Positions 1-64,000 of a stretch of DNA of 64,000 nt are shown here, piece by piece. A model generated the notes under the pieces. The model saw nothing but the letters and a program-made list of their open reading frames with translations, was not told the DNA's origin and made no database searches. This DNA is from Pseudomonadota bacterium (GTDB lineage: Bacteria > Pseudomonadota > Alphaproteobacteria > Rhodobacterales > Rhodobacteraceae), in the NCBI GenBank assembly GCA_020161655.1, contig JAIUPC010000012.1, positions 372,001 to 436,000 of the forward strand, written 5' to 3'. How positions within the stretch are numbered: the stretch's first letter is position 1; every line of letters begins with the position of its first letter. The position numbers and the translations under genes were made by a program.

Positions 1-1
1 C

Positions 2-976
2 CTGCGCGTCACCCTTCCCGCCCTTGAGGCGGCACTTGGCCAGAAGGTCAGTTTTGCCGAGGATTGCGTCGGCGTCCCGGCGAAGAAGGCCGTGGCGGCG
101 ATGCAGCCGGGCGATGTCCTCCTTCTGGAGAACACCCGCTTTCATGCCGGCGAGGAAAAGAACGACCCCGGCCTTGCCGCCGGGATGGCCGCGCTTGGCA
201 ATGTCTATGTGAACGATGCCTTTTCGGCGGCGCACCGCGCCCATGCCTCGACCGAGGGCATTGCCCATCTGATGCCCTCCGGCGCCGGGCGGCTGATGGA
301 GGCGGAGCTGAAGGCGCTGAACGCCGCCCTTGGCCAGCCGCAGCATCCGGTCGTGGCGGTGGTCGGCGGCGCCAAGGTCTCGACCAAGCTCGACCTTCTC
401 GGCAACCTCGTGAAGAAGGTCGACCATCTCATCATCGGCGGCGGCATGGCCAATACCTTCCTCGTCGCCAAGGGCGTCGATGTCGGAAAATCCCTGGCCG
501 AACGCGACATGGCCGATACGGCGCGCGAGATACTGAAGAAGGCCGACGCGGCGGGATGCCGGATTCACCTGCCCATCGACGTCGTGATCGCCCGCGAGTT
601 CCGCGAAGGTGCGCCCTCCGAGACGGTGGCGGCCGATGCTTGCCCCGCCGATGCGATGATCCTTGATGCCGGGCCGAAGACGGTCGCGGCCATCGGCAAG
701 GTCTTCGAAGACTCGCGCACGCTGATCTGGAACGGCCCCCTTGGCGCCTTCGAGATCGCGCCCTTCGACAAAGCGACCAATGCCGCGGCGCGCAAAGCGG
801 CGGACCTGACCAAGGCCGGTGCGCTCGTCTCGGTCGCGGGCGGCGGCGACACGGTCGCGGCGCTGAACAAGGCTGGCGTCGCAGATGATTTCAGCTTCAT
901 CTCCACCGCCGGCGGCGCCTTCCTTGAATGGATGGAGGGCAAGGAACTGCCCGGCGTCGTCGCGCTCGAATCCTGA
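2..976 (+). CDS. pgk: Phosphoglycerate kinase, 5' end missing
   Basis: Glycolytic/Calvin-cycle enzyme that transfers phosphate between 1,3-bisphosphoglycerate and ADP in the cytoplasm. The reading frame is already open at base 2, so the true start lies outside the window. About 324 residues are present and roughly 70 are missing compared with the usual ~395. Seen: the [15 protein letters not shown] segment, the central [16 protein letters not shown] segment, and the C-terminal nucleotide-binding [16 protein letters not shown], all hallmark PGK blocks. The ATG at 92 is internal and is not a real start. A short-chain dehydrogenase follows 74 bp downstream in the same direction and fructose-bisphosphate aldolase lies further on, so this is a glycolytic neighbourhood. 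Identification is firm. Confidence 0.97.
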
Positions 977-1050
977 TCCCCCAAGGCAAGGCCTATGCGA
1001 ATCCCGCGCCCTCGCGTAGCTACGAAGCGGGGGCACGGGAGCTAAGACTA

Positions 1051-1845
1051 ATGGCATCGAAATGGACGCTGATCACCGGCGCCTCCGAGGGGTTCGGCGT
1101 GGAATTCGCCCGGCTGGCTGCGGCGGAGGGCCGTGACCTCATCCTTGTCGCGCGGCAGGCGGCGAAGATGGAGCGGCTGGCCGCCGAGCTGCGCGCAAAG
1201 CACAGGATCGCGGTCGAAGTGATGCCGACGGATCTTTCCGACCCCGAGGCAGTCGAGGCGCTCTGGCGCAAGGTCAGCCTGAGGCGGCATATCGACATCC
1301 TCGTGAACAATGCCGGCCTTGGCTACAACGGCCCCTTCGCGGCAGGTGACGGCGCACGGGAAATGGCTTCGGTCATGGTGAATGTCGTCGCCGCGACGAT
1401 CCTGATGAAGCGCGCGGTCGCCCATATGGCGCAGCAGGGCGGCGGCAGGGTGCTGAACGTGGCATCCACCGCCGCCTTCATGCCGGGGCCGAACATGGCG
1501 GTCTACCATGCCACCAAGGCCTATCTTCTGACCTTGAGCGAAGGAGTGGCGGAGGAACTGAAGGACAGCCCGGTCACGGTGACGGCCCTTTGTCCCGGTG
1601 CCACCAAGACCAACTTCGCCGCCGACGCGAAGATGGAGGGTGTGCGCCTTTTCAAGGCGCTGCCCGTCCCGGCGGCGAGCAAGGTGGCGAAGGCAGGCTG
1701 GCGGGCGATGCACAAGGGCGAGCGGATTCGCGTCACCGGGCTTGCGAACAAGGTTTTCGCCTTTGCCCCGCGGCTCGTGCCGCGCCGTCTGGTCGCCCGG
1801 ATCGCCGGATTGTTTCTGAAACCTGCCGAAGGCGGAAAGCGTTAG
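1051..1845 (+). CDS. SDR family NAD(P)-dependent oxidoreductase
   Basis: Classical short-chain dehydrogenase/reductase of 264 residues; substrate unknown. Seen: the Rossmann glycine motif TGASEGFG at residues 9-16, NNAG at 86-89, and the catalytic Ser139/Tyr152/Lys156 set (YHATK). The start at 1051 was chosen because GGGAG lies about 9 nt upstream and the protein begins at the first beta strand. An in-frame start at 928 would lie inside pgk. It sits between pgk and the aldolase on the same strand, which does not reveal its substrate. The family includes many short-chain alcohol, ketone and fatty-acyl oxidoreductases, so no specific reaction is assigned. Confidence 0.9.
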   Translation: MASKWTLITGASEGFGVEFARLAAAEGRDLILVARQAAKMERLAAELRAKHRIAVEVMPTDLSDPEAVEALWRKVSLRRHIDILVNNAGLGYNGPFAAGDGAREMASVMVNVVAATILMKRAVAHMAQQGGGRVLNVASTAAFMPGPNMAVYHATKAYLLTLSEGVAEELKDSPVTVTALCPGATKTNFAADAKMEGVRLFKALPVPAASKVAKAGWRAMHKGERIRVTGLANKVFAFAPRLVPRRLVARIAGLFLKPAEGGKR

Positions 1846-1932
1846 CGCAACCACCTTTGCAAGGGTCCGCAGCCTCCCCTAGAAGCGAAAGGAAACGGGC
1901 GCGCCCGTCCACCCAGTCAAGCGAGGATCAGC

Positions 1933-2826
1933 ATGTCACGGCAAAAGCAGGCGGAACAGATGCGCGGCGGCAAGGGCTTCATCGCGGCCCTTGACCAGAG
2001 CGGCGGGTCGACCCCGAAGGCGCTGAAGCTTTACGGCCACAAGGATGGCGACTGGTCCGACGATGCCGGAATGTACGGCCTGATCCACGCGATGCGCGCC
2101 CGTATCGCCACCTCGCCCGCCTTTGACGGCAAGCGTGTGGTGGGGGCGATCCTCTTCGAAAAGACCATGGACGCCGAGATCGGCGGCAAGCCGGCCGCTG
2201 CCTATCTGTGGGAAAAGCGCGGCGTGGTCCCCTTCCTCAAGATCGACAAGGGGCTTGAGGAGGAAAAGGACGGCGTGAAGCTGATGAAGCCGATCGGTGG
2301 GCTTGACGACCTGTTGAAGCGCGCCGTCGCCAAGGGCATCTTCGGCACCAAGGAGCGTTCGGTCATCGACGCCGCCGACAGGAAGGGCATCGCCGCCATC
2401 GTGGCCCAGCAGTTCGAGCTGGGCGACAAGGTGCTTGCGCATGGCCTGATGCCGATCCTTGAGCCGGAAGTCACGATCTCCATACCCGACAAGGCCGAGG
2501 CGGAAGAAATGCTGAAGGAAGAGATCCTGAAGCACCTCGACAGGTTCCCGGCGGGCAAGGAAGTCATGCTGAAGCTGACGCTGCCAACGAAGCCCAACGC
2601 CTACAAGGCGCTGGTGGACCACCCGAAGGTGATGCGCGTGGTGGCACTGTCGGGCGGCTACACCCGAGACGAGGCCAACCGGATTCTTGCGCTGAACAAG
2701 GGCGTCATCGCCAGCTTCTCGCGCGCACTGACCGAAGGGCTTTCGGTCGGGCAGTCGGATGCCGCGTTCAACAAGGCACTCGACGGCGCCATCGGGTCGA
2801 TCTACGAGGCCTCGGTCGCGGGCTGA
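1933..2826 (+). CDS. Class I fructose-bisphosphate aldolase
   Basis: Cleaves fructose 1,6-bisphosphate into glyceraldehyde 3-phosphate and dihydroxyacetone phosphate through a lysine Schiff base, so it needs no metal. The protein has 297 residues, the length of the short bacterial class I type. Seen: an N-terminal FIAALDQSGGSTPKAL block, the EPEV motif at residues 177-180, the VMLKLTLP segment whose Lys214 is the likely Schiff-base lysine (inferred from family pattern), and ALSGGYTRDEAN near 238-249. A GAGGA ribosome-binding site precedes the ATG. It lies downstream of pgk and an SDR with an 87-bp gap. The family assignment is strong; the choice between symbols fba and fbaB is left open. Confidence 0.93.
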   Translation: MSRQKQAEQMRGGKGFIAALDQSGGSTPKALKLYGHKDGDWSDDAGMYGLIHAMRARIATSPAFDGKRVVGAILFEKTMDAEIGGKPAAAYLWEKRGVVPFLKIDKGLEEEKDGVKLMKPIGGLDDLLKRAVAKGIFGTKERSVIDAADRKGIAAIVAQQFELGDKVLAHGLMPILEPEVTISIPDKAEAEEMLKEEILKHLDRFPAGKEVMLKLTLPTKPNAYKALVDHPKVMRVVALSGGYTRDEANRILALNKGVIASFSRALTEGLSVGQSDAAFNKALDGAIGSIYEASVAG

Positions 2827-2886
2827 GGCCCCCTGCCCCCGGCGGCGCGAAAATCGCCCTCGCCGGGGATTCACAAGCACTCGCGG

Positions 2887-2908
2887 ATGTGACATGATTC
2901 GGTCACAT
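2887..2908. promoter_or_regulatory. Inverted repeat upstream of ftsB
   Basis: Perfect 7-bp arms ATGTGAC and GTCACAT are separated by 8 bases. The dyad ends 30 bp before the ftsB ATG and begins 60 bp after the aldolase stop. It resembles the CRP core TGTGA/TCACA, but the spacing between those pentamers is 10 rather than 6. It is therefore either an operator for another regulator or a weak RNA hairpin. Confidence 0.4.
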
Positions 2909-2938
2909 GGCCCGTGAGCGGCTGGACTGAGGCAGAGC

Positions 2939-3241
2939 ATGAACGCACCCCGGAGCAAGCCCGCCATCGGCATGGCGTTTTACCTCGTCATCGTCGGCGG
3001 GCTTGGGTTCTACTTCACCTTCGCCGCCGTCCAGGGTGATTACGGTGTCTTTCGCCGGGTGCAGGCCGAGGCCGAGCGCCAGACCCTGACCGCAGAGCGC
3101 GACCGGCTGAAGGCCGAGGCGGCGAAGATGGAAAACCTGACTCGGCGTCTGTCGGATGGCTACCTTGACCTCGATCTTCTCGACGAACGCGCCCGCAATG
3201 TGCTGGGCGTCATCCGTTCCGACGAGATCGTCATCCACTGA
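2939..3241 (+). CDS. ftsB: FtsB/DivIC family septum formation initiator
   Basis: Small bitopic inner-membrane cell-division protein that joins the FtsB-FtsL-FtsQ complex. The protein has 100 residues: a short N-terminal cytoplasmic tail, one transmembrane segment at about 11-31, then a coiled coil at about 35-70 rich in Glu, Arg and Leu (QAEAERQTLTAERDRLKAEA). The C-terminal segment LDLDLLDERARNVLGVIRSD is the typical DivIC tail. A GAGGCAG ribosome-binding site precedes the ATG. The gene sits between aldolase and pdhA. This fits an eno/ftsB/pdhA type order seen in alphaproteobacteria, although no eno is present here. The assignment rests on architecture and the C-terminal motif. Confidence 0.85.
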   Translation: MNAPRSKPAIGMAFYLVIVGGLGFYFTFAAVQGDYGVFRRVQAEAERQTLTAERDRLKAEAAKMENLTRRLSDGYLDLDLLDERARNVLGVIRSDEIVIH

Positions 3242-3310
3242 CCTGAAGGCGCGCCCGTTCCGGGCGCAATTTCCACCTCTCGTCGAAGGCCTATGGGCCT
3301 TCTCCTCGGC

Positions 3311-3344
3311 ATGCCTCCGGCGGGAGTATTTTTTGGACAGAAAA
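3311..3344 (+). repeat. Short intergenic element, GGAGTATTTTTTGGACAGAAA type
   Basis: A GC-rich block CCTCCGGCGGGAG (potential CTCC/GGAG stem) is followed by TATTTTTT and GGACAGAAA. The same layout occurs on the minus strand near 28.76 kb and, diverged, near 51.96 kb. Placed 70 bp after the ftsB stop, it can act as a short-stem transcription terminator. Confidence 0.6.
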
Positions 3345-3414
3345 TGCGTGAAGGCAGGATGCAGCCGCCGGCCTGTCGCAGCGGAAATAGTGCTCGCGGT
3401 CCGAAGCGCTATGG

Positions 3415-3432
3415 GTTAATTGATAGTTTAAC
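3415..3432. promoter_or_regulatory. AT-rich dyad upstream of pdhA
   Basis: GTTAA and TTAAC arms with an 8-base spacer lie in a conspicuous AT-rich island 37 bp before the pdhA start, in an otherwise GC-rich gap. This is a candidate operator or core promoter for the pdh operon. No convincing -35/-10 pair could be read, so the role is inferred from position only. Confidence 0.3.
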
Positions 3433-3468
3433 ACTGAACCAGTTTCACGGCATTGGGAGGAGCTTGCG

Positions 3469-4458
3469 ATGGCTGCGCGAAAGCCTGCTCAGAAATCAAA
3501 TACTTCCGGGGAAGATCTGCTGAAGTATTACCGCGACATGCTGCTGATCCGGCGATTCGAGGAGAAAGCCGGTCAGCTTTACGGCATGGGCCTGATCGGC
3601 GGGTTCTGCCACCTCTACATCGGGCAGGAAGCGGTGGTCGTCGGCCTTGAGGCGGCGACCGAGGAAGGCGACAAGCGCATCACCTCCTACCGCGACCACG
3701 GGCACATGCTGGCCTGCGGCATGGACCCAAAGGGCGTCATGGCCGAGCTCACGGGCCGCGAGGGCGGCTATTCGAAGGGCAAGGGCGGCTCGATGCACAT
3801 GTTCTCGAAAGAGAAGCATTTCTACGGCGGTCACGGCATCGTCGGCGCCCAGGTGCCGCTCGGCGCCGGCCTTGCCTTTGCCGACCAGTACAAGGGCAAC
3901 GGCCGGGTCACCTTCGCCTATTTCGGCGACGGTGCGGCGAACCAGGGCCAGGTCTACGAGACCTTCAACATGGCCGCGCTCTGGAAGCTGCCGGTGATCT
4001 TCGTGGTCGAAAACAACCAGTATGCCATGGGTACGGCGCAGAAACGCTCGACCTCGACCCCTGAACTTTACAAGCGCGGCGAGGCCTTCGGCATTCCTGG
4101 CGAGACGGTGGACGGCATGGATGTGCTGGCGGTGAAGTCGGCGAGCGAGAAAGCCGTCGCGCATTGCCGGGCCGGCGACGGCCCCTACATCCTTGAGGTC
4201 AAGACCTACCGTTACCGCGGCCACTCGATGTCGGACCCGGCGAAGTACCGCACCCGCGAGGAAGTGCAGAAGATGCGCGACGAGCGCGACGCCATCGAAC
4301 ATGTGCGCGAGCTGATCCTGCAGGGCAAGCACGCGACCGATGACGACCTGAAGGCGATCGACAAGGAGATCAAGGCGATCGTCAACGAGGCCGCCGAGTT
4401 TTCAAAGGAGAGCCCCGAGCCCGCGCTCGAGGAACTCTGGACCGACATTTACGCGTAA
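3469..4458 (+). CDS. pdhA: Pyruvate dehydrogenase E1 component, alpha subunit
   Basis: E1 alpha of the pyruvate dehydrogenase complex, which decarboxylates pyruvate using thiamine diphosphate together with E1 beta. The protein has 329 residues. Seen: the thiamine diphosphate motif GDGAANQG at 153-160, ending in ENNQYAMGT with Asn182/Asn183, and the phosphorylation-loop region [11 protein letters not shown], which is conserved even in bacteria. The start at 3469 has GGGAGGAG upstream. The gene leads a tight pdhA-pdhB-pdhC operon (14 and 12 bp gaps), so the three are surely cotranscribed. No E3 (lpd) gene follows pdhC in this window. Confidence 0.97.
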
Positions 4459-4472
4459 GGGGGACCGCAATC

Positions 4473-5831
4473 ATGGCAACCGAAATTCTCATGCCCGCGC
4501 TGTCGCCCACGATGGAAGAGGGCACGCTGGCCAAGTGGCTGGTCAAGGAAGGCGATGCGGTGAAATCTGGCCAGATCCTGGCCGAGATCGAGACCGACAA
4601 GGCGACGATGGAATTCGAGGCCGTCGATGAAGGCATCGTCGGCAAGATCCTCGTGGCCGAGGGATCGGCGGGGGTGAAGGTGAATACGCCCATCGCTCTG
4701 CTGGTGGAAGAGGGCGAAAGCGCTGATGTGGCGCCCGCTCCGAAAGCGGCGCCCGCCGCTGCCCCGGCCCCAGTCGCGGCGAAAGCTGCCGAGCCTGCGC
4801 CGGTGGCACCCAAGGCCGACACCTCGCCCGACTGGCCCGCCGGCACGGCGATGAAGACGATGACGGTGCGCGAAGCGCTTCGCGAGGCGATGGCCGAGGA
4901 GATGACGCGCGACGGCGACGTCTATCTGATGGGCGAGGAAGTCGGCGAGTACCAGGGCGCCTACAAGATCAGCCAGGGGCTTCTCGACCAGTTCGGGCCG
5001 AAGCGGGTGATCGACACGCCGATCACCGAACATGGCTTTGCCGGCATTGCGGTCGGCTCGGCCTTCGGCGGCCTCCGGCCTATCGTCGAGTTCATGACCT
5101 TTAACTTCGCGATGCAGGCCATCGACCACATCATCAACTCGGCGGCGAAGACGCTTTACATGTCCGGCGGCCAGATGGGTTGCCCGATCGTCTTCCGCGG
5201 CCCGAATGGCGCGGCGGCCCGCGTGGGCGCTCAGCACAGCCAGGACTATTCCGCCTGGTATGCGCAGGTTCCCGGCCTCAAGGTCGCCATCCCCTATTCG
5301 GCGGCGGATGCGAAGGGGCTTCTGAAGACCGCGATCCGCGATCAGAACCCGGTGATCTTCCTTGAGAATGAGATCCTCTATGGCCGGTCCTTCGAAGTGC
5401 CGGACCTGCCCGATTTCACCGTCCCCTTCGGCAAGGCGAAGATCTGGCGCGAGGGGTCGGATGTCACCATCGTCTCCTTCGGGATCGGGGTGAGCCATGC
5501 GCTCGACGCCGCCGAAAAGCTGGCTGCCGAAGGGATCAGCGCCGAGGTCATCGACCTTCGGACGCTGCGCCCGCTCGACACGGCGACGGTCATAAACTCC
5601 GTGATGAAGACCAACCGCTGCATCACGGTCGAAGAGGGCTGGCCGGTCGCCTCGATCGGCAACCACATCTCGGCGGTGCTGATGGAGCAGGCCTTCGACT
5701 ATCTCGACGCGCCGGTCATCAACTGCACCGGCAAGGACGTGCCGATGCCCTATGCGGCAAACCTTGAGAAGCACGCGCTCATCACCCCGGACGAGATCGT
5801 CGCGGCGGTGAAAAAAGTGACTTACCGGTAA
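4473..5831 (+). CDS. pdhB: Pyruvate dehydrogenase E1 beta with N-terminal lipoyl domain
   Basis: E1 beta subunit of pyruvate dehydrogenase, 452 residues. Residues 1-80 form a biotinyl-lipoyl domain with the lipoylated Lys43 in ETDKATMEF. An Ala/Pro-rich flexible linker follows (about 85-125), then the transketolase-like E1 beta module with [10 protein letters not shown] and [15 protein letters not shown] lipoyl domain on E1 beta is an alphaproteobacterial arrangement and makes this protein about 120 residues longer than plain E1 beta. The lipoyl domain is almost the same as that of pdhC next door (5 differences in the first 91 residues). It lies 14 bp after pdhA and 12 bp before pdhC. Confidence 0.97.
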
Positions 5832-5843
5832 GGAGATAGCGAC

Positions 5844-7133
5844 ATGGCAACCGAAGTTCTGATGCCCGCCCTTTCTCCGACGATGGAGGAAGGCACGCTG
5901 GCCAAATGGCTGGTCAAGGAAGGCGACGCGGTGAAATCCGGCGACATCCTGGCCGAGATCGAGACCGACAAGGCAACGATGGAATTCGAGGCCGTCGATG
6001 AAGGCATCGTCGGCAAGATCCTTGTCGCCGAAGGGACGGCCGGGGTGAAGGTCAACACGCCCATCGCCGTTCTGGTCGAAGAGGGCGAAAGCGCCGATGC
6101 GGCACCGGCGCCGAAAGTCACGCTGGCAGCTCCGCCGAAAGCGGAAGTTGCGGCACCTGCGGCGGTCGCTGCGGCACCTGCCCCGGCTGCGCCGAAAGCA
6201 TCGGGCGCGCGTGTCATGGCCTCACCGCTCGCTCGTCGCCTGGCGAAGGAACGCGGCGTCGATATCTCGGCGCTCGCCGGATCGGGCCCGCACGGCCGGA
6301 TTGTCAAGGCCGATGTCGAGGCAGTCGGCGCAGGCCGCGCGGTAAAGCCCGCCGCAGCGCCCGCGGCGGCACCAGCCCCTGCCCCGGCGGCAGCCCCCGC
6401 CGGCCCTTCCGCCAGCCCGGTGGCCAAGCTCTACGAAGGCCGGGAATACACCGAGGTCACGCTCGACGGGATGCGCAAGACCATCGCCGCCCGCCTGACA
6501 GAGGCCAAGCAGACCATCCCGCATTTCTACCTGCGCCGCGACGTCCAACTCGACACGCTGATGGCGTTCCGCGCCGAACTCAACAGCAAGCTTGAATCGC
6601 GGGGCGTGAAGCTTTCGGTGAACGACTTCGTGATCAAGGCCTGCGCCAACGCGCTCCAGCAGGTGCCGGATGCCAACGCCGTCTGGGCCGGCGACCGTAT
6701 CCTGAAGCTGAAACCCTCCGACGTGGCCGTGGCCGTCGCCATAGAAGGCGGTCTCTTCACGCCGGTCCTGAAGGACGCCCATCAGAAGACGCTTTCGGCC
6801 CTTTCGGCCGAGATGAAGGACCTCGCCGCCCGCGCCCGAAACCGCAAGCTTGCGCCTCATGAATACCAGGGCGGCACCTTTGCAATATCCAACCTCGGCA
6901 TGTTCGGCATCGACAATTTCGACGCCGTCATCAACCCGCCGCATGGCGCGATTCTTGCTGTCGGCGCCGGGGTGAAGAAGCCCGTCGTCAAGGCCAATGG
7001 CGAGATTGGCGTTGCCACGGTCATGTCGATGACGCTTTCGGTCGATCACCGCGTGATCGACGGGGCGCTCGGGGCGGAACTTCTGAAGGCGATCGTCGAG
7101 AATCTCGAAAACCCGATGGCCATGCTGGCCTGA
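5844..7133 (+). CDS. pdhC: Dihydrolipoamide acetyltransferase, pyruvate dehydrogenase E2
   Basis: E2 core of the pyruvate dehydrogenase complex, passing the acetyl group from lipoamide to CoA. The protein has 429 residues in three parts. A single lipoyl domain (1-80) carries Lys43. A peripheral subunit-binding domain lies at about 124-160 ([29 protein letters not shown]). The catalytic acyltransferase domain runs from about 200 to the end, with His402 and Asp406 in the motif DHRVIDGA. Ala/Pro linkers separate the modules. It is the last gene of the pdhABC operon and is followed by a clear stem-loop terminator shared with the convergent cysE gene. Confidence 0.97.
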
Positions 7134-7153
7134 CGGCAAGTAACGAAAAACAG

Positions 7154-7182
7154 AGGCCGGGCATCGCTGCCCGGCCTTTCTC
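7154..7182. terminator. Bidirectional terminator between pdhC and cysE
   Basis: Perfect 10-bp stem AGGCCGGGCA/TGCCCGGCCT with loop TCGC. It is followed by TTCTCATTT on the plus side and preceded by an A-rich CGAAAAACAG, which gives a T-run on the minus side. The placement between convergent genes fits termination from both directions. Confidence 0.8.
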
Positions 7183-7202
7183 ATTTCCCGCTTCGCTTGG
7201 CT

Positions 7203-8012
7203 TCAGTGCCGGCTGTCGATCAGCTGATCCATACTCAATGCCGGCTGCTCGCAGCCCGCGCCGCCGATCACCTTGGCCGGAACACCTGCCACCGTCTTGC
7301 AAGGGGGCACATCCTGCAGCACCACCGAACCCGCCGCGATCCGCGACCGGTTGCCGACGTGGATATGGCCAAGCACCTTCGCCCCGGCTCCGATCAGCAC
7401 GCCGTCGCCGATCTTCGGATGCCGGTCGCCATCCTCCTTGCCGGTGCCGCCCAGCGTAACGGAGTGCAGCATGGAGACATTGTCGCCAACAACCGCAGTC
7501 TCACCGATGACGATGGAATGGGCATGGTCGATCATGATGCCCTTGCCGATCACGGCACCGGGATGGATGTCGACCCCGAAGGACTCGCTCACCCGCATCT
7601 GCACGAAATAGGCAAGGTCGCGCCGTCCCTGCTGCCACAACCAATGGCCGATCCGGTAAGCCTGAACCGCCTGGAAGCCCTTGAAGTAAAGAAGCGGCTG
7701 CATGAACCGGTGGCAGGCCGGATCACGGTCATAGACCGCAACGATATCCGCCCGCGCCGCCTGGCCGAGTTCGGGGTCCGCCGCATAGGCCTCATCGGCG
7801 ATCTCGCGCAGGATCTGCTCGCTCATCTCCGCCGAAGTCAACTTCATGGAAAAGCGGTAGGATAGCGCCCGCTCAAGCGTCGGGTGATGCAAGATGCCGG
7901 AGTGGATAAGTCCGCCCATCAAAGGCTCGTCGCGAACAGCAGCACGCGCCTCGTCGCAGATATGGGTCCAGACCGGATCGACCCGCGATATGACAGCTTT
8001 CTTCTCGGCCAT
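7203..8012 (-). CDS. cysE: Serine O-acetyltransferase
   Basis: First committed step of cysteine synthesis: acetyl-CoA plus L-serine gives O-acetylserine. The protein has 269 residues from the ATG at 8012, which is preceded by GGAGGAC; an in-frame start further upstream would add 28 residues without a ribosome-binding site. Seen: an N-terminal alpha-helical SATase domain, then left-handed beta-helix hexapeptide repeats including IHPGAVIGKGIMIDHAHSIV, HSVTLGGTGK and GDRHPKIGDGVLIGAGAKV. The tail ends near residue 269 with the acidic, Ile-containing segment (DQLIDSRH) that in this family can dock cysteine synthase. It lies at the distal end of the GTA cluster on the same strand, separated from it by 80 bp. 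Confidence 0.96.
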   Translation of the reverse strand: MAEKKAVISRVDPVWTHICDEARAAVRDEPLMGGLIHSGILHHPTLERALSYRFSMKLTSAEMSEQILREIADEAYAADPELGQAARADIVAVYDRDPACHRFMQPLLYFKGFQAVQAYRIGHWLWQQGRRDLAYFVQMRVSESFGVDIHPGAVIGKGIMIDHAHSIVIGETAVVGDNVSMLHSVTLGGTGKEDGDRHPKIGDGVLIGAGAKVLGHIHVGNRSRIAAGSVVLQDVPPCKTVAGVPAKVIGGAGCEQPALSMDQLIDSRH

Positions 8013-8092
8013 GGCATGTCCTCCAGATTTGCCGTCTCTATAACAGATAGAGCTGCGCGCCGGAAAGAAAAGCCTCTCGCCATAACGCATTG

Positions 8093-8386
8093 TCATGAAT
8101 CTCTCCGCCGCCAGCGGATCAGCGCTTCAAGCGCCGCCACCAGCGCCTCGGCATAGTCGGGGTCGGACAGGCGGGGTTCGGGCCAGACCGGAATGTCGCA
8201 GAGTATCGCGCTCATCAGGCTGCCATTGCCCCAGCGCGGATGCACCCTGCCCATGCGCTTGCGGTACCGATCGGCGGCGTGTGCGCGGTCAAGGTAGCCC
8301 GCCAGCCAGCCATCCCAGGTTTCGGGCGGCCGCGTTCTCAACGCCGACGCCGCCGCCACCGCGTCGCCATGGGTAAACTCCCGCAT
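8093..8386 (-). CDS. Small conserved hypothetical protein at distal end of GTA cluster
   Basis: Basic, Trp-rich protein of 97 residues (MREFTHGDAVAAASALRTRP at the start, LIRWRRRDS at the end) with no transmembrane segment or recognised catalytic motif. It starts only 3 bp after the stop of the DUF2793 gene, so it is translationally linked to the end of the GTA operon. I believe a similar small gene accompanies GTA clusters in related bacteria, but I cannot name its function. The start at 8386 is the only ATG that gives this tight spacing. It could be a GTA accessory or a host gene that happens to be cotranscribed. Confidence 0.7.
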   Translation of the reverse strand: MREFTHGDAVAAASALRTRPPETWDGWLAGYLDRAHAADRYRKRMGRVHPRWGNGSLMSAILCDIPVWPEPRLSDPDYAEALVAALEALIRWRRRDS

Positions 8387-8389
8387 GGA

Positions 8390-9100
8390 TCAAAGATCCG
8401 GCAGGCCAAGTTCAAGATAGTGAACCGCAAGCCGCACGGTCCCACCCGCAAAGTCTCCGCCAATGGCGTCGAGTTGCAGCATCTCGGGCGCGTAAAAGGT
8501 CATGGGCGCGGACAAAAGCCCCCGCACCCAGGACCCGCCCGAAAGACCGAGACCCGAGCCAAAGCGCCCCACAGCACCGGGATTGCCAAGCGACCACCCC
8601 GTCAAGGTCCCGGTGATCGGAGAGATCACCCGCCCGGTCACACCGACGACCATCGCATTCGACGGAATGACATAGCCGGTCAGTGAAACTGGACCCGCCG
8701 TCACGACATGGTCCGTCTCGACCGTCCGCATCGCCATCCCGGCATTATGCGAGGAGAGCGTCACCATCCCCTCGCGCCAGTCCGACCCGTCGAAGACCGC
8801 ACCCGCCCCTCGGTCGACAATATAGGCACGCCATCCCCTGAGCGGCTGGACAAAGTCCCAGCCGCCGTTCGTCCCGATGGCAATGGAGCCGTCACGCCCG
8901 CTCCAGGCATTCACCGCACCAAGGGGCACTGAATAGCAGGCGCCATCGACGACGAGAGTAGGCGGGATCGCCAAACTTTCGGATTGCAGGACGAGGTTCA
9001 CCAGCCCGTCGAGACGCACCAGCGCCTCGTTCACGGTCACATGCTTCTGCGCCTGAGCCGCCTGAACCAGGGGCAGGCCAAGCCGAGCGGTATTAGACAT
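8390..9100 (-). CDS. DUF2793 protein, putative GTA head-spike/fibre component
   Basis: Protein of 236 residues starting MSNTARLGLPLVQAAQAQKH, the typical DUF2793 opening (LGLP.v.aaQAQKHVT.NEAL) found in GTA and phage proteins. The N-terminal ~110 residues match the domain (WDFVQPLRGWRAYIVDRGAG). The remainder is a beta-rich, Gly/Thr-rich module suited to a fibre or binding tip. The start at 9100 overlaps the end of g15 by 8 bp (ATGTCTAA) and has GAGGA upstream. In R. capsulatus, proteins of this kind are linked to capsule-binding head spikes encoded at a separate locus. That role is inferred here, and a tail-associated function is equally possible. Confidence 0.75.
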   Translation of the reverse strand: MSNTARLGLPLVQAAQAQKHVTVNEALVRLDGLVNLVLQSESLAIPPTLVVDGACYSVPLGAVNAWSGRDGSIAIGTNGGWDFVQPLRGWRAYIVDRGAGAVFDGSDWREGMVTLSSHNAGMAMRTVETDHVVTAGPVSLTGYVIPSNAMVVGVTGRVISPITGTLTGWSLGNPGAVGRFGSGLGLSGGSWVRGLLSAPMTFYAPEMLQLDAIGGDFAGGTVRLAVHYLELGLPDL

Positions 9101-12100
9101 TGACGACCATCCTCGCAAAAGGCCCCGGCCCGAACTGGTCGGACAACTGGGCGATGTGAATTTCGAAACTCTGCACGACCCCGTCGGCGGTTATCTGCGC
9201 CGCCGCATAGGTCCAGCGCGGTTGGCTCACCACATTCTCACGCAGTATAGCGCTGCCGGCCAAAACCCTGACCTGATAAGCCTCAAATGCCTCGCCGAGC
9301 GGCACGTCCAGCCCCGACCAGCTATCCCCTCCGACCCGCGTCCGCCGTATCCAGGACACTGAAAGATCGCCACCAGCCAGACGGACCGCCTTTAGGTGAA
9401 CGGGCGCATAAGGCCTGAGCCCGATCCCCGCGAAGGCCTCCACCACGTGAGTGTAGGACGGATCGTCGTACCCCCGCCGTGACGGCCCGATGCGGAAATG
9501 CCGCGCAAGGTCACGGGCATTGGCCGCAAGGGCGATCTGCGTTGGCGCGCCGTTCAGCAGGACGACATTGCTCCCGACCGGCCAGCCGGCAGCCCCCGCC
9601 GCTTCAGTGCCGGTCTGGCCGCGCAAGAGATGCGACAGATCATAGGTGTCAGGGGCAACCAGTTCGGCATTGGCGAACTGGAACAACTCCCACCCGTCCG
9701 ACGACCCGTCGCCAACTGCCATCAGGTTGGCTCCGTTCAGAAGCTGCGCGACCCCCACCGAACTCAGCGACCCGCCACTGATCTTCACCCGAACCGGCTG
9801 CGATCGGTCCCAGACACCGCCCGTCGCCGGGGCCATCAGGCTCTCCGTCTGCCCGATCACCGCCTGGCTGGAGATCAGCCGGTTGAGCGTATAGCCCGCA
9901 TCCTGGTCCGAACTGAACACCGCGACCGATCCCGGCCAGGGCTGCGCTGCGACGGCCAGGTGCGGCGCATGCGGCACCTCTTCCCCCGCCATCAGCGGCA
10001 GGTCGAGAAACAGCGCGGCCACCGGCGTCGGCGCGACGAAGGTTCGCGCAGCCACCGCCACTTCTGCCTCGTCCGAGGGCACGTAGACGGCAGGCTCCAC
10101 CCGGACCGCCTCAAGCCCGATCGCGCCGGCCTGCTCTGCCCGGTCGATTCGGTAGAGCTTCGGTACGCCCGCGCCGATTGCCACCACATCGCCGACACCG
10201 ATATCGCCTAGCGACGGCGGCAGCGCGAACCGCGCACCATCCCGCGCAACCCGCGTCTCGGTCAGCCAGCGCTCGGCAATCCGCTGGGCCTCGGCCTGCG
10301 TCAAGGCAAGCGCAAACTCCGATTGCGAGACCGATTGCAAGTCGCCCGCCGGATGCACCGCCTCCACGGTGCGGGCTTCATAGTCGCCTTCGGCCTCGAC
10401 ATAGCTCACCCGCACCCTGCCGACACTGTCCGCATCCGTTGCGCGCGTGGTCTCGATCCAGCCGTCCGTCTCACTCCCGACGGCAAGATCGTCTTGCCCG
10501 ATCCCCGCATCCGCAACACCGTCACGCATCCGAAAGCGCAGGGCGCCGTCGCGTTCCAAGGCATCGAACCCGTAGCTCAGCATGAGGGGCTGCAGCGCGC
10601 TGCGACCGCTCCCCGTCTCCTGGACGCTGTATCCGCGCACGATCCCGAAAAGCCCCGCCACGTCCACGTCCCGCACACCCGAACCTGCACAGATCTCGGC
10701 CACGACATTCGCCAATGGCTGCGCCGTCGTGCGGCCGTTCAACCAGTGGCCGCGCGCATAGTTCGCCCCATCCGCCCAGAGATCGCGGTTGTTCGGAAAC
10801 TGCGGGAAAGGCCGCGCGTCCCAGGCCCAGACATGGGCACGGCTCATGTCGACCATCGGTCCGCCGTAGACCTCGGACACCGGGTTGTTCACCGGATCGC
10901 GCCAGTATTCGACCGTCGCGCGCAGATATTGCATCTGCATCAGGTCATCGCGCCGCCCGTTCGATTGGTAGGGAAGACCAGACTCGGCGGACTTGGGGTC
11001 AAGGAACCGGTTCGGCTGGTTCGCCCCCTTGTCGATGGCAGCGCAGCCATACTCGGTGAACCAGACCGGCTTCGACCCCGGCACCCAATCAGTCTGTGGC
11101 CCCTTCAGACCCCCGAATCGGTCGTGATGCGGATTTTCCCACCAGCTTTTGATGTCCTTGATCCGCCAGACCCAATCCTCGCCAAAGGCTCCATCGGTGA
11201 TCGGTGTCCTGATCTGCGCTGCCCGCTCCTGATCGCTGGCATAGTACCAGTCATAGCCTTCGCCGCCGCCGATATTGGCCTTGAGGTAATCGAGGTTGTA
11301 GATCGACCCCCAGCCGGCATCGGCATGGCCCGCACCATCCCGCCAGTCGGCGGTCGGCATGTAGTTGTCGATGCCGATGAAATCGACATTGGCATCGGCC
11401 CAGAGCGGATCGAGATGGTAATGGAGGTTGCCGGCGCCATCCTGATAGCCTCCATATTCCGACCAATCCGCCGCATAGCCGACCTTGACCGAAGGCCCGA
11501 GGATCGCACGCACGTCCGCCGCAAGCTGCCGCATCGCCGCCACCGCGGGAAACGTGCCCCCCGCCCCCCGGATCTGCGTCAACCCGCGCATTTCTGAGCC
11601 GATGCAGAAGGCCCCGACGCCGCCCGCAAGGGCGCAGAGATGCGCATAATGCAGGATAAAGCGTCGATAGGACCACTCCGCAGGGCCGGAATAGCTGACG
11701 CGACCCGCCGCCACCCCAAAGTCCCCAGGTTCGGCCACACCGAAGAATGCCGCCACCTCTGCCTCGGCTGTCGCCGTCCCGTCCACGCTCCCCGGCTGAC
11801 CCGCCGCGACCGACTGCGTAATCCGCCCTCGCCACGGAAGCACCGGCTGATCCGCCGCTCCCGTCCAGGGGTCATTGCGCCCGTTGCCGGCGAGCAGTTC
11901 CATCAGGATGAAAGGATAGAAGACCACCGACTTGCCGCGCGCACCCAGGTTTCGGATCGCCTCGACCACCGCCGCGTCCGCGGGTGTGCCGCCATAGACC
12001 GGCTTGCCATTGTCGCGCGCAATCTCCTCCGCCTGCGACCGCCCGATGCCACCTGAACGCCACGGCATTCCAGCGCCGTCAAACGAGTTGTCCTCGACCT

Positions 12101-13001
12101 TCGGGCGCAACGTGCACTGCCCGCAGCGCAGATCGTTGCCGAACCAAGACACCACGAGCGACACCGAACCGCAGTTCGGCAACTCCTCCCCCAGTGCGTC
12201 GAGAGAACGTGCCAGATCGGTAACACCTCCTGGGGAATGCACATTGGCCGACACGCTGCGACCAAGCCCGTAGCTGTAGTGAACCGGCGTCGTCGCCAGC
12301 GTGTACTCTCCGGTCCCCGGTATCAGCGCCACCCCTTCGATGGCGAGGGTCAGGTCCGGTATCGCGTCGATCCCCTCGCCCTGCGCCGGGCGGAATACCT
12401 CGAAACTGAACTGCGGCACGCGGTTGCCATAGGGCGCAAGTGGCAGATCCTCGAAGACGACATAGGCGAGCCCGCGATAGGCCGGAGCCAGACCCGCACC
12501 CTCAACCGCCTCGATCTTCGCATCGGGCACCTGGTCCTCGCCGCCCCTGTAGACGCGCATCTGCACGTCCTTCAGCGAAATCTCCGTCCCATCCACCCAG
12601 ACGCGGCCAATGCTGGCGATCTCGCCTTCGCAAAGTGCCACGGCGAGGCTGACAAAGTAGCTGTGCTCGGTCACCTTCGGTTGCGACGGCGCACCCTTGC
12701 CGCCGCCGCTCGTCGTTGCGCGGTCAAGGAAGCGCGACGCCCAGACGATCTGCCCCGACACGCGCATCCGGCCCCAGACCTGGCCGATGGGTGCGCCCTC
12801 GCTGGCGCCGGTCAGGCGGAAGCGGTCGACCTTTCCGGTCTCGACTGCGCGCGATCCACCCCCCATCACGCGCTGGTCGATGACACGACCAAGGGTAGCC
12901 CCGACCGCACGCCCGATCACGGCCCCGGACAGCCCAAGGACCGATCCCCCGAAACCCGCGCCGAGCGAGGCACCGACGGCCGAAAGCACAATTGTCGCCA
13001 T
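9093..13001 (-). CDS. GTA baseplate megatron protein (g15, TIM-barrel domain)
   Basis: Largest GTA protein, 1302 residues, forming the central baseplate/tail-tip assembly that contacts and penetrates the recipient. Seen: a Gly-rich hydrophobic N-terminus (GASLGAGFGGSVLGLSGA) that could insert in a membrane; a glycoside-hydrolase-like TIM-barrel segment in the middle (DPLWADANVDFIGIDNYMP, WFTEYGCAAIDKGANQPN); and a phage tail-3 type region afterwards with repeated beta-rich stretches. Length matches the family. It starts 12 bp after the g14 stop and ends overlapping the DUF2793 gene by 8 bp. It is the last structural gene of the core operon and shows no frameshift. Confidence 0.95.
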   Translation of the reverse strand: MATIVLSAVGASLGAGFGGSVLGLSGAVIGRAVGATLGRVIDQRVMGGGSRAVETGKVDRFRLTGASEGAPIGQVWGRMRVSGQIVWASRFLDRATTSGGGKGAPSQPKVTEHSYFVSLAVALCEGEIASIGRVWVDGTEISLKDVQMRVYRGGEDQVPDAKIEAVEGAGLAPAYRGLAYVVFEDLPLAPYGNRVPQFSFEVFRPAQGEGIDAIPDLTLAIEGVALIPGTGEYTLATTPVHYSYGLGRSVSANVHSPGGVTDLARSLDALGEELPNCGSVSLVVSWFGNDLRCGQCTLRPKVEDNSFDGAGMPWRSGGIGRSQAEEIARDNGKPVYGGTPADAAVVEAIRNLGARGKSVVFYPFILMELLAGNGRNDPWTGAADQPVLPWRGRITQSVAAGQPGSVDGTATAEAEVAAFFGVAEPGDFGVAAGRVSYSGPAEWSYRRFILHYAHLCALAGGVGAFCIGSEMRGLTQIRGAGGTFPAVAAMRQLAADVRAILGPSVKVGYAADWSEYGGYQDGAGNLHYHLDPLWADANVDFIGIDNYMPTADWRDGAGHADAGWGSIYNLDYLKANIGGGEGYDWYYASDQERAAQIRTPITDGAFGEDWVWRIKDIKSWWENPHHDRFGGLKGPQTDWVPGSKPVWFTEYGCAAIDKGANQPNRFLDPKSAESGLPYQSNGRRDDLMQMQYLRATVEYWRDPVNNPVSEVYGGPMVDMSRAHVWAWDARPFPQFPNNRDLWADGANYARGHWLNGRTTAQPLANVVAEICAGSGVRDVDVAGLFGIVRGYSVQETGSGRSALQPLMLSYGFDALERDGALRFRMRDGVADAGIGQDDLAVGSETDGWIETTRATDADSVGRVRVSYVEAEGDYEARTVEAVHPAGDLQSVSQSEFALALTQAEAQRIAERWLTETRVARDGARFALPPSLGDIGVGDVVAIGAGVPKLYRIDRAEQAGAIGLEAVRVEPAVYVPSDEAEVAVAARTFVAPTPVAALFLDLPLMAGEEVPHAPHLAVAAQPWPGSVAVFSSDQDAGYTLNRLISSQAVIGQTESLMAPATGGVWDRSQPVRVKISGGSLSSVGVAQLLNGANLMAVGDGSSDGWELFQFANAELVAPDTYDLSHLLRGQTGTEAAGAAGWPVGSNVVLLNGAPTQIALAANARDLARHFRIGPSRRGYDDPSYTHVVEAFAGIGLRPYAPVHLKAVRLAGGDLSVSWIRRTRVGGDSWSGLDVPLGEAFEAYQVRVLAGSAILRENVVSQPRWTYAAAQITADGVVQSFEIHIAQLSDQFGPGPFARMVVNV

Positions 13002-13013
13002 CAGAAGGCTCCT

Positions 13014-13451
13014 TCAAGGAAATTCGAACCGCGCTGCGACCCGTCGCAGCCAGGGCGCCGACAGCGGGCTTTCGACGACCGAATGCCCGCTGTAAGCGTG
13101 AATGAACGTCGCCACCGGCGCGACCTCCGCGACGATGCCCAGATGCTTGGCCACCGCGTCATCGCGCATGCGGAACAAAAGCACCTGCCCCGGCGCCAGT
13201 CCGGCCTCCCGGTCCACCGGGTGAAGATGCCTGAGCGCGGCCTGCCACAGCCGCTCCATCCCTTCGGGCTCGCTCCAGTCGGCAGTATAGGCCGGCACCG
13301 CCTCCGGCTCCCTGCCAAAAAGCTCGCGCCAGATGCCACGGATCAGCCCAAGGCAATCGGTCCCCGCCCCCTTCGTCGCGGCCTGATGCCGGTAGGGCGT
13401 GCCGATCCAGCCACGCGCGGCCTCGACCGCCTGAACCCCATGCGCAGTCAT
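13014..13451 (-). CDS. GTA NlpC/P60 family peptidase (g14)
   Basis: Baseplate-associated cell-wall peptidase of 145 residues, expected to cut recipient peptidoglycan during DNA delivery. The NlpC/P60 catalytic Cys33 is seen in GTDCLGLIRGIW and the catalytic His103 in AKHLGIV; a further polar residue completes the triad in the following strand (FIHAYSG). The ATG overlaps the TGA of g13 (ATGA), the usual translational coupling in this operon. The function is taken from the established GTA gene order and family motifs. Confidence 0.93.
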   Translation of the reverse strand: MTAHGVQAVEAARGWIGTPYRHQAATKGAGTDCLGLIRGIWRELFGREPEAVPAYTADWSEPEGMERLWQAALRHLHPVDREAGLAPGQVLLFRMRDDAVAKHLGIVAEVAPVATFIHAYSGHSVVESPLSAPWLRRVAARFEFP

Positions 13452-14338
13452 CGCGAAAGGCTCCCGCCATCGTTCCGGCCGGCGCTCGTCGGGTAGGACA
13501 TCACCCAGTCCTCGCCGGGTATATGCGGAAAGCCGCGGAAATTGAGGAAGTTGGCGAACTTCAGACGACAGGTCTCCGCCCGCCGGTCACACCCCGCCTC
13601 GATCCGCACCATGTCACCCGCCGCGGGCACAGCGCCCAGCGACTGCCAAAGCTCCACTTCACGGCCTGACGCCCCACGCAGCCGGTCGTTCTTGACTGAC
13701 CCGACCAAACCGGCTGCCTTGCCGGACAGGACACGAAAGCGCCCCTTCTCGAACCAGCGATCCTCATAGCCGGCGAAAGACGCGAACCCGAACACCCGGC
13801 CATCCTCCACCGCCTCCACCGGACGCTCTTCCGCGTATCCGGGCTGATCCAGATCGAAACGGCAACGCCTGTCGCCAATTACCGCCGAACAGCGGGAATG
13901 ATAGATCATCCCCACCGGCTGGTTCAGCGCCTCGCTCAGCCCTCTGAGTTCGGCGGTGAAAGCCCCGCCCGTCCGCGTGATCTCCCCCAGCGTCCCCCGG
14001 AACTGGAGCACCCGCATTGCAGGATCGACCCAGTTCACCAGCCAGGCTTGCACCTCCGCCCCGTCATACCGGCCGGCGAGAATATCCTCCTCGACGATTG
14101 CATCGGACCTGAGGGCGCCGAAAGCCTCGGTATTGTCCACCGCAAGCCCGGTCGATTGCTGCAGCGCCTTTGCCGTCAGACCGCTGTCGGCGCGAAAGGT
14201 GATCCCCTCGAAGCTGAGGTCGCGGTCGTGATCAGTAAAGCCGAGCACCATCCCGTCCTTGCGCGTCACAGCAAAGGCCCGCGCCAAGGTCGTGGCCCCA
14301 CCGGCAAGATGGGTCTTCAGATCGTCTGGATAGCTCAT
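13448..14338 (-). CDS. GTA baseplate hub protein (g13, DUF2163)
   Basis: Tail hub protein of 296 residues (DUF2163/phage_BR0599 type). The C-terminal half contains the cysteine set CSAVIGDRRC followed by GCDRRAETC and FRGFPHIPGEDWV. In the R. capsulatus particle the equivalent protein holds an iron-sulfur cluster, and the cysteines seen here fit that. It begins overlapping the g12 stop (ATGA) and ends overlapping the g14 start. The N-terminal region (HLAGGATTLARAFAVTRKDG, LGFTDHDRDLSF) is typical of the family. Confidence 0.94.
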   Translation of the reverse strand: MSYPDDLKTHLAGGATTLARAFAVTRKDGMVLGFTDHDRDLSFEGITFRADSGLTAKALQQSTGLAVDNTEAFGALRSDAIVEEDILAGRYDGAEVQAWLVNWVDPAMRVLQFRGTLGEITRTGGAFTAELRGLSEALNQPVGMIYHSRCSAVIGDRRCRFDLDQPGYAEERPVEAVEDGRVFGFASFAGYEDRWFEKGRFRVLSGKAAGLVGSVKNDRLRGASGREVELWQSLGAVPAAGDMVRIEAGCDRRAETCRLKFANFLNFRGFPHIPGEDWVMSYPTSAGRNDGGSLSR

Positions 14339-14967
14339 AGCCGCACCTCGACCACAGGCACCTGCGGCACTTCCCCAGCCTGGAACGAGGCTACGGAGAC
14401 CTGGATGCTGTCGGTATCGAACCGCACCGGCACGTCGAACTCGAACCCGGCGGTCACACGCTCACCTTCAGCGGGCGCGCTCAGAAACAGGATCACACCG
14501 CTTTCGTAGTCCACGACGTAATGCACCGCCTCGGCCAGTTCGTCGCCCTGAAGCCCCACGCGCACCGTCCCTTGAACCGGCTTGGCAATCACCCGCCGCT
14601 CCGACGCAGCGCCCGAGGCATAGGTCTTTGACAGCTGGAACGACCGGGTCAGACCATCCCCTACGCCAACCTGCTGGTCCTCGTAGGTGATCGTCACCGA
14701 GGCGGCGCAGGACTTGTAATCCGCCCAGTCCTTCCAGCGGAACCCGTGCAACTGACCCCGGCGGGCTTCGAAGAACGCGATCAACTCTCCGATATCGTCA
14801 AGGCTCCGCAGGCTCAGCCCCGCGTCATAGCGCCGGCGCGACTGCGCCCAGGGCGTGTTGCGCTCCTCGAAACCGTTGGTCAGCTGCACGATCTCGGTGC
14901 GCCGCTCCGGCCCGCCGACCGAGCCGAAACTCAGCTTGGCCGGGAACCTTACGTCGTGAAATGCCAT
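14335..14967 (-). CDS. GTA distal tail protein (g12, DUF2460)
   Basis: Distal tail protein of 210 residues that joins tail tube and hub. The DUF2460 signature is visible: FHDVRFPAKLSFGSVGGPER at the start, ERNTPWAQSRRRYD and LHGFRWKDWADYKSC in the middle, and ISFEFDVPVRF-like strands near the end (AGFEFDVPVRFDTD). It lies 9 bp downstream of g11 and overlaps g13 by 4 bp. No anomalies. Confidence 0.95.
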   Translation of the reverse strand: MAFHDVRFPAKLSFGSVGGPERRTEIVQLTNGFEERNTPWAQSRRRYDAGLSLRSLDDIGELIAFFEARRGQLHGFRWKDWADYKSCAASVTITYEDQQVGVGDGLTRSFQLSKTYASGAASERRVIAKPVQGTVRVGLQGDELAEAVHYVVDYESGVILFLSAPAEGERVTAGFEFDVPVRFDTDSIQVSVASFQAGEVPQVPVVEVRL

Positions 14968-14976
14968 GCTTCGCCC

Positions 14977-15639
14977 TCACCTGTTCCTGTCGCCGCGCGC
15001 CAACGCCCGCGCCATCTGCGCCGCGATCTGGCTCTGGCTGCGGGCAAAACCCTGCACGTCCGGGGTGGTCACGTTCATCACGATGCTGACCGACCTGCCG
15101 CCGCCCCCCGCCTGCACGCCAAGCCGGCCATCGGCGCCACGCGCCAGCGGCATGATCGCCTCCGGCCCCGCCTCGCCCATCAGCCCGCGCCCATTCCGCA
15201 TCGGGAAAGTGGTCGGTGACGACACCACGCCGCCCTTGGCAAAGGGCATGACCCGGCCCTGCGCAAAGGTGCCGCCCTTCTCGAAGGGGAAAAGCCCGCT
15301 CAGCAGGCCGTTGACGCCATTCGCCACAGCGCCACCGAAAGCCTGCTGCACCGGCCGCATGGCGATGTTGTAGACGCTGTCCACCATCGTCTGCGCCACG
15401 GATTTCAGCGCATCCGACAGCTTCATCCCGTCGAAGACGAGGCCATCGAAGGCCCGCCTGAGCCCGCCACCGATGCTCAGGGACAGCGATGAAACCTCGC
15501 GCCCAGTGAACATCATGCTTTCGCGCATCCGGCCAAGTTCCGCATCAAAGGCCGCCGCCATCAGCTGCGCGCCGCCAAGCGACTGCTCAAGCGCCGCCGT
15601 CTGCTGCGCGAGGCTGTCGAGTCCGTCCGTCATTGCCAT
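14977..15639 (-). CDS. GTA tail tape measure protein (g11)
   Basis: Short tape-measure protein of 220 residues, consistent with the short siphophage-like tail of GTAs. The start at 15639 has GGAGGACGGG directly upstream; a second in-frame ATG lies 6 bp downstream. Residues 1-60 are helical (LAQQTAALEQSLGGAQLMAA). The middle holds the Gly-rich amphipathic stretch GGAVANGVNGLLSGLFPF. The tail has FAKGGVVSSPTTFPMRNG and GEAGPEAIMPLARG, which are characteristic of phage tape-measure C-termini. It sits 12 bp after g10.1. Confidence 0.93.
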   Translation of the reverse strand: MAMTDGLDSLAQQTAALEQSLGGAQLMAAAFDAELGRMRESMMFTGREVSSLSLSIGGGLRRAFDGLVFDGMKLSDALKSVAQTMVDSVYNIAMRPVQQAFGGAVANGVNGLLSGLFPFEKGGTFAQGRVMPFAKGGVVSSPTTFPMRNGRGLMGEAGPEAIMPLARGADGRLGVQAGGGGRSVSIVMNVTTPDVQGFARSQSQIAAQMARALARGDRNR

Positions 15640-15651
15640 CCCCGTCCTCCT

Positions 15652-15849
15652 TCATCTGTCCGGCGCAATCTTGTCAGGCCAGGCGCGTACCAGTTCGGCC
15701 AGCCGCCCCCGGCCAAGGGGCGCGGCGGCACCCGGATCGCCCAGCATAAACACCAGTTCCGCCGGCGTCAGCCGCCAGAACTCCTCGGGTCTAAGGCCAA
15801 GGCCGCCGATGCCGGCCCGCATCAACCCCGGCCAGTCGAAAGCGCTCAT
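15652..15849 (-). CDS. GTA g10.1, small tail assembly chaperone-like protein
   Basis: Protein of 65 residues (FDWPGLMRAGIGGLGLRPEE, FWRLTPAELVFMLGD), the rcc01693-type phage protein (DUF2376 family). By position between g10 and the tape measure it corresponds to the second tail-assembly chaperone of siphophages. It overlaps the end of g10 by 4 bp (ATGA). Unlike lambda G/GT it is a separate reading frame and no slippery fusion is needed. Confidence 0.9.
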   Translation of the reverse strand: MSAFDWPGLMRAGIGGLGLRPEEFWRLTPAELVFMLGDPGAAAPLGRGRLAELVRAWPDKIAPDR

Positions 15850-16166
15850 CGCGCCTCCGGCACCGTGAAAGCGCGCGCCAGAAGCTGTGCCGCCGCCTGC
15901 GCCGCGCCGACCGGGCCGCCGCCGATCTCCACGGCGACAAGGTCCGTCGCCTGCCCCGTCCAGCCACCACCCCTGAGGCCGGCAACCACCAGCATCAGCA
16001 CGTCCCGCGTGGAAAACCGGCCGGCCTCGAACCGCTCGACCAGTTCCACCAGCGTCCCGGACCCAAGCGCCGCCTCAAGCTCCGCCAGCGTCCCCAGCGT
16101 CAAACGAGCCTGATGTGGCACACCGTTCAGCGCGATCTCGACCTCACCGGCCCAGGGGTTCGCCAT
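15846..16166 (-). CDS. GTA g10, tail assembly chaperone-like protein
   Basis: Protein of 106 residues, starting MANPWAGEVEIALNGVPHQA. The rest follows the GTA-gp10 family pattern, with TLGTLAELEAALG, an acidic helix, and DVLMLVVAGLRGGGW. Likely a chaperone for tail assembly rather than a particle component, judged by position between tail tube (g9) and tape measure (g11). It shares one base with the g9 stop (TGATG) and overlaps g10.1 by 4 bp. Confidence 0.92.
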   Translation of the reverse strand: MANPWAGEVEIALNGVPHQARLTLGTLAELEAALGSGTLVELVERFEAGRFSTRDVLMLVVAGLRGGGWTGQATDLVAVEIGGGPVGAAQAAAQLLARAFTVPEAR

Positions 16167-16579
16167 CAGATCGCCGTGAAGCTCAGGGCGCCGGCCGAGG
16201 CGAGCGAAAGCTCGTAGGTCGCCTCGCCATTGTAGCTGCCGGCATATTCGATCGCGGTGATCTGGAACGGCCCTTCGACGATGCCGAAATCCGGGATGAT
16301 GACCTGGAACTGCTCCACCGTCCCGGCGAAGAAGATCTGACGCGCCCGCTCATCAGTCGCGCTGTCGACAAAGACGCCGGAACCGGAGACCGAGGCCGAA
16401 CGCACCCCCGCGCCGCCCAGAAGCTCGCGCCATCCGCCTTGGCTTTCAAGGTTGGTGACATCAACCGTTTCGGCGTTGAAGCTGATCCGCGTCGCACGCA
16501 GGCCCGCGATGGTGGTGAATTGCCCGCCCCCGTTGAGGTCGAGCTTGACAAGAAGGTCCTTGCCATTCTGCGCAGCCAT
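16166..16579 (-). CDS. GTA major tail tube protein (g9)
   Basis: Major tail protein of the TP901-1 family, 137 residues. The start at 16579 (MAAQNGKDLLVKLDLNG) is preceded by GGAGAATTCTC, a good ribosome-binding site. An in-frame start at 16615 would add 12 residues without one. Family features: ATRISFNAETVDVTNLESQG, WRELLGGAGVRSASVSGSG and VFVDSATDERARQIFF. The 90-bp gap to g8 is one of only a few gaps in the operon and may carry an internal promoter or processing site for this abundant protein. Confidence 0.95.
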   Translation of the reverse strand: MAAQNGKDLLVKLDLNGGGQFTTIAGLRATRISFNAETVDVTNLESQGGWRELLGGAGVRSASVSGSGVFVDSATDERARQIFFAGTVEQFQVIIPDFGIVEGPFQITAIEYAGSYNGEATYELSLASAGALSFTAI

Positions 16580-16669
16580 GAGAATTCTCCGATTTGTGCA
16601 TTCTGACGGCAGCAAATCAACTTATGCAGCCGCGAGTTGTTCGATTAATGCAGTAAGGCGAATGCCGCC

Positions 16670-17077
16670 TCACGCCTCCACGCGCGCCCTGAACGTCAGG
16701 TCGATACGCCGGATATCGGCCTTCTCGACCCGCCGTGCCCGCGCCGACAGGAACCAGAGGCCCACGAGCCTGCCCCGCGCCAGCACCAGATCGGCATCGG
16801 TCAGCGCGTCGGACACCGCCGAGGCGACCGCTTTGGCGCTCTGGAACCCCGCCTGATCCGTCACCACCGAGACGGTGAACTCATGCACCGCGCCGCGCCC
16901 GACCTGGTCAGAGGCATCGCGCACGTCCTCCGGCCCGAGCGAGACATAGGTTCCCGTCACGGTCCCGGGCGGGACAGAGTCGTAGATGGCACCGGCGACA
17001 AGCGCCTCCAGCGCGGTATCGGCCACCAATTTCTGATAAACGGCAGCCTGAAGCGCGGCCCCGACAGAATAGCTCAT
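16670..17077 (-). CDS. GTA tail terminator protein (g8, DUF3168)
   Basis: Protein of 135 residues starting MSYSVGAALQAAVYQKLVAD, a DUF3168 tail-completion/terminator protein that caps the tail and joins it to the head. Also seen: AIYDSVPPGTVTGTYVSLG and a C-terminal IDLTFRARVEA. The ATG at 17077 overlaps the g7 stop by 4 bp, which decides against the upstream in-frame start at 17428 inside g7. Positioned as in other GTAs. Confidence 0.94.
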   Translation of the reverse strand: MSYSVGAALQAAVYQKLVADTALEALVAGAIYDSVPPGTVTGTYVSLGPEDVRDASDQVGRGAVHEFTVSVVTDQAGFQSAKAVASAVSDALTDADLVLARGRLVGLWFLSARARRVEKADIRRIDLTFRARVEA

Positions 17078-17412
17078 GCCACCACCTCCTCGACGGCGGA
17101 GCAGAGAAGATACCGCCCCTCCGCATCCGCCTCGGCGACACCCGTGATCCGATATGTCCTCAGCCCATCGCGAAAGCGCTGGTCCGGCTTCGGCCGCGAC
17201 GGCGCGCCAAAAGGCGACCCGCGCACCGTGATCCGGCAGGCCACCGACGACATCGTCGCGAACTCCGCTGCCCGTTCCCGCGCCGCACCCTGCTGGATCG
17301 CCGCCCAGACGACGCCGCGCACCACCCAGGTCAGGGTGGAGCCGCCGGCGCCGTCCGGCACCCGCAGCGCTTCTTCCAGGATCAGCCGCCTGTTCAACCT
17401 CGGCGCCGTCAT
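17074..17412 (-). CDS. GTA head closure/stopper protein (g7)
   Basis: Phage head-tail joining protein of 112 residues. Motifs: LNRRLILEEALRVPDGAGGS, TWVVRGVVWAAI and RTYRITGVAEADAEGRYL, as in the SPP1 gp16/HK97 gp10 head-closure fold family. It is linked by 4-bp ATGA overlaps to both g6 and g8. Confidence 0.93.
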   Translation of the reverse strand: MTAPRLNRRLILEEALRVPDGAGGSTLTWVVRGVVWAAIQQGAARERAAEFATMSSVACRITVRGSPFGAPSRPKPDQRFRDGLRTYRITGVAEADAEGRYLLCSAVEEVVA

Positions 17413-18005
17413 GCAGCACCTCCGCCAAGCACCCGCACCGTGCGCCAGCGCTCGATCAGCGCGGTCACGCCAAAGGGTATCCCCCGCGCCGCGCCCGCGT
17501 CATGACGTTCTTCGTGATAGGTCGCGGCAAGCAGGAACACCGCCTGCGCCAGATCGGCGGGCACATCGCTCCAGGAGGGCCCGAACCCGGCGCTGAACCG
17601 GATCTCGATCCGCCCGCCCTGCGGCACTCCCGGCAGGACCGTTCCCGCCGCCGCGATCCTTGGCCGCTGCATGTCCGCCACCAGCCGGTAGCGCGCCGGC
17701 GGGATCAGCTCTGCCACCCCGTCCCGGTCAAGTACCGTGACCGAGGCCAGCGCCGCCACCGGCGCGACCGGCAGGGTCTGGCTGTCGGGCCAGCGCCAGT
17801 CGGGAAGCGTCAGAAGAAATGCCCGCTCGATCAGCGCCTTGCCGGTCCGCCCCTCGACCGCCGCCATCGCGGCACGAAGGTAGCTTTCCGCCAACGCATC
17901 CTGCACGCCGTCATCGGCAAAACCGGTGCCGAGCCGCAGATGGTCCTTGAACTCTGCCACCGGCAGCGCCCCTTGCGGCACCGGCATCACTTCGCTCAGC
18001 ATCAT
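17409..18005 (-). CDS. GTA head-tail adaptor protein (g6)
   Basis: Adaptor protein of 198 residues that binds the portal, related to the phage gp6/phiE125 gp8 connector family. Seen: VAEFKDHLRLGTGFADDGVQ, AAMAAVEGRTGKALIERAF and FSAGFGPSWSDVPADLAQAV. Two adjacent ATGs (18005, 18002) follow CGGAG with good spacing. A start at 18065 would run into the hairpin region and is less likely. A 157-bp gap with a long inverted repeat separates it from the capsid gene g5. Confidence 0.93.
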   Translation of the reverse strand: MMLSEVMPVPQGALPVAEFKDHLRLGTGFADDGVQDALAESYLRAAMAAVEGRTGKALIERAFLLTLPDWRWPDSQTLPVAPVAALASVTVLDRDGVAELIPPARYRLVADMQRPRIAAAGTVLPGVPQGGRIEIRFSAGFGPSWSDVPADLAQAVFLLAATYHEERHDAGAARGIPFGVTALIERWRTVRVLGGGAA

Positions 18006-18043
18006 GGAAAACTCCGAAATTTCGCGCCCTCCCCCAATAGGAA

Positions 18044-18124
18044 CGGGCGCGGGCCAGCCCCGCATTGCTCGGACGGAGGGAGCAGCTAGACAACACGGGG
18101 GGTAATGAAGTTGGCCCGCGCCCG
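18044..18124 (-). repeat. 13-bp inverted repeat between g5 and g6
   Basis: Perfect arms CGGGCGCGGGCCA (18044-18056) and TGGCCCGCGCCCG (18112-18124) are separated by 55 bases. The dyad lies in the g5-g6 gap in the operon direction, directly after the capsid gene. It has no T-run, so it is more likely an mRNA stabiliser or processing hairpin than a classic terminator. It could protect the capsid transcript and lower downstream expression. Confidence 0.65.
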
Positions 18125-18162
18125 CATTCCGGGGCGTTTCCGCCTCGGCCTGCGCGCCGCCG

Positions 18163-19359
18163 TCAGGAGACGGCGAACTTCAGAAGCTTGATCGCGGCGA
18201 AATCGCTCACATCGCCGCCCACGCGCTTCGACGCGTAGAAGAGGACATGCGGCTTGGCCGAGAAGGGGTCACGCAGCACCCTGAGATCGGGGCGCTCCGC
18301 AACGGTGTAGCCGTTGTGGAAATCGCCGAAGGCGATGGCATGGGCATCGGCGGCGATGTCGGGCATGTCCTCGGCAACCAGCACCGCATAGCCCATCAGC
18401 CGCGCCGGTTCGCCCGCCTGAAGGCCGTCGGACCAGAGGAAGCGGCCATCGGCGTCCTTCATCTTGCGCACGGCACCCGCGGTCTTCGAATTCATCACGA
18501 AAGCCGCGTTGGCCCGGTATTCGGCATTCAGCGCATAGACGAGGTCGATGATCGCGTCCGAGGCGTTGGTGGCGGCAAAGTCGCCCGCAGCACCAGTCGC
18601 CACATAGCCAAGCGAACCCCAGGCCCAGACGTTATTGGCGACCTTGCTATGGGCAAGGAAGCCCTTCGGCTTGTCGATGCCGTCACCACTCACGAAGGCG
18701 CCCGCCTCGGCACGGGCGAACTTGTCGGCGATGCGCTCGGCCAGCCAGCCCTCGACGTCGAAGGCGCTGTCGTCCAGCAGGCGCTGGCTCGCCTTCGGCA
18801 TCGCCGAAAGCTCATGCAGCGGGATCGAGATGCGGTCGATCTGCGGCGTGCCCGTCTCGGTCAGCGCCGCCGTCTCCGTCGCCCAGCCCGAGCCGAGATC
18901 GGTGTGATCGACGAGGACATCGAACGAGGTCGCCTCGACATTGACCACATTGGCGATGCTGCGGATCGACGAGGTCGATTTCAGCACGCCGCGAATGCGG
19001 TCCGAGGTCTGCGGATCGACGAGGAACCCGCCATCGGCATTGACCTGGGTGTTGAGAGCCTTGCCCTCCAGCACCAGCCCGCGAAGGGCGTCATCGTCGC
19101 CGGTGCGAAGATAGGCGCCGAAGGCCTTCTGATGCGGCAGCACCAGGTCGGCGGCGGTGGAAAGCGCCGGACGCCCGGCAGTGACAGATTTGCGATCCAG
19201 CATGGTCAGTCGGTCTTCCTGTTGTTTGAGCCTGGTAGTCATGTCGTCCTGAAAGCCCTTGAACTCGCTCAGGAAACCCTGAAGCGCGGACTTCACTTCC
19301 TCGGCCGGAGCGCCGGACACGCCTTCCCCGGCCCGAGCCTTCGTCTCGGTCGTCTTCAT
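18163..19359 (-). CDS. GTA major capsid protein (g5, HK97 fold)
   Basis: HK97-family capsid protein, 398 residues from the ATG at 19359, which has GAGGTG about 9 bases upstream. The annotated open frame begins with GTG at 19368. The N-terminal ~110 residues form a helical scaffold-like delta domain (KSALQGFLSEFKGFQDDM, LKQQEDRLTMLDRKS) that would be cut off by the g4 protease. The mature capsid region follows, with LVLPHQKAFGAYLRTGD and NADGGFLVDPQTSDRIRG. It is expected to be the most abundant GTA protein. It sits between the protease and the g5-g6 hairpin. Confidence 0.96.
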   Translation of the reverse strand: MKTTETKARAGEGVSGAPAEEVKSALQGFLSEFKGFQDDMTTRLKQQEDRLTMLDRKSVTAGRPALSTAADLVLPHQKAFGAYLRTGDDDALRGLVLEGKALNTQVNADGGFLVDPQTSDRIRGVLKSTSSIRSIANVVNVEATSFDVLVDHTDLGSGWATETAALTETGTPQIDRISIPLHELSAMPKASQRLLDDSAFDVEGWLAERIADKFARAEAGAFVSGDGIDKPKGFLAHSKVANNVWAWGSLGYVATGAAGDFAATNASDAIIDLVYALNAEYRANAAFVMNSKTAGAVRKMKDADGRFLWSDGLQAGEPARLMGYAVLVAEDMPDIAADAHAIAFGDFHNGYTVAERPDLRVLRDPFSAKPHVLFYASKRVGGDVSDFAAIKLLKFAVS

Positions 19360-19397
19360 ACCCATCACCTCATGTCAGGGGTTGCGTTCTGGGGGCG

Positions 19398-19961
19398 TCA
19401 GCGCCGCCCCGCCAAGTCCCGCCGCGCTTCCTCGAAAAGCGCCGCCAGTTCACCCAGCACCGCCTCGGGCGCGGCACTCTTGGCGCCGACCCGCGCCTCG
19501 GGCAGCATCGGGAAGGTGACAAGCGACACCTCCCAAAGCTCCACCTCGCGCAAGAGCCGCTGGCCCTTGGCATCCTTCTCCGCCGTGATCGTGCGGTAGC
19601 CGATCGACAGCCCGTCGATCGCCCCGGCCGCGACCAGCGCCGCCGCCTCGCGGCCCTTCTCGACCTCGGTCAGGATGCGGCCCTTGACGCGCAGGCCGCG
19701 GCCATCCTCGGAAATCTCGTCCCAGACGCCGATGGGCTGCGCCGGGTCATGCTGCCAGAGCATCCTGACCACGCGCCCCTCGCGCTTCAGCCGGTCCAGC
19801 GACTTCGCATAGGCCCCCGCCATGACGACATCGCCGCCCTGATCTGTGAGGCCGAAAAAAGAGGCATAGCCCTCGATCCGGCAGCCGTCCGTCACGGCGA
19901 TATCCTCGCCCAGCCGGCAGAACTTGGTCTCCAGCCCATAGTCGTTCATCATCCGCCTCAT
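19398..19961 (-). CDS. GTA prohead protease (g4, HK97 family)
   Basis: Prohead maturation serine protease of 187 residues or slightly fewer. Seen: CRIEGYASFFGLTDQGGDVV, the catalytic His in LWQHDPAQPIGVWDEI, and the catalytic Ser in AGAIDGLSIGYRTI, the typical HK97 protease pattern. Three in-frame ATGs occur (19961, 19952, 19949). A GAGGCGG between the first and the others favours 19952, so the exact start is uncertain. It is followed by g5, whose N-terminal domain is the expected substrate. Confidence 0.93.
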   Translation of the reverse strand: MRRMMNDYGLETKFCRLGEDIAVTDGCRIEGYASFFGLTDQGGDVVMAGAYAKSLDRLKREGRVVRMLWQHDPAQPIGVWDEISEDGRGLRVKGRILTEVEKGREAAALVAAGAIDGLSIGYRTITAEKDAKGQRLLREVELWEVSLVTFPMLPEARVGAKSAAPEAVLGELAALFEEARRDLAGRR

Positions 19962-19962
19962 C

Positions 19963-20199
19963 CTATTTCGGCCCGAATTCCAGCAGCGACTGCACCGCCT
20001 GGCTCAGGATCACGCCGACGACCCCGAAGACCGTCATCCAGAGCCGCTTTTCCACGCCGATGATCATCGCCTCGATCCGCTCCAGCCGCTTCTCGACCGT
20101 CCCGAACTGCAGGGCCATGATCCTCTCGGTCGCATCGAAGCGGTGCTCATGGGCGCATTCGAACGGCTCCTTCAGGTAGCGCGAACCTGCCGCCGCCAT
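19963..20199 (-). CDS. GTA g3.5, small head-formation protein
   Basis: Protein of 78 residues starting MAAAGSRYLKEPFECAHEH. It has an Arg/Glu-rich helical middle (TVEKRLERIEAMIIGVEKRL) and a C-terminal hydrophobic helix (WMTVFGVVGVILSQAVQSLL). It matches the rcc01685-type GTA protein that lies between portal and protease in RcGTA. The start at 20199 lies 2 bp after the g3 stop, which decides against the longer in-frame start at 20289. Confidence 0.88.
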   Translation of the reverse strand: MAAAGSRYLKEPFECAHEHRFDATERIMALQFGTVEKRLERIEAMIIGVEKRLWMTVFGVVGVILSQAVQSLLEFGPK

Positions 20200-20201
20200 G
20201 C

Positions 20202-21374
20202 TCACGCCCCGTCCGCCAGCGGCGGCAAGCCAAGGATCGCCCGCTTTTCTGCGTCCGTCAGGAACAACGCCTCGCCGACCCGCTTCCACTGCTGGTCACG
20301 CTCGGCGGCCAGCGCCGGCACCTGGTCAAGGTCGGGGCGAAGCTCCACCTGCTCACCCAGATGGGTCGAAAGCCAGTAGGCCACCGCCGCCGTCACCCGC
20401 GTGGCCAATGGCAGCACCGTCAGACGGTAGAACGCGCGGTTCGCCTCCTGATAATTGGCGTAGGTCGCATCGCCCGGAATGCCCATCAGCATCGGCGGCA
20501 CCCCGAAGGCCACCGCGATCTCCCGCGCCGCCGCCTCCTTGGTCTTCTGGAACTCCATGTCCGACGGGCTGAACCCCATCGGCTTCCAGTCGAGCCCGCC
20601 TTCCAGCAGCATCGGCCGCCCGGCATTGCGGGCCCCCTGATGATGCATCTCCATCTCGTGGATCAGCCGGTCATACTGGTCCGGCGACAGGGCCCCCTGC
20701 CCATCCGCACCCTTGTAGAGGATGGCCCCCGAGGGCCGCGCCGCATTGTCGAGAAGCGCCTTCGACCAGGCCGAGGCGGAGTTATGGACATCGACCGCCA
20801 CTGCCGCCGCCTGCATCGGCGAAAGACCGTAGTGGTCGTCCTGCGGATGGAAGCTCCTGATATGACAGATCGGATCGACCGGCCCCGCCATGTCGAACCG
20901 GTGCTTCCGCCCGCCGACCGTGTAGTCATAGGCCACCGGCCAGCCATCGGCGCCGGGGACCAGTGACATCCGGTCCGACCGCAAGACATGCAGCTCCGCC
21001 GGCAGCCCCGAACCGCCGACCGCCTCGATATAGCCATTGCCGCTCAGAAGCATCTGGCCGTAGAGCGCCTCAAAGAGCTCTGCCCGCCCCTGCGCCGGGT
21101 TGGGCCGCCGCATCAGCTCGATCAGCGGATGCACGTCATAGCGCCGGTCGCGGTCCTGACAGACGAGCGGCAGCGCCGCCGCCGCTTCGGCCACCAGCTT
21201 CACCGCGCGGAACCCCACCGGATTGCCGGAAAACCCGGTCCGCGTCAGGCTCGCCGTGTCACGCGGGCTCCAGGCCACCCGGCCCGACGAGCCCCAGGCG
21301 ATCACCCGCCCGGTAGCCGAAGCCTTCTGCTCCGGGACCGCCGCTTCGGCCCGCCGGAAGATGTTCCATGCCAT
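20202..21374 (-). CDS. GTA portal protein (g3, HK97 family)
   Basis: Portal protein of 390 residues from the ATG at 21374 (MAWNIFRRAE), preceded by GAGGAG. The dodecameric portal is the DNA entry and exit channel of the head. Family motifs: VWSPRDTASLTRTGFSGNPV-like opening, AYDYTVGGRKHRFDM, IRSFHPQDDHYGLSPMQAAA and MGIPGDATYANYQEANRAFY. A 123-bp gap with strong hairpins separates it from g2. Confidence 0.96.
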   Translation of the reverse strand: MAWNIFRRAEAAVPEQKASATGRVIAWGSSGRVAWSPRDTASLTRTGFSGNPVGFRAVKLVAEAAAALPLVCQDRDRRYDVHPLIELMRRPNPAQGRAELFEALYGQMLLSGNGYIEAVGGSGLPAELHVLRSDRMSLVPGADGWPVAYDYTVGGRKHRFDMAGPVDPICHIRSFHPQDDHYGLSPMQAAAVAVDVHNSASAWSKALLDNAARPSGAILYKGADGQGALSPDQYDRLIHEMEMHHQGARNAGRPMLLEGGLDWKPMGFSPSDMEFQKTKEAAAREIAVAFGVPPMLMGIPGDATYANYQEANRAFYRLTVLPLATRVTAAVAYWLSTHLGEQVELRPDLDQVPALAAERDQQWKRVGEALFLTDAEKRAILGLPPLADGA

Positions 21375-21430
21375 CGAATTTCTCCTCGCTCGGCCACGAC
21401 GGCAGAAGGCGCGAGAAGCACCCTCATTCA

Positions 21431-21489
21431 TCTTGCCGGAAATACCTTCGGGGGGAGGCGCGTCAGCGCCGGGGGGCTGAAGGCCCCCC
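21431..21489 (-). repeat. Hairpin/repeat element between g2 and g3
   Basis: Read along the operon, a stem GGGGGGC/GCCCCCC (21471-21489) is followed by GGCGC/GCGCC with a 4-nt loop (21457-21470). Then comes CCGAAGGTATTTCCGGCAAGATGAATG, here cited by position (21424-21450), which also occurs at 29.84-29.87 kb in the other orientation. It is a terminator-like intergenic element inside the GTA operon. Confidence 0.65.
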
Positions 21490-21497
21490 CGGTCCGG

Positions 21498-22841
21498 TCA
21501 CAGTCCCCGGATCTGCGGCCGCAGGATGCGTGCCGCCGGCTCCACGATCAGCTCGGTCAGCGCCCAGACCAGCGCATCCACCCGGTCGGGCGAGCCCTTG
21601 CCATCATAGCCGTGGATCGTCATCCGGCACATCTGGTCCTCCAGGGGCCCAAGCCCGCGCACATGCGCCACCCGCCCCTGTTCGTAAAGTGCCGCCACCG
21701 GCTCGGCCCGCGCCACCTTCCCGCGCGAGGCGTGGACAGCGCGGAACGGCACCGTCGGATCGACCTGCCGGATCACGCTTTCCACCATCAGCCCGCCCTG
21801 ATTGACCTCGGCCACCAGCCGGTCGGCGCCATGCCGCCCCATCGCCGCAATTGCCGCCCGCGCCCAGGCATCGGGCCGCGCCGCGCTGACCGTTGCATCC
21901 TCCAGCACCCAGGCCCGCCATTCGGACGGCGGCCCCTCGGTCAGTGCGCCGACAACGACGATACCGCATTCGTCCGACCCCTCATGCCCCGTGGTCGGCG
22001 GATCGACCGCCACCACGACCCGGCTCAGCCGCTCAGGCGCAGCCGACCGCGCCGCCTCCAGCATCGCCGAAGTCCAGAGCGCCCCGTCGGCATCCTCCAG
22101 CAAGACACCGTCCAGCTCCTGCCGCCCCGTCCGCGTCCCGGCATAACGCGCCCGCACCTCCTCGAGGAAGGATGCGGCGAGATAGGCCCGGTTGGCCTCG
22201 GTCGGCGCCTGCGTCACCACCGTCGAGGGGTTCTTCAGGATCGCCTTCAGCGCGCCCACATTCTTCGGCGTCGTCGTCACAACCTGGCGCGGATCGCGGC
22301 CCAGCCTGAGCGCGAACTGGAGCATGTCCCAGGCCTCGCCCGCCTTCGGCCATTTCGCCAGCTCATCCGCCCAGGCCGCATCGAACTGAGGGCCCCGAAG
22401 ACTGTCCGGGTCATGCGCGGAATAGACCTCCGCGATGGCCCCGTTCGGCCAGACGAGCCGCCGCTTCGTCGCCTCCCACACCGGCTTCCTGTCGGGCGGG
22501 GAACAGGCCATGATGCCGCTGTCGCCAAAGATCATCACCTTCTGCACCTGCTCCAGCGTCTCACCGACCAGCGCCACCCGCTTCGACCGTCCGGGGTCCA
22601 TCGGCCTTGCCCCCTCGACCTCCGCCCTCACCCATTCCGACCCGGCGCGGGTCTTGCCGGCACCGCGCCCCCCCATGATGATCCAGGTCTTCCAGACCCC
22701 CTCGGGCGGCAACTGGTGCGGCAAGGCCCAGAACTCGAAGAGCCAGGGCAGCGCCATCAACGCCGCATCGCTCAGGCCGCCCAGAAACTCATCGACCGTC
22801 TCCGGCGTCGCGGAGGCAAGCCAGGCGGCGGCAGATTTCAT
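21498..22841 (-). CDS. GTA terminase large subunit (g2)
   Basis: DNA-packaging motor and nuclease, 447 residues from the ATG at 22841. An in-frame start at 22910 would deepen an already long overlap. Walker A GGRGAGKT is at residues 57-64. The nuclease-domain aspartates lie in VVVAVDPPTTGHEGSDECG. The C-terminus carries KGSPDRVDALVWALTELI, characteristic of terminase family 6. In GTAs this enzyme packages random host DNA by headful. The first part overlaps the end of g1 by 53 bp, as occurs in other GTA clusters. Confidence 0.96.
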   Translation of the reverse strand: MKSAAAWLASATPETVDEFLGGLSDAALMALPWLFEFWALPHQLPPEGVWKTWIIMGGRGAGKTRAGSEWVRAEVEGARPMDPGRSKRVALVGETLEQVQKVMIFGDSGIMACSPPDRKPVWEATKRRLVWPNGAIAEVYSAHDPDSLRGPQFDAAWADELAKWPKAGEAWDMLQFALRLGRDPRQVVTTTPKNVGALKAILKNPSTVVTQAPTEANRAYLAASFLEEVRARYAGTRTGRQELDGVLLEDADGALWTSAMLEAARSAAPERLSRVVVAVDPPTTGHEGSDECGIVVVGALTEGPPSEWRAWVLEDATVSAARPDAWARAAIAAMGRHGADRLVAEVNQGGLMVESVIRQVDPTVPFRAVHASRGKVARAEPVAALYEQGRVAHVRGLGPLEDQMCRMTIHGYDGKGSPDRVDALVWALTELIVEPAARILRPQIRGL

Positions 22842-23115
22842 CCCGCGCGGCTCCGAAGTCGAGCGCGTAGTCATAGACGATGCCGGCGTCGTCTTTGCGG
22901 AGTTTTGCAATCCTGGCCCTTTCCTCTACCGCAAGCTGATAGGCCGCGCGCATGTCGCGGATCTGCTTGGCCATCTCCCTGGCATCGCCCATATCGCCCG
23001 CCCTCAGGCGGCGCAGCGTCTCACCGAGTTCATTGGCAATGTCATTGACAAGCTCCCTGACGCTCAGCACCTCGGCGCTGGCGTCGATCTCTTCCTCCGA
23101 AATCCTCGTGAACAT
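22789..23115 (-). CDS. GTA small terminase-like protein (g1)
   Basis: First gene of the GTA operon, 108 residues from the ATG at 23115 (MFTRISEEEIDASAEVLSVR), with GGGAGGCGGG upstream. An alternative in-frame start at 23148 gives 119 residues. The sequence is strongly helical (ANELGETLRRLRAGDMGDAR, QIRDMRAAYQLAVEERARI), in line with a DNA-binding/oligomerising small terminase. GTA versions lack specific cos/pac recognition, which is known for the family and not visible here. It overlaps g2 by 53 bp and is preceded by a leader hairpin and the operon promoter. Confidence 0.9.
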   Translation of the reverse strand: MFTRISEEEIDASAEVLSVRELVNDIANELGETLRRLRAGDMGDAREMAKQIRDMRAAYQLAVEERARIAKLRKDDAGIVYDYALDFGAARDEICRRLACLRDAGDGR

Positions 23116-23158
23116 GCAGTCTGGCCCGCCTCCCATGCCGGTCCGCACGAGCGAAACG

Positions 23159-23192
23159 AAAAAGCGGCCTCAAGGGTCGCCCCCCGGCCGCT
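23159..23192 (-). terminator. Terminator-like hairpin in the GTA leader
   Basis: In the operon direction, a perfect 7-bp stem AGCGGCC/GGCCGCT with a 16-nt loop is followed by TTTTT and then CGTTTCG. It lies between the promoter (-10 at 23219-23224) and the g1 start at 23115, i.e. inside the untranslated leader. This layout is that of an attenuator or an intrinsic terminator needing antitermination. Confidence 0.65.
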
Positions 23193-23218
23193 CTCCCACT
23201 TCTTCTAGCTTGCCTGAA

Positions 23219-23247
23219 GGTATATCCACGGCCGTTCGCAGAGTCAA
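23219..23247 (-). promoter_or_regulatory. Promoter of the GTA operon
   Basis: On the minus strand TTGACT (23242-23247) and TATACC (23219-23224) are separated by exactly 17 bases, a near-consensus housekeeping-type promoter about 100 bp upstream of g1. The AT-rich upstream stretch (23248-23300, with TTTGATAAAACACGATTATT) could hold an activator site such as that of GafA. That last point is inferred. Confidence 0.7.
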
Positions 23248-23330
23248 GAATAATCGTGTTTTATCAAATGGTTGGCGAGCGATCCAATAACCTTTCGTTA
23301 ACCTCCGCCAGACCCTGCGCCGGCCAGACC

Positions 23331-23756
23331 TTACTCGCTCAGCGTCTCACCACTACCGCCAAGGTCCGAAGGGAAATCGCGGAACTTCGGCAGTCCGTCC
23401 TTCATCGGCAGTACCGTCTGGGCATAGTTCACATGCACACCCGGCTTGAACGCCATGCCCGGCACGGTCGCCGCATAGACATCGGTGATGCCCCATACCG
23501 GATGGTCATTCATCAGATGCCCGCCACAATCCTTGCAAAACATCCGCACCGAGTTTTCGGTCTTGGCAAACCGCCCGATCCGGTCCGCGCCCTTGGTGAT
23601 CTCCACATTCTCCGGCTTCCAGAGCGTAAAGGCATTCACCGGCCCCGCCGACCAGGACCGGCAGGAGGCGCAATGGCAATAACCCATCGCCAGAGGATCG
23701 CCCGAAACCTCAAGCGCAACATTCCCGCAAAAACATGCTCCACTATGGCTCGTCAT
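23331..23756 (-). CDS. GFA family (glutathione-dependent formaldehyde-activating type) protein
   Basis: Small zinc protein of 141 residues with the GFA/CENP-V fold. Zinc ligands are visible: Cys8/Cys10 (ACFCGNV), Cys27/Cys29/Cys32 (YCHCASC) and Cys74/Cys77 (MFCKDCGGHL). Some members help condense formaldehyde with glutathione, but many have unknown substrates, so only the family is assigned. It lies upstream of the GTA promoter on the same strand and downstream of mltG. A GC-rich hairpin in its leader (23783-23800, stem GGCGGGA/TCCCGCC) separates it from mltG. Confidence 0.9.
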   Translation of the reverse strand: MTSHSGACFCGNVALEVSGDPLAMGYCHCASCRSWSAGPVNAFTLWKPENVEITKGADRIGRFAKTENSVRMFCKDCGGHLMNDHPVWGITDVYAATVPGMAFKPGVHVNYAQTVLPMKDGLPKFRDFPSDLGGSGETLSE

Positions 23757-23865
23757 GAAATATCTCCCACCGGGCCAAGGCTGGCGGGACCGTTCCCGCC
23801 GCCCGGGCCAGCGAAGAACATATCAGACCGCCTGCCGCCTGTCGTCTTGCGCCAAAGGCGAGGGA

Positions 23866-25035
23866 TCAGTTCCCTGATCCGCCCTGCTCGGCCTCGAGCG
23901 CGCGGAGCTGCTCGACGTTCTGATTATGCTCCGCCAAGGTCTGCGCAAAGACGTGCCCGTCCGATGGAACAAGGCTTTTCGCCACGAAGTAGAGGAAGTC
24001 CGAAGTCTCCGGGTGCAACGCCGCCGCGATGCTCTCGCGCCCCGGATTGGCGATCGGCGTCGGCGGCAGCCCGTCGATGACATAGGTGTTGTAGGGCGTC
24101 CGCCCCCTGAGCTCGCTGCGCCTCAGGCCCCGCCCGAGGACACCCTGCCCCTTTGTGATGCCGTAGATCACCGTCGGGTCGGTCTGCAGCTTCATGCCAT
24201 CCCGAAGGCGGTTGATGAAGACGCTCGCCACCAGTGGCCGTTCAGAGGCGATGCCGGTTTCCTTCTCGACGATGGAAGCCATTGTCAGCGCCTCATCCGG
24301 CGTGGCATAGGGCAGACCTTCGGCCCGGTCCGGCCAAAGCTCGGCCAGGATCGCTTCCTGCCGCGCCTGCATCCGGGCCAGAAGCTCGCCCCGCGCCGCG
24401 CCCTTTGTCACCTCGTAACTGTCAGGCGACAACATGCCCTCGGGAGGAACATCCCCCGCCTCGCCGGCCATGAACTCGGCCCGCTTCAGCGCCTCGACGA
24501 CCTGCCAGCTTGTCACGCCCTCGGCGAGCGTCACGCGGAACCGCACGTCGGCATCATCGACGGCATCGGTGAACTCCTGCGGCGCCGCACCTGCGGCCGG
24601 ATCGAACTTCACCACCTCGACATACTCGGATGTCGCGGGATCAAGCTCCCGCAGCACCATGTTCGACCCGTTGACGCCGATCTGGTAGTTGATCTCGGTG
24701 CCGCAGGTCGACTGCCCGCCCTTTGTCACCGCATCGACGATATCGCTCATCGACGCGCCAGACTGGACAAGGAAGGACCCGGCCTTCAGCGACTGCGCCT
24801 TGCCCTCGTATTCCGCCCCGACCTTCAGGACATAGGCCGAACTGATCGCCCCCCTGCCAGCCAGATCATCGGCCACCTTGCCGAAAGTCGACCCCGCCGG
24901 CACCTTGAGACAGATCGCCTCCGCCAGAGGACCCGGCCCGGCATACTGCGCCTTGCCCCAGGCAATGACCCCCGCCACCCCGGCCAGAAGCACGATGGAG
25001 ATGGTCAGGAAGTTCGAGGCAACGCTCCGCCACAT
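23866..25035 (-). CDS. mltG: Endolytic peptidoglycan transglycosylase MltG
   Basis: Inner-membrane lytic transglycosylase of 389 residues that ends nascent glycan strands. Seen: an N-terminal transmembrane helix at about 8-26 (NFLTISIVLLAGVAGVIAWG), a LysM-like region, and the YceG catalytic block TMASIVEKETG with the catalytic Glu at about residue 257, followed by VFINRLRDGMKLQTDPTVIY and YNTYVIDGLPPTPIANPG. Its ATG shares one base with the fabF stop (TGATG), so the two genes are translationally coupled, as is common for the acpP-fabF-mltG group in alphaproteobacteria. Confidence 0.96.
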   Translation of the reverse strand: MWRSVASNFLTISIVLLAGVAGVIAWGKAQYAGPGPLAEAICLKVPAGSTFGKVADDLAGRGAISSAYVLKVGAEYEGKAQSLKAGSFLVQSGASMSDIVDAVTKGGQSTCGTEINYQIGVNGSNMVLRELDPATSEYVEVVKFDPAAGAAPQEFTDAVDDADVRFRVTLAEGVTSWQVVEALKRAEFMAGEAGDVPPEGMLSPDSYEVTKGAARGELLARMQARQEAILAELWPDRAEGLPYATPDEALTMASIVEKETGIASERPLVASVFINRLRDGMKLQTDPTVIYGITKGQGVLGRGLRRSELRGRTPYNTYVIDGLPPTPIANPGRESIAAALHPETSDFLYFVAKSLVPSDGHVFAQTLAEHNQNVEQLRALEAEQGGSGN

Positions 25036-26297
25036 CAGGCTTTGACCTTGCCAAAAACCAGCGAGGCATTGGTCCCGCCAAAGCCGAAGGAGTTCGACAG
25101 CGCCACGTCGATCCTGCGCTTCACCGCCTTGTTCGGCGCCAGGTCAAGCTTCGGCGCTACCGCCGGATTATCAAGGTTGATCGTCGGCGGCGCGATCTGG
25201 TCACGCAGGGCAAGGATGCAGAAGATCGCCTCCACCGCCCCCGCAGCCCCCAGAAGATGCCCGATGGAGGACTTGGTCGAGGACATCGTCGCCTTCGACG
25301 CCGCATCGCCCATCAGCCGCTCGACCGCGCCAAGCTCAATCGTATCGGCCATGGTCGAGGTGCCATGCGCGTTGATGTAGTCCACATCGGCAGGCTCCAG
25401 CCCGGCCCGCTTCAGCGCCGCCGACATCGACCGGAAGCCGCCATCGCCATCCTCGGACGGTGCGGTGATGTGATAGGCGTCGCCCGACAGGCCATAGCCC
25501 AGCACTTCGGCATAGATCTTGGCCCCCCGCGCCTTGGCGTGCTCGTATTCCTCAAGCACAACCACGCCGGCGCCCTCGCCCATGACGAAGCCGTCACGGT
25601 CGGCGTCATAGGGCCGCGAGGCCTTGGCAGGCTCATCAGGCCGCTTCGTCGACAGCGCCTTGCAGGCGTTGAACCCGGCAATCCCGATCTCGCTGATCGG
25701 CGCCTCGGCGCCGCCCGCGACCATCACATCGGCATCGCCCCACTGGATCAGCCGCGCCGCATCGCCGATGGCATGGGCGCCCGTCGAACAGGCCGTCACC
25801 ACCGCATGGTTCGGCCCCTTGAAGCCGAAACGGATCGAGACCTGCCCCGAGATGAGGTTGATGAGGCTACCCGGAATGAAGAAGGGCGAAACCCGCTTCG
25901 GCCCCTTTTCCTTGATGAGAACCGCCGTCTCGGCGATCGAGGTCAGCCCGCCGATCCCCGATCCGATCATCACGCCGGTGCGGCAGCGGTCCTCTTCGGT
26001 CTGCGGCTCCCAGCCGGAATCCCGGACCGCCTGAACCGCCGCCGTCATGCCGTAAAGGATGAAGTCATCGACCTTGCGGCGGTCCTTCGGCTCCATCCAG
26101 TCGTCCGGATTGAAGGTGCCGTCGGTGCCATCGCCGAAAGGGATCTCGCAGGCATAGGTCGTGACCACATTCGCGGTATCGAACCGCGTGATCGGCCCCG
26201 CGCCCGACTGCCCGTCGAGAAGCCGCTTCCACGTCTCCTCGACACCGCAGGCAAGCGGCGTGACCATCCCAAGACCCGTGATAACGACCCGCCTCAT
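25035..26297 (-). CDS. fabF: 3-oxoacyl-ACP synthase II
   Basis: Condensing enzyme of fatty acid elongation, 420 residues from the ATG at 26297 (MRRVVITGLGMVTPLACG) with GGAG upstream. Catalytic set: Cys in VTACSTGAHAIGDA (about residue 171), His in NAHGTSTMADTIELG, and His in SSIGHLLGAAGAVEAI, plus the closing NSFGFGGTNASLVF. The frame extends far upstream, but that part lies opposite no supporting signal and is ignored. It shares one base with mltG downstream. Unlike the common order, dps and a GNAT gene lie between it and acpP. Confidence 0.97.
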   Translation of the reverse strand: MRRVVITGLGMVTPLACGVEETWKRLLDGQSGAGPITRFDTANVVTTYACEIPFGDGTDGTFNPDDWMEPKDRRKVDDFILYGMTAAVQAVRDSGWEPQTEEDRCRTGVMIGSGIGGLTSIAETAVLIKEKGPKRVSPFFIPGSLINLISGQVSIRFGFKGPNHAVVTACSTGAHAIGDAARLIQWGDADVMVAGGAEAPISEIGIAGFNACKALSTKRPDEPAKASRPYDADRDGFVMGEGAGVVVLEEYEHAKARGAKIYAEVLGYGLSGDAYHITAPSEDGDGGFRSMSAALKRAGLEPADVDYINAHGTSTMADTIELGAVERLMGDAASKATMSSTKSSIGHLLGAAGAVEAIFCILALRDQIAPPTINLDNPAVAPKLDLAPNKAVKRRIDVALSNSFGFGGTNASLVFGKVKA

Positions 26298-26412
26298 GCC
26301 CACTTCTCCGGCCAGTTTTTCTGCCGCCCGGTGATACACGCGGGGGCGCGGCTCTGCAACGCCCGTGACCTGCCGTCCTGCCGCCCGCGCAGCATCACGC
26401 CGGGCCGAGGGA

Positions 26413-26883
26413 TCACTTGCCGAGATGGCTCTCGACGAACCACAGATCCTTGTCGAGCTGGCGCGACAGGCCGACCAAGACATCGACCGTCCCCTCGTCG
26501 CCCGCTTCCGAGATGACCTCGATGGATTTCCGCACCCGCTCGCCCACATCCGCGAGCCGCTTCGACACTTCTTCGACGTGCTTTAAATCCTCGACGACAT
26601 TCGTGGGATAGGCCTTCATCTTCGCAGCACCTGACACGACCTCGACCGTCCCAAGCGCGGCACCGCCGAGGATCTGGACCCGCTCCGCCACCACATCCAC
26701 GCCATCGGCCACGCGAGCATACACCGCGTCGAATAGCTCATGAATGCCGATGAAATTGCGGCCCTTGACGTTCCAATGCGCCTGCTTCAGCGCCAGCCCA
26801 AGTGCCACGAGATCGGCCAGGCAGGCGTTCAGCGTCTCGATCGACGTCTTGATGGCGTTGTCCTTCAGACCCTTCACGGGCAT
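26413..26883 (-). CDS. dps: Dps family DNA-binding ferritin-like protein
   Basis: Iron-storing, DNA-protecting dodecameric ferritin relative, 156 residues from the ATG at 26883 with GAGGGAGA upstream. The complete inter-subunit ferroxidase set is visible with the canonical spacing: His36 (AHWNVKG), His48, Asp52 (GIHELFDAVY), Asp63 and Glu67 (GVDVVAERV). No long basic N-terminal tail is present, so DNA binding may be weak. It lies between fabF and a GNAT gene on the same strand, 115 bp upstream of fabF. No OxyR- or Fur-like site was recognised by eye in the 106-bp gap before it. Confidence 0.93.
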   Translation of the reverse strand: MPVKGLKDNAIKTSIETLNACLADLVALGLALKQAHWNVKGRNFIGIHELFDAVYARVADGVDVVAERVQILGGAALGTVEVVSGAAKMKAYPTNVVEDLKHVEEVSKRLADVGERVRKSIEVISEAGDEGTVDVLVGLSRQLDKDLWFVESHLGK

Positions 26884-26989
26884 GGGAATCTCCCTCGGTT
26901 TCAGCGCATCCGCGCGCCTCTGCATGCCGAAAGAACCCCTCGCAGACGCGCAGGGTTCCCTCACACGACCTGAAAGGATGCGCTCCCCG

Positions 26990-27514
26990 TCAGAAGGATC
27001 GCTGTCGCCGCATCAGCATGACCCGGTCGCCGGTATACTCGGCCTCGCGCATCGGCTGATAGCCCAACCGCCGCGCCACCGCGAAGGAGGCCTCATGCCC
27101 GACCTCGATCATCGCGTGGCTGACGCCGCCGAAAGGCTGCGCGTCGAACCAGCCATGCGCCGCCGCCACTGCCTCGCCGCCAAGCCCTTGACCATGGGCC
27201 GACGATGACAGCACCCAGCCGCTTTCCGGCGCCGCATCGAAATCCGCGCCGATCCCCCGCTTTGCCCAGAAATGCCCGGTCTGGCCGATGATCGCGCCAT
27301 CGCCGCGCCGGGTGATCGCCCATTGGCCGAAGCCTTCCATGCTCCAGTGCCCGGCCAGCCCGAGAAACCGCCCCCAGCTTTCGCTTTCGCTGCGCGGCGC
27401 GCCGCCGACGAAGCGGACCACCTCCGGCTCCTGCCAAAGCGCGACATACGCGGGGAAGTCCGCCCGCGCGAAGCCCCGCAGAATCAGCCGTTCCGTCTCG
27501 ATCACCGGGACCAT
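26990..27514 (-). CDS. GNAT family N-acetyltransferase
   Basis: RimJ/RimL-type acetyltransferase of 174 residues. Seen: the opening VIETERLILRGFARADFPAY, an acetyl-CoA-binding stretch SSAHGQGLGGEAVAAAHGWF (Q/RxxGxG/A-type loop), and the typical NxxSxxVxxRLGY-like segment as HEASFAVARRLGYQP. The start at 27514 follows a G-rich stretch. Substrate unknown; the family acetylates protein N-termini, amino acids or antibiotics. It sits between dps and acpP on the same strand, 67 bp after acpP and behind a terminator hairpin. Confidence 0.9.
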   Translation of the reverse strand: MVPVIETERLILRGFARADFPAYVALWQEPEVVRFVGGAPRSESESWGRFLGLAGHWSMEGFGQWAITRRGDGAIIGQTGHFWAKRGIGADFDAAPESGWVLSSSAHGQGLGGEAVAAAHGWFDAQPFGGVSHAMIEVGHEASFAVARRLGYQPMREAEYTGDRVMLMRRQRSF

Positions 27515-27535
27515 CGCACCCCCCCCAAATGGAAA

Positions 27536-27555
27536 CGGCGCCCCGAAGGGCGCCG
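27536..27555 (-). terminator. Terminator after acpP
   Basis: Perfect 8-bp stem CGGCGCCC/GGGCGCCG. Read on the minus strand its loop is the stable tetraloop TTCG and it is followed by TTTCCATTT. It lies 26 bp after the acpP stop and just upstream of the GNAT start, so it may partly insulate the two. Confidence 0.75.
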
Positions 27556-27581
27556 CATCACAAAACACGTCTGCGGCGCTA

Positions 27582-27815
27582 TCAGGCGCCGGCAGAGATG
27601 AACTTCACCGCGTCGCCGACGGTCTGGATCTTTTCGGCGGCATCGTCCGGGATCTCGATCCCGAACTCTTCCTCGAAAGCCATGACCAGTTCGACCGTGT
27701 CGAGGCTGTCTGCGCCGAGATCGTCGATGAACGAGGCGTTCTCGTTGACCTTGTCTTCTTCGACGCCGAGATGCTCGATGACGATTTTCTTAACGCGTGC
27801 GGCGATATCGGCCAT
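27582..27815 (-). CDS. acpP: Acyl carrier protein
   Basis: Acidic 77-residue acyl carrier of fatty acid synthesis. The 4'-phosphopantetheine attachment Ser37 lies in the hallmark [18 protein letters not shown]. Acidic composition and length are exactly typical. It lies downstream of fabD-fabG on the same strand and has its own promoter-like sequence and terminator, in line with the very high expression usual for ACP. Confidence 0.98.
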
Positions 27816-27940
27816 GTCAATTCCTCATGTTCGCGGGTCTGCCCCGCTCTGCTATCCTGCTCGTTCCGAGCGGTTGAATGCCTGCCTTCACGGCAGGCCA
27901 CCGATGTGGGCCCGAAGGCCCCCCCGGCCGGTCAGCGTCG

Positions 27941-27968
27941 GCTATATCACAGTCTAAACACGGTGCAA
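27941..27968 (-). promoter_or_regulatory. Probable acpP promoter
   Basis: On the minus strand TTGCAC (27963-27968) and TATAGC (27941-27946) are spaced by 16 bases in an AT-richer patch. They lie about 126 bp upstream of acpP and just after the fabG stop (27998). Confidence 0.6.
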
Positions 27969-27997
27969 ACGCTTTCGCAATCTCGACGCCGCGACCC

Positions 27998-28735
27998 TCA
28001 GACCATGGCCATGCCGCCGTTCACATGCAGTGTGGCGCCGGTCACATAAGCCGCCTCGGTGCTGGAAAGATAAAGCGCCGCCGCCCCGATTTCCTCGGCT
28101 GTCCCCATGCGCCCGGCGGGAACCTGGGTCAGGATCTTGCCCTTCTGCTCCTCGGTCAGCTTGTCAGTCATCGCCGTGGTGATGAAGCCCGGCGCGATGC
28201 AGTTGACCGTGATCCCCCGGCTCGCAACCTCATAGGCCAGCGACTTCGACATGCCGGTGAGGCCGGCCTTGGCGGCGGCATAATTGCCCTGCCCCGGATT
28301 GCCCGTCGTCCCGACGACCGAGGTCACGTTGACGATCCGCCCCCAACGCGCCTTCATCATGCCCCTGAGGACACCGCGGCAGAGCCGGAAGGTCGAGGTC
28401 AGGTTGACGTCGATGACCGACTGCCACTCCTCGTCCGACATCCGCATGAAGAGGTTGTCGCGGGTGATGCCGGCGTTGTTGACAAGGATATCGACCGATC
28501 CCATCGCCGCGACGGCCGCTTTCGGCAGGGCCTCGACCGCGGCCGCATCGGAAAGGTTGCAGGGCAGCACATGCGCCCGCCCGCCCAGTTCCGCCGCGAG
28601 TTCCGCAAGCGGCCCCTCGCGCGTGCCCGAAAGCCCGACCGTCGCCCCCGCGCCATGCAGAGCCCGCGCGACCGCGCCGCCGATGCCGCCCGAAGCGCCG
28701 GTGATGAGCGCCGTCTTCCCCGTCAGATCGAACAT
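27998..28735 (-). CDS. fabG: 3-oxoacyl-ACP reductase
   Basis: NADPH-dependent ketoreductase of fatty acid synthesis, 245 residues. SDR motifs: TGASGGIG at 12-19, NNAG at 86-89, and the catalytic Ser139, Tyr152 and Lys156 (NYAAAKAG). The FabG-typical C-terminal part VNCIAPGFITTAMTDKL and the ending VTGATLHVNGGMAM are present. It lies between fabD and acpP on the same strand, which supports the FabG role over other SDRs. Confidence 0.97.
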   Translation of the reverse strand: MFDLTGKTALITGASGGIGGAVARALHGAGATVGLSGTREGPLAELAAELGGRAHVLPCNLSDAAAVEALPKAAVAAMGSVDILVNNAGITRDNLFMRMSDEEWQSVIDVNLTSTFRLCRGVLRGMMKARWGRIVNVTSVVGTTGNPGQGNYAAAKAGLTGMSKSLAYEVASRGITVNCIAPGFITTAMTDKLTEEQKGKILTQVPAGRMGTAEEIGAAALYLSSTEAAYVTGATLHVNGGMAMV

Positions 28736-28750
28736 CCGTCCGCTCCCCTA

Positions 28751-28800
28751 CTTTCTGTCCAAAAATACTCCGGGTGGGGTCCGGGGAGGGCAGCGCCCTC
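28751..28800 (-). repeat. Short intergenic element between fabD and fabG
   Basis: Read on the minus strand, a strong stem GGGGAGGGC/GCCCTCCCC (28782-28803 region) is followed by CCCGGAGTATTTTTGGACAGAAAG. The GGAGTATTTTTGGACAGAAA part is the same as at 3.31-3.34 kb. It lies in the 89-bp fabD-fabG gap and could act as a partial terminator. Confidence 0.6.
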
Positions 28801-28824
28801 CCCGGCCTCTCCACCGCAACAACG

Positions 28825-29754
28825 TCAGCCCTTTGCCGCGACGACATCCTCGGGCGCGCCCACCGCCCGCGTCCCGGCCTCTTTCGCTATGCGCCGGATC
28901 ATGCCCGACAGGGCCTTGCCCGCGCCGATCTCCCAGAACTCGGTGACACCTTGCGCCACCATCCATTCGACGGATTCGCGCCAGCGCACCGATCCCGTGA
29001 CCTGCGCCACCAGAAGCTCGCGGATCAGCGCTGGATCGCTGACCGCCTCGGCGCGGACATTGGCCACGACCGGCACCACCGGCGCCTTGATCGCCACATC
29101 CGCCAGCGCCGCCGCCATCGCCCGCGCGGCAGGCTCCATCAGAGCGCAGTGGAAGGGGGCGGAGACCGGCAGCAGGATCGCCCGCTTGGCGCCCTTCGCC
29201 TTGGCGATCTCGACCGCCCGCTCGACTGCGCCCTTGTGGCCGGAAACCACGACCTGTGCGGGATCGTTGTCATTCGCCGCCTGGCAGACCTCGCCTTCCG
29301 CCGCTTCCCTCGCCACCGCGTCGGCAGCGGCGAAATCGAGGCCGAGGAGTGCGGCCATCGCGCCGACACCGACCGGCACCGCCGCCTGCATCGCCTGCCC
29401 CCTGAGCCTGAGAAGCCGCGCCGTGTCGGCAAGGCTGAGCGCACCGGCCGCGCAGAGGGCCGAATACTCGCCAAGCGAATGGCCGGCGACGAAGGCCGCC
29501 GAAGTGACCGCGATCCCCTCCGCCTCCAAGGCCCGCATCGCGGCGAGAGAGGTGGCCATCAGCGCCGGCTGGGCGTTCTGTGTCAGTGTCAGGGTATCCT
29601 GGTCGCCCTCCCAGATCAGCCGCGACAGCTTTTCGCCAAGGGCGTCGTCAACCTCATCAAAGACCGCCTTCGCCGCCGGATAGGCCTCGGCCAGCGCCCG
29701 GCCCATGCCCACGGTCTGCGCCCCCTGGCCCGGAAATACGAATGCGCGCGTCAT
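28825..29754 (-). CDS. fabD: Malonyl-CoA:ACP transacylase
   Basis: Loads malonyl groups from CoA onto ACP, 309 residues. The catalytic Ser93 lies in GHSLGEYSAL, and the N-terminal VFPGQGAQTVGMG and the active-site region SAPFHCALMEPAA with the catalytic His are clear. Arg in LRLRGQAMQAA is the usual carboxylate-binding position. It is the first gene of the minus-strand fabD-fabG-acpP group. Its 5' region faces the divergent rpsF operon. Confidence 0.97.
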   Translation of the reverse strand: MTRAFVFPGQGAQTVGMGRALAEAYPAAKAVFDEVDDALGEKLSRLIWEGDQDTLTLTQNAQPALMATSLAAMRALEAEGIAVTSAAFVAGHSLGEYSALCAAGALSLADTARLLRLRGQAMQAAVPVGVGAMAALLGLDFAAADAVAREAAEGEVCQAANDNDPAQVVVSGHKGAVERAVEIAKAKGAKRAILLPVSAPFHCALMEPAARAMAAALADVAIKAPVVPVVANVRAEAVSDPALIRELLVAQVTGSVRWRESVEWMVAQGVTEFWEIGAGKALSGMIRRIAKEAGTRAVGAPEDVVAAKG

Positions 29755-29840
29755 GGATCATCCCCCTTGGAGTTTTGTCCACCTCTATCCGCAGCGCGGG
29801 CCTGCGACAAGCGAAGCGGGGGCCAGCCTCCGCACCCCCG

Positions 29841-29867
29841 AGGTATTTCAGGCAAGATGAATGGGGG
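29841..29867 (+). repeat. Short intergenic element, GGTATTTCAGGCAAGATGAATG type
   Basis: CACCCCCGAGGTATTTCAGG and the following CAAGATGAATGGGG repeat, with few differences, the element between GTA g2 and g3. Here it lies between the divergent fabD and rpsF, just upstream of the rpsF promoter. Confidence 0.55.
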
Positions 29868-29881
29868 GTAAAGGCCCGCGC

Positions 29882-29909
29882 TTGCATCCCCCACGCTTTC
29901 CTCTATAAG
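29882..29909 (+). promoter_or_regulatory. Promoter of rpsF-rpsR-rplI
   Basis: TTGCAT (29882-29887) and TATAAG (29904-29909) are separated by 16 bases. This gives a leader of about 95 bases before the rpsF ATG at 30013, a usual arrangement for a strongly expressed ribosomal protein operon. Confidence 0.7.
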
Positions 29910-30012
29910 GCCGCATCCTTCCGCAATCACGGGAACCGGCAGTGCCTCTCGTGGCGGGCAGCGGAAGGTGTCGCCCGCCTATGAAGCCGCCTGAGACGAA
30001 AAAGGAGCATAC

Positions 30013-30438
30013 ATGCCGCTTTATGAGCATGTCCTCATCGCGCGTCAGGACCTTTCCAACGCGCAGGCCGAAGGCCTCATCGAACATTTCGGCACCGTCC
30101 TCGCGGACAATGGCGGCAAGGTCGTCGAAAGCGAGTACTGGGGCGTCAAGACGATGGCCTACAAGATCAACAAGAACCGCAAGGGTCACTACGCCTATCT
30201 CCGCACGGACGCGCCCTCGGCCGCCGTCGCCGAGATGGAGCGTCTGGCTCGCCTCCATGACGACGTGATGCGCGTCATGTCGCTCAAGGTCGAAAAGCAC
30301 GAGGAAGGCCCCTCGGTGCAGATGCAGAAGCGCGACGAGCGTGGTGAGCGCGGCGACCGTGGGGATCGTGGCGACCGCGGTGATCGTGGTGACCGCGGCG
30401 ACCGCGGGGATCGTGGCGACCGCCGCGAACGCCGTTGA
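30013..30438 (+). CDS. rpsF: 30S ribosomal protein S6 with GDR-repeat tail
   Basis: Ribosomal protein S6 of the small-subunit platform, binding S18. The protein has 141 residues. The opening [20 protein letters not shown] and the segment [20 protein letters not shown] are standard S6. After about residue 108 the protein carries a low-complexity tail of consecutive Gly-Asp-Arg triplets ending DRRERR. S6 tails are often modified or disordered, but this run is unusually regular. It is the first gene of the rpsF-rpsR-rplI operon with an AAAGGAG ribosome-binding site. Confidence 0.97.
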
Positions 30439-30467
30439 TCAAAGACCTGAGGAAAGGAACCTAAACC

Positions 30468-30695
30468 ATGGCGAACAAACCGTTTTTCCGCCGCCGCAAG
30501 GTCTGCCCCTTCTCGGGCGACAATGCACCGAAGATTGACTACAAGGATGTCCGTCTTCTGCAGCGTTACGTGTCCGAGCGTGGCAAGATCGTGCCCGCCC
30601 GCATCACCGCCGTTTCGGCCAAGAAGCAGCGTGAGCTTGCGCGTGCCATCAAGCGCGCCCGCTTCCTCGCCCTTCTGCCCTATGCCGTGAAGTAA
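30468..30695 (+). CDS. rpsR: 30S ribosomal protein S18
   Basis: Basic 75-residue small-subunit protein that pairs with S6 near the 3' end of 16S rRNA. Typical motifs: [40 protein letters not shown] and [20 protein letters not shown]. It lies 29 bp after rpsF and 14 bp before rplI, the conserved bacterial order. Confidence 0.98.
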
Positions 30696-30709
30696 GGGAG
30701 ACGAGAACA

Positions 30710-31288
30710 ATGCAAGTCATCCTTCTGGAACGCGTGGCCAAGCTTGGCCAGATGGGCGAAGTCGTCAAAGTCAAAGACGGCTACGCGCGCAACTTCCTGC
30801 TGCCCCAGGGCAAGGCGCTCCGCGCCTCGGAAGACAACATCAAGGGTTTCGAGACCCGCAAGGCCCAGCTTCAGGCCCAGAACCTCGAAACCAAGAAAGA
30901 GGCCGATGCGGTCGCCGCCAAACTCGACGGCCAGATCTTCGTCGTGATTCGCTCGGCCTCCGACGCCGGCGCGCTTTACGGCTCGGTCACCACCCGTGAC
31001 GCGGCCGATGCCGCGACCGCGGCGGGCTACACCGTCGACCGCAAGCAGGTCGTCCTGATCCGTCCGATCAAGGATCTCGGCCTGCACGATGTCTCGGTCG
31101 TTCTCCACCCGGAGGTCACCGCGACCGTCACGCTGAACGTCGCCCGTTCGGTCGAGGAAGCCACGCTTCAGGCGTCCGGCAAGTCGATCCAGGAACTGGC
31201 CGCCGAAGCGGAAGCCGCCGCGAACTTCGAGATCGCCGAGCTTTTCGACGACATCGGCGCCGCCGGCCAGGACGACGACCTCCGCTAA
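30710..31288 (+). CDS. rplI: 50S ribosomal protein L9
   Basis: L9 binds 23S rRNA near the L1 stalk and helps keep the reading frame. The protein has 192 residues, longer than the ~150 of E. coli because of an acidic C-terminal extension ([20 protein letters not shown]), which is common in alphaproteobacteria. The signature [20 protein letters not shown] is present near residues 14-33. It is the last gene of the operon and is followed by a strong terminator. Confidence 0.98.
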
Positions 31289-31311
31289 GTGGAAACTTCG
31301 TCACGAAACAC

Positions 31312-31343
31312 ACCGCGCCGGGGCAACTCGGCGCGGTTTTTTT
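31312..31343 (+). terminator. Rho-independent terminator after rplI
   Basis: Perfect 9-bp stem ACCGCGCCG/CGGCGCGGT with an 8-nt loop and a run of seven T. It lies 24 bp after the rplI stop. This is one of the clearest intrinsic terminators in the window. Confidence 0.92.
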
Positions 31344-31388
31344 GTTTTCAGGCGCAGCGTTGGGGGTCTAGCATAGATAACCGCTTTT

Positions 31389-32132
31389 ATGAGTCAGACG
31401 ATGCGCGCACCGTTGTATTACCTTAGATTTGTTTTTGTCCTTCCGGTCCTCGTCGCTTGCACGCCGACCGGAACGACCTCGACAGCCGGCCCGTCCTACG
31501 CGCCGGCGGGGCTAAAGGATGAGCAGGACGCAAACGCATTCCGCCTTTCTTTGGATGCGCTTGACCAGGATCCCCTCTTCGTTGGCCGCTCTGATGGCCG
31601 AAAGGTCTGGCGGGTCGCCGAGTTTGGCACAGGAGAAACTGAATTCGACGAAATTACCGGACGAGACTATCGCGTTCGCAGGAGCCTGGTTCTCACGGTA
31701 AATCCCGACGGATCTGCCACCGCGATCTATACTCGCCCTCGCCCGCCTTCTGATGCGCTTGAGGAACGGATACAAAAGTCAAGCATTTGGCATGACGTCT
31801 GCACCGACGGATCTGCGGATACGGTCTATGCGCCCGTGCGAGAAAAGATCGATTGCAGCAAACCCGTTCCCCGGATCAATGGCCCGCTCTATCGCTACAC
31901 CGGGGTAGTTCCCCAAAGGGATGTTGCGCGGTTCGCCGCGGCGTTTGCCGCCGCACCGGTCTGCGGCCCGCACAACCCGCTGGGTGATAACATAATTGAC
32001 GGTAGGGATACTCTTTTCGAATTCTTGGATGCCAATCGTTATTGCGCCGAAACGAAAATTTCGCCCACAACTGGTCCGTTCGCCCAGATAGTCGAGGAAA
32101 ATTACCGCATCGTCGAGATGATCACGAAGTAG
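31389..32132 (+). CDS. Hypothetical lipoprotein
   Basis: Protein of 247 residues with a signal peptide and lipobox LVAC (lipidated Cys24), so it is expected to be anchored in a membrane facing the periplasm. The mature part has no domain I recognise. It carries four cysteines (VCTDGSADT, KIDCSKP, VCGPHNPLG, YCAETK) that could form disulfides, and an extended beta-rich look. Its base composition is clearly lower in GC than its neighbours and it includes rarer codons such as TTA and AAA-rich stretches, a hint of acquisition. It stands alone behind the rplI terminator. A second in-frame ATG (31401) is also possible as the start. Confidence 0.8.
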   Translation: MSQTMRAPLYYLRFVFVLPVLVACTPTGTTSTAGPSYAPAGLKDEQDANAFRLSLDALDQDPLFVGRSDGRKVWRVAEFGTGETEFDEITGRDYRVRRSLVLTVNPDGSATAIYTRPRPPSDALEERIQKSSIWHDVCTDGSADTVYAPVREKIDCSKPVPRINGPLYRYTGVVPQRDVARFAAAFAAAPVCGPHNPLGDNIIDGRDTLFEFLDANRYCAETKISPTTGPFAQIVEENYRIVEMITK

Positions 32133-32249
32133 GGGCAGGTGCGACACTTATCGGCGGGCGATTTCCGTCACGCCCATGTCGGCTTCCGATCAGCCAGCTG
32201 CCCTTATCCTTCCTAGCCTCTCTTAAAGATCATTGCGAAAGCCCTTTCC

Positions 32250-33194
32250 TTGGCCGACATCGCCAGCCCTCTTTCCACAGCCCGCCCCGGTGCTGCCGGC
32301 GTCCCCTATCTCATCGCGGGCCTCGCGGTCTTTTCGGTGCAGGACCTGATCCTGAAGCTGCTGAGCGGCAGCTACCCGCTTTATGAGGCGATGATCCTCA
32401 GAAGCCTTACCGCTGCGCCGCTCCTCTTGCTCCTCGCCCATCTGAACGGCGGCCTCGGCACCCTTTGGACGCCGCGCTGGCGCAAGATGCTCCTGCGGGG
32501 CTTCCTGCTCTTCGGCTCCTATGCGGCCTTCTACCTCGCCATCGCCTCGCTGCCGCTCGCGACGACGATCGCGCTTTTCTTCACAGCACCCCTTTTCATC
32601 ACCATCCTTTCGGTGCCGCTATTGGGTGAACATGTGGGCCCGCGCCGCTGGTTCGCGGTGATCGTCGGCTTTGCCGGCGTCCTCTTCATGGTCCGCCCCG
32701 GATCGGACGTCTTCGACTGGGCGGCGGTTCTCGCGCTGGTCGCGGGGCTTACCTATGCCCTCTCGATGGTCACGGCACGTCGCATGGGCGCCACCGAAAC
32801 CGCGCCGGCCCTCGCCTTCTGGGGCAATGTCGCCTTCCTCGCCTGCGCGCTGGCGCTGGCGGCGGTCTTCGCAAGCGGCGACCATGCCGGCGAAAGCCAC
32901 CCGAGCCTTGGGTTCCTCACGCGCGGCTGGGTCACGCCGAGCCTGCGCGATTTCGGGCTGATGGTGCTCTGCGGCTTCATTGCGGCGGCAGGGCTGACGC
33001 TTCTGACCCAGGCCTACCGCCTGTCGCCCTCATCCGTCGTCGCACCCTTTGAATATTCCGCGATGATCTGGGGCGTGCTCTGGGGTTGGCTCTTCTGGCA
33101 GCAATTGCCGGATGCCGAAGGCTGGACCGGCATCGTCATCATCGTCGGCGCCGGGCTATATGTCCTTTACCGCGAGGGACGCCAGAAGGGCTGA
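32250..33194 (+). CDS. EamA/DMT family transporter
   Basis: Inner-membrane drug/metabolite transporter family protein of about 314 residues with ten predicted hydrophobic helices in two EamA halves. These include YLIAGLAVFSVQDLILKLLS at the start, ATTIALFFTAPLFITILSVP and SSVVAPFEYSAMIWGVLWGW. Substrate unknown; relatives export amino acids or metabolites. The start is uncertain: the frame opens with TTG at 32250 without a strong ribosome-binding site, and the next ATG would delete the first helix. It precedes a CorA-type gene on the same strand with a 74-bp gap. Confidence 0.9.
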   Translation: MADIASPLSTARPGAAGVPYLIAGLAVFSVQDLILKLLSGSYPLYEAMILRSLTAAPLLLLLAHLNGGLGTLWTPRWRKMLLRGFLLFGSYAAFYLAIASLPLATTIALFFTAPLFITILSVPLLGEHVGPRRWFAVIVGFAGVLFMVRPGSDVFDWAAVLALVAGLTYALSMVTARRMGATETAPALAFWGNVAFLACALALAAVFASGDHAGESHPSLGFLTRGWVTPSLRDFGLMVLCGFIAAAGLTLLTQAYRLSPSSVVAPFEYSAMIWGVLWGWLFWQQLPDAEGWTGIVIIVGAGLYVLYREGRQKG

Positions 33195-33268
33195 CCTTCG
33201 TTTTTGCGCTTCATTGACCGGCGGTGACGCGCTATCGCTGCCTCCGAAGGCAGAGGCAGAGGGCGGAG

Positions 33269-34222
33269 ATGCTGCGAAGCTATACGGCGAAGGACGGCAA
33301 GCTCCTTCCGGTCGAACCCGATGGCGGCGCGATCTGGTTCGACCTCCTCAACCCGACCCTGGAAGAAGAGCACGCGCTGGAGACCCATCTCGGCATCGAA
33401 CTGCCGACCCGGGACGAGATGCGCGAGATCGAAACCTCCTCGCGCCTCTATTCCGAAAACGGCGGCACCTACCTGACCGCCCTTGTCTTGTCGCATTCCG
33501 ATGGCGACGACATCGTCATCGACCCGATCAGCTTCATCCTGAGCGGCAAGCGCCTTGTGACCATCCGCTACAGCGAGCCGCGGGTCTTCACCGGCTTTCC
33601 CGCCCGCGCCGAGAAGATGCAGCTTGGGCTGAAGGACGGCCAGGATGTGCTGATGGCGCTGCTGGAGGCGGTGGTCGACCGGCTGGCCGACATTCTCGAA
33701 CGGACCGGGCGCGACATCGACGAGATTTCGCGCAACATCTTCGGGATCGGCGCCGATGTGGCGCGCAAGGCCCCCGACTACAAGGCGATCCTGACCCGGA
33801 TCGGCCGCAAGGGCGATCTCATGTCCCATATCCGCGACAGTATCGCCACGCTCGAACGGCTGACCGCCTATGTCGGGCCGAAGCTGAGCGGGCTTGATGT
33901 CGAATGCCGCGAACAGCTTGGCGCGCTGGCAGCAGACATCCATTCGCTCTCAGACCACCTCGAATTCATCGCGCAGAAGACCACCTTCCTCCTCGATGCG
34001 ACGCTCGGCCTCATCAACATCGAGCAGAACGGCATCATCAAGATATTCTCCGTGGCCTCGGTCGTATTCCTGCCGCCAACGCTCGTCGCCTCGATCTACG
34101 GCATGAACTACAAATACATGCCGGAGCTTGCCTGGCCCTACGGTTATCCTTTCGCCATCGGACTGATGATCATCTCTGCCGTCCTGCCATTCCTCTATTT
34201 CAAGAGACGCGGCTGGCTCTGA
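33269..34222 (+). CDS. CorA family divalent cation transporter
   Basis: Magnesium/divalent cation channel of the CorA family, 317 residues from the ATG at 33269 with an AGAGGG-type ribosome-binding site; an upstream in-frame start at 33224 lacks one. Two transmembrane helices lie at the C-terminus, with the invariant GMN motif at about residues 278-280 (SIYGMNYKYMPEL) and a positively charged end FKRRGWL. The large N-terminal region forms the cytoplasmic funnel. It could be a zinc or other metal transporter (ZntB-type) rather than a Mg channel, so only the family is named. Confidence 0.92.
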   Translation: MLRSYTAKDGKLLPVEPDGGAIWFDLLNPTLEEEHALETHLGIELPTRDEMREIETSSRLYSENGGTYLTALVLSHSDGDDIVIDPISFILSGKRLVTIRYSEPRVFTGFPARAEKMQLGLKDGQDVLMALLEAVVDRLADILERTGRDIDEISRNIFGIGADVARKAPDYKAILTRIGRKGDLMSHIRDSIATLERLTAYVGPKLSGLDVECREQLGALAADIHSLSDHLEFIAQKTTFLLDATLGLINIEQNGIIKIFSVASVVFLPPTLVASIYGMNYKYMPELAWPYGYPFAIGLMIISAVLPFLYFKRRGWL

Positions 34223-34326
34223 ACTTTGCGCGATTGCGCCGGCCGGGCCTCGATCCACCGTTGCGCCGCGCCGCATTCGCCGTCAAAAGAGACGACAATA
34301 ACAGATAACGGATCGGCGCCTGCCAG

Positions 34327-35019
34327 ATGTCCATGCTTGCAACATTCATCAAACCCATGCACCGCGAGGGCTACCGCTTCGTCGGCATCTTCGCCGCGGT
34401 GACGGTCGTACTTTTCCTGATCGCCGAACCTCTGGGCTGGATCGGTGTCGGGCTGACGGTCTGGTGTTACTACTTCTTCCGCGATCCCGACCGGGTAACG
34501 CCAGTGCGCGATGGGCTTGTCGTTTCGCCTGCCGACGGCGTGGTGCAGATGATCGAAGCAGCGGTGCCACCGGCGGAGCTTGGCCTCGGGGCCGAGCCTT
34601 TGACCCGTGTTTCGGTCTTCATGAACGTCTTCAACTGCCACGTGAACCGCGCGCCTGTCGCCGGACAGGTGGAAAAGATCGCCTACCGCCCCGGCAAGTT
34701 CTTCAACGCCTCGCTCGACAAGGCGAGCGTCGACAATGAACGCAACGGCCTGACGATCCGCATGGAGGATGGCCGCCGGATCGGCGTCGTCCAGATCGCC
34801 GGCCTCGTCGCCCGCCGCATCGTCTGCGAGGTGAACGAGGGCGTCCATCTGATGACCGGCCAGCGCTTCGGCATGATCCGCTTCGGCTCGCGCCTCGACG
34901 TATACTTGCCGGCGGGTGTGGCGCCCCTTGTCACCGTAGGCATGACCACGGTAGCGGGCGAAACCGTCATCGCCGACCTGACCTCGACCGAGCCTGAGCG
35001 GCGCGGGGCGGTGCGGTGA
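34327..35019 (+). CDS. psd: Phosphatidylserine decarboxylase
   Basis: Makes phosphatidylethanolamine from phosphatidylserine at the inner membrane; pyruvoyl-dependent and self-cleaving. The protein has 230 residues, the short alphaproteobacterial type. N-terminal hydrophobic segments occupy about 15-50. The motif [14 protein letters not shown] is in the centre. The self-cleavage Gly187-Ser188 lies in [14 protein letters not shown]. It overlaps the start of pssA by 4 bp (GTGA), coupling the two steps of PE synthesis. Confidence 0.96.
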
Positions 35020-35783
35020 ACATGGCGCAGGACCCGAAACGGGACAGCGACAGCGACAGCCTGCCCTTCATCACGCTTGCGCCGAACATGATCACCACGA
35101 TCGGCCTTTGTTCGGGCCTGACCGCGATCCGCTTCATCATGTCCGGGAACTACGGTCTTGCCGTGGCGCTGATCCTCTTCTCCATCGTGATCGACGGGCT
35201 GGACGGCCTTGTCGCGCGCCGGCTGAAAGCGACGAGCGAGTTTGGCGCGCAGCTCGATTCCCTGTCCGACTTCCTGAACTTCGGCGTGGTGCCGGGGCTT
35301 CTGGTTTACAAATACGCCCTTCTGGAGGCCCCGCACACCGGTGGCTGGGTCTTCGTTCTGGCCTATTCGGTCTGCTGCTGCATGCGCCTCGCGCGGTTCA
35401 ACGTGGCGCAGTCGCAGGCGGCAGCAAACGGACTTTCGCCAGCCAAGCACTTCACCGGCGTTCCCGCGCCGGCGGGCGCGCTGATGGCGCTCTTGCCGGT
35501 CTTCATCGGGTTCGAGACCGGGATCGCCGTCTCCAACTACCCGCTCGCCGTGGGGCTTTACCTCGGCACGGTCGGCGCGCTGATGGCGAGCCGCATCCCG
35601 ACCTTTTCGCCGAAATCGCTGCGCATCGCGCGCGACAAGAGCATCTGGCTCCTGATCGCGATTGCCATGGTGACGGGCTTCATGCTGACGAATTTCTGGA
35701 TGTCGATGATCGTCTTCGTTGCGGCTTATTCCGCCAGTATCCTCTATTCGATCATCAAGAGCCTGCGTAACCGCGGCGCGTGA
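35016..35783 (+). CDS. pssA: CDP-diacylglycerol-serine O-phosphatidyltransferase
   Basis: Integral membrane enzyme that makes phosphatidylserine from CDP-diacylglycerol and serine, feeding psd. The protein has 255 residues with about eight hydrophobic segments. The CDP-alcohol phosphotransferase motif is complete: Asp63-Gly64, Ala67-Arg68, Gly77, Asp81, Asp85. It starts at a GTG that overlaps the psd stop, or at an ATG 6 bp later. A 133-bp repeat element follows. Confidence 0.96.
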
Positions 35784-35835
35784 GCCCTATCGTCCTGCGG
35801 CGAATGGGCCTTTCACCTGACGCAGCGCTTACGTC

Positions 35836-35968
35836 GCCCGGGACGCCCAAAGCGTTCCGGGCCGCGCCGTTCGTCGGGCTTACGCCGCGCCACTGGCGCG
35901 ACGGTCCCTCCTCACCGCCCCCAGGGCGGGCGCGATGGCGCCCACCCTCGAGTCAGGCGCAACCCTCT
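35836..35968 (+). repeat. 133-bp repeat, copy A (inverted copy at 45118-45250)
   Basis: This segment, from GCCCGGGACGCCCAAAGCG to the final CCCTCT, is present at 45118-45250 in reverse orientation with the same length and only about four mismatches. It contains nested palindromes: GGGCGC/GCGCCC around GATG, and CGCGCC/GGCGCG around ACT. It lies in the 282-bp gap between the convergent pssA and tig. No open frame of note. Confidence 0.92.
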
Positions 35969-36010
35969 GTTTCGCCTGTGATTTAAAAGACATTCAACGC
36001 ACCCGAAAAC

Positions 36011-36042
36011 AAAAAGCCGGCGCGACCACCTGTCACGCCGGC
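36011..36042 (-). terminator. Terminator after tig
   Basis: On the minus strand, an 11-bp stem (GCCGGCGTGAC/GTCGCGCCGGC, one G-T pair) with a 5-nt loop is followed by TTTTTGTTTTC. It lies 24 bp beyond the tig stop. Confidence 0.9.
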
Positions 36043-36065
36043 CTTCGATTTCAGCCTCGGAAGGC

Positions 36066-37400
36066 TCAGAGTTCGTCGAGCGCCTCGACAGCCTTCTGCA
36101 GCTTTTCCTTGGTGACTTCCTTGTCCGTCACCTTGGCGCCGGCGAAGACGAGATCCACGACCTTGTCCTCGAAGATCGGCGCGCGAAGCTGCTGCTGCAT
36201 CTGCGGGTTCTTCTGCACGAACTCGAAGAAGGCACGCTCCTGCCCCGGATACTGACGGGCTTGCGTCAGCACGGCTTGGGTCATTTCGGCATCGGTCACC
36301 TCGACCTTTTCCTTCTGGCCGATCTCGGCAAGAAGCAGGCCAAGCCGCACCCGGCGTTCGGCGAGCGACTTGTGCTCGTCGGTCGGCTCGATGGCGCCGT
36401 GGTTGTGGCCATGGTCATGCGGGTTCTCGTCGTGCCAGATCTGGTGGGCGATCTGGTTCGCCTCGGCCTCGACTAGGCTCGGCGGCAGGTCGAACTTCAC
36501 CAGCTTGTCGAGCTGGTCGAGCAGTGCCCGCTTCATCACCTGACGCGAGGCGCCAGTGTATTCAGCCTCAAGCCGCTCACCGATCTGGCCCTTGAGCGCG
36601 TCGAGGCTTTCGGCGCCGAAGCGCTTGGCAAGCTCGTCGTCGATCGCGGAGGCCTTCGGCTCTTTCACCGCCTTCACCGTGCAGTCGAAGATCGCTTCCT
36701 TGCCGGCAAGGTGCTTGGCGCCATATTCGGCCGGGAAGGAGACCTTCACCGCAACCTCGTCACCCGCCTTGGCGCCGACGAGCTGGTCCTCGAAGCCGGG
36801 AATGAACGAACCCGAGCCGAGCTCCAGCGGATAGTCCTCTCCCGCGCCGCCTTCAAAGGCCTCGCCGTCGATCTTGCCAACGAAGTCGATGACGACCTGG
36901 TCGCCCGACTTGGCCTTGGAGCCCTTCTTGCGGTCCTCGAAATCCTTCGACGACTTGGCGAGGTTCTCAAGCGCCTCGGTCACCGACTTGTCGTCAGCCT
37001 TGACCACCAGCTTGTCGAGCTTGACCTTGGACAGGTCCACTTCCGGGATCGCCGGCAGCACCTCGTAGGACATTTCGACCACGACATCCTGGCCCTTCTG
37101 CCATTTGTCGCCGTCCTTCATCTCGACCTTCGGCTGCATCGCCGGACGCTCGCCCGAAGCATCGAAATGCGCCTTCATCGCGCCGTCGATGGCTTCCTGC
37201 ATGGCATCGCCCATCAGCCGCTCGCCAAACTGCTTGCGCAGCATCGGCATCGGCACCTTGCCCTTGCGGAAGCCCTTCATCTCGACCTCGGGCTGCGCCT
37301 CGACGAGCTTTTCATTGACCTTCGCGTCTAGATCGGCGGCCGGCACGGTGATCGTGTAGCTGCGCTTCAGACCGTCCTTGAGGGTCTCGATGACCTGCAT
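36066..37400 (-). CDS. tig: Trigger factor
   Basis: Ribosome-bound chaperone and peptidyl-prolyl isomerase, 444 residues from the ATG at 37400 ([17 protein letters not shown]), preceded by GAAGGA. Seen: the ribosome-docking signature [17 protein letters not shown] (about residues 43-59), an FKBP-type domain at about 150-240 ([20 protein letters not shown]), and the helical C-terminal substrate cradle with a His-rich loop [14 protein letters not shown]. It lies only 20 bp downstream of tRNA-Leu and is probably cotranscribed with it. Confidence 0.97.
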
Positions 37401-37420
37401 TCCTTCGTCCTTTTCCATCG

Positions 37421-37505
37421 TGGTGCGGGTGGAGGGACTTGAACCCCCACGCCTCGCGGCGCCAGAACCTAAATCTGGTGCGTCTGCCAATTTCGCCACA
37501 CCCGC
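37421..37505 (-). tRNA. tRNA-Leu (anticodon UAG)
   Basis: An 85-nt tRNA with the CCA end encoded. Acceptor GCGGGTG pairs with CACCCGC before CCA. The anticodon stem CCAGA/TCTGG encloses loop TTTAGGT with anticodon TAG. A variable arm of class II type (GCGCCGCGAGGCGT) and the T-arm GGGGGTTCAAGTCCCTC are present. It reads CUN leucine codons, mainly CUA. It sits 20 bp upstream of tig on the same strand. Confidence 0.97.
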
Positions 37506-37672
37506 AAAACCCAAGGGAGGCCACTGGCATGAACCTCCCCCCAAATCCGCGCCCTTCTAGCAAGAAGCCGGATGCGATGCGAGGGCAAAATACGTGGGCG
37601 AAACCGGGCGGCTTCACCCTATTATTGCCACAGTCCCGTTGAAAAATGACCATGGGTAACGAGGGGGTGGTC

Positions 37673-38173
37673 ATGACGGCAGGTGTGAGGGGGGGCAGGT
37701 CCGGTCCAAGGCTGGTGCCGGGGCTGCGGGCCGATGAAACCGGACTGGCGGCGGGAACTGTGGTGATGACCGCCGACGGGGCGCTGCCGGTCGATTTCCT
37801 CGAACCCGGCGACCAGATCGTCACCCGGTCAGGGATGCGCGCCCTTCGCGAAATTCACCTTCGCCGCTATTCCGGGCCTGCGATCCGCATCCGCGAAGGC
37901 GCCCTCGGCCATGGCCGGCCCGACCAGGCGCTGGTGCTGCCCGCCCATGCGCCGGTCCTCGTCCGCGACTGGCGGGCAACTGCGCTCTTCGGGCGCAAGA
38001 GCGTGGTGATGGAGGTCGGCAGCCTCGCCGACGACGAATTCATCGTGCCGACCGAGGCCGTGAGCATGCGGCTTTTCGACCTGCGCTTCGATCAGCCCGA
38101 GATCGTCTATGCCGAAGGGCTTGAGATCGCCTGCGCCGCCGCAGAAACGGCCGTGCGGGTGGCGGCCGAGTAG
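37673..38173 (+). CDS. Hint-domain protein lacking the N-terminal nucleophile
   Basis: Protein of 166 residues whose centre (AGTVVMTADGALPVDFLEPG, DQIVTRSGMRALREI) and C-terminal block (GRPDQALVLPAHAPVLVRDW) follow the Hint_2 pattern common in Rhodobacterales. The usual start of that block, a Cys right before the A.GT segment, is replaced (GLAAGT), so autoprocessing is unlikely. The start at 37673 follows GAGGGGGTGGTC; an in-frame ATG at 37646 is also possible. It is convergent with nnrD, with one base between the stops. Function unknown. Confidence 0.78.
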   Translation: MTAGVRGGRSGPRLVPGLRADETGLAAGTVVMTADGALPVDFLEPGDQIVTRSGMRALREIHLRRYSGPAIRIREGALGHGRPDQALVLPAHAPVLVRDWRATALFGRKSVVMEVGSLADDEFIVPTEAVSMRLFDLRFDQPEIVYAEGLEIACAAAETAVRVAAE

Positions 38174-38174
38174 G

Positions 38175-40322
<2,148 letters not shown>

Positions 40323-40369
40323 GTTTTCGGGCAGAAGCCCGGCCCTATCCAAACGAAAGGACACCAAGG

Positions 40370-41779
40370 ATGAGCAAGGTAAAGGACGCCTTGAAACTGA
40401 TGAAGGACGAGGAGGTCGAATATGTCGACATCCGCTTCACCGACCCCAAGGGCAAGCTGCAGCATGTGACGCTGGTGGCCGATCTCGTCGATGAGGACTT
40501 CTTCGAGGAAGGCTTCATGTTCGACGGTTCCTCCATCGCCGGCTGGAAGTCGATCGACCAGTCCGACATGAAGCTCATCGCCGATGCGGGTTCGGTCTAT
40601 ATCGACCCGTTCTACGCCGAAAAGACCATGTGCGTGCATTGCAACGTGGTGGAGCCGGATACGGGCGAGCCCTACAGCCGCGACCCGCGCGGCACCGCGC
40701 TGAAGGCCGAGGCTTACCTGAAGTCCTCCGGCGTCGGCGACACCGCCTATTTCGGCCCCGAGGCCGAATTCTTCATCTTCGACGACGTGCGCTATTCGGT
40801 GACGCCGGCCAAGGTTTCCTACCAGATCGACGCCCATGCCGCCGCCTGGAACACCGACACCGAATATGAGATGGGCAACCAGGCCCACCGCGCGCTCCAC
40901 AAGGGCGGCTACTTCCCGGTGAACCCGATCGACGAGGCGCAGGATCTGCGCGGCGAGATGCTGTCGACCATGAAGCGCATGGGCATCAAGGTCGACAAGC
41001 ACCACCACGAGGTTGCGACCTGCCAGCACGAGCTTGGCATGATCTTCGGTGGTCTCGTCGAGCAGGCCGACAACATCCAGAAATACAAGTATGTCATCCA
41101 CAACGTCGCGGCCGCCTATGGCAAGACCGTGACCTTCATGCCGAAGCCGATGAAGGGCGACAACGGTTCTGGCATGCACGTCAACATGTCGATCTGGAAG
41201 GGCGGCAAGCCCCTCTTCGCCGGCGACAAGTATGCCGACCTTTCGCAGGAAGCGCTCTACTTCATCGGCGGCATCCTGAAGCACGCCAAGGCGCTGAATG
41301 CGCTGACAAACCCGGCGACGAACAGCTACAAGCGCCTGATCCCCGGCTTCGAAGCCCCGGTTCTGCGCGCCTATTCCGCCCGCAACCGGTCGGGCTGCGT
41401 TCGTATTCCGTGGACGGAATCGCCGAAGGCCAAGCGCGTCGAGGCCCGTTTCCCCGATCCGTCGGCGAACCCCTACCTCGCTTTCGCGGCGCTCCTGATG
41501 GCCGGTCTCGACGGCATCAAGAACAAGATCGACCCGGGTCCGGCTTCGGACAAGGACCTCTACGATCTGCCGCCGGAAGAACTGGCCGAAATCCCGACCG
41601 TCTGCGGTTCGCTCCGCGAGGCGCTGGAGGAACTGGAGAAGGACCACGACTTCCTTCTGGCCGGCGATGTCTTCACCAAGGACCAGCTTGAGGGCTACAT
41701 GGCGCTCAAGTGGGAAGAGGTCTATGCCTACGAGCATACGCCTCACCCGATCGAGTACCAGATGTACTATTCCTGTTAA
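40370..41779 (+). CDS. glnA: Type I glutamine synthetase
   Basis: Dodecameric ammonium-assimilating enzyme, glutamate + NH3 + ATP to glutamine. The protein has 469 residues. Seen: [10 protein letters not shown] near residue 50, the catalytic [13 protein letters not shown] (128-140), the ATP-binding [16 protein letters not shown] (about 259-274), [17 protein letters not shown], and the adenylylation Tyr398 in [11 protein letters not shown]. The adenylylation site implies control by GlnE. It is cotranscribed with glnB and followed by two terminator-like stems. Confidence 0.98.
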
Positions 41780-41784
41780 GTGCG

Positions 41785-41835
41785 GCGGGCTGAAGCCCGC
41801 CCTGCGGGGAAAAGGGCGCCTTCGGGCGCCCTTTT
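41785..41835 (+). terminator. Double hairpin terminator after glnA
   Basis: GCGGGC/GCCCGC around TGAA (41785-41800) is followed by the 9-bp stem AAGGGCGCC/GGCGCCCTT with TTCG tetraloop (41812-41833) and TTTTT. Strong intrinsic terminator. Confidence 0.9.
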
Positions 41836-41930
41836 TCGTGGCGCCGGGCGGTCAGGAATGGTGACAGCCGCGCCGACCTGTGGTCTCTTGCCGTCGAGGC
41901 TCCGCGAGAGAGCCAAGGGGAGTGAGGCTC

Positions 41931-42143
41931 ATGAGTCCGACCAGCAAACAGGACCCGCCCGTCAAACGGCGCTGCCACCGTTGTCACGGCTCGGGCCGTA
42001 CGCCCTGCCAGATCTGCCGGGGCACGGGCCAGGTGGTGCGGGGCGTGGATCTGCGCGGCAAGCAGATCCTCGACCGCTGCGTCGGCTGCTTCGGCGTCAA
42101 GACCACGCGCTGCCCGACCTGCGGCGGCGAGGGTTTCGTCTGA
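41931..42143 (+). CDS. Small DnaJ-type zinc-finger protein
   Basis: Protein of 70 residues with four CxxC-type pairs: CHRCHGSGRTPCQICRGTG, then CVGCFG and CPTCGGEG. This is the CxxCxGxG pattern of the DnaJ cysteine-rich domain, enough for two zinc sites, without a J domain. The start at 41931 has AAGGGGAG upstream; an earlier in-frame ATG (41880) lies at the edge of the glnA terminator and is less likely. Such isolated domains assist folding or assembly in some bacteria; the partner is unknown. Confidence 0.75.
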   Translation: MSPTSKQDPPVKRRCHRCHGSGRTPCQICRGTGQVVRGVDLRGKQILDRCVGCFGVKTTRCPTCGGEGFV

Positions 42144-42314
42144 GGCTTTGGCTTGGGCGTTTCGCCATCTGCGCGCCTGATTTCCGGGCATTTTCGCGCG
42201 CGATGGCTGTCGTCGCCGGAAATCCATCCCGAAAGCGTACCGTTGCCGGCGGAATTCAGCCTGAATCGCTTGTTAACCAGATACTGGGTAAGACGGCTCG
42301 GAGGAGTCACGGGC

Positions 42315-42500
42315 ATGGCATCTTTTCACAACCCCTCTCAGGTTCCGGCGGGAACGCCGCAGCCTTTCGTCATCGCCTGGGCCGCGCGCCGGGCCGGCAT
42401 GATCGAGGCGACGATGCGCGCCTGCGAACTGCCAAGCACCGTGGACATCGCCAAAAGGCCCGGCACGGCCGAGCAACTGTCGCGCCTGCTCGACCTCTGA
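42315..42500 (+). CDS. Small hypothetical protein, 61 residues
   Basis: Open frame MASFHNPSQVPAGTPQPFVI ending RPGTAEQLSRLLDL, preceded by GGAGGAG at good spacing, which is the main reason to accept it. The sequence is a single helical, mildly basic protein with no membrane segment or known motif. It begins 172 bp after the zinc-finger gene and is followed by a 386-bp non-coding stretch. An earlier in-frame ATG at 42153 would add 54 residues but has no ribosome-binding site. Function unknown. Confidence 0.55.
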   Translation: MASFHNPSQVPAGTPQPFVIAWAARRAGMIEATMRACELPSTVDIAKRPGTAEQLSRLLDL

Positions 42501-42886
42501 ACGGGAGGCGGGCGACAGCGGGCTTCGCTTTTCAAGTTGCCTCGCAGAGGACTTTGCCTGACCGCGAGCGACTATTCCGACGCTTCAGATTTGTACCGCG
42601 GCGCGACAAGGTGGCCGTCCAGTGGACGGACACCCGCGCCGTTGCCTGAAGGCACAAGCCGAAAGGCAAGTGGCTTTCCGCCCGCGCAAGGGGTGCCAAG
42701 TTCTGATGAGTCCGCCCAAGGTGGGCACGAATGTGCCCGCCGCCCGGTGGGCGGGCACAGCAGAATTTCGTCATACCGCCGAAATCCTGCGGGTTGCGCT
42801 CCAATGGCATGGATTGCCGGGGAGATTTTCAGGCCACCGGGATTGACTCCCAAGCATTGCCTTTCACGTTCAGATGCTTACCGCAC
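42501..42886. other. 386-bp non-coding stretch rich in hairpins
   Basis: No credible gene. It holds several strong dyads: CCGTCC/GGACGG around AGT (42615-42629); GGTGGGCAC/GTGCCCGCC with loop GAAT (42720-42741); GTGCCCGCC/GGCGGGCAC (42733-42758), which shares an arm with the previous one so the two exclude each other; and a closing helix AAGTTCTG/CAGAATTT (42698-42705 with 42761-42768). The GGTGGGC stem resembles that in the 133-bp repeats. It could be a mosaic repeat or a structured RNA. Confidence 0.7.
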
Positions 42887-43630
42887 CTAAACCACCCGCC
42901 TTATCACCGTCGTATGGATCGCGAAGACCACCGCCCCGCTTTCCGGCAGGCGGATTACCGTCTGCCGCTCGCTCCGCTCAAAGGGGCTGTCCGGGGCGCC
43001 GACCTTGCGCTTCTGCGCCTCGGTATAGGGCTGGAAGAGGGCGAAATCGTCGTAGCGCAGCAGGTTCGCGCGCCACACCGGGCGGCCCGGCTGCACCCCG
43101 TCGAACAGCCGCTGCACACGGCGGGCGATATCCTCGGTATAGGGCGCCACCGGCACATGGATGCCGGTCAGCGGGCGGCCGATCTTTTCGGCCAGCGTCC
43201 AGGCGGCGGGAAAGCAGAGAAGGGCGGCAGTCAGCACATGCTCCTCGCCCCGCTTCTCAAGGATACAGAAATCCTCCTGCACCAGCCGTGAGAGTGTCAG
43301 AAGCGGGTCGACGCGATCCACCGCGACGACCGCCCCATCGGGCCGCCTGACACTTTCGCCCTCGACCGCGAAATCGGGTCGCGCGGCAAGCGCCGCGACC
43401 ACGCTTCCAAGAAGCTCCCCGAGCGCCGCCTCGGCCCCCGGCAGGACGGCGATCACCCTGCCCCGGTCCGCCACGATCAGCCGCGCCTTTTCGGCAAGCT
43501 GGGCCGAATAGGCACCATCGACGGTCAGCAGCGCCCCCGCCGCCACCGGCTGCATCGACGGTAGCCGAAGAGCGGCGGCGGCGCGCTGCGCTTCGGGAAT
43601 CTCGGGCTGAAGGATCGGATGGGCTTGCAT
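42887..43630 (-). CDS. DUF3445 protein, heme-dependent oxidative N-demethylase-like
   Basis: Protein of 247 residues of the DUF3445 family. That family includes the catalytic subunit of heme-dependent oxidative N-demethylases and DmmA of the dimethylamine monooxygenase. Seen: DFCILEKRGEEHVLTAALLC, FPAAWTLAEKIGRPLTGIHV and VWRANLLRYDDFALF, typical family blocks. No dmmB or dmmC partner is adjacent, so the native substrate is unclear. GAGAGGGG precedes the ATG. It is transcribed divergently from dddP with 110 bp between the starts. Confidence 0.82.
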   Translation of the reverse strand: MQAHPILQPEIPEAQRAAAALRLPSMQPVAAGALLTVDGAYSAQLAEKARLIVADRGRVIAVLPGAEAALGELLGSVVAALAARPDFAVEGESVRRPDGAVVAVDRVDPLLTLSRLVQEDFCILEKRGEEHVLTAALLCFPAAWTLAEKIGRPLTGIHVPVAPYTEDIARRVQRLFDGVQPGRPVWRANLLRYDDFALFQPYTEAQKRKVGAPDSPFERSERQTVIRLPESGAVVFAIHTTVIRRVV

Positions 43631-43740
43631 GGCCCCTCTCTACCGGAGCCTTTGGCGAATTCCAGCCCTGCCGATGTCGCGAACGGGCATGCCGCCGGAC
43701 CCGCCGCCTTCCAGCATCGGCGCGACGGGAGGAGCCGCGC

Positions 43741-45078
43741 ATGACCGACCACTACAGCGACCGCCGCAAGATCGACCCGAACCGGGGGACGCTTCTCGGC
43801 GACGGCACGCCCAATGACAACGACCGGGTGGAGATCGGGCCGACGCAGCTTGCCTTCCGCGAATGGGAGGCGGCGGGGCTGACGCTGCCGAATCTTCAGA
43901 AGATGCGGGAATACCGCTGGCGGCGGCTGACCGATGCCCTTGTCGCCCGCGACTGGGGCGGCATCCTGATGTTCGACCCGATGAACATCCGCTACGCCAC
44001 CGACACCACCAACATGCAGCTCTGGAATGCGCATAACCCGTTCCGGGCGGTGCTTCTGTGCGCCGATGGTCATATGGTGATCTGGGAATACAAGAACTCG
44101 CCCTTCCTCGTGACCTTCAATCCGCTGGTGAAGGAAATCCGCGCTGGCGCCACCTTCTTCTATTCCTGTTCCGGCGACCGGGGGGCGGAGGATGCCGGCG
44201 CCTTCGCCCAGCAGGTTGATGAGGTGATGCGCGCCCATGCCGGGACCAACCGGCGCATTGGCATCGACAAGATCATGCTCCACGGGCTGCGCGCATTGGA
44301 GCGTGCCGGCTTCGAGGTGATGGAAGGCGAGGAACTGACCGAGCGGACCCGCGCCATCAAGGGGCCGGACGAAATCCTCGCCATGCGCTGCGCCCATCAC
44401 GCCTGCGAAAGCGCCATCGCCGGGATGGAGGCCTTCACCCGCGAGAACGTGCCAAAGGGCGGCGTCAGTGAGGATGACACCTGGGCCGAGCTTCACAAGG
44501 GCAACATCCGGCGCGGCGGCGAATGGATCGAGACGCGGCTTCTCGCCTCCGGTCCCCGCACCAACCCGTGGTTTCAGGAATGCGGGCCAAGGATCGTGCA
44601 GCCCGATGAGATCGTCGCCTTCGACACCGACCTCATCGGCGCCTACGGCTTCTGCATCGACATTTCGCGGACCTGGTGGGTGGGCGACGGCAAGCCGCGC
44701 CCCGACATGATCGCCGCCATGAACCACGCGCTTGACCATATCCGCGACCATCAGGCGCGGCTGAAACCCGGCGTGTCGATCCGCGAGCTGGTGCATGGCG
44801 GCCATCAGCTGGCCTCCGAATACTGGCGACAGAAGTATTCCTGCAAGATGCACGGCGTCGGGCTTTGCGACGAATGGCCCTATGTGCCCTATGCCGACGG
44901 CTGGAATGACGGCGCCTTCGAGCATCTTGTCGAGGAAGGCATGGTCCTTTGTACCGAGGCGCTGGTCAGCCCCGAGGGCGGCGATTTCTCGATCAAGATC
45001 GAGGATCAGGTGCTGATCACCGCGACGGGTTGCGAGAACCTGACGAAGTATCCGTTTGATCCGGCGTTGGTGGGGTAA
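43741..45078 (+). CDS. dddP: DMSP lyase DddP
   Basis: M24-fold metalloenzyme that cleaves dimethylsulfoniopropionate to dimethyl sulfide and acrylate. The protein has 445 residues. Counted from its first Met, the metal ligands Asp295, Asp297, Asp307, His371, Glu406 and Glu421 are all present (FDTDLIGAYGFCIDIS, KMHGVGLCDEWP, CTEALVS, KIEDQV), as are Trp95, Tyr366 and Asp377. These are the positions I recall for the characterised Ruegeria enzyme. The N-terminal DRRKIDPNRGTLLGDGTPND and the C-terminal ENLTKYPFDPALVG also match DddP rather than generic M24 peptidases. GGGAGGAG precedes the ATG. Confidence 0.93.
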   Translation: MTDHYSDRRKIDPNRGTLLGDGTPNDNDRVEIGPTQLAFREWEAAGLTLPNLQKMREYRWRRLTDALVARDWGGILMFDPMNIRYATDTTNMQLWNAHNPFRAVLLCADGHMVIWEYKNSPFLVTFNPLVKEIRAGATFFYSCSGDRGAEDAGAFAQQVDEVMRAHAGTNRRIGIDKIMLHGLRALERAGFEVMEGEELTERTRAIKGPDEILAMRCAHHACESAIAGMEAFTRENVPKGGVSEDDTWAELHKGNIRRGGEWIETRLLASGPRTNPWFQECGPRIVQPDEIVAFDTDLIGAYGFCIDISRTWWVGDGKPRPDMIAAMNHALDHIRDHQARLKPGVSIRELVHGGHQLASEYWRQKYSCKMHGVGLCDEWPYVPYADGWNDGAFEHLVEEGMVLCTEALVSPEGGDFSIKIEDQVLITATGCENLTKYPFDPALVG

Positions 45079-45117
45079 GGATAAAGTTCTTCCTTTGTAT
45101 TTCGCCCCATACATGAG

Positions 45118-45250
45118 AGAGGGCCGCGCCTGACCCGAGGGTGGGCGCCATCGCGCCCGCCCTGGGGGCGGTGAGGAGGGACCGTCGCGCCAGTGGCGCG
45201 GCGCAAGCCCGACGAACGGCGCGGCCCGGAACGCTTTGGGCGTCCCGGGC
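45118..45250 (-). repeat. 133-bp repeat, copy B (inverted relative to 35836-35968)
   Basis: Reverse-complement copy of the element at 35836-35968, same length and about four mismatches. It starts 39 bp after the dddP stop and ends 31 bp before the stop of the convergent CDGSH gene. As at copy A, it lies between convergent genes. Confidence 0.92.
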
Positions 45251-45281
45251 AGTGGATAGACCAGTTCTCCTTATTCTTTCG

Positions 45282-45926
45282 CTACTCCGCCACGAACCCC
45301 GCCGCCTTGTGGCTGCCGTCGCAATAGGGCTTGTTCTGCGAATGGCCGCAGCGGCAGAGAAAGACCTGCCGCACCTTGTTGACCGTGCGCCCGGTGCCCG
45401 AGACGACCTCAAGATTGCCGACGACCTTCAGGGGGCCGTTCGGCTGCGGCTGAAGGTCGACCGGGCCGTTCCGCACCTCAAGTGCTGGGGTGTCCTTGGC
45501 CACCGGCTCCCCCGTCGCAGTGAAGCCTGCGGCAGTATGGGCGCCATCGCAGAAGGGCTTCCGTGCAGAATGCCCGCAGCGGCAAAGCGTCGCGCGGACG
45601 CTGTCGTGGGGCTGCCCGCGCAAAAGAAGCTCCGCCTCGATCGCCAAAGGCCCGTTTTCCCGCACGAAGACCATGTTGACGACCGGCGGCTGGTTGGAGC
45701 TCGCGACCGGGCGGCCATCGGTCCTTTCCACCCGGATCGCGCCAGAAGGGCACATCTGGCCGATGCGGATCACCTCGTCGGCGGGGGCGGCGTCGGGGTG
45801 GATCCACTCTCCCTTGACGTTCGGCACGAAGACATCGGGGTGATGGAGGACGCAGTTCCGCGAATGGATGCAGCGCGACCCATCGAAATGGATGGTGACG
45901 TCGCGCCCCTTGACGGTTTCGACCAT
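45282..45926 (-). CDS. CDGSH iron-sulfur protein with ferredoxin-like N-terminal domain
   Basis: Protein of 214 residues with three iron-sulfur modules. Residues 8-70 form a divergent 4Fe-4S type (Fer4_19/DUF1271) domain (CIHSRNC, HPDVFVPNVKGEW, CPSGAI). Two CDGSH domains follow: ligands Cys115, Cys117, Cys126, His130 (CRCGHSARKPFCDGAH) and Cys191, Cys193, Cys202, His206 (CRCGHSQNKPYCDGSH). The start at 45926 has AGGAGGAGGT upstream. Likely electron or cluster transfer, pathway unknown. It lies 53 bp after the DUF6314 gene on the same strand, with no clear functional link. Confidence 0.93.
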   Translation of the reverse strand: MVETVKGRDVTIHFDGSRCIHSRNCVLHHPDVFVPNVKGEWIHPDAAPADEVIRIGQMCPSGAIRVERTDGRPVASSNQPPVVNMVFVRENGPLAIEAELLLRGQPHDSVRATLCRCGHSARKPFCDGAHTAAGFTATGEPVAKDTPALEVRNGPVDLQPQPNGPLKVVGNLEVVSGTGRTVNKVRQVFLCRCGHSQNKPYCDGSHKAAGFVAE

Positions 45927-45979
45927 GACTACCTCCTCCTTGTCTCGTCTCCCCACGCTCGCCCGGAGGACCGCCCCGG

Positions 45980-46426
45980 TCAAGCGCGGCGATACAGCGA
46001 CAGCATCGTGTAATCCTTGCGCGGCCCGCAGACCGTCCATTCCGCCTGCCACTCCGGCCAGCCGGCGAAAACGTAGCGCACGGTGTAATCGTCGGCGATG
46101 CAGAGGTGATGCGCGGCTGGTGCGGCCGGGTCGAAGCCATGAAACGGCCGGCCATCGGCGAAATCGACGATGATCCGCCCGTCCGTCTCGCGCCAGAGAT
46201 AGCTGCGCTCGGCGGTGAAGGCGGGGCCGCCCCCTAGCCTCAGCTCGCCCGTCTCGCGGTAGGTCAGCCCCCCATGCCCGTCCGGCGCAAAGACCGCCTC
46301 ACCGTCAAAGCGCCCCTCCGCCCGCGCCAGCCTGTCCTCGATCCGCCGCCCGATGCTCCAGCGCCCGGCGAAATCCGCCAGAACCGGCACGAAACGCCCC
46401 TGATCCTTCCCCGAAGTCACCCGCAC
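45980..46426 (-). CDS. DUF6314 family protein
   Basis: Protein of 148 residues with the opening LADFAGRWSIGRRIEDRLAR, a beta-barrel-like middle (GLTYRETGELRLGGG, ERSYLWRETDGRIIVDFADG) and the C-terminal AGWPEWQAEWTVCGPRKDYT. This pattern fits DUF6314, a lipocalin-like fold found in alphaproteobacteria; function unknown. It is divergent from purB with 76 bp between them. It may be cotranscribed with the CDGSH gene, which starts 53 bp downstream. Confidence 0.82.
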   Translation of the reverse strand: MRVTSGKDQGRFVPVLADFAGRWSIGRRIEDRLARAEGRFDGEAVFAPDGHGGLTYRETGELRLGGGPAFTAERSYLWRETDGRIIVDFADGRPFHGFDPAAPAAHHLCIADDYTVRYVFAGWPEWQAEWTVCGPRKDYTMLSLYRRA

Positions 46427-46502
46427 GCCCGCCGCCTTCTTGCCCTTCCGCCCCCCGCAGTCTAGGACACGCCCGCGTCCCCCGAAAGCGAAAGGCCTGC
46501 CG

Positions 46503-47807
46503 ATGATCCCCCGCTATTCCCGCCCGGAGATGGTTCAGATCTGGTCGCCCGAGACAAGGTTCCGCATCTGGTTCGAGATCGAGGCCCATGCCTGCGACGC
46601 GCAAGCCGCCCTCGGCGTCATCCCCAAGGCCAATGCCGAGGCGGTGTGGCGCGCCAAGGACGTGGAATTCAACGTCGCCCGCATCGACGAGATCGAGGCG
46701 GTGACGAAGCATGACGTGATCGCCTTCCTCACGCATCTCGCCGAACATATCGGCGCCGACGACGCCCGCTTCGTCCATCAGGGCATGACCTCGTCGGACG
46801 TTCTCGACACCACGCTCAACATCCAGCTCGTCCGCGCCACCGACATCCTGCTGGCGGATCTGGACCGGGTGCTGGCGGCGCTGAAGACGCGCGCCTATGA
46901 GCACAAGGACACGCTCAGGATCGGCCGCAGCCATGGCATCCATGCCGAGCCGACGACCATGGGCCTGACCTTCGCGCGCTTCTACGCCGAGATGGACCGC
47001 AACAAGGCCCGCCTTATTGCCGCCCGGGACGAGGTTGCGACGGGCGCCATCTCCGGCGCCGTCGGCACCTTCGCCAATATCGACCCGGCGGTCGAGGCGC
47101 ATGTCTGCGAAAAGCTCGGCCTCCGCCCCGAGCCGATCTCGACCCAGGTGATCCCCCGCGACCGCCATGCCATGTTCTTCGCCACGCTCGGCGTCATCGC
47201 CTCAAGCATGGAAAACATCGCCATCGAGATCCGCCACATGCAGCGGACCGAGGTTCTGGAGGCCGAGGAGTTCTTCTCCCCCGGCCAGAAGGGATCGTCA
47301 GCGATGCCGCACAAGCGGAATCCGGTCCTGACCGAGAACCTGACCGGCCTTGCCCGCCTTGTCCGCATGGCAGTAGTCCCGGCGCTGGAAAACGTTGCCC
47401 TCTGGCATGAGCGCGACATCAGCCATTCCTCGGTCGAGCGCGCCATCGGCCCGGATGCGACCATCACGCTCGACTTCGCGCTGAACCGGCTGGCGGGGGT
47501 CATCGAAAAGCTGGTGATCTATCCTGAGAACATGCTGAAGAACATGAACAAGTTCAAAGGCCTGGTGATGAGCCAGCGGGTCCTTCTGGCCCTGACCCAG
47601 GCCGGCGTCAGCCGCGAGGATTCCTACCGCCTCGTGCAGCGAAGCGCCATGAAGGTCTGGGAGAAGGGGGCCGATTTCAAGACCGAGCTTCTCGCCGACC
47701 CCGAGGTGACGGCAGCCCTGTCCCCCGCCGAGATCGAGGAAAAGTTCGACCTCGGCTACCACACCAAACACGTCGACACGATCTTCGCGCGGGTGTTCGG
47801 GGCCTGA
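46503..47807 (+). CDS. purB: Adenylosuccinate lyase
   Basis: Purine synthesis enzyme acting twice (SAICAR to AICAR, adenylosuccinate to AMP), 434 residues. The fumarase/aspartase signature GSSAMPHKRNP is at about 262-272. His in IGRSHGIHAEPTTMG and the opening MIPRYSRPEMVQIWSPETRF are standard. The start at 46503 has GAAAGG upstream; an earlier in-frame ATG (46440) would overlap the DUF6314 promoter region. Confidence 0.97.
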   Translation: MIPRYSRPEMVQIWSPETRFRIWFEIEAHACDAQAALGVIPKANAEAVWRAKDVEFNVARIDEIEAVTKHDVIAFLTHLAEHIGADDARFVHQGMTSSDVLDTTLNIQLVRATDILLADLDRVLAALKTRAYEHKDTLRIGRSHGIHAEPTTMGLTFARFYAEMDRNKARLIAARDEVATGAISGAVGTFANIDPAVEAHVCEKLGLRPEPISTQVIPRDRHAMFFATLGVIASSMENIAIEIRHMQRTEVLEAEEFFSPGQKGSSAMPHKRNPVLTENLTGLARLVRMAVVPALENVALWHERDISHSSVERAIGPDATITLDFALNRLAGVIEKLVIYPENMLKNMNKFKGLVMSQRVLLALTQAGVSREDSYRLVQRSAMKVWEKGADFKTELLADPEVTAALSPAEIEEKFDLGYHTKHVDTIFARVFGA

Positions 47808-47898
47808 CGCGGCGCGCACACGATTGCGTGAGGGGCCGATCCGGGCTTGCCGCAGGGGCAGGCCCGCTGGCACACTTTCCGCCAGAAAGGAGCATGCC

Positions 47899-48063
47899 AT
47901 GATGAAACACGCATTCGCTGCCCTGATCGCCCTCGCCGCCTCGGTCGCGCCAGGCTTTGCTGCCGGGGATTGCAACGGTCGCGACAAGCAGGCCTCGATG
48001 AGCTGCGCCGAGGGCACCTCCTGGGACGCCGCGACCCGGACCTGCATCAAGCTCGAAAGCTGA
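47899..48063 (+). CDS. Small secreted Cys-containing protein
   Basis: Protein of 54 residues with a clear signal peptide (MMKHAFAALIALAASVAPGF, cut after AAG or FAA) and a mature part of about 32 residues with three cysteines (DCNGRDKQASMSCAEGTSWD, TRTCIKLES). The C..C-G--WD---C arrangement is reminiscent of small carbohydrate-binding peritrophin-like modules, but the match is weak. GAAAGGAG precedes the ATG. It follows purB with a 91-bp gap. Function unknown. Confidence 0.7.
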   Translation: MMKHAFAALIALAASVAPGFAAGDCNGRDKQASMSCAEGTSWDAATRTCIKLES

Positions 48064-48133
48064 TTTCCCGGACCGGGTAAAGCGCCGTTAACCCAAGCCT
48101 GCGACCGTCGCCCGACAGCGGCGGAGGGAATCA

Positions 48134-49195
48134 ATGACGGCCATCGCAAAGCCCGAAACATTGCGGACCGACGCGGCCCGCCCGGTTCCGCGCGTCATGA
48201 CCGGGCGCGAAAAGGCGGCGATCATCGTGCGGCTTCTTTTGACCGAGGGCAGCGGGCTGCCGCTGAAGGCGCTGCCGGATGATCTTCAGACCGCGCTGAC
48301 CGAACAGATGGGCGCAATGCGCAGCGTGGATCGTGCCACCCTTCGCGCCGTGGTCGAGGAATTCGTGTCCCGGCTCGATTCGGTCGGGCTTTCCTTCCCC
48401 GGTGGGCTGGAACGCGCGCTCGACCTCCTTGAAAGCCATATCTCGCCTGCCGCGGCCACCCGCATCCGCAGCCAGCGCGCCTCGAATCCCAATGCCGACC
48501 CGTGGGAGCGGATCGCAGCCCTTGGCACCGACCGCCTGCTCGCCGCCCTGAACGAGGAAAGCACCGAGATCGGCGCCGTGCTTCTGTCGAAGCTTCCCGT
48601 GGCGCAGGCGGCGGAGCTTCTGGGAAAGCTTCCGGGCGACCGCGCCCGCAGGCTTGCCTACGGCGTCGGCAAGACCGGCCATGTCCAACCCGAAACCGTG
48701 CGCCAGATCGGCCTTTCTCTGGCCGGGCAACTCAGCGCCGCCCCCGCCCGCGCCTTCGGCGGCGAACCTGAGGATAGGGTCGGCGCGATCCTCAACATCG
48801 CCCCGGCCCTCACCCGCGATGAGGTTCTGGCCGGCCTGAGCGAGGATGACGCGGAGTTCGCCGACCGTGTGCGCCGCGCGATCTTCACCTTCGCCGATAT
48901 CGCGACCCGGATCGAAGGGCGCGACATCCCGAAAGTCACCCGCAAGGTCGACCAGGCGCAACTTGTGACCGCCCTTGCTTCGGCCACCGCCGGCGACGAC
49001 GCAGCCAGCGCCGAGTTCATCCTTGCGAGCCTCTCGCAGCGCATGGCGGCAACCCTGCGCGAAGAGATGGCGGCGCGCGGCGCTGTCAGGACCAAGGATG
49101 CCGACGCCGCCCAGACCGCGATCATCGCCGCGATCCGCGAATTGCAGGAGGCCGGCGAACTCGCGCTGAAATCCGAAGGCGAGGGGGAGGAGTGA
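48134..49195 (+). CDS. FliG-like flagellar motor switch protein (stand-alone)
   Basis: Protein of 353 residues whose order of segments fits FliG. An N-terminal oligomerisation region (GREKAAIIVRLLLTEGSGLP) is followed by a middle ARM-type region (EESTEIGAVLLSKLPVAQAA, replacing the usual EHPQTIA motif) and a C-terminal domain (ILASLSQRMAATLREEMAAR, AAQTAIIAAIRELQEAGELA) with the conserved end of FliG. GGAGGG precedes the ATG. No other flagellar gene is in the window. The loss of the EHPQ core suggests a diverged or specialised homologue. An alternative reading as an unrelated helical-repeat protein is less likely. Confidence 0.75.
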   Translation: MTAIAKPETLRTDAARPVPRVMTGREKAAIIVRLLLTEGSGLPLKALPDDLQTALTEQMGAMRSVDRATLRAVVEEFVSRLDSVGLSFPGGLERALDLLESHISPAAATRIRSQRASNPNADPWERIAALGTDRLLAALNEESTEIGAVLLSKLPVAQAAELLGKLPGDRARRLAYGVGKTGHVQPETVRQIGLSLAGQLSAAPARAFGGEPEDRVGAILNIAPALTRDEVLAGLSEDDAEFADRVRRAIFTFADIATRIEGRDIPKVTRKVDQAQLVTALASATAGDDAASAEFILASLSQRMAATLREEMAARGAVRTKDADAAQTAIIAAIRELQEAGELALKSEGEGEE

Positions 49196-49300
49196 CGCGG
49201 CGGCGCGCCCCGCCCGCCTTGCCAGCTTCCGCGCCCGCCTCTATGTCTTTCGCCGGAATGCACGGGGTCGGGCAACGCCCCGCGCGCAAGTGAAGACGGC

Positions 49301-50176
49301 ATGGCCAGACCGCAGAAGCTCAGTCCCACCGCAAGCGACCGCTTGGTCGACCGCGCCTTCCGCGTGCTGCTCTGGTGCGCGCTACGCCTGCCCTATGCCG
49401 TGCGCGTGCCGGTCGCGGGCTGGGTCATCTCGCGCCTCGTCGCCCCCCTTGCCGGTTATACCCGAAGGGTGCGCGAGAACCTCGCCCTCGTCTGCCCCGA
49501 CCTGCCCGAGGCCGAGGTGCGCCGCCTCGTCCGCGCCGTGCCCGACAATGTCGGCCGCACCACCATCGAGCTTTACTCCGGCAAGGATTTCATCGACCGC
49601 ATCCGCGATCTGCCGCTCACCGGCCCGGGCGCCGCAGCGCTTGAGGCTGCCCATGCCGAGGGGCGCCCCGTGATCCTCGCCACCGGGCATTTCGGCAATT
49701 ACGACGTGGCGCGCGGGGCGCTTGTCGCGCGTGGCTACAGCGTCGGCGGGCTTTACAAGCCGATGACGAACCCGCTTTTCAACGCGCATTACGTCGCCGC
49801 CATATCGGAGATCGGCAAACCCCTCTTCCCGCGCGGGCCGCGCGGCCTTGGCGACATGGTGCGCTTCTTGAAATCCGGCGGCATGCTCGGCATCGTCATG
49901 GACCAGCGCATGATCCACGGCATCCCCGCGACCTTCTTCGGCGCCCGCGCCCTGACCGCGACCTCCGCCGCCGACCTTGCGCTGAAATACGGGGCCGACC
50001 TGATCCCGATCTACGGCATCCGCCGCCCGGACGGGCTCAACTTCGACATCCATGTCGAAAAGCCGATCCCGCACAGCGATGCCGCCACCATGACCCAGGC
50101 CGTCAACGACAACCTCGAAGCACTGGTGCGCCAGCACATGGACCAGTGGTTCTGGATTCACCGCCGCTGGAAGTGA
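49301..50176 (+). CDS. Lysophospholipid/lipid A acyltransferase family protein (LpxL/HtrB type)
   Basis: Inner-membrane acyltransferase of 291 residues. The catalytic HxxxxD motif is His130-x4-Asp135 (GHFGNYD). Other family features: an N-terminal hydrophobic region at about 20-55, LYKPMTNPLFNAHYV, GIVMDQRMIHGIPATFFGA and the ending WFWIHRRWK, typical of LpxL/LpxM-like enzymes that add secondary acyl chains to lipid A. It could act on another lysolipid. It follows a FliG-like gene and precedes the Na/Pi cotransporter. Confidence 0.92.
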   Translation: MARPQKLSPTASDRLVDRAFRVLLWCALRLPYAVRVPVAGWVISRLVAPLAGYTRRVRENLALVCPDLPEAEVRRLVRAVPDNVGRTTIELYSGKDFIDRIRDLPLTGPGAAALEAAHAEGRPVILATGHFGNYDVARGALVARGYSVGGLYKPMTNPLFNAHYVAAISEIGKPLFPRGPRGLGDMVRFLKSGGMLGIVMDQRMIHGIPATFFGARALTATSAADLALKYGADLIPIYGIRRPDGLNFDIHVEKPIPHSDAATMTQAVNDNLEALVRQHMDQWFWIHRRWK

Positions 50177-50233
50177 TCGCGCGCGCGGCGGCGAAGATTG
50201 TCATTGTGGCCGCCGGCGTTTTGTGAAGGTTTC

Positions 50234-50251
50234 ATGACAGTTTTGTAACAG
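50234..50251 (-). promoter_or_regulatory. Pho-box-like direct repeat upstream of the Na/Pi cotransporter
   Basis: On the minus strand CTGTTAC-AAAA-CTGTCAT is two 7-bp units with a 4-bp spacer, close to the PhoB consensus CTGTCAT-N4-CTGTCAT. It lies 29 bp before the transporter's TTG start. Its orientation is opposite to the gene, which lowers confidence. Confidence 0.55.
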
Positions 50252-50279
50252 CCCACGACTCGGGCGCATCGGAGCCACC

Positions 50280-51944
50280 TTGAGCAGTTCTTCCCCCCTC
50301 CTCTTCCTCCTCCATGTCGCCGGCGCCGCCGCCCTTCTGATCTGGTCGGTCCGGCTGGTGCGCACGGGGGTGGAGCGGGCCTGGTCGGTGCAGCTTCGCC
50401 GCTGGCTGAGGAAGGGTGAACGCAACCGCCTCCTCGCGGCCGCGATGGGCATGGGGGCGGCGCTTGCCCTGCAAAGCGCCACCGCCGTCGCCATGCTCAC
50501 CACCGGCTTCATCGCGGCGGGCACCCTCAGCGCCGCCGCCGGCCTCGCCATCCTTCTCGGCTCCGATGTCGGTTCAGCGCTGGTGGCGCAAGTCCTGCTG
50601 TCGCAGGCGGACTGGGTGGTGCCGCTCCTCCTCGTCGCCGGGGTCGGGCTTTTCCTCCGCGCGCGCCGGCGCGACTTCCGCATGGCGGGGCGGGTGCTGA
50701 TCGGGTTGGCGCTGATCTTCGTCTCGCTGTCCCTAATCCGCGACGCGACCGAACCCCTCCGCGACAGTCCCGCCATCGGCTCGGCGATGCGCTACCTCGG
50801 CGGCGATCTTGTCACCGCCTTCGCCATCGGCGCGCTTCTCGCATGGCTCGTCCATTCCTCGGTCGCCGCCGTTCTCCTCTTCGTCACCTTCGCCGCGCAA
50901 TCCATGCTGCCGGTTCCGGCGGCGGCGGCGATGGTGCTTGGCGCCAATCTCGGCGGCTCGTTCATCGCCTATGTGCTGACCCTCGGCGCCGATCTTCCGG
51001 CCCGCCGCGTCATCATCGCCAACCTCGCGCTCCGCGGCGGCGGCGCGGTCGTGGCGCTCCTTCTCCTCCAGCGCTTCGGCGCCTTCCTCGACACGCTGGG
51101 CGCAACGCCGGCGCGGCAGGTCATCAACCTCCATCTCGCGTTCAACCTCGCGGTGCTGATCCTCGGTCTGCCGCTCACCGGCCTCGTCCTCGGCATCGTC
51201 GGCAAACTCGTCGCGCCCCCGCCCCGGTCCGCGACGCTCGACCGGATCAGCGCCCTTGACCCGGCCTCCCTCGCTGATCCGAACCGGGCCTTGAGCTGCG
51301 CCACGCGTGAGATCCTGCAGATGGGCGAAGGCGTGGAAACGATGCTGCGCTCGGTGATCCGGCTCTACGGCCAATGGGACGACACCGCCGCCGATGCGAT
51401 CCGCGCCAAGGAAAAGGACATCGACGCCCTCCACATCAGCATCAAGCTCTATCTCGCGGGCCTGCGACGCGCCAGCAAGGACGAAGAGGTCGACGCCCGC
51501 GCGCTGGAACTCGCCGACATGGCTGTCAATCTCGAAAGCGCCGGCAATGTCATCGCCGACACCATGCTCGGCCTTGCCAAGAGGCTCGATCAGGGCGGCG
51601 TCGCCTTCTCGCCGACCGGCAACATGGAGATCCGCGATTTCCACGACCGCGTGCTCTCGAACGCGCAGGCCGCCCTCAATGTCCTGATGACCTCAAGCCC
51701 CGATGCGGCGCGGGCGCTGGTCGAGGAAAAGGACCTTGTCCGCGATCTGGAGCAGACGCTGCAACGGTCGCATCTTGAGCGTCTCCAGCAGGGGTTGAGC
51801 GAAAGCATCGACACGTCGAACCTGCATCAGGAAACGCTCCGGGCGCTGAAACAGGTGAACTCCGCCTTCACCATGATCGCCTACCCGATCCTGTCGGAAA
51901 CCGGCGACCTCCTCGCAAGCCGCCTCTCGCGCCCGAAACCCTGA
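50280..51944 (+). CDS. Na/Pi cotransporter family protein with PhoU-like C-terminal domain
   Basis: Inner-membrane phosphate symporter family protein (NptA/PNaS type), 554 residues. Two inverted repeats carry the QSATA motif at 65-69 and the related HSSVA motif at 192-196, the family hallmark. From about 330 to the end lies a helical PhoU-like cytoplasmic region (KEKDIDALHISIKLYLAGL, ADMAVNLESAGNVIADTMLG). The frame opens with TTG at 50280, which has GGAG upstream; the first ATG would remove the first helix. A Pho-box-like site supports a phosphate role. Confidence 0.93.
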   Translation: MSSSSPLLFLLHVAGAAALLIWSVRLVRTGVERAWSVQLRRWLRKGERNRLLAAAMGMGAALALQSATAVAMLTTGFIAAGTLSAAAGLAILLGSDVGSALVAQVLLSQADWVVPLLLVAGVGLFLRARRRDFRMAGRVLIGLALIFVSLSLIRDATEPLRDSPAIGSAMRYLGGDLVTAFAIGALLAWLVHSSVAAVLLFVTFAAQSMLPVPAAAAMVLGANLGGSFIAYVLTLGADLPARRVIIANLALRGGGAVVALLLLQRFGAFLDTLGATPARQVINLHLAFNLAVLILGLPLTGLVLGIVGKLVAPPPRSATLDRISALDPASLADPNRALSCATREILQMGEGVETMLRSVIRLYGQWDDTAADAIRAKEKDIDALHISIKLYLAGLRRASKDEEVDARALELADMAVNLESAGNVIADTMLGLAKRLDQGGVAFSPTGNMEIRDFHDRVLSNAQAALNVLMTSSPDAARALVEEKDLVRDLEQTLQRSHLERLQQGLSESIDTSNLHQETLRALKQVNSAFTMIAYPILSETGDLLASRLSRPKP

Positions 51945-51949
51945 CACAC

Positions 51950-52011
51950 TTTCTGTCTCTAAATTACTCCCGCCGGAGGCACCCCGAGGGGCAGGCCCAT
52001 GGGCCAGCCCC
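51950..52011. terminator. Repeat element and hairpin between convergent genes
   Basis: A minus-strand version of the GGCGGGAGTAATTTAGAGACAGAAAG element (51950-51982) lies beside a near-perfect palindrome GGGGC.GGCCC.AT.GGGCC.GCCCC (51988-52011). It sits in the gap between the stops of the Na/Pi transporter and the GcvT-type dehydrogenase and can terminate both. Confidence 0.6.
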
Positions 52012-52049
52012 GAGACATCGCTTGCGCCCGGAACGGGCGCGCCTTCGGA

Positions 52050-54488
52050 TCAACCCCTGATCCGCAGACCTTCCGGATCAAGGAAGGGCCGAAGCCCGAT
52101 CCGCGCCGGGAAGACCTCGCTTGCAACCACAAGCTCATAGCGGCCCGTCATCAGGAACTCGTCCGTCACCCCGGCCCCATGCCGCACATAGCCGCAGCCG
52201 ATGCTCTGCCCCAGAGTGTAGCCGTATCCGCCCGAGGTCAGGTAGCCGACCGCCTCGCCGTCGCGCAGGATCGTCTCGCGCCCGACCAGCACCACATCGG
52301 GGTCGTCGAGCGTGAAGCCCGCGAACCGTTTGGCAAGTGGCGCGCCCGCAACCGCATCCAGTGCCGCCCGCCCGATGAAGTCGCGCCCCGACCGCATCTT
52401 CACCGCCCAGCCGAGCCCCGCCTCGAACGGCGTGTCATTGGGGGTGATGTCCGATGACCAGGCGCGATAGCCCTTCTCAAGCCTGAGCGATTCCAGCGCC
52501 CGGTAGCCGACCGGCCGGATCCCCGTCCCCGCCCCCGCCGCCATCAGCGCGTCGAAGACCGCCCCGGTCGCCGTCAGCGGCACATGCAGTTCCCAGCCAA
52601 GCTCGCCGACATAGGTCACGCGCAGCGCCCGGACCACCGCCCCCGCGATGCCGATCTCGCGGACATGGCCGAAGGGGAAGCCCGCGTTCGTGACATCGGC
52701 ATCCGTTACCCGCGCCAGCACCTCGCGCGCCTTCGGCCCCATCAGCGACAGCGTGCCCCAGTCCTCGGTGATGTCCCGGATCGCAACTTGCCCCTTCGGC
52801 AGATGCTCCGCGATCCAGGCCAGGTCATGGGTACGGAACCCGGTGCCGGTGACGATGTAGAAGCGGTCCTCCGCCAGCCGCGCCACCGTCAGATCGCATT
52901 CGATGCCGCCGCGCGAGTTCAACAACTGGGTATAGGTCAGCCGTCCCGGCGCCTTCGTCACATCGCCGGCGCAAACGTAATCAAGCGCCGCCGCCGCATC
53001 CCTGCCCGTCACCTCGTATTTCGCGAAGGACGACTGGTCGAAGATGCCCACCGCCTCGCGCACATGCTTGTGTTCCTCGCCCACCGCCGCGAACCAGTTC
53101 TGGCGCCCCATCGAATAGATGTCGCGCGGCTCCTTCCCCTCCGGCGCGAACCAGTTCGGCCGCTCCCAGCCGAGTTTCGATCCGAAGACGGCGCGATGCG
53201 CCTTCAGCCGGTCATAAAGCGGCGAGACGATGCGCGGCCGCCCGCTTTCGTATTCCTCATGCGGGAAACCCACGGTGTAATGCTTGCCGTAAGCCTCGCA
53301 GGTCCGGTCGCGGACCCAGGTACGGTCCCGGTGCATGCCCGAGAAACGCCGGATGTCCACCGCCCAGAGGTCCAGCGGCGCCTCGCCCCGCACCGCCCAG
53401 TCGGCCAGCACCCAGCCCGCGCCCCCCCCCGACGCGATGCCGAAGGCGTTGAAGCCGGCGCCGACATACATGTTGGCGCATTCCGGCGCGGAGCCGAGGA
53501 TGAAATTCCCGTCTGGCGTGAAGCTTTCCGGCCCGTTGATCATCTGCTTGACGCCCACGCGCTCAAGCGCCGGCACCCGGGCGATCGCCTGATCCATATG
53601 CTGTTCGAAATGGTCGAAATCGTCGTCGAACAACCGGAACTCCCAGTCGTCGGGCACATCGCCGGTGGTCCAGGCTTGCGGGTTCGGCTCATAGCCGCCC
53701 ATGACAAGGCCGCCGACCTCCTCCTTGAAATAGGTGCGGCGGTCGGGGTCGCGGATCGTCGGCGCATCCGCCGCCAGCCCTTCGATCCGCTCGGTGACGA
53801 TGTACTGGTGCTTGACCGGCTGCAGCGGCACGTTGATCCCGGCCATGGCGCCGATCTGGCGCGCCCACTGCCCGCCGCAGTTCACCACCGTCTCGCAGGC
53901 GATCTCGCCTCGCGTCGTCCGGACCGAGGTGATCCGGCCGCCCGCCATGCCGAACCCCGTCACCCGCACGCCCTCGAAGATCTTCGCGCCGTGCATCCTG
54001 GCACCCTTGGCAAGGCTCTGCGCGATGTCCGAAGGCGAGGCCTGGCCGTCCGTCGGCAGCCAGCTTGCGCCGACCAGATCGCCGACCTCCATCAAGGGCC
54101 ACATCCCTTTCACCTCGGCAGGCGAGATGAGATGCATCTCCATCCCGAAGCTCCGCGCGGTGGTGGCAAGCCGCCGGTATTCGGTCCAGCGGTCCTCATT
54201 GGTGGCAAGCCTCAGGCAGCCTGTCATCTTCCAGCCGGTCTCAAGGCCCGTCTCGGCGGCCAGCCCCTTGTAGAGATCGACCGAATATTTCAGCACCTTG
54301 GTGATCGAGGCCGAGGAGCGGAGCTGCCCGACCAGCCCCGCCGCATGCCAGGTGGAACCAGAGGTCAACCGGCCCTGCTCCAGAAGCACCACCTCGGCCT
54401 TGTGGTCGCGGGCGAGGTGATAGGCGGTGGAACAGCCGATGATGCCGCCGCCGATGACGACGATGCGGGCGTGGGTGGGCAGGGTCAT
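52050..54488 (-). CDS. FAD-dependent dehydrogenase with GcvT domain (dimethylglycine/sarcosine dehydrogenase type)
   Basis: Protein of 812 residues with two halves. The N-terminal part is a DAO-type FAD oxidoreductase (GGGIIGCSTAYHLARDH at 13-29) with the covalent-flavin motif TSGSTWHAAGL (His48). The C-terminal part is a GcvT aminomethyltransferase domain that binds tetrahydrofolate (about 440-800; YTQLLNSRGGIECDLTVARL, LGWAVKMRSGRDFIG, GYTLGQSIGCGYV). This architecture oxidises N-methyl groups of dimethylglycine or sarcosine and passes the carbon to folate; the exact substrate is not determined. Its ATG overlaps the kinase stop by 4 bp. Confidence 0.92.
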   Translation of the reverse strand: MTLPTHARIVVIGGGIIGCSTAYHLARDHKAEVVLLEQGRLTSGSTWHAAGLVGQLRSSASITKVLKYSVDLYKGLAAETGLETGWKMTGCLRLATNEDRWTEYRRLATTARSFGMEMHLISPAEVKGMWPLMEVGDLVGASWLPTDGQASPSDIAQSLAKGARMHGAKIFEGVRVTGFGMAGGRITSVRTTRGEIACETVVNCGGQWARQIGAMAGINVPLQPVKHQYIVTERIEGLAADAPTIRDPDRRTYFKEEVGGLVMGGYEPNPQAWTTGDVPDDWEFRLFDDDFDHFEQHMDQAIARVPALERVGVKQMINGPESFTPDGNFILGSAPECANMYVGAGFNAFGIASGGGAGWVLADWAVRGEAPLDLWAVDIRRFSGMHRDRTWVRDRTCEAYGKHYTVGFPHEEYESGRPRIVSPLYDRLKAHRAVFGSKLGWERPNWFAPEGKEPRDIYSMGRQNWFAAVGEEHKHVREAVGIFDQSSFAKYEVTGRDAAAALDYVCAGDVTKAPGRLTYTQLLNSRGGIECDLTVARLAEDRFYIVTGTGFRTHDLAWIAEHLPKGQVAIRDITEDWGTLSLMGPKAREVLARVTDADVTNAGFPFGHVREIGIAGAVVRALRVTYVGELGWELHVPLTATGAVFDALMAAGAGTGIRPVGYRALESLRLEKGYRAWSSDITPNDTPFEAGLGWAVKMRSGRDFIGRAALDAVAGAPLAKRFAGFTLDDPDVVLVGRETILRDGEAVGYLTSGGYGYTLGQSIGCGYVRHGAGVTDEFLMTGRYELVVASEVFPARIGLRPFLDPEGLRIRG

Positions 54489-55372
54489 GACGGGATCTTT
54501 CCGTGAAGGGTCTGGTAACGGTCAAGCGCGGCATCGAGCCGGCCGAGATAGTCGCGCGCATGGGCGTCGTAATCGGCCCCGGGGGCGGCAAGGAAGATCT
54601 CCGACACCATCGCCCACATCGCCTCGCGCGCAAGGCTCGCGCATTGCATCGCGTCGAAGGCCCAAAGCGTGGCCGCATCCGGCGCCTGACCGAAATAGGC
54701 CGCGAGCAAGACCCCGGCCTCCTCCGCCGTCATTCCGGCATTGGAGGCCGCGCCCGCAAGGTCGAACATCGCCGTGCCGAAGCCGGCATATTCATAGTCG
54801 ATCAGCCAAAGCCGCCCGGCCCCGTCCTCAAGGAAGTTTGCCGGCAGAAGGTCGTGATGGCCATAAACGATGGGCAAGGGCACCTGCGCCGCCTCCATCG
54901 CATCCGCCACCGCGACCAGCGCCGGAAGCTGCCCCGCGAACCGGCTCCCCGTCGCCGAAAGGGTCCGGGCATAGTCGCGGATCACGTGAAAGACCCAGAA
55001 GATCGCCCCCGGTCCCGTGACCTCGCGTGGCATCGCCTCGTGAAACGCCCGCAGGTAGCGCCCGACCCGCGCCGGATCGGCGCGCACCTCCGCCTCGCCC
55101 CAGGTCCGCGCCCGGAGAAAGGCAGAGACCATGACCCCCGGCGCGGCGAACTCCACCTCCGGCGCAAAGCCCGCCCGATGCGCCGCCCGCGCCGCCATCA
55201 CCTCATTGGCGCGGCTCACATGATGGAAGGGAAAATCCTCGCCGAAGCGCACCACATGCTCCCCCGCCGCATCCGTCACCTTCCAGCTTTCGTTGGAAAG
55301 TCCGCCCCTGAGCGGCTCGGCGACGATCTCGCCCCGCCAGCAGGGCAGTTCGCGGATACGTTCAACGCCCAT
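54485..55372 (-). CDS. Choline/ethanolamine kinase-like phosphotransferase (APH family)
   Basis: Protein kinase-like fold enzyme of 295 residues from the ATG at 55372 with GGGGGGAAG upstream. Brenner motif GHHDLLPANFL (catalytic Asp174) and the metal-binding IDYEY (191-195) are clear. An N-terminal GGLSNESWKV at about 23-32 forms the nucleotide loop. Relatives phosphorylate choline, ethanolamine or small alcohols. It is translationally coupled to the dimethylglycine/sarcosine dehydrogenase-like gene, so choline or a related amine alcohol is a plausible substrate, but this is inferred. Confidence 0.88.
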   Translation of the reverse strand: MGVERIRELPCWRGEIVAEPLRGGLSNESWKVTDAAGEHVVRFGEDFPFHHVSRANEVMAARAAHRAGFAPEVEFAAPGVMVSAFLRARTWGEAEVRADPARVGRYLRAFHEAMPREVTGPGAIFWVFHVIRDYARTLSATGSRFAGQLPALVAVADAMEAAQVPLPIVYGHHDLLPANFLEDGAGRLWLIDYEYAGFGTAMFDLAGAASNAGMTAEEAGVLLAAYFGQAPDAATLWAFDAMQCASLAREAMWAMVSEIFLAAPGADYDAHARDYLGRLDAALDRYQTLHGKIPS

Positions 55373-55440
55373 CTTCCCCCCCGACCCGACACCCGCCCAA
55401 ATAGGGACGAGCCCGCCGCTTTCGTCAATCACCGACCTCC

Positions 55441-55480
55441 CTGCCGCTTCTTCGTTGCGAAATCACCCCCGCCGGAGGCA
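55441..55480 (-). repeat. Short intergenic element, GGCGGGGGTGATTTCGCAACGAAGAAG type
   Basis: On the minus strand GTGCCTCCGGCGGGGGTGATTT followed by CGCAACGAAGAAG is a diverged version of the intergenic elements near 3.3, 28.8 and 52.0 kb. It lies in the divergent gap between the kinase-like gene and the XRE-cupin gene, together with a small GC hairpin downstream. Confidence 0.5.
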
Positions 55481-55564
55481 CCCGAAGCCGGGCGGCGCAA
55501 GACGCCCTGCCGAGACAGGAACAATGGCGCCGCAAGGCGCCGCCGGATGCTGCACTGCAGTATG

Positions 55565-55588
55565 AAATTTTCTGCGCGACAAAAATTT
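55565..55588 (+). promoter_or_regulatory. AT-rich palindrome upstream of XRE-cupin gene
   Basis: AAATTTT (55565-55571) and AAAATTT (55582-55588) flank a 10-bp GC core CTGCGCGACA. The dyad lies 45 bp before the GTG start and is a plausible operator for autoregulation by the XRE-cupin protein. Confidence 0.5.
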
Positions 55589-55632
55589 TTTTACTTACTA
55601 GGCTTCCCGCCATTGAAAGGGATTCGTCCGAA

Positions 55633-56250
55633 GTGAGCCAGAGCCAGCCGCAGACCACGCCGACGCTCGGCCCGCTGATCCGGGCCCGCCGCCGGCAGAA
55701 GTCGATCACGCTGCAGGATCTCAGCGACCGCTCCGGCGTCTCAGTCGGCTACCTTTCCCAGCTTGAACGCGACAATGCGACGCCGACGCTCGGCACGCTG
55801 GCGCAGATCGCCAAGGCGCTTGGCGTCGGCGTCGACTACTTCATCGCCACGCCGCGGCCCGCCGACGCCCTCACCGTCGCCGACCGCCGGATGCGGTTTT
55901 CGATCGACGGCTCATCCGTCGTCTACGAACGCATCGGGGCGGAGTTTGCCGGCAGCGAGATGTCCTCCTTCATCATCCACGTCCCGGCTGGCTACCGCTC
56001 CGAGACGATGAGCCATGCCGGCGAGGAGATTGTCTATGTCCTCGAAGGCAGCGTCGTGCAGCTTCTCGAAGGCGAGGAGTTCCGCATGAACCCCGGCGAC
56101 AGCCTGCATTACCGCGGCAACCGGCCGCATGGCTGGTACAATGACAGCGGCGCACCGGCGAAGCTTCTCTGGACCGGTACGCTCGAACTTTTCCACGGAC
56201 TGCGCGGCCCCACCGGCTCGAAGGAGGCGGACGCAAACCAGCAACGATGA
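55633..56250 (+). CDS. XRE family regulator with cupin domain
   Basis: Transcription factor of 205 residues: an N-terminal helix-turn-helix at about 14-68 (KSITLQDLSDRSGVSVGYLS, LERDNATPTLGTLAQIAKAL) and a C-terminal cupin sensor at about 110-185 (SHAGEEIVYVLEGSVVQLLE, FRMNPGDSLHYRGNRPHGWY). Such PuuR/SutR-type regulators often bind an amine, sugar acid or sulfur metabolite in the cupin. The frame starts with GTG at 55633 behind an AAAGGGA ribosome-binding site. It sits directly upstream of the ABC transporter operon and divergent from the kinase-like gene. Confidence 0.93.
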   Translation: MSQSQPQTTPTLGPLIRARRRQKSITLQDLSDRSGVSVGYLSQLERDNATPTLGTLAQIAKALGVGVDYFIATPRPADALTVADRRMRFSIDGSSVVYERIGAEFAGSEMSSFIIHVPAGYRSETMSHAGEEIVYVLEGSVVQLLEGEEFRMNPGDSLHYRGNRPHGWYNDSGAPAKLLWTGTLELFHGLRGPTGSKEADANQQR

Positions 56251-56389
56251 CCTTGCGGCAGGTCCGGACCGGGAAACCGGTTTTCGGCTTGCAGGAAGAA
56301 AAAGGGACGCCTTAAGTCTCTCCTATTGGGCTAAAATCTCGAAACACCCAGTCTATGCGGAAAGTTGTCCGCCAACACGGAGGAAGAAG

Positions 56390-57982
56390 ATGAACCTCAG
56401 AACCACCCTCGCCACCGGCCTCGTGCTGACCGCCCTTCTCGGCGGTGCGGCTTCGGCCAAGACGCTGGTCTATTGCTCGGAAGGCTCGCCCGAAGGCTTC
56501 GACCCGGCGCTCTACACGTCCGGCACCACCTTCGACGCCTCGTCGCACCCGGTGTTCAACCGCCTCGCCGAATTCGTCACCGGCACGACCGAAGTGGAAC
56601 CGGGCCTTGCCGAAAGCTGGGAAGCCTCGGAGGACGGCCTCGAATACACCTTCAAACTGCGCCAGGGCGTGAAGTTCCATGCCAGCGAAAAGTTCACCCC
56701 GACGCGCGATTTCAACGCCGATGACGTGATCTTCTCGTTCGAGCGTCAGTGGAAGGAAGACAACGCCTACTTCAAGGTTTCCGGCGGCACCTGGGAATAC
56801 TTCAACGGCATGTCGATGACCGACCTTCTCAAGAGCATCGAGAAGGTGGACGACTACACCGTCAAGTTCGTCCTGAACCGGCCCGAAGCGCCCTTCATCG
56901 CCAACCTCGCGATGGACTTCGCCTCGATCCAGTCCAAGGAATATGCCGACGCGCTCGTCGCTGCGGGCACGCCCGAACTTCTGAACCAGGAACCGATCGG
57001 CACCGGCCCGTTCCAGTTCGTCGCCTACCAGAAGGACGCGGTGATCCGCTACAAGGCCAATGCCGACTACTGGCGTGGCAAGGCCGCGATCGACGATCTC
57101 GTCTTCGCGATCACGCCGGACGCTTCGGTGCGCTACCAGAAGCTGAAGGCCAACGAATGCCACGTGATGCCCTACCCGAACCCGGCGGACATCGAGGCGA
57201 TGAAGGCGGATGCCGATATCACCATGCTTGAGCAGGAAGGCCTGAACGTCGGCTACCTCGCCTACAACACCAAGCAGGCGCCCTTTGACAAGCCCGAGGT
57301 GCGCAAGGCGCTGAACATGGCGATCGACAAGAACGCCATCATCGACGTGGTGTTCCAGGGCTCCGGCAAGGCGGCAAAGAACCCGATCCCGCCGACCATG
57401 TGGTCCTACAACGACGCCGTGGTGGACGATGCCTATGATCCCGAAGCCGCCAAGAAGATGCTGGCGGATGCGGGCGTCACCGATCTTTCCATGAAGATCT
57501 GGGCGATGCCGGTGCAGCGGCCCTACAACCCGAACGCCCGCCGCATGGCCGAACTGATGCAGGCGGACTTCGAGAAGGTCGGCGTCAAGGTCGAGATCGT
57601 GTCCTACGAATGGGGTGAGTACCTTGAGCGTTCGAAGGCAGAGGACCGCGACGGCGCGGTGCTTCTGGGCTGGACCGGCGACAATGGCGATCCGGACAAC
57701 TTCCTCGCCGTTCTGCTTGGTTGCGACGGCGTCGGCGGGTCGAACCGCGCGCAGTGGTGCTACCAGCCCTTCGAGGATCTGATCCAGAAGGCCAAGGTGA
57801 CCTCGGACATGGCCGAGCGCACCAAGCTTTACGAAGAGGCGCAGGTCGTCTTCAAGGAGCAGGCGCCCTGGGCCACGGTTGCCCATTCGGTGGTCTTCAT
57901 GCCGGTCCGCAAGGAAGTGACCGGCTACAAGGTCCATCCGCTGGGCAGCCACATCTTCTACGGCGTCGACATCGCCGAATGA
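56390..57982 (+). CDS. dppA: ABC transporter substrate-binding protein (dipeptide/family 5)
   Basis: Periplasmic solute-binding protein of 530 residues. Signal peptide 1-23 ends AASA before KTLVYCSEGSPEGFDP, the classic family 5 start. Other family blocks: LAESWEASEDGLEYTFKLRQ, VIFSFERQW, and AMPVQRPYNPNARRMAELMQ, followed by WTGDNGDPDNFLAVLLGCDG. GGAGGAAGAAG precedes the ATG. The first transporter gene, it is followed by a hairpin and then by the M24 gene. The ligand may be a dipeptide, heme precursor or small amide; it cannot be told from sequence. Confidence 0.94.
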   Translation: MNLRTTLATGLVLTALLGGAASAKTLVYCSEGSPEGFDPALYTSGTTFDASSHPVFNRLAEFVTGTTEVEPGLAESWEASEDGLEYTFKLRQGVKFHASEKFTPTRDFNADDVIFSFERQWKEDNAYFKVSGGTWEYFNGMSMTDLLKSIEKVDDYTVKFVLNRPEAPFIANLAMDFASIQSKEYADALVAAGTPELLNQEPIGTGPFQFVAYQKDAVIRYKANADYWRGKAAIDDLVFAITPDASVRYQKLKANECHVMPYPNPADIEAMKADADITMLEQEGLNVGYLAYNTKQAPFDKPEVRKALNMAIDKNAIIDVVFQGSGKAAKNPIPPTMWSYNDAVVDDAYDPEAAKKMLADAGVTDLSMKIWAMPVQRPYNPNARRMAELMQADFEKVGVKVEIVSYEWGEYLERSKAEDRDGAVLLGWTGDNGDPDNFLAVLLGCDGVGGSNRAQWCYQPFEDLIQKAKVTSDMAERTKLYEEAQVVFKEQAPWATVAHSVVFMPVRKEVTGYKVHPLGSHIFYGVDIAE

Positions 57983-57993
57983 TCTGAAACCGG

Positions 57994-58019
57994 CGCGGGG
58001 CCTCTTCGGGGGCCCCGCG
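57994..58019 (+). terminator. Hairpin after the binding-protein gene
   Basis: 9-bp stem CGCGGGGCC/GGCCCCGCG with an 8-nt loop and no long T-run. It probably protects the binding-protein mRNA and reduces read-through into the rest of the operon. Confidence 0.65.
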
Positions 58020-58048
58020 TTCCCCTATTCGGGCGCAAAATTCCACAC

Positions 58049-59140
58049 ATGACAGACCGTTACAGAGATTTCCGCCGGATCGCCGCCGGTCTTGGGACCG
58101 AGGCCGTTGCGCTGGTTCCGGGGGCGAACTTCACGCGCCTTTTCGGCCATGAGTTCGGCACCAATGAACGCCCGCTCGTCGTGGTGATACCCGTCGAAGG
58201 GGCGCCCGCCGCCGTGGTACCCAATCTGGAACTGACCGGCTTCGCTGCCCTCAAATTCGAGGGCGAGGTCTTCGACTGGCGCGACCAGACCGGCTACGCC
58301 GACGCCTTCAAGGCGCTCGCCGCGCATATGCCGCTGAAGTCGCTCGCCGTCGAAGGCCAGACCATGCGCGTCTTCGTCCAGCTTGCGCTGACTGGGGCGC
58401 AACCGGCGATGAAGATCGTCGATGGCGAAACCGCGATCACAGGCCTGCGCTACCTGAAGACGCCGGACGAGATTGCCGCGATGGTCCGCGCCATCGCCAT
58501 TTCCGAGGCCGCGCTGGGCGAGACTCTCGATGGCGTCCGCATCGGCCAGACCGATAAAGAGATCGAGCGGATGCTGGTGCAGGCGATGTTCTCGCATGGC
58601 GCCGAGGAACTGGCCTTCGGCGCGCTCGTCGCCGCCGGTCCGCATTCCGCCGCCTCCCATGCCCATGCCCGCGATGTCGCGATCCGCTCCGGCGATCCAC
58701 TGCTTCTCGACTTCGGCGCCCGCTGGGGCGGGCTTTGCGCCGACATCACCCGCACGGTCTTTGTCGGCCATGTCACCGATGAGGCGGCGGCGGTCTATGA
58801 GGTCGTCCTAGCCGCCAACCAGCGCGGGCATGAGGTCACGCGCCCCGGCCTGACCGCGCATGACGTCGACGATGCCGTTACGTCGGTCCTCGAAGCCTCG
58901 CCCTATGCCGACCGCATCCGCACCAAGACCGGCCACGGCCTTGGCCGCGACGTGCATGAGGCGCCCTACATCATGCGCGGCAACCACCAGATCCTTGAAC
59001 CCGGCGTCGTCTTCACCAATGAACCCGGCCTCTATGATCCGCGCTTTTTCGGCATTAGGATCGAGGATGACGTGCTTGTCACCGAAACCGGGAGCCGGTC
59101 CCTGACCAGCTTTCCCAAGGACATCAGGATTGTCGGCTGA
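58049..59140 (+). CDS. M24 family Xaa-Pro type metallopeptidase
   Basis: Cytoplasmic peptidase of 363 residues with the pita-bread fold: metal ligands Asp221, Asp232 (LDFGARWGGLCADITR), His296 (KTGHGLGRDVHEAP), Glu325 (NEPGLYDP) and Glu339 (RIEDDVLV). The N-terminal domain is a creatinase-like one. It stands inside the transporter operon, with 66 bp after the dppA stop and TGATG overlap with dppB, so it likely cleaves the imported compound (dipeptide, Xaa-Pro peptide, or creatine/ectoine-like molecule). No strong ribosome-binding site was seen. Substrate unknown. Confidence 0.92.
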   Translation: MTDRYRDFRRIAAGLGTEAVALVPGANFTRLFGHEFGTNERPLVVVIPVEGAPAAVVPNLELTGFAALKFEGEVFDWRDQTGYADAFKALAAHMPLKSLAVEGQTMRVFVQLALTGAQPAMKIVDGETAITGLRYLKTPDEIAAMVRAIAISEAALGETLDGVRIGQTDKEIERMLVQAMFSHGAEELAFGALVAAGPHSAASHAHARDVAIRSGDPLLLDFGARWGGLCADITRTVFVGHVTDEAAAVYEVVLAANQRGHEVTRPGLTAHDVDDAVTSVLEASPYADRIRTKTGHGLGRDVHEAPYIMRGNHQILEPGVVFTNEPGLYDPRFFGIRIEDDVLVTETGSRSLTSFPKDIRIVG

Positions 59141-60147
59141 TGCTCAGATACATCGTCTCCCGCCTACTGACCTTCCTGCCGACCTTCTTCGGCGTGACGC
59201 TGATTTCCTTCGGCTTCATCCGTGTCCTGCCCGGCGACCCGATCGTGGTCATGGCCGGCGAACGTGGCGTCACGCCCGAACGCTACAAGGAGCTTGTGGC
59301 GCAATTCGGCTTCGACCGGCCCCTCCTCGTCCAGTACTGGGAATATCTGAAGGGCGTCCTGCAAGGCGACCTCGGCCAGAGCTTCGTCACCAAGAAACCG
59401 GTCTGGGATGAGTTCTTCGCGCTCTTCCCGGCGACGCTTGAGCTGTCGCTCTGCGCCATCGTCTTCGCCATCGTCCTCGGCCTGCCGGCGGGCGTCATCG
59501 CTGCGGTGAACCGGGGCAAGTTCTTCGACCGGGCGCTGATGTCCTCGGCCCTTGTCGGTTATTCGATGCCGATCTTCTGGTGGGCGCTTCTCCTCATCAT
59601 CGTCTTCTCCGGCTGGCTCGGCTGGACCCCGGTTTCAGGCCGGATCAGCCTGATGTACTTCTTCGATGGCGGCACCGGCTTCATGCTCTGGGACGCGCTC
59701 TGGTCGGACCAGAAGGGGGCTTTCCTTTCGGCGCTCCATCACCTGATCCTGCCGACCATCGTCCTTGGCACCATCCCGCTTGCGGTGATCGCGCGCCAGA
59801 CCCGATCGGCGATGCTTGAGGTGCTGTCTGAGGATTACATCCGCACCGCCCGCGCCAAGGGCCTCTCGCCCTCGCGCGTCAACTTCGTCCATGCGCTGAG
59901 GAACGCGCTCATTCCGGTCATCACCGTGATCGGCCTGATGGTCGGCACGCTACTTGCCGGCGCGATCCTGACCGAGACGATCTTTTCCTGGCCGGGGATC
60001 GGCAAGTGGATGGTCGATTCCATCTTCCGCCGCGACTATCCGGTCGTGCAGGGCGGGCTTCTTCTCATCGCCGTGATCGTGATGATCGTGAACCTGACCG
60101 TGGACATGCTCTACGGCTTCATCAACCCCAAGATCCGGAAGCGCTGA
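59140..60147 (+). CDS. dppB: Dipeptide-type ABC transporter permease (DppB)
   Basis: Permease of 335 residues with six predicted membrane helices. Typical block RLLTFLPTFFGVTLISFGFI at the N-terminus, and the EAA-type loop YIRTARAKGLSPSRVNFVHA with ALRNALIPVITVIG. It shares one base with the M24 stop (TGATG) and one with the dppC start. Together with dppC it forms the transmembrane pore. Confidence 0.95.
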   Translation: MLRYIVSRLLTFLPTFFGVTLISFGFIRVLPGDPIVVMAGERGVTPERYKELVAQFGFDRPLLVQYWEYLKGVLQGDLGQSFVTKKPVWDEFFALFPATLELSLCAIVFAIVLGLPAGVIAAVNRGKFFDRALMSSALVGYSMPIFWWALLLIIVFSGWLGWTPVSGRISLMYFFDGGTGFMLWDALWSDQKGAFLSALHHLILPTIVLGTIPLAVIARQTRSAMLEVLSEDYIRTARAKGLSPSRVNFVHALRNALIPVITVIGLMVGTLLAGAILTETIFSWPGIGKWMVDSIFRRDYPVVQGGLLLIAVIVMIVNLTVDMLYGFINPKIRKR

Positions 60148-61055
60148 TGGCCGAGACAATGACATCCGCCGCCGCCCCTGCCGCCGCGCCCCGTCCCGGC
60201 CGGCTGAGGGAGTTCTGGTACTATTTCCGCGAGAACCGCGGCGCCGTCATCGGCTTCTGGGTCTTTCTCGCCTTCATCGTCCTCGCGCTTTTCGCCCCGG
60301 TGATCGCGCCGCATGACCCGACGCAGCAGTTCCGCGACGCGCTTCTTAAGCCGCCGTTCTGGCAGGAGGGTGGCAGCCTCGCCTACCCGCTCGGCACCGA
60401 CGCGCTTGGCCGGGACATGCTGTCGCGGCTTATCCACGGCGCGCGCTATTCCTTCTATGTCGGCATCGTGGTCGTCGCCATCGGCGCCTCGGGCGGCATC
60501 GTCATCGGACTTCTGTCGGGCTTCGCCCCGCGCTGGCTCGACACGATCATCATGCGGGTGATGGACATCATCCTCGCCTTCCCCTCGCTTCTTCTGGCGC
60601 TTGTCCTCGTTGCCATCCTCGGCCCGTCGCTGACCAATGCGATGATCGCCATCGCCATCGTCCTGCAACCCCATTACGTGCGCCTGACACGGGCGAGCGT
60701 CATGTCGGAACGCACCAAGGACTATGTGACGGCCGCCCGCGTCACCGGCGCCTCGACCGCGCGGCTGATGTTCGCGACGGTGCTGCCGAACTGCCTGTCG
60801 CCGATCATCGTGCAGGGGGCCTTGTCCTTCTCCACCGCCATCCTCGATGCCGCGGCACTCGGCTTTCTCGGCATGGGCGCGCAGCCGCCGACGCCGGAAT
60901 GGGGCACCATGCTCGCCGAATCGCGGGAGTTCATCCTGCGCGCCTGGTGGGTCGTGACCTGGCCCGGCCTCGCCATCCTCATCACAGTCCTGGCCATCAA
61001 CCTGATGGGCGACGGGTTGCGCGACGCGCTCGACCCGAAACTGAAGCGGAGCTGA
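60147..61055 (+). CDS. dppC: Dipeptide-type ABC transporter permease (DppC)
   Basis: Permease of 302 residues, starting [20 protein letters not shown]. An N-terminal helix ([20 protein letters not shown]) is followed by the oligopeptide permease domain with [36 protein letters not shown] and EAA loop [20 protein letters not shown]. Overlaps dppB by one base (TGATG); dppD follows after 5 bp. Confidence 0.95.
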
Positions 61056-61060
61056 CGCCG

Positions 61061-62038
61061 ATGCCCCTTCTCGACATCCGCAACCTTTCGGTCGATTTCG
61101 CCACCGCCTCGGGCCAGTTCCGCGCCGTGGACGGCGTCGACGTGTCCGTCGATACCGGCGAGATCCTGTCCATCGTCGGCGAGAGCGGTTCCGGCAAGTC
61201 GGTCTCGATGCTCGCCATGATGGGGCTCCTGCCCTGGACCGCCACGATCACGGCAGATGTGATGAGCTTCGGCGGCCAGGACCTGCGCGGCCTGACGGCC
61301 CGCGCCCGGCGCAGGATCATCGGCAAGGACATGGCGATGATCTTTCAGGAGCCTATGTCCTCGCTCAACCCCTGCTTCACCGCCGGCTTCCAGATCAAGG
61401 AGGCGCTGCGCATCCACCTTGGCCTTGACGCCAAGGCCCGGCAGAAACGCGCGGTGGAGCTTTTCGAGATGGTCGGCATCCCGGCCCCCGAAGAACGCCT
61501 AAAGGCCTTCCCGCACCAGCTGTCGGGCGGCATGAACCAGCGCGTGATGATCGCCATGGCCATCTCCTGCAACCCCAAGCTCCTCATTGCGGATGAGCCG
61601 ACGACCGCGCTCGACGTGACAATCCAGGCGCAGATCCTTGATCTTCTCACTGGCTTGCAGCGCGACACCGGCATGGCGCTGATCCTCATCACTCATGACA
61701 TGGGCGTGGTGGCCGAAACGGCGGAACGCGTCTCGGTCCAGTACGCCGGCCAGAAGGTGGAGGAACAGCCGGTCGCTGACCTCTTTGAAACGCCCCACCA
61801 TCCCTATACGGCGGCCCTTCTCGCCGCGCTTCCCGAACGCGCCACCCAGCGCCACCTGCCGACGATCCCCGGCGTCGTTCCCGGCCAGTTCGACCGGCCG
61901 AAGGGCTGCCTCTTCAGCCCCCGCTGCCAGTTCGCCGATGACCGCTGCCGCACGGTGCCGCCGGTTCCCGACAGTCGCGAGATGGGCTTCGCCCGCTGCC
62001 ACTATCCCCTCTCTGCCCCCGCGGAGGCCCAGGCATGA
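61061..62038 (+). CDS. dppD: Dipeptide-type ABC transporter ATPase (DppD)
   Basis: ATP-binding protein of 325 residues. Walker A GESGSGKS is at residues 40-47, the ABC signature [16 protein letters not shown] is present, Walker B is [12 protein letters not shown], and the switch His lies in [15 protein letters not shown]-terminal oligopeptide-ABC region ([12 protein letters not shown]) has the cysteine pattern of DppD/OppD. It overlaps dppF by 4 bp (ATGA). Confidence 0.95.
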
Positions 62039-62991
62039 CCGAACCCGTCGTCGTCGCCGACAAGCTGACCCGCCATTACGAGGTGAAGGGCGGGCTTTTC
62101 GCCGCCCCCCGCATCGTCAAGGCGGTGTCCGAGACAAGCTTCACCCTCGACCCCGGCAAGACCCTTGCCGTCGTGGGCGAGAGCGGTTGCGGCAAGTCCA
62201 CCCTCGCCCGCGTCGTCACCATGATCGAGGAGCCGACCTCGGGCAGCTTCTCCATCGGCGGCCTTGACGCCATCCCGGCCAACAAGGCGCAGCTTCGGAC
62301 CGATGTGCAGATCGTCTTTCAGGACCCCTACGGCTCCCTGAACCCGCGCCAGCGCATCGGCTCGATCCTTGAGGAACCGCTGAAGATCAACCGCCCGAAC
62401 ATGTCCGCCGCAGAGCGGACCGAGAAGGCCCGCGCGATGCTGGCGCTTGTCGGCCTCAGGCCCGAGCATTTCGACCGCTATCCGCACATGTTCTCCGGCG
62501 GCCAGCGCCAGAGGATCGCGGTGGCCCGCGCGCTGATGCTGGAACCGAAGGTGCTGGTCCTCGATGAACCCGTCTCGGCCCTCGACCTCTCGATCCAGAG
62601 CCAGATCCTCAACCTCCTTGTCGACCTCCAGGACCGGATGGGCCTCGCCTATCTCTTCATCAGCCACGACCTTTCGGTGGTGAAGCACATGGCGAATGAC
62701 ATCATCGTCATGTACCTCGGCCGCGCCGTGGAAAAGGGCCCGAAGGAGATGGTCTTCGACCATCCCCGCCATCCCTATACCAAGGCGCTTCTTTCGGCGA
62801 CGCCGGTGGCCGATCCGAAGGCGGCCAAGCAACGCATCAAGCTCGAAGGCGAGTTGCCCTCGCCCCTGAACGTCCCGCCCGGCTGCGCCTTCGCGCCGCG
62901 CTGCTGGAAGGTCCAGGCCCGCTGCCGCACCGAACGCCCCGAACTGGAAGGAGCACCGCAGGCCGCCGCCTGCTTCTTCCCCGAAGGCTGA
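62035..62991 (+). CDS. dppF: Dipeptide-type ABC transporter ATPase (DppF)
   Basis: Second ATPase of the transporter, 318 residues. Walker [10 protein letters not shown] at 48-56, the signature [17 protein letters not shown], Walker [13 protein letters not shown], and the C-terminal cysteine-containing tail [20 protein letters not shown]. It is coupled by 4-bp overlap to dppD. The enamidase-like gene follows after 79 bp containing a strong palindrome. Confidence 0.95.
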
Positions 62992-63002
62992 GACCCGCTA
63001 AA

Positions 63003-63022
63003 TTCGTTTGCCTGCAAACGAA
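63003..63022. promoter_or_regulatory. Perfect 9-bp palindrome upstream of the enamidase-like gene
   Basis: TTCGTTTGC (63003-63011) and GCAAACGAA (63014-63022) are separated by CT. It lies between the dppF stop (62991) and the next start (63071). No matching copy was seen upstream of dppA. It is a likely operator for a dimeric regulator, with the gene probably having its own promoter. Confidence 0.6.
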
Positions 63023-63070
63023 ACCTGTGGAAGCATTGGGCCTGCATCCAGCGATGAAGGAGACCGCGCC

Positions 63071-64000
63071 ATGGCCGAAGCAGCCGCCGCCCCCACGGGC
63101 AAGACCAGGCTCGTCATCCGCAACATCGGCCAGATCCTCTCGGGCCGGATCGAGGAACCGCTGATCGACGGCGATTGCGTCATCTGCGAGGGTGACCGCA
63201 TCACCGCTGTCGGCTACGAGAAAGACCTTGATACCGGCGAGGCGACGACAATCGTCGATGCCAAGGGCGTCACCCTCTGCCCCGGCCTCATCGACAGCCA
63301 TGTCCACCCGGTGATCGGCGACTACACGCCGCGCCAGCAGCAGCTGAACTGGATCGACAGCTGCCTCCACGGCGGCGTCACCACGATGATCTCCGCCGGT
63401 GAGGTCCACGCGCCGGGCCGGCCGCGCGACATCGTCGGCCTCAAGGCGATGGCGATCGCCTCGCAGCGCTGGTACGAAAACTTCCGCCCCTCCGGCGTCA
63501 AGGTCCATTCCGGCGCCCCGGTGATCGAGGAAGGCATGGTCGAGGAAGACTTCCGCGATCTCGCCCAGGCCGGCGTCAAGCTTCTCGGTGAGGTCGGCCT
63601 CGGCTCGGTCAAGGCCGGGGAGACGGCGGCCCAGATGGTGAAATGGGCGCGCAAATACGGCATCCAGTCCACCATCCACACCGGCGGCCCCTCGATCCCC
63701 GGCTCCGGCCTCATCGACAAGGACGTGGTCTTGGAGGCGGATGCCGACATCATCGGCCATATCAACGGCGGCCATACGGCGCTGCCCGACGACCAGATCA
63801 CCTGCCTTTGCGAAAGCTGCCTCCGGGGGATCGAGATCGTTCACAACGGCAACGAACGCGCCGGGCTTCTGGCGATGCGCACCGCCTTCGAGCTGAAGCA
63901 GCCGGAACGGGTGATCCTCGGCACCGATGCGCCCGCGGGCTCGGGCGTCCAGCCCTTGGGCATCCTCCGCATGGTGGCGATGCTCTCCAGCCTCGGCGAT
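63071..64000 (+). CDS. Enamidase-like amidohydrolase, 3' end missing
   Basis: Metal-dependent amidohydrolase; 310 residues are inside the window and the rest is cut. Seen: the metal-binding DSHVHPVIGDYTPRQQQ (His77, His79), LHGGVTTMISAGEVHAPGRP, KLLGEVGLGSVKAGETAAQM, IHTGGPSIPGSGLIDKDVV, IIGHINGGHTALPDDQITCL and GTDAPAGSGVQPLGILRMVA. These segments closely follow the enamidase of anaerobic nicotinate breakdown, which opens a cyclic enamide. Other cyclic-amide hydrolases of the family are possible. AAGGAG precedes the ATG. It follows the ABC transporter and is probably part of the same catabolic unit. Confidence 0.82.
   Translation, partial: MAEAAAAPTGKTRLVIRNIGQILSGRIEEPLIDGDCVICEGDRITAVGYEKDLDTGEATTIVDAKGVTLCPGLIDSHVHPVIGDYTPRQQQLNWIDSCLHGGVTTMISAGEVHAPGRPRDIVGLKAMAIASQRWYENFRPSGVKVHSGAPVIEEGMVEEDFRDLAQAGVKLLGEVGLGSVKAGETAAQMVKWARKYGIQSTIHTGGPSIPGSGLIDKDVVLEADADIIGHINGGHTALPDDQITCLCESCLRGIEIVHNGNERAGLLAMRTAFELKQPERVILGTDAPAGSGVQPLGILRMVAMLSSLGD

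Follow-up and report, generated by a model that had tools for sequence, protein, structure and literature searches.

Comparison of GTA loci across the Rhodobacterales points to a conserved leader in front of the cluster, in which a promoter, a start block and two successive hairpins precede g1, the gene for the GTA small terminase subunit. The first hairpin and the U-run behind it are well supported as a leader terminator by strong comparative evidence. We propose that the GTA cluster is probably held off by this terminator, with GafA acting as a polymerase-bound antiterminator of the Q/AlpA type.

Anatomy of the leader in a Defluviimonas-like genome

The window, the whole 64,000-nt stretch analysed here, belongs to a Defluviimonas-like Rhodobacteraceae genome (G000) and carries an RcGTA-type cluster on its minus strand (Table 1). 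The closest named terminase matches come from Defluviimonas denitrificans (84%) and from other Rhodobacteraceae and Defluviimonas (approximately 81%). Within the cluster, NF058675, NF048004, TIGR02217, TIGR02218, TIGR02219 and others match above cut-off, and g1 has no Pfam or NCBIfam match. Upstream, the GFA-family gene lies between yceG and the leader in the window; by eye, yceG appears directly upstream of the leader in several relatives, so the neighbourhood varies and the leader stays. Elsewhere in the window, overlapping 9-, 18- and 27-bp tandem repeats at 30336-30432 fall in the C-terminal tail, a repetitive RGD sequence, of ORF 30013-30438, which probably encodes ribosomal protein S6.

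Table 1. Features of the GTA leader and its surroundings in the window
Feature	Position	Strand	Basis or remark
IHF-like site CAACCATTTGATA, upstream of promoter	23262..23274	-	perfect match to YAANNNNTTGATW
-35 element TTGACT	23242..23247	-	sequence; TTGAC in 79/80 leaders
17-nt spacer	23225..23241	-	CGAACG (23238-23233) and 8-nt palindrome ACGGCCGT (23235-23228)
-10 element TATACC	23219..23224	-	sequence
Conserved block CAAGCTAGAAGA	23201..23212	-	at probable transcription start
Leader core, 86 nt	23127..23212	-	covariance model R1, 86.3 bits
Leader hairpin 1	23153..23202	-	7-bp GC core; extra pairs in loop; stem extended downwards
T5 run of terminator	23159..23163	-	first T is last base of stem
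Leader hairpin 2, CUCGUGC/GCAUGGG	23132..23151	-	adjoins likely g1 ribosome-binding site
g1, GTA small terminase subunit	22789..23115	-	ORF; tblastn to relatives, which point to ATG 23115 as the start
GTA large terminase (start codon uncertain)	21498..22910	-	PF03237, PF17289
Rest of RcGTA-type cluster	9093..21431	-	portal, protease, capsid, connector and tail proteins; also tape measure, distal tail protein, hub, peptidase, megatron
GFA-family (glutathione-dependent formaldehyde-activating) gene	23331..23756	-	same strand as, and upstream of, GTA leader

The -10 element sits 104-109 nt upstream of the g1 ATG, which is in frame with the ORF. Downstream of the start block, the 7-bp stem AGCGGCC/GGCCGCT (23192-23186 / 23169-23163, minus strand), with its arms 16 nt apart, forms the core of hairpin 1. 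Folding of 23205-23150 yields one long hairpin of -31.3 kcal/mol (z = -3.86, 0/200 shuffles as stable), the lower stem of which also pairs the U-tract, and the hairpins of five relatives give z values from -3.80 to -6.57, again with 0/200 shuffles as stable for each. Over the whole 136-nt region the fold is unremarkable (z = -1.0, 33/200 shuffles as stable). The preliminary description of this DNA had placed a TTGACT-N17-TATACC promoter upstream of g1 and, between the two, a perfect 7-bp stem followed by a T-run. Both are found as described (promoter at 23247-23219, T5 at 23163-23159, minus strand), the stem now being the core of a longer hairpin spanning 23202-23153. The conservation in close relatives by which that description proposed to check the hairpin is likewise borne out, since in most leaders the hairpin and U-run are kept, covary and lie at a fixed distance from the promoter.

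A generic consensus scanner run on the window reported neither element: the promoter was missed because TATACC lacks the T required at position 6, and the terminator because its 16-nt loop exceeds the scanner limit. Generic promoter and terminator scans do not detect the leader elements, and the evidence that these are not chance occurrences is therefore comparative.

Conservation of the promoter and the start block

The leader set comprised 80 sequences, namely the window and 79 of the 80 named GTA terminase loci; L027, which has no recognisable block, is outside all leader counts. In 80/80 leaders the block is preceded, at a distance of 33-36 nt (35 nt in 51, 34 nt in 27), by a TTGA(C/T) box. 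When spacings of 16-18 were allowed and TA was given a bonus, the best -10 hexamer was found at spacing 17 in 79/80 leaders; 67 of the 69 leaders listed have a -10 that starts with TA, the commonest forms being TATACC (19) and TAGAAA (11). Within the spacer, CGNNCG occurs exactly 3 nt after the -35 element in 65/80 leaders, compared with 9.4/80 expected anywhere in shuffled spacers. The spacer, with its CGAACG and palindrome, is a candidate loading site for the C-terminal part of GafA. The promoter-plus-block pattern has a single occurrence in this genome.

Further upstream lies the IHF-like site, for which YAANNNNTTGATW served as the IHF consensus in the comparison. Sites with at most one mismatch are present in 35/80 leaders versus approximately 1.8 expected from mononucleotide shuffles, and in 32 of these 35 the site is positioned 58-64 nt upstream of the block. 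The R. capsulatus leader has no IHF-like site (its best candidate has 4 mismatches). In R. capsulatus SP108 (L059), where g1 is 324 bases long, the distance from the start of the block to the g1 ATG is 95 nt; 324 bases is also the length published for R. capsulatus g1 (PMC6854486). According to PMC6363796, the -10, the transcription start site and GafA binding all fall inside a probe covering 76-125 nt upstream of g1. Because the L059 block lies inside this probe, we consider it the probable start site. A pause element at TGCTAGAAG was also considered and set aside as speculation only, the TG and the A being lost in many leaders (CAAGC, GCTGG).

The leader across Rhodobacterales genomes

A covariance model, R1, was built from 50 sequences with 26 pairs. 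R1 finds the leader in 80/81 sources at E 0.1, 50 of these having trained it, and matches 166/292 Rhodobacterales genomes at E 0.001 with one match each. Specifically, in this genome the leader scores 86.3 bits and the runner-up place 23.2 bits (E 0.08). In a sample of 289 Alphaproteobacteria, R1 has two matches, both inside the family: the window's genome and one further member. A GTA-type terminase, called by a match at E 1e-60, is present in 280/292 Rhodobacterales genomes. Among the 150 places listed for the leader and the 150 for the terminase, 117/117 genomes that have both show the leader on the same strand as the GTA large terminase and 293-410 nt upstream of it. Additionally, 45 viral-database contigs were retrieved by a 23-base pattern, and in 44/45 the leader lies 294-465 nt upstream of a GTA-type terminase, the 45th ending too early to tell. 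The element fronts a GTA cluster wherever the neighbourhood could be checked. The window leader found no match in 50,697 phage records and the L059 leader none in 72,556 plasmid records (one query each). Taken together, the comparison establishes the promoter, the fixed block, the hairpin, the U-run and their position before GTA clusters as features of the sequences.

A leader match is also found in G020, G142 and G163, three of the 12 genomes in which no terminase reached E 1e-60; the GTA clusters there have perhaps been lost or broken, leaving these leaders as remnants.

Covariation of the two hairpins

Two alignments were examined. A1 holds 50/81 sequences, awkward or incomplete leaders being omitted; 95.2% of its cells pair, compared with 46-59% in slid versions, and two-sided change is seen in 8/26 pairs, which 0/500 shuffles reach. 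A3 holds 46/51 sources, mostly more distant rows, and its input included 40 model-positive genomes and 10 of 20 further loci picked for a visible hairpin; L117, L118, L122, L126 and L128 did not match. A3, whose alignment was made with the model and is therefore biased in its favour, shows two-sided change in 21/26 pairs, with 112 such cells versus 29 in shuffles (0/500 shuffles reaching this). Hairpin 1 covaries in both alignments. For hairpin 2, 98.3% of cells are paired in A1 with no two-sided change, and 88.5% in A3 with two-sided changes in 7/7 pairs. Three positions of the lower stem have G-U as their most frequent pair, and because such pairs persist, a structure at the RNA level is favoured over a DNA dyad; a DNA-level palindrome is accordingly disfavoured.

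The sequence of hairpin 2 (CUCGUGC/GCAUGAG type) is highly conserved, and hairpin 2 possibly serves translational control of the small terminase. A boxA-like reading of CGCTCGTGC was considered, but this stretch is more readily accounted for by its place in hairpin 2, of which it forms the 5' arm. The lower stem of hairpin 1 may help pull the RNA out of the polymerase, or may serve the full-length message.

Evidence for a leader terminator

Hairpin 1 combines a GC-rich stem with a U-rich tract at once behind it, the make-up of an intrinsic (Rho-independent) terminator, and a hairpin stands directly behind the block in 70/80 leaders. A terminator score computed with a formula of the d'Aubenton-Carafa type exceeds 0 in 75/80 leaders, compared with 0/32 shuffles (8 leaders, 4 shuffles each), and reaches 24.2 in the window. 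TTTT is present in 48/50 A1 sequences. At A1 column 56, T is found in 49/50 sequences, and its partner is able to pair in just 5/50, which indicates that this U is not kept for pairing.

A separate scan for terminator-like hairpins from -500 to -150 of the terminase finds one in 71/80 named relatives on the sense strand versus 12/80 on the antisense strand. The same scan in 28 other Alphaproteobacteria, those with fetched loci among 46 non-family genomes having a terminase, gives 2 sense versus 6 antisense. A further 20 Rhodobacterales loci were drawn from 33 genomes with a terminase place but no listed model place; here 13 hairpins are sense and 2 antisense, and 7/20 loci are without a terminator. 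Fourteen of these 20 are model-negative, 8 of them with a hairpin match, 7 of which lie at the leader position; the other six are weak model matches (G046, G059, G087, G187, G212 and G270, E 4e-5 to 7e-4), 5 of them with a hairpin match.

Some leaders have lost the terminator. The Gemmobacter leaders L019, L025 and L062, and also leader L202, keep the GCTAGAAGA block and have lost the T-run or the hairpin, as seen by a score below 0 in the first three and by eye in L202. These four leaders represent successive natural losses, which could be set against GTA regulation to look for a correlation. Because some GTA-bearing members are without a recognisable hairpin or T-run although DUF6456 is nearly universal, the terminator is not essential everywhere.

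A proposed model of leader termination and GafA antitermination

According to the model that we favour, a near-consensus promoter of the housekeeping type would drive transcription of the GTA cluster, and within a few nucleotides after initiation the RNA would form the intrinsic terminator hairpin with its U-run, releasing most polymerases after approximately 55-60 nt. Upon GafA production, the GafZ-like domain at the C-terminus of the protein (DUF6456) would load onto the spacer of the promoter and onto the block transcribed first, and GafA would stay with RNA polymerase past the leader terminator, allowing g1 and the rest of the cluster to be transcribed. Here we infer both termination in vivo and its bypass by GafA, and antitermination by GafA is the favoured step on the basis of homology, as the GafA C-terminus belongs to the GafZ family, and of the Caulobacter work. 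A GafA-type DUF6456 protein (an ORF of 401 aa) is encoded in this genome, and the family is present in 291/292 Rhodobacterales genomes, which makes a presence/absence link between leader and GafA uninformative.

The anatomy of the leader narrows the choice of mechanism. From the probable start to the hairpin there are only about 10 nt, too few to hold a riboswitch, an aptamer or a competing helix, and no leader peptide is conserved; what remains is a protein acting on the polymerase at the promoter. The preliminary description had proposed post-initiation control by attenuation, antitermination or polymerase modification. The terminator that this proposal called for is supported by the comparison, the anatomy speaks against attenuation, whether by refolding of the RNA or by a leader peptide, and of the three mechanisms polymerase-bound antitermination is the one that the anatomy appears to favour, a step that leans on homology and on the findings in Caulobacter. 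In the Caulobacter GTA promoter, a near-consensus -35 was found to remove the dependence on GafYZ (PMC11150451). By analogy, the TTGAC promoter here may need a post-initiation brake, for which the leader terminator would be the obvious candidate, with the caveat that in Rhodobacterales a promoter is not necessarily strong because its -35 resembles the consensus. A bolder version of the model, which we hold to be possible and quite tentative, has the promoter active in many or all cells, the on/off decision lying wholly after initiation, a short terminated leader RNA of approximately 55-60 nt that most cells would produce continually and that is possibly functional, and GafA acting on the spacer and start block as a Q-like antiterminator and not as an activator.

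Comparison with known antitermination systems

The locus has two hallmarks of the Q/AlpA/GafZ type, in that a terminator, judged by its sequence, lies between the promoter and the controlled genes, and a cognate protein of an antiterminator family (DUF6456) is encoded in the genome. In a lambda-type late promoter with Q, a promoter, an antiterminator site in the spacer and a leader terminator are combined. The terminator here is much closer to the start site than in lambda, and the likeness is one of layout only. A likeness to lambda-type Q is also drawn in PMC11150451 and PMC7969949.

The nearest parallel is the GafY/GafZ/IHF system of Caulobacter crescentus with terGTA, which governs the same kind of cluster and places a terminator between the promoter and most of it (PMC11150451). 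GafZ corresponds to the C-terminal part of GafA, within the same activator family (ibid.), and DUF6456 was also detected in the control genome of Caulobacter vibrioides. The same paper describes antitermination by GafZ, for which an element between -35 and -10 is the putative loading site, and gives evidence that GafZ travels with the polymerase and bypasses terminators. IHF belongs to the Caulobacter system (PMC11150451), and many Rhodobacterales leaders have the IHF-like site upstream (35/80, as above). Likewise, GafZ has a single target in Caulobacter (PMC11150451), in parallel with the one occurrence of the promoter-plus-block pattern in this genome. The two systems also differ. In Caulobacter, the terminator is situated behind the first gene, outside the leader, and is built of three GC-rich direct repeats of 150 bp; the -35 there reads AATCAT, and the start codon is at +251 (PMC11150451). 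In contrast, the Rhodobacterales have a TTGAC -35, a compact intrinsic terminator approximately 10 nt after the probable transcription start site, and GafA as a fusion. No terGTA-type repeats after g1 were found between 9973 and 30336 with Tandem Repeats Finder, which can miss copies less than about 70% alike.

Similarly, the AlpA/alpBCDE locus of Pseudomonas aeruginosa has a binding element in the promoter spacer (a candidate here) and an intrinsic terminator just upstream of the first gene, and its lysis programme is switched on in a subset of cells, as with GTA (PMC7969949, PMC9371919). ppGpp is reported to matter in both systems (for RcGTA, PMC11150451). Unlike in the AlpA system, GafA binding and bypass are predicted here, and the likeness concerns the layout of the locus, not the sequence or fold of AlpA and GafA.

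Alternative explanations

A real terminator could also be a constitutive brake that lowers leaky GTA expression, with GafA raising initiation far enough to overcome the brake and leaving the polymerase unchanged. The U-run, the hairpin scan and the terminator score serve this reading equally well, and the published R. capsulatus model of recruitment through omega (PMC9638019) speaks for it and counts against GafA as an antiterminator; in the same source, GafA-C binds a fragment containing the -10, the -35 and the transcription start site. However, GafZ, the counterpart of GafA, is a demonstrated antiterminator with a putative loading element between -10 and -35 (PMC11150451), and the spacer here carries a conserved motif at a fixed place. 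The Caulobacter authors themselves suggest that antitermination might be an activity of GafA that has so far been overlooked, and that GafZ may also aid the polymerase in crossing the untranslated region (PMC11150451). We therefore regard a purely constitutive brake as unlikely. Still less probable, in our judgement, is that the leader is kept as a 5' UTR structure acting in mRNA stability, in processing by RNase or in the translation of g1, the T-run being incidental. The covariation of the lower stem and of hairpin 2 fits such a structure, as does L202, in which by eye a complementary lower stem is kept and the T-run is gone, and the covarying lower stem that pairs the U-tract could indeed serve RNA stability or processing instead. 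Against it stand the U at a mostly unpaired column in 49/50 sequences and the positive terminator score in 75/80 leaders.

Two further readings are very improbable. The hairpin might end the transcript of an upstream gene, and a GFA-family gene does lie upstream on the same strand. Yet the hairpin is downstream of the conserved promoter at fixed spacing, and 14/80 leaders, R. capsulatus included, have a second terminator-like hairpin, some of them weak, before the promoter. Moreover, in L029 the nearest upstream ORF (120 aa) is divergent and the co-directional one ends approximately 500 nt earlier, and the leader is conserved; on the divergent ORF and the second hairpins this reading was rejected. 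Classical attenuation, in which a leader peptide or a small-molecule-sensing RNA would switch the terminator, is just as hard to credit. An ATG inside the block in 49/80 leaders would suit it, but this start is lost in 31/80, the resulting ORFs range from 5 to 82 aa, and the frame is not conserved past the first residues. With a start codon in just 49/80 and no conserved frame or length, a leader peptide or ribosome-mediated attenuator was rejected. An RNA sensor, for its part, would have to fit into the short stretch before the hairpin, and no Rfam family matches the window leader or the leaders of 4 relatives at gathering score; a lax Rfam search gave three sub-threshold, implausible matches.

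Novelty and implications

The preliminary description knew of no such leader element in GTAs, and a search of open-access literature did not find this leader described. For Caulobacter, however, antitermination of a GTA cluster had already been published (PMC11150451), with the demonstrated terminator behind the first gene. What appears to be new is a Q/AlpA/GafZ-like control of the GTA cluster with the terminator in a compact leader RNA common to much of the order. As a practical outcome, R1 provides a compact single-copy marker for the GTA loci of Rhodobacterales.

Which cells sacrifice themselves for GTA particles, and how GafA works, are long-standing questions. The conserved leader terminator provides a definite switch that can be deleted, and from it GafA is predicted to act as an antiterminator. 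If this is true, promoter reporters would be read differently, because a reporter placed downstream of the leader responds to initiation and termination alike, and both GTA systems would be united under one phage-like late-gene logic.
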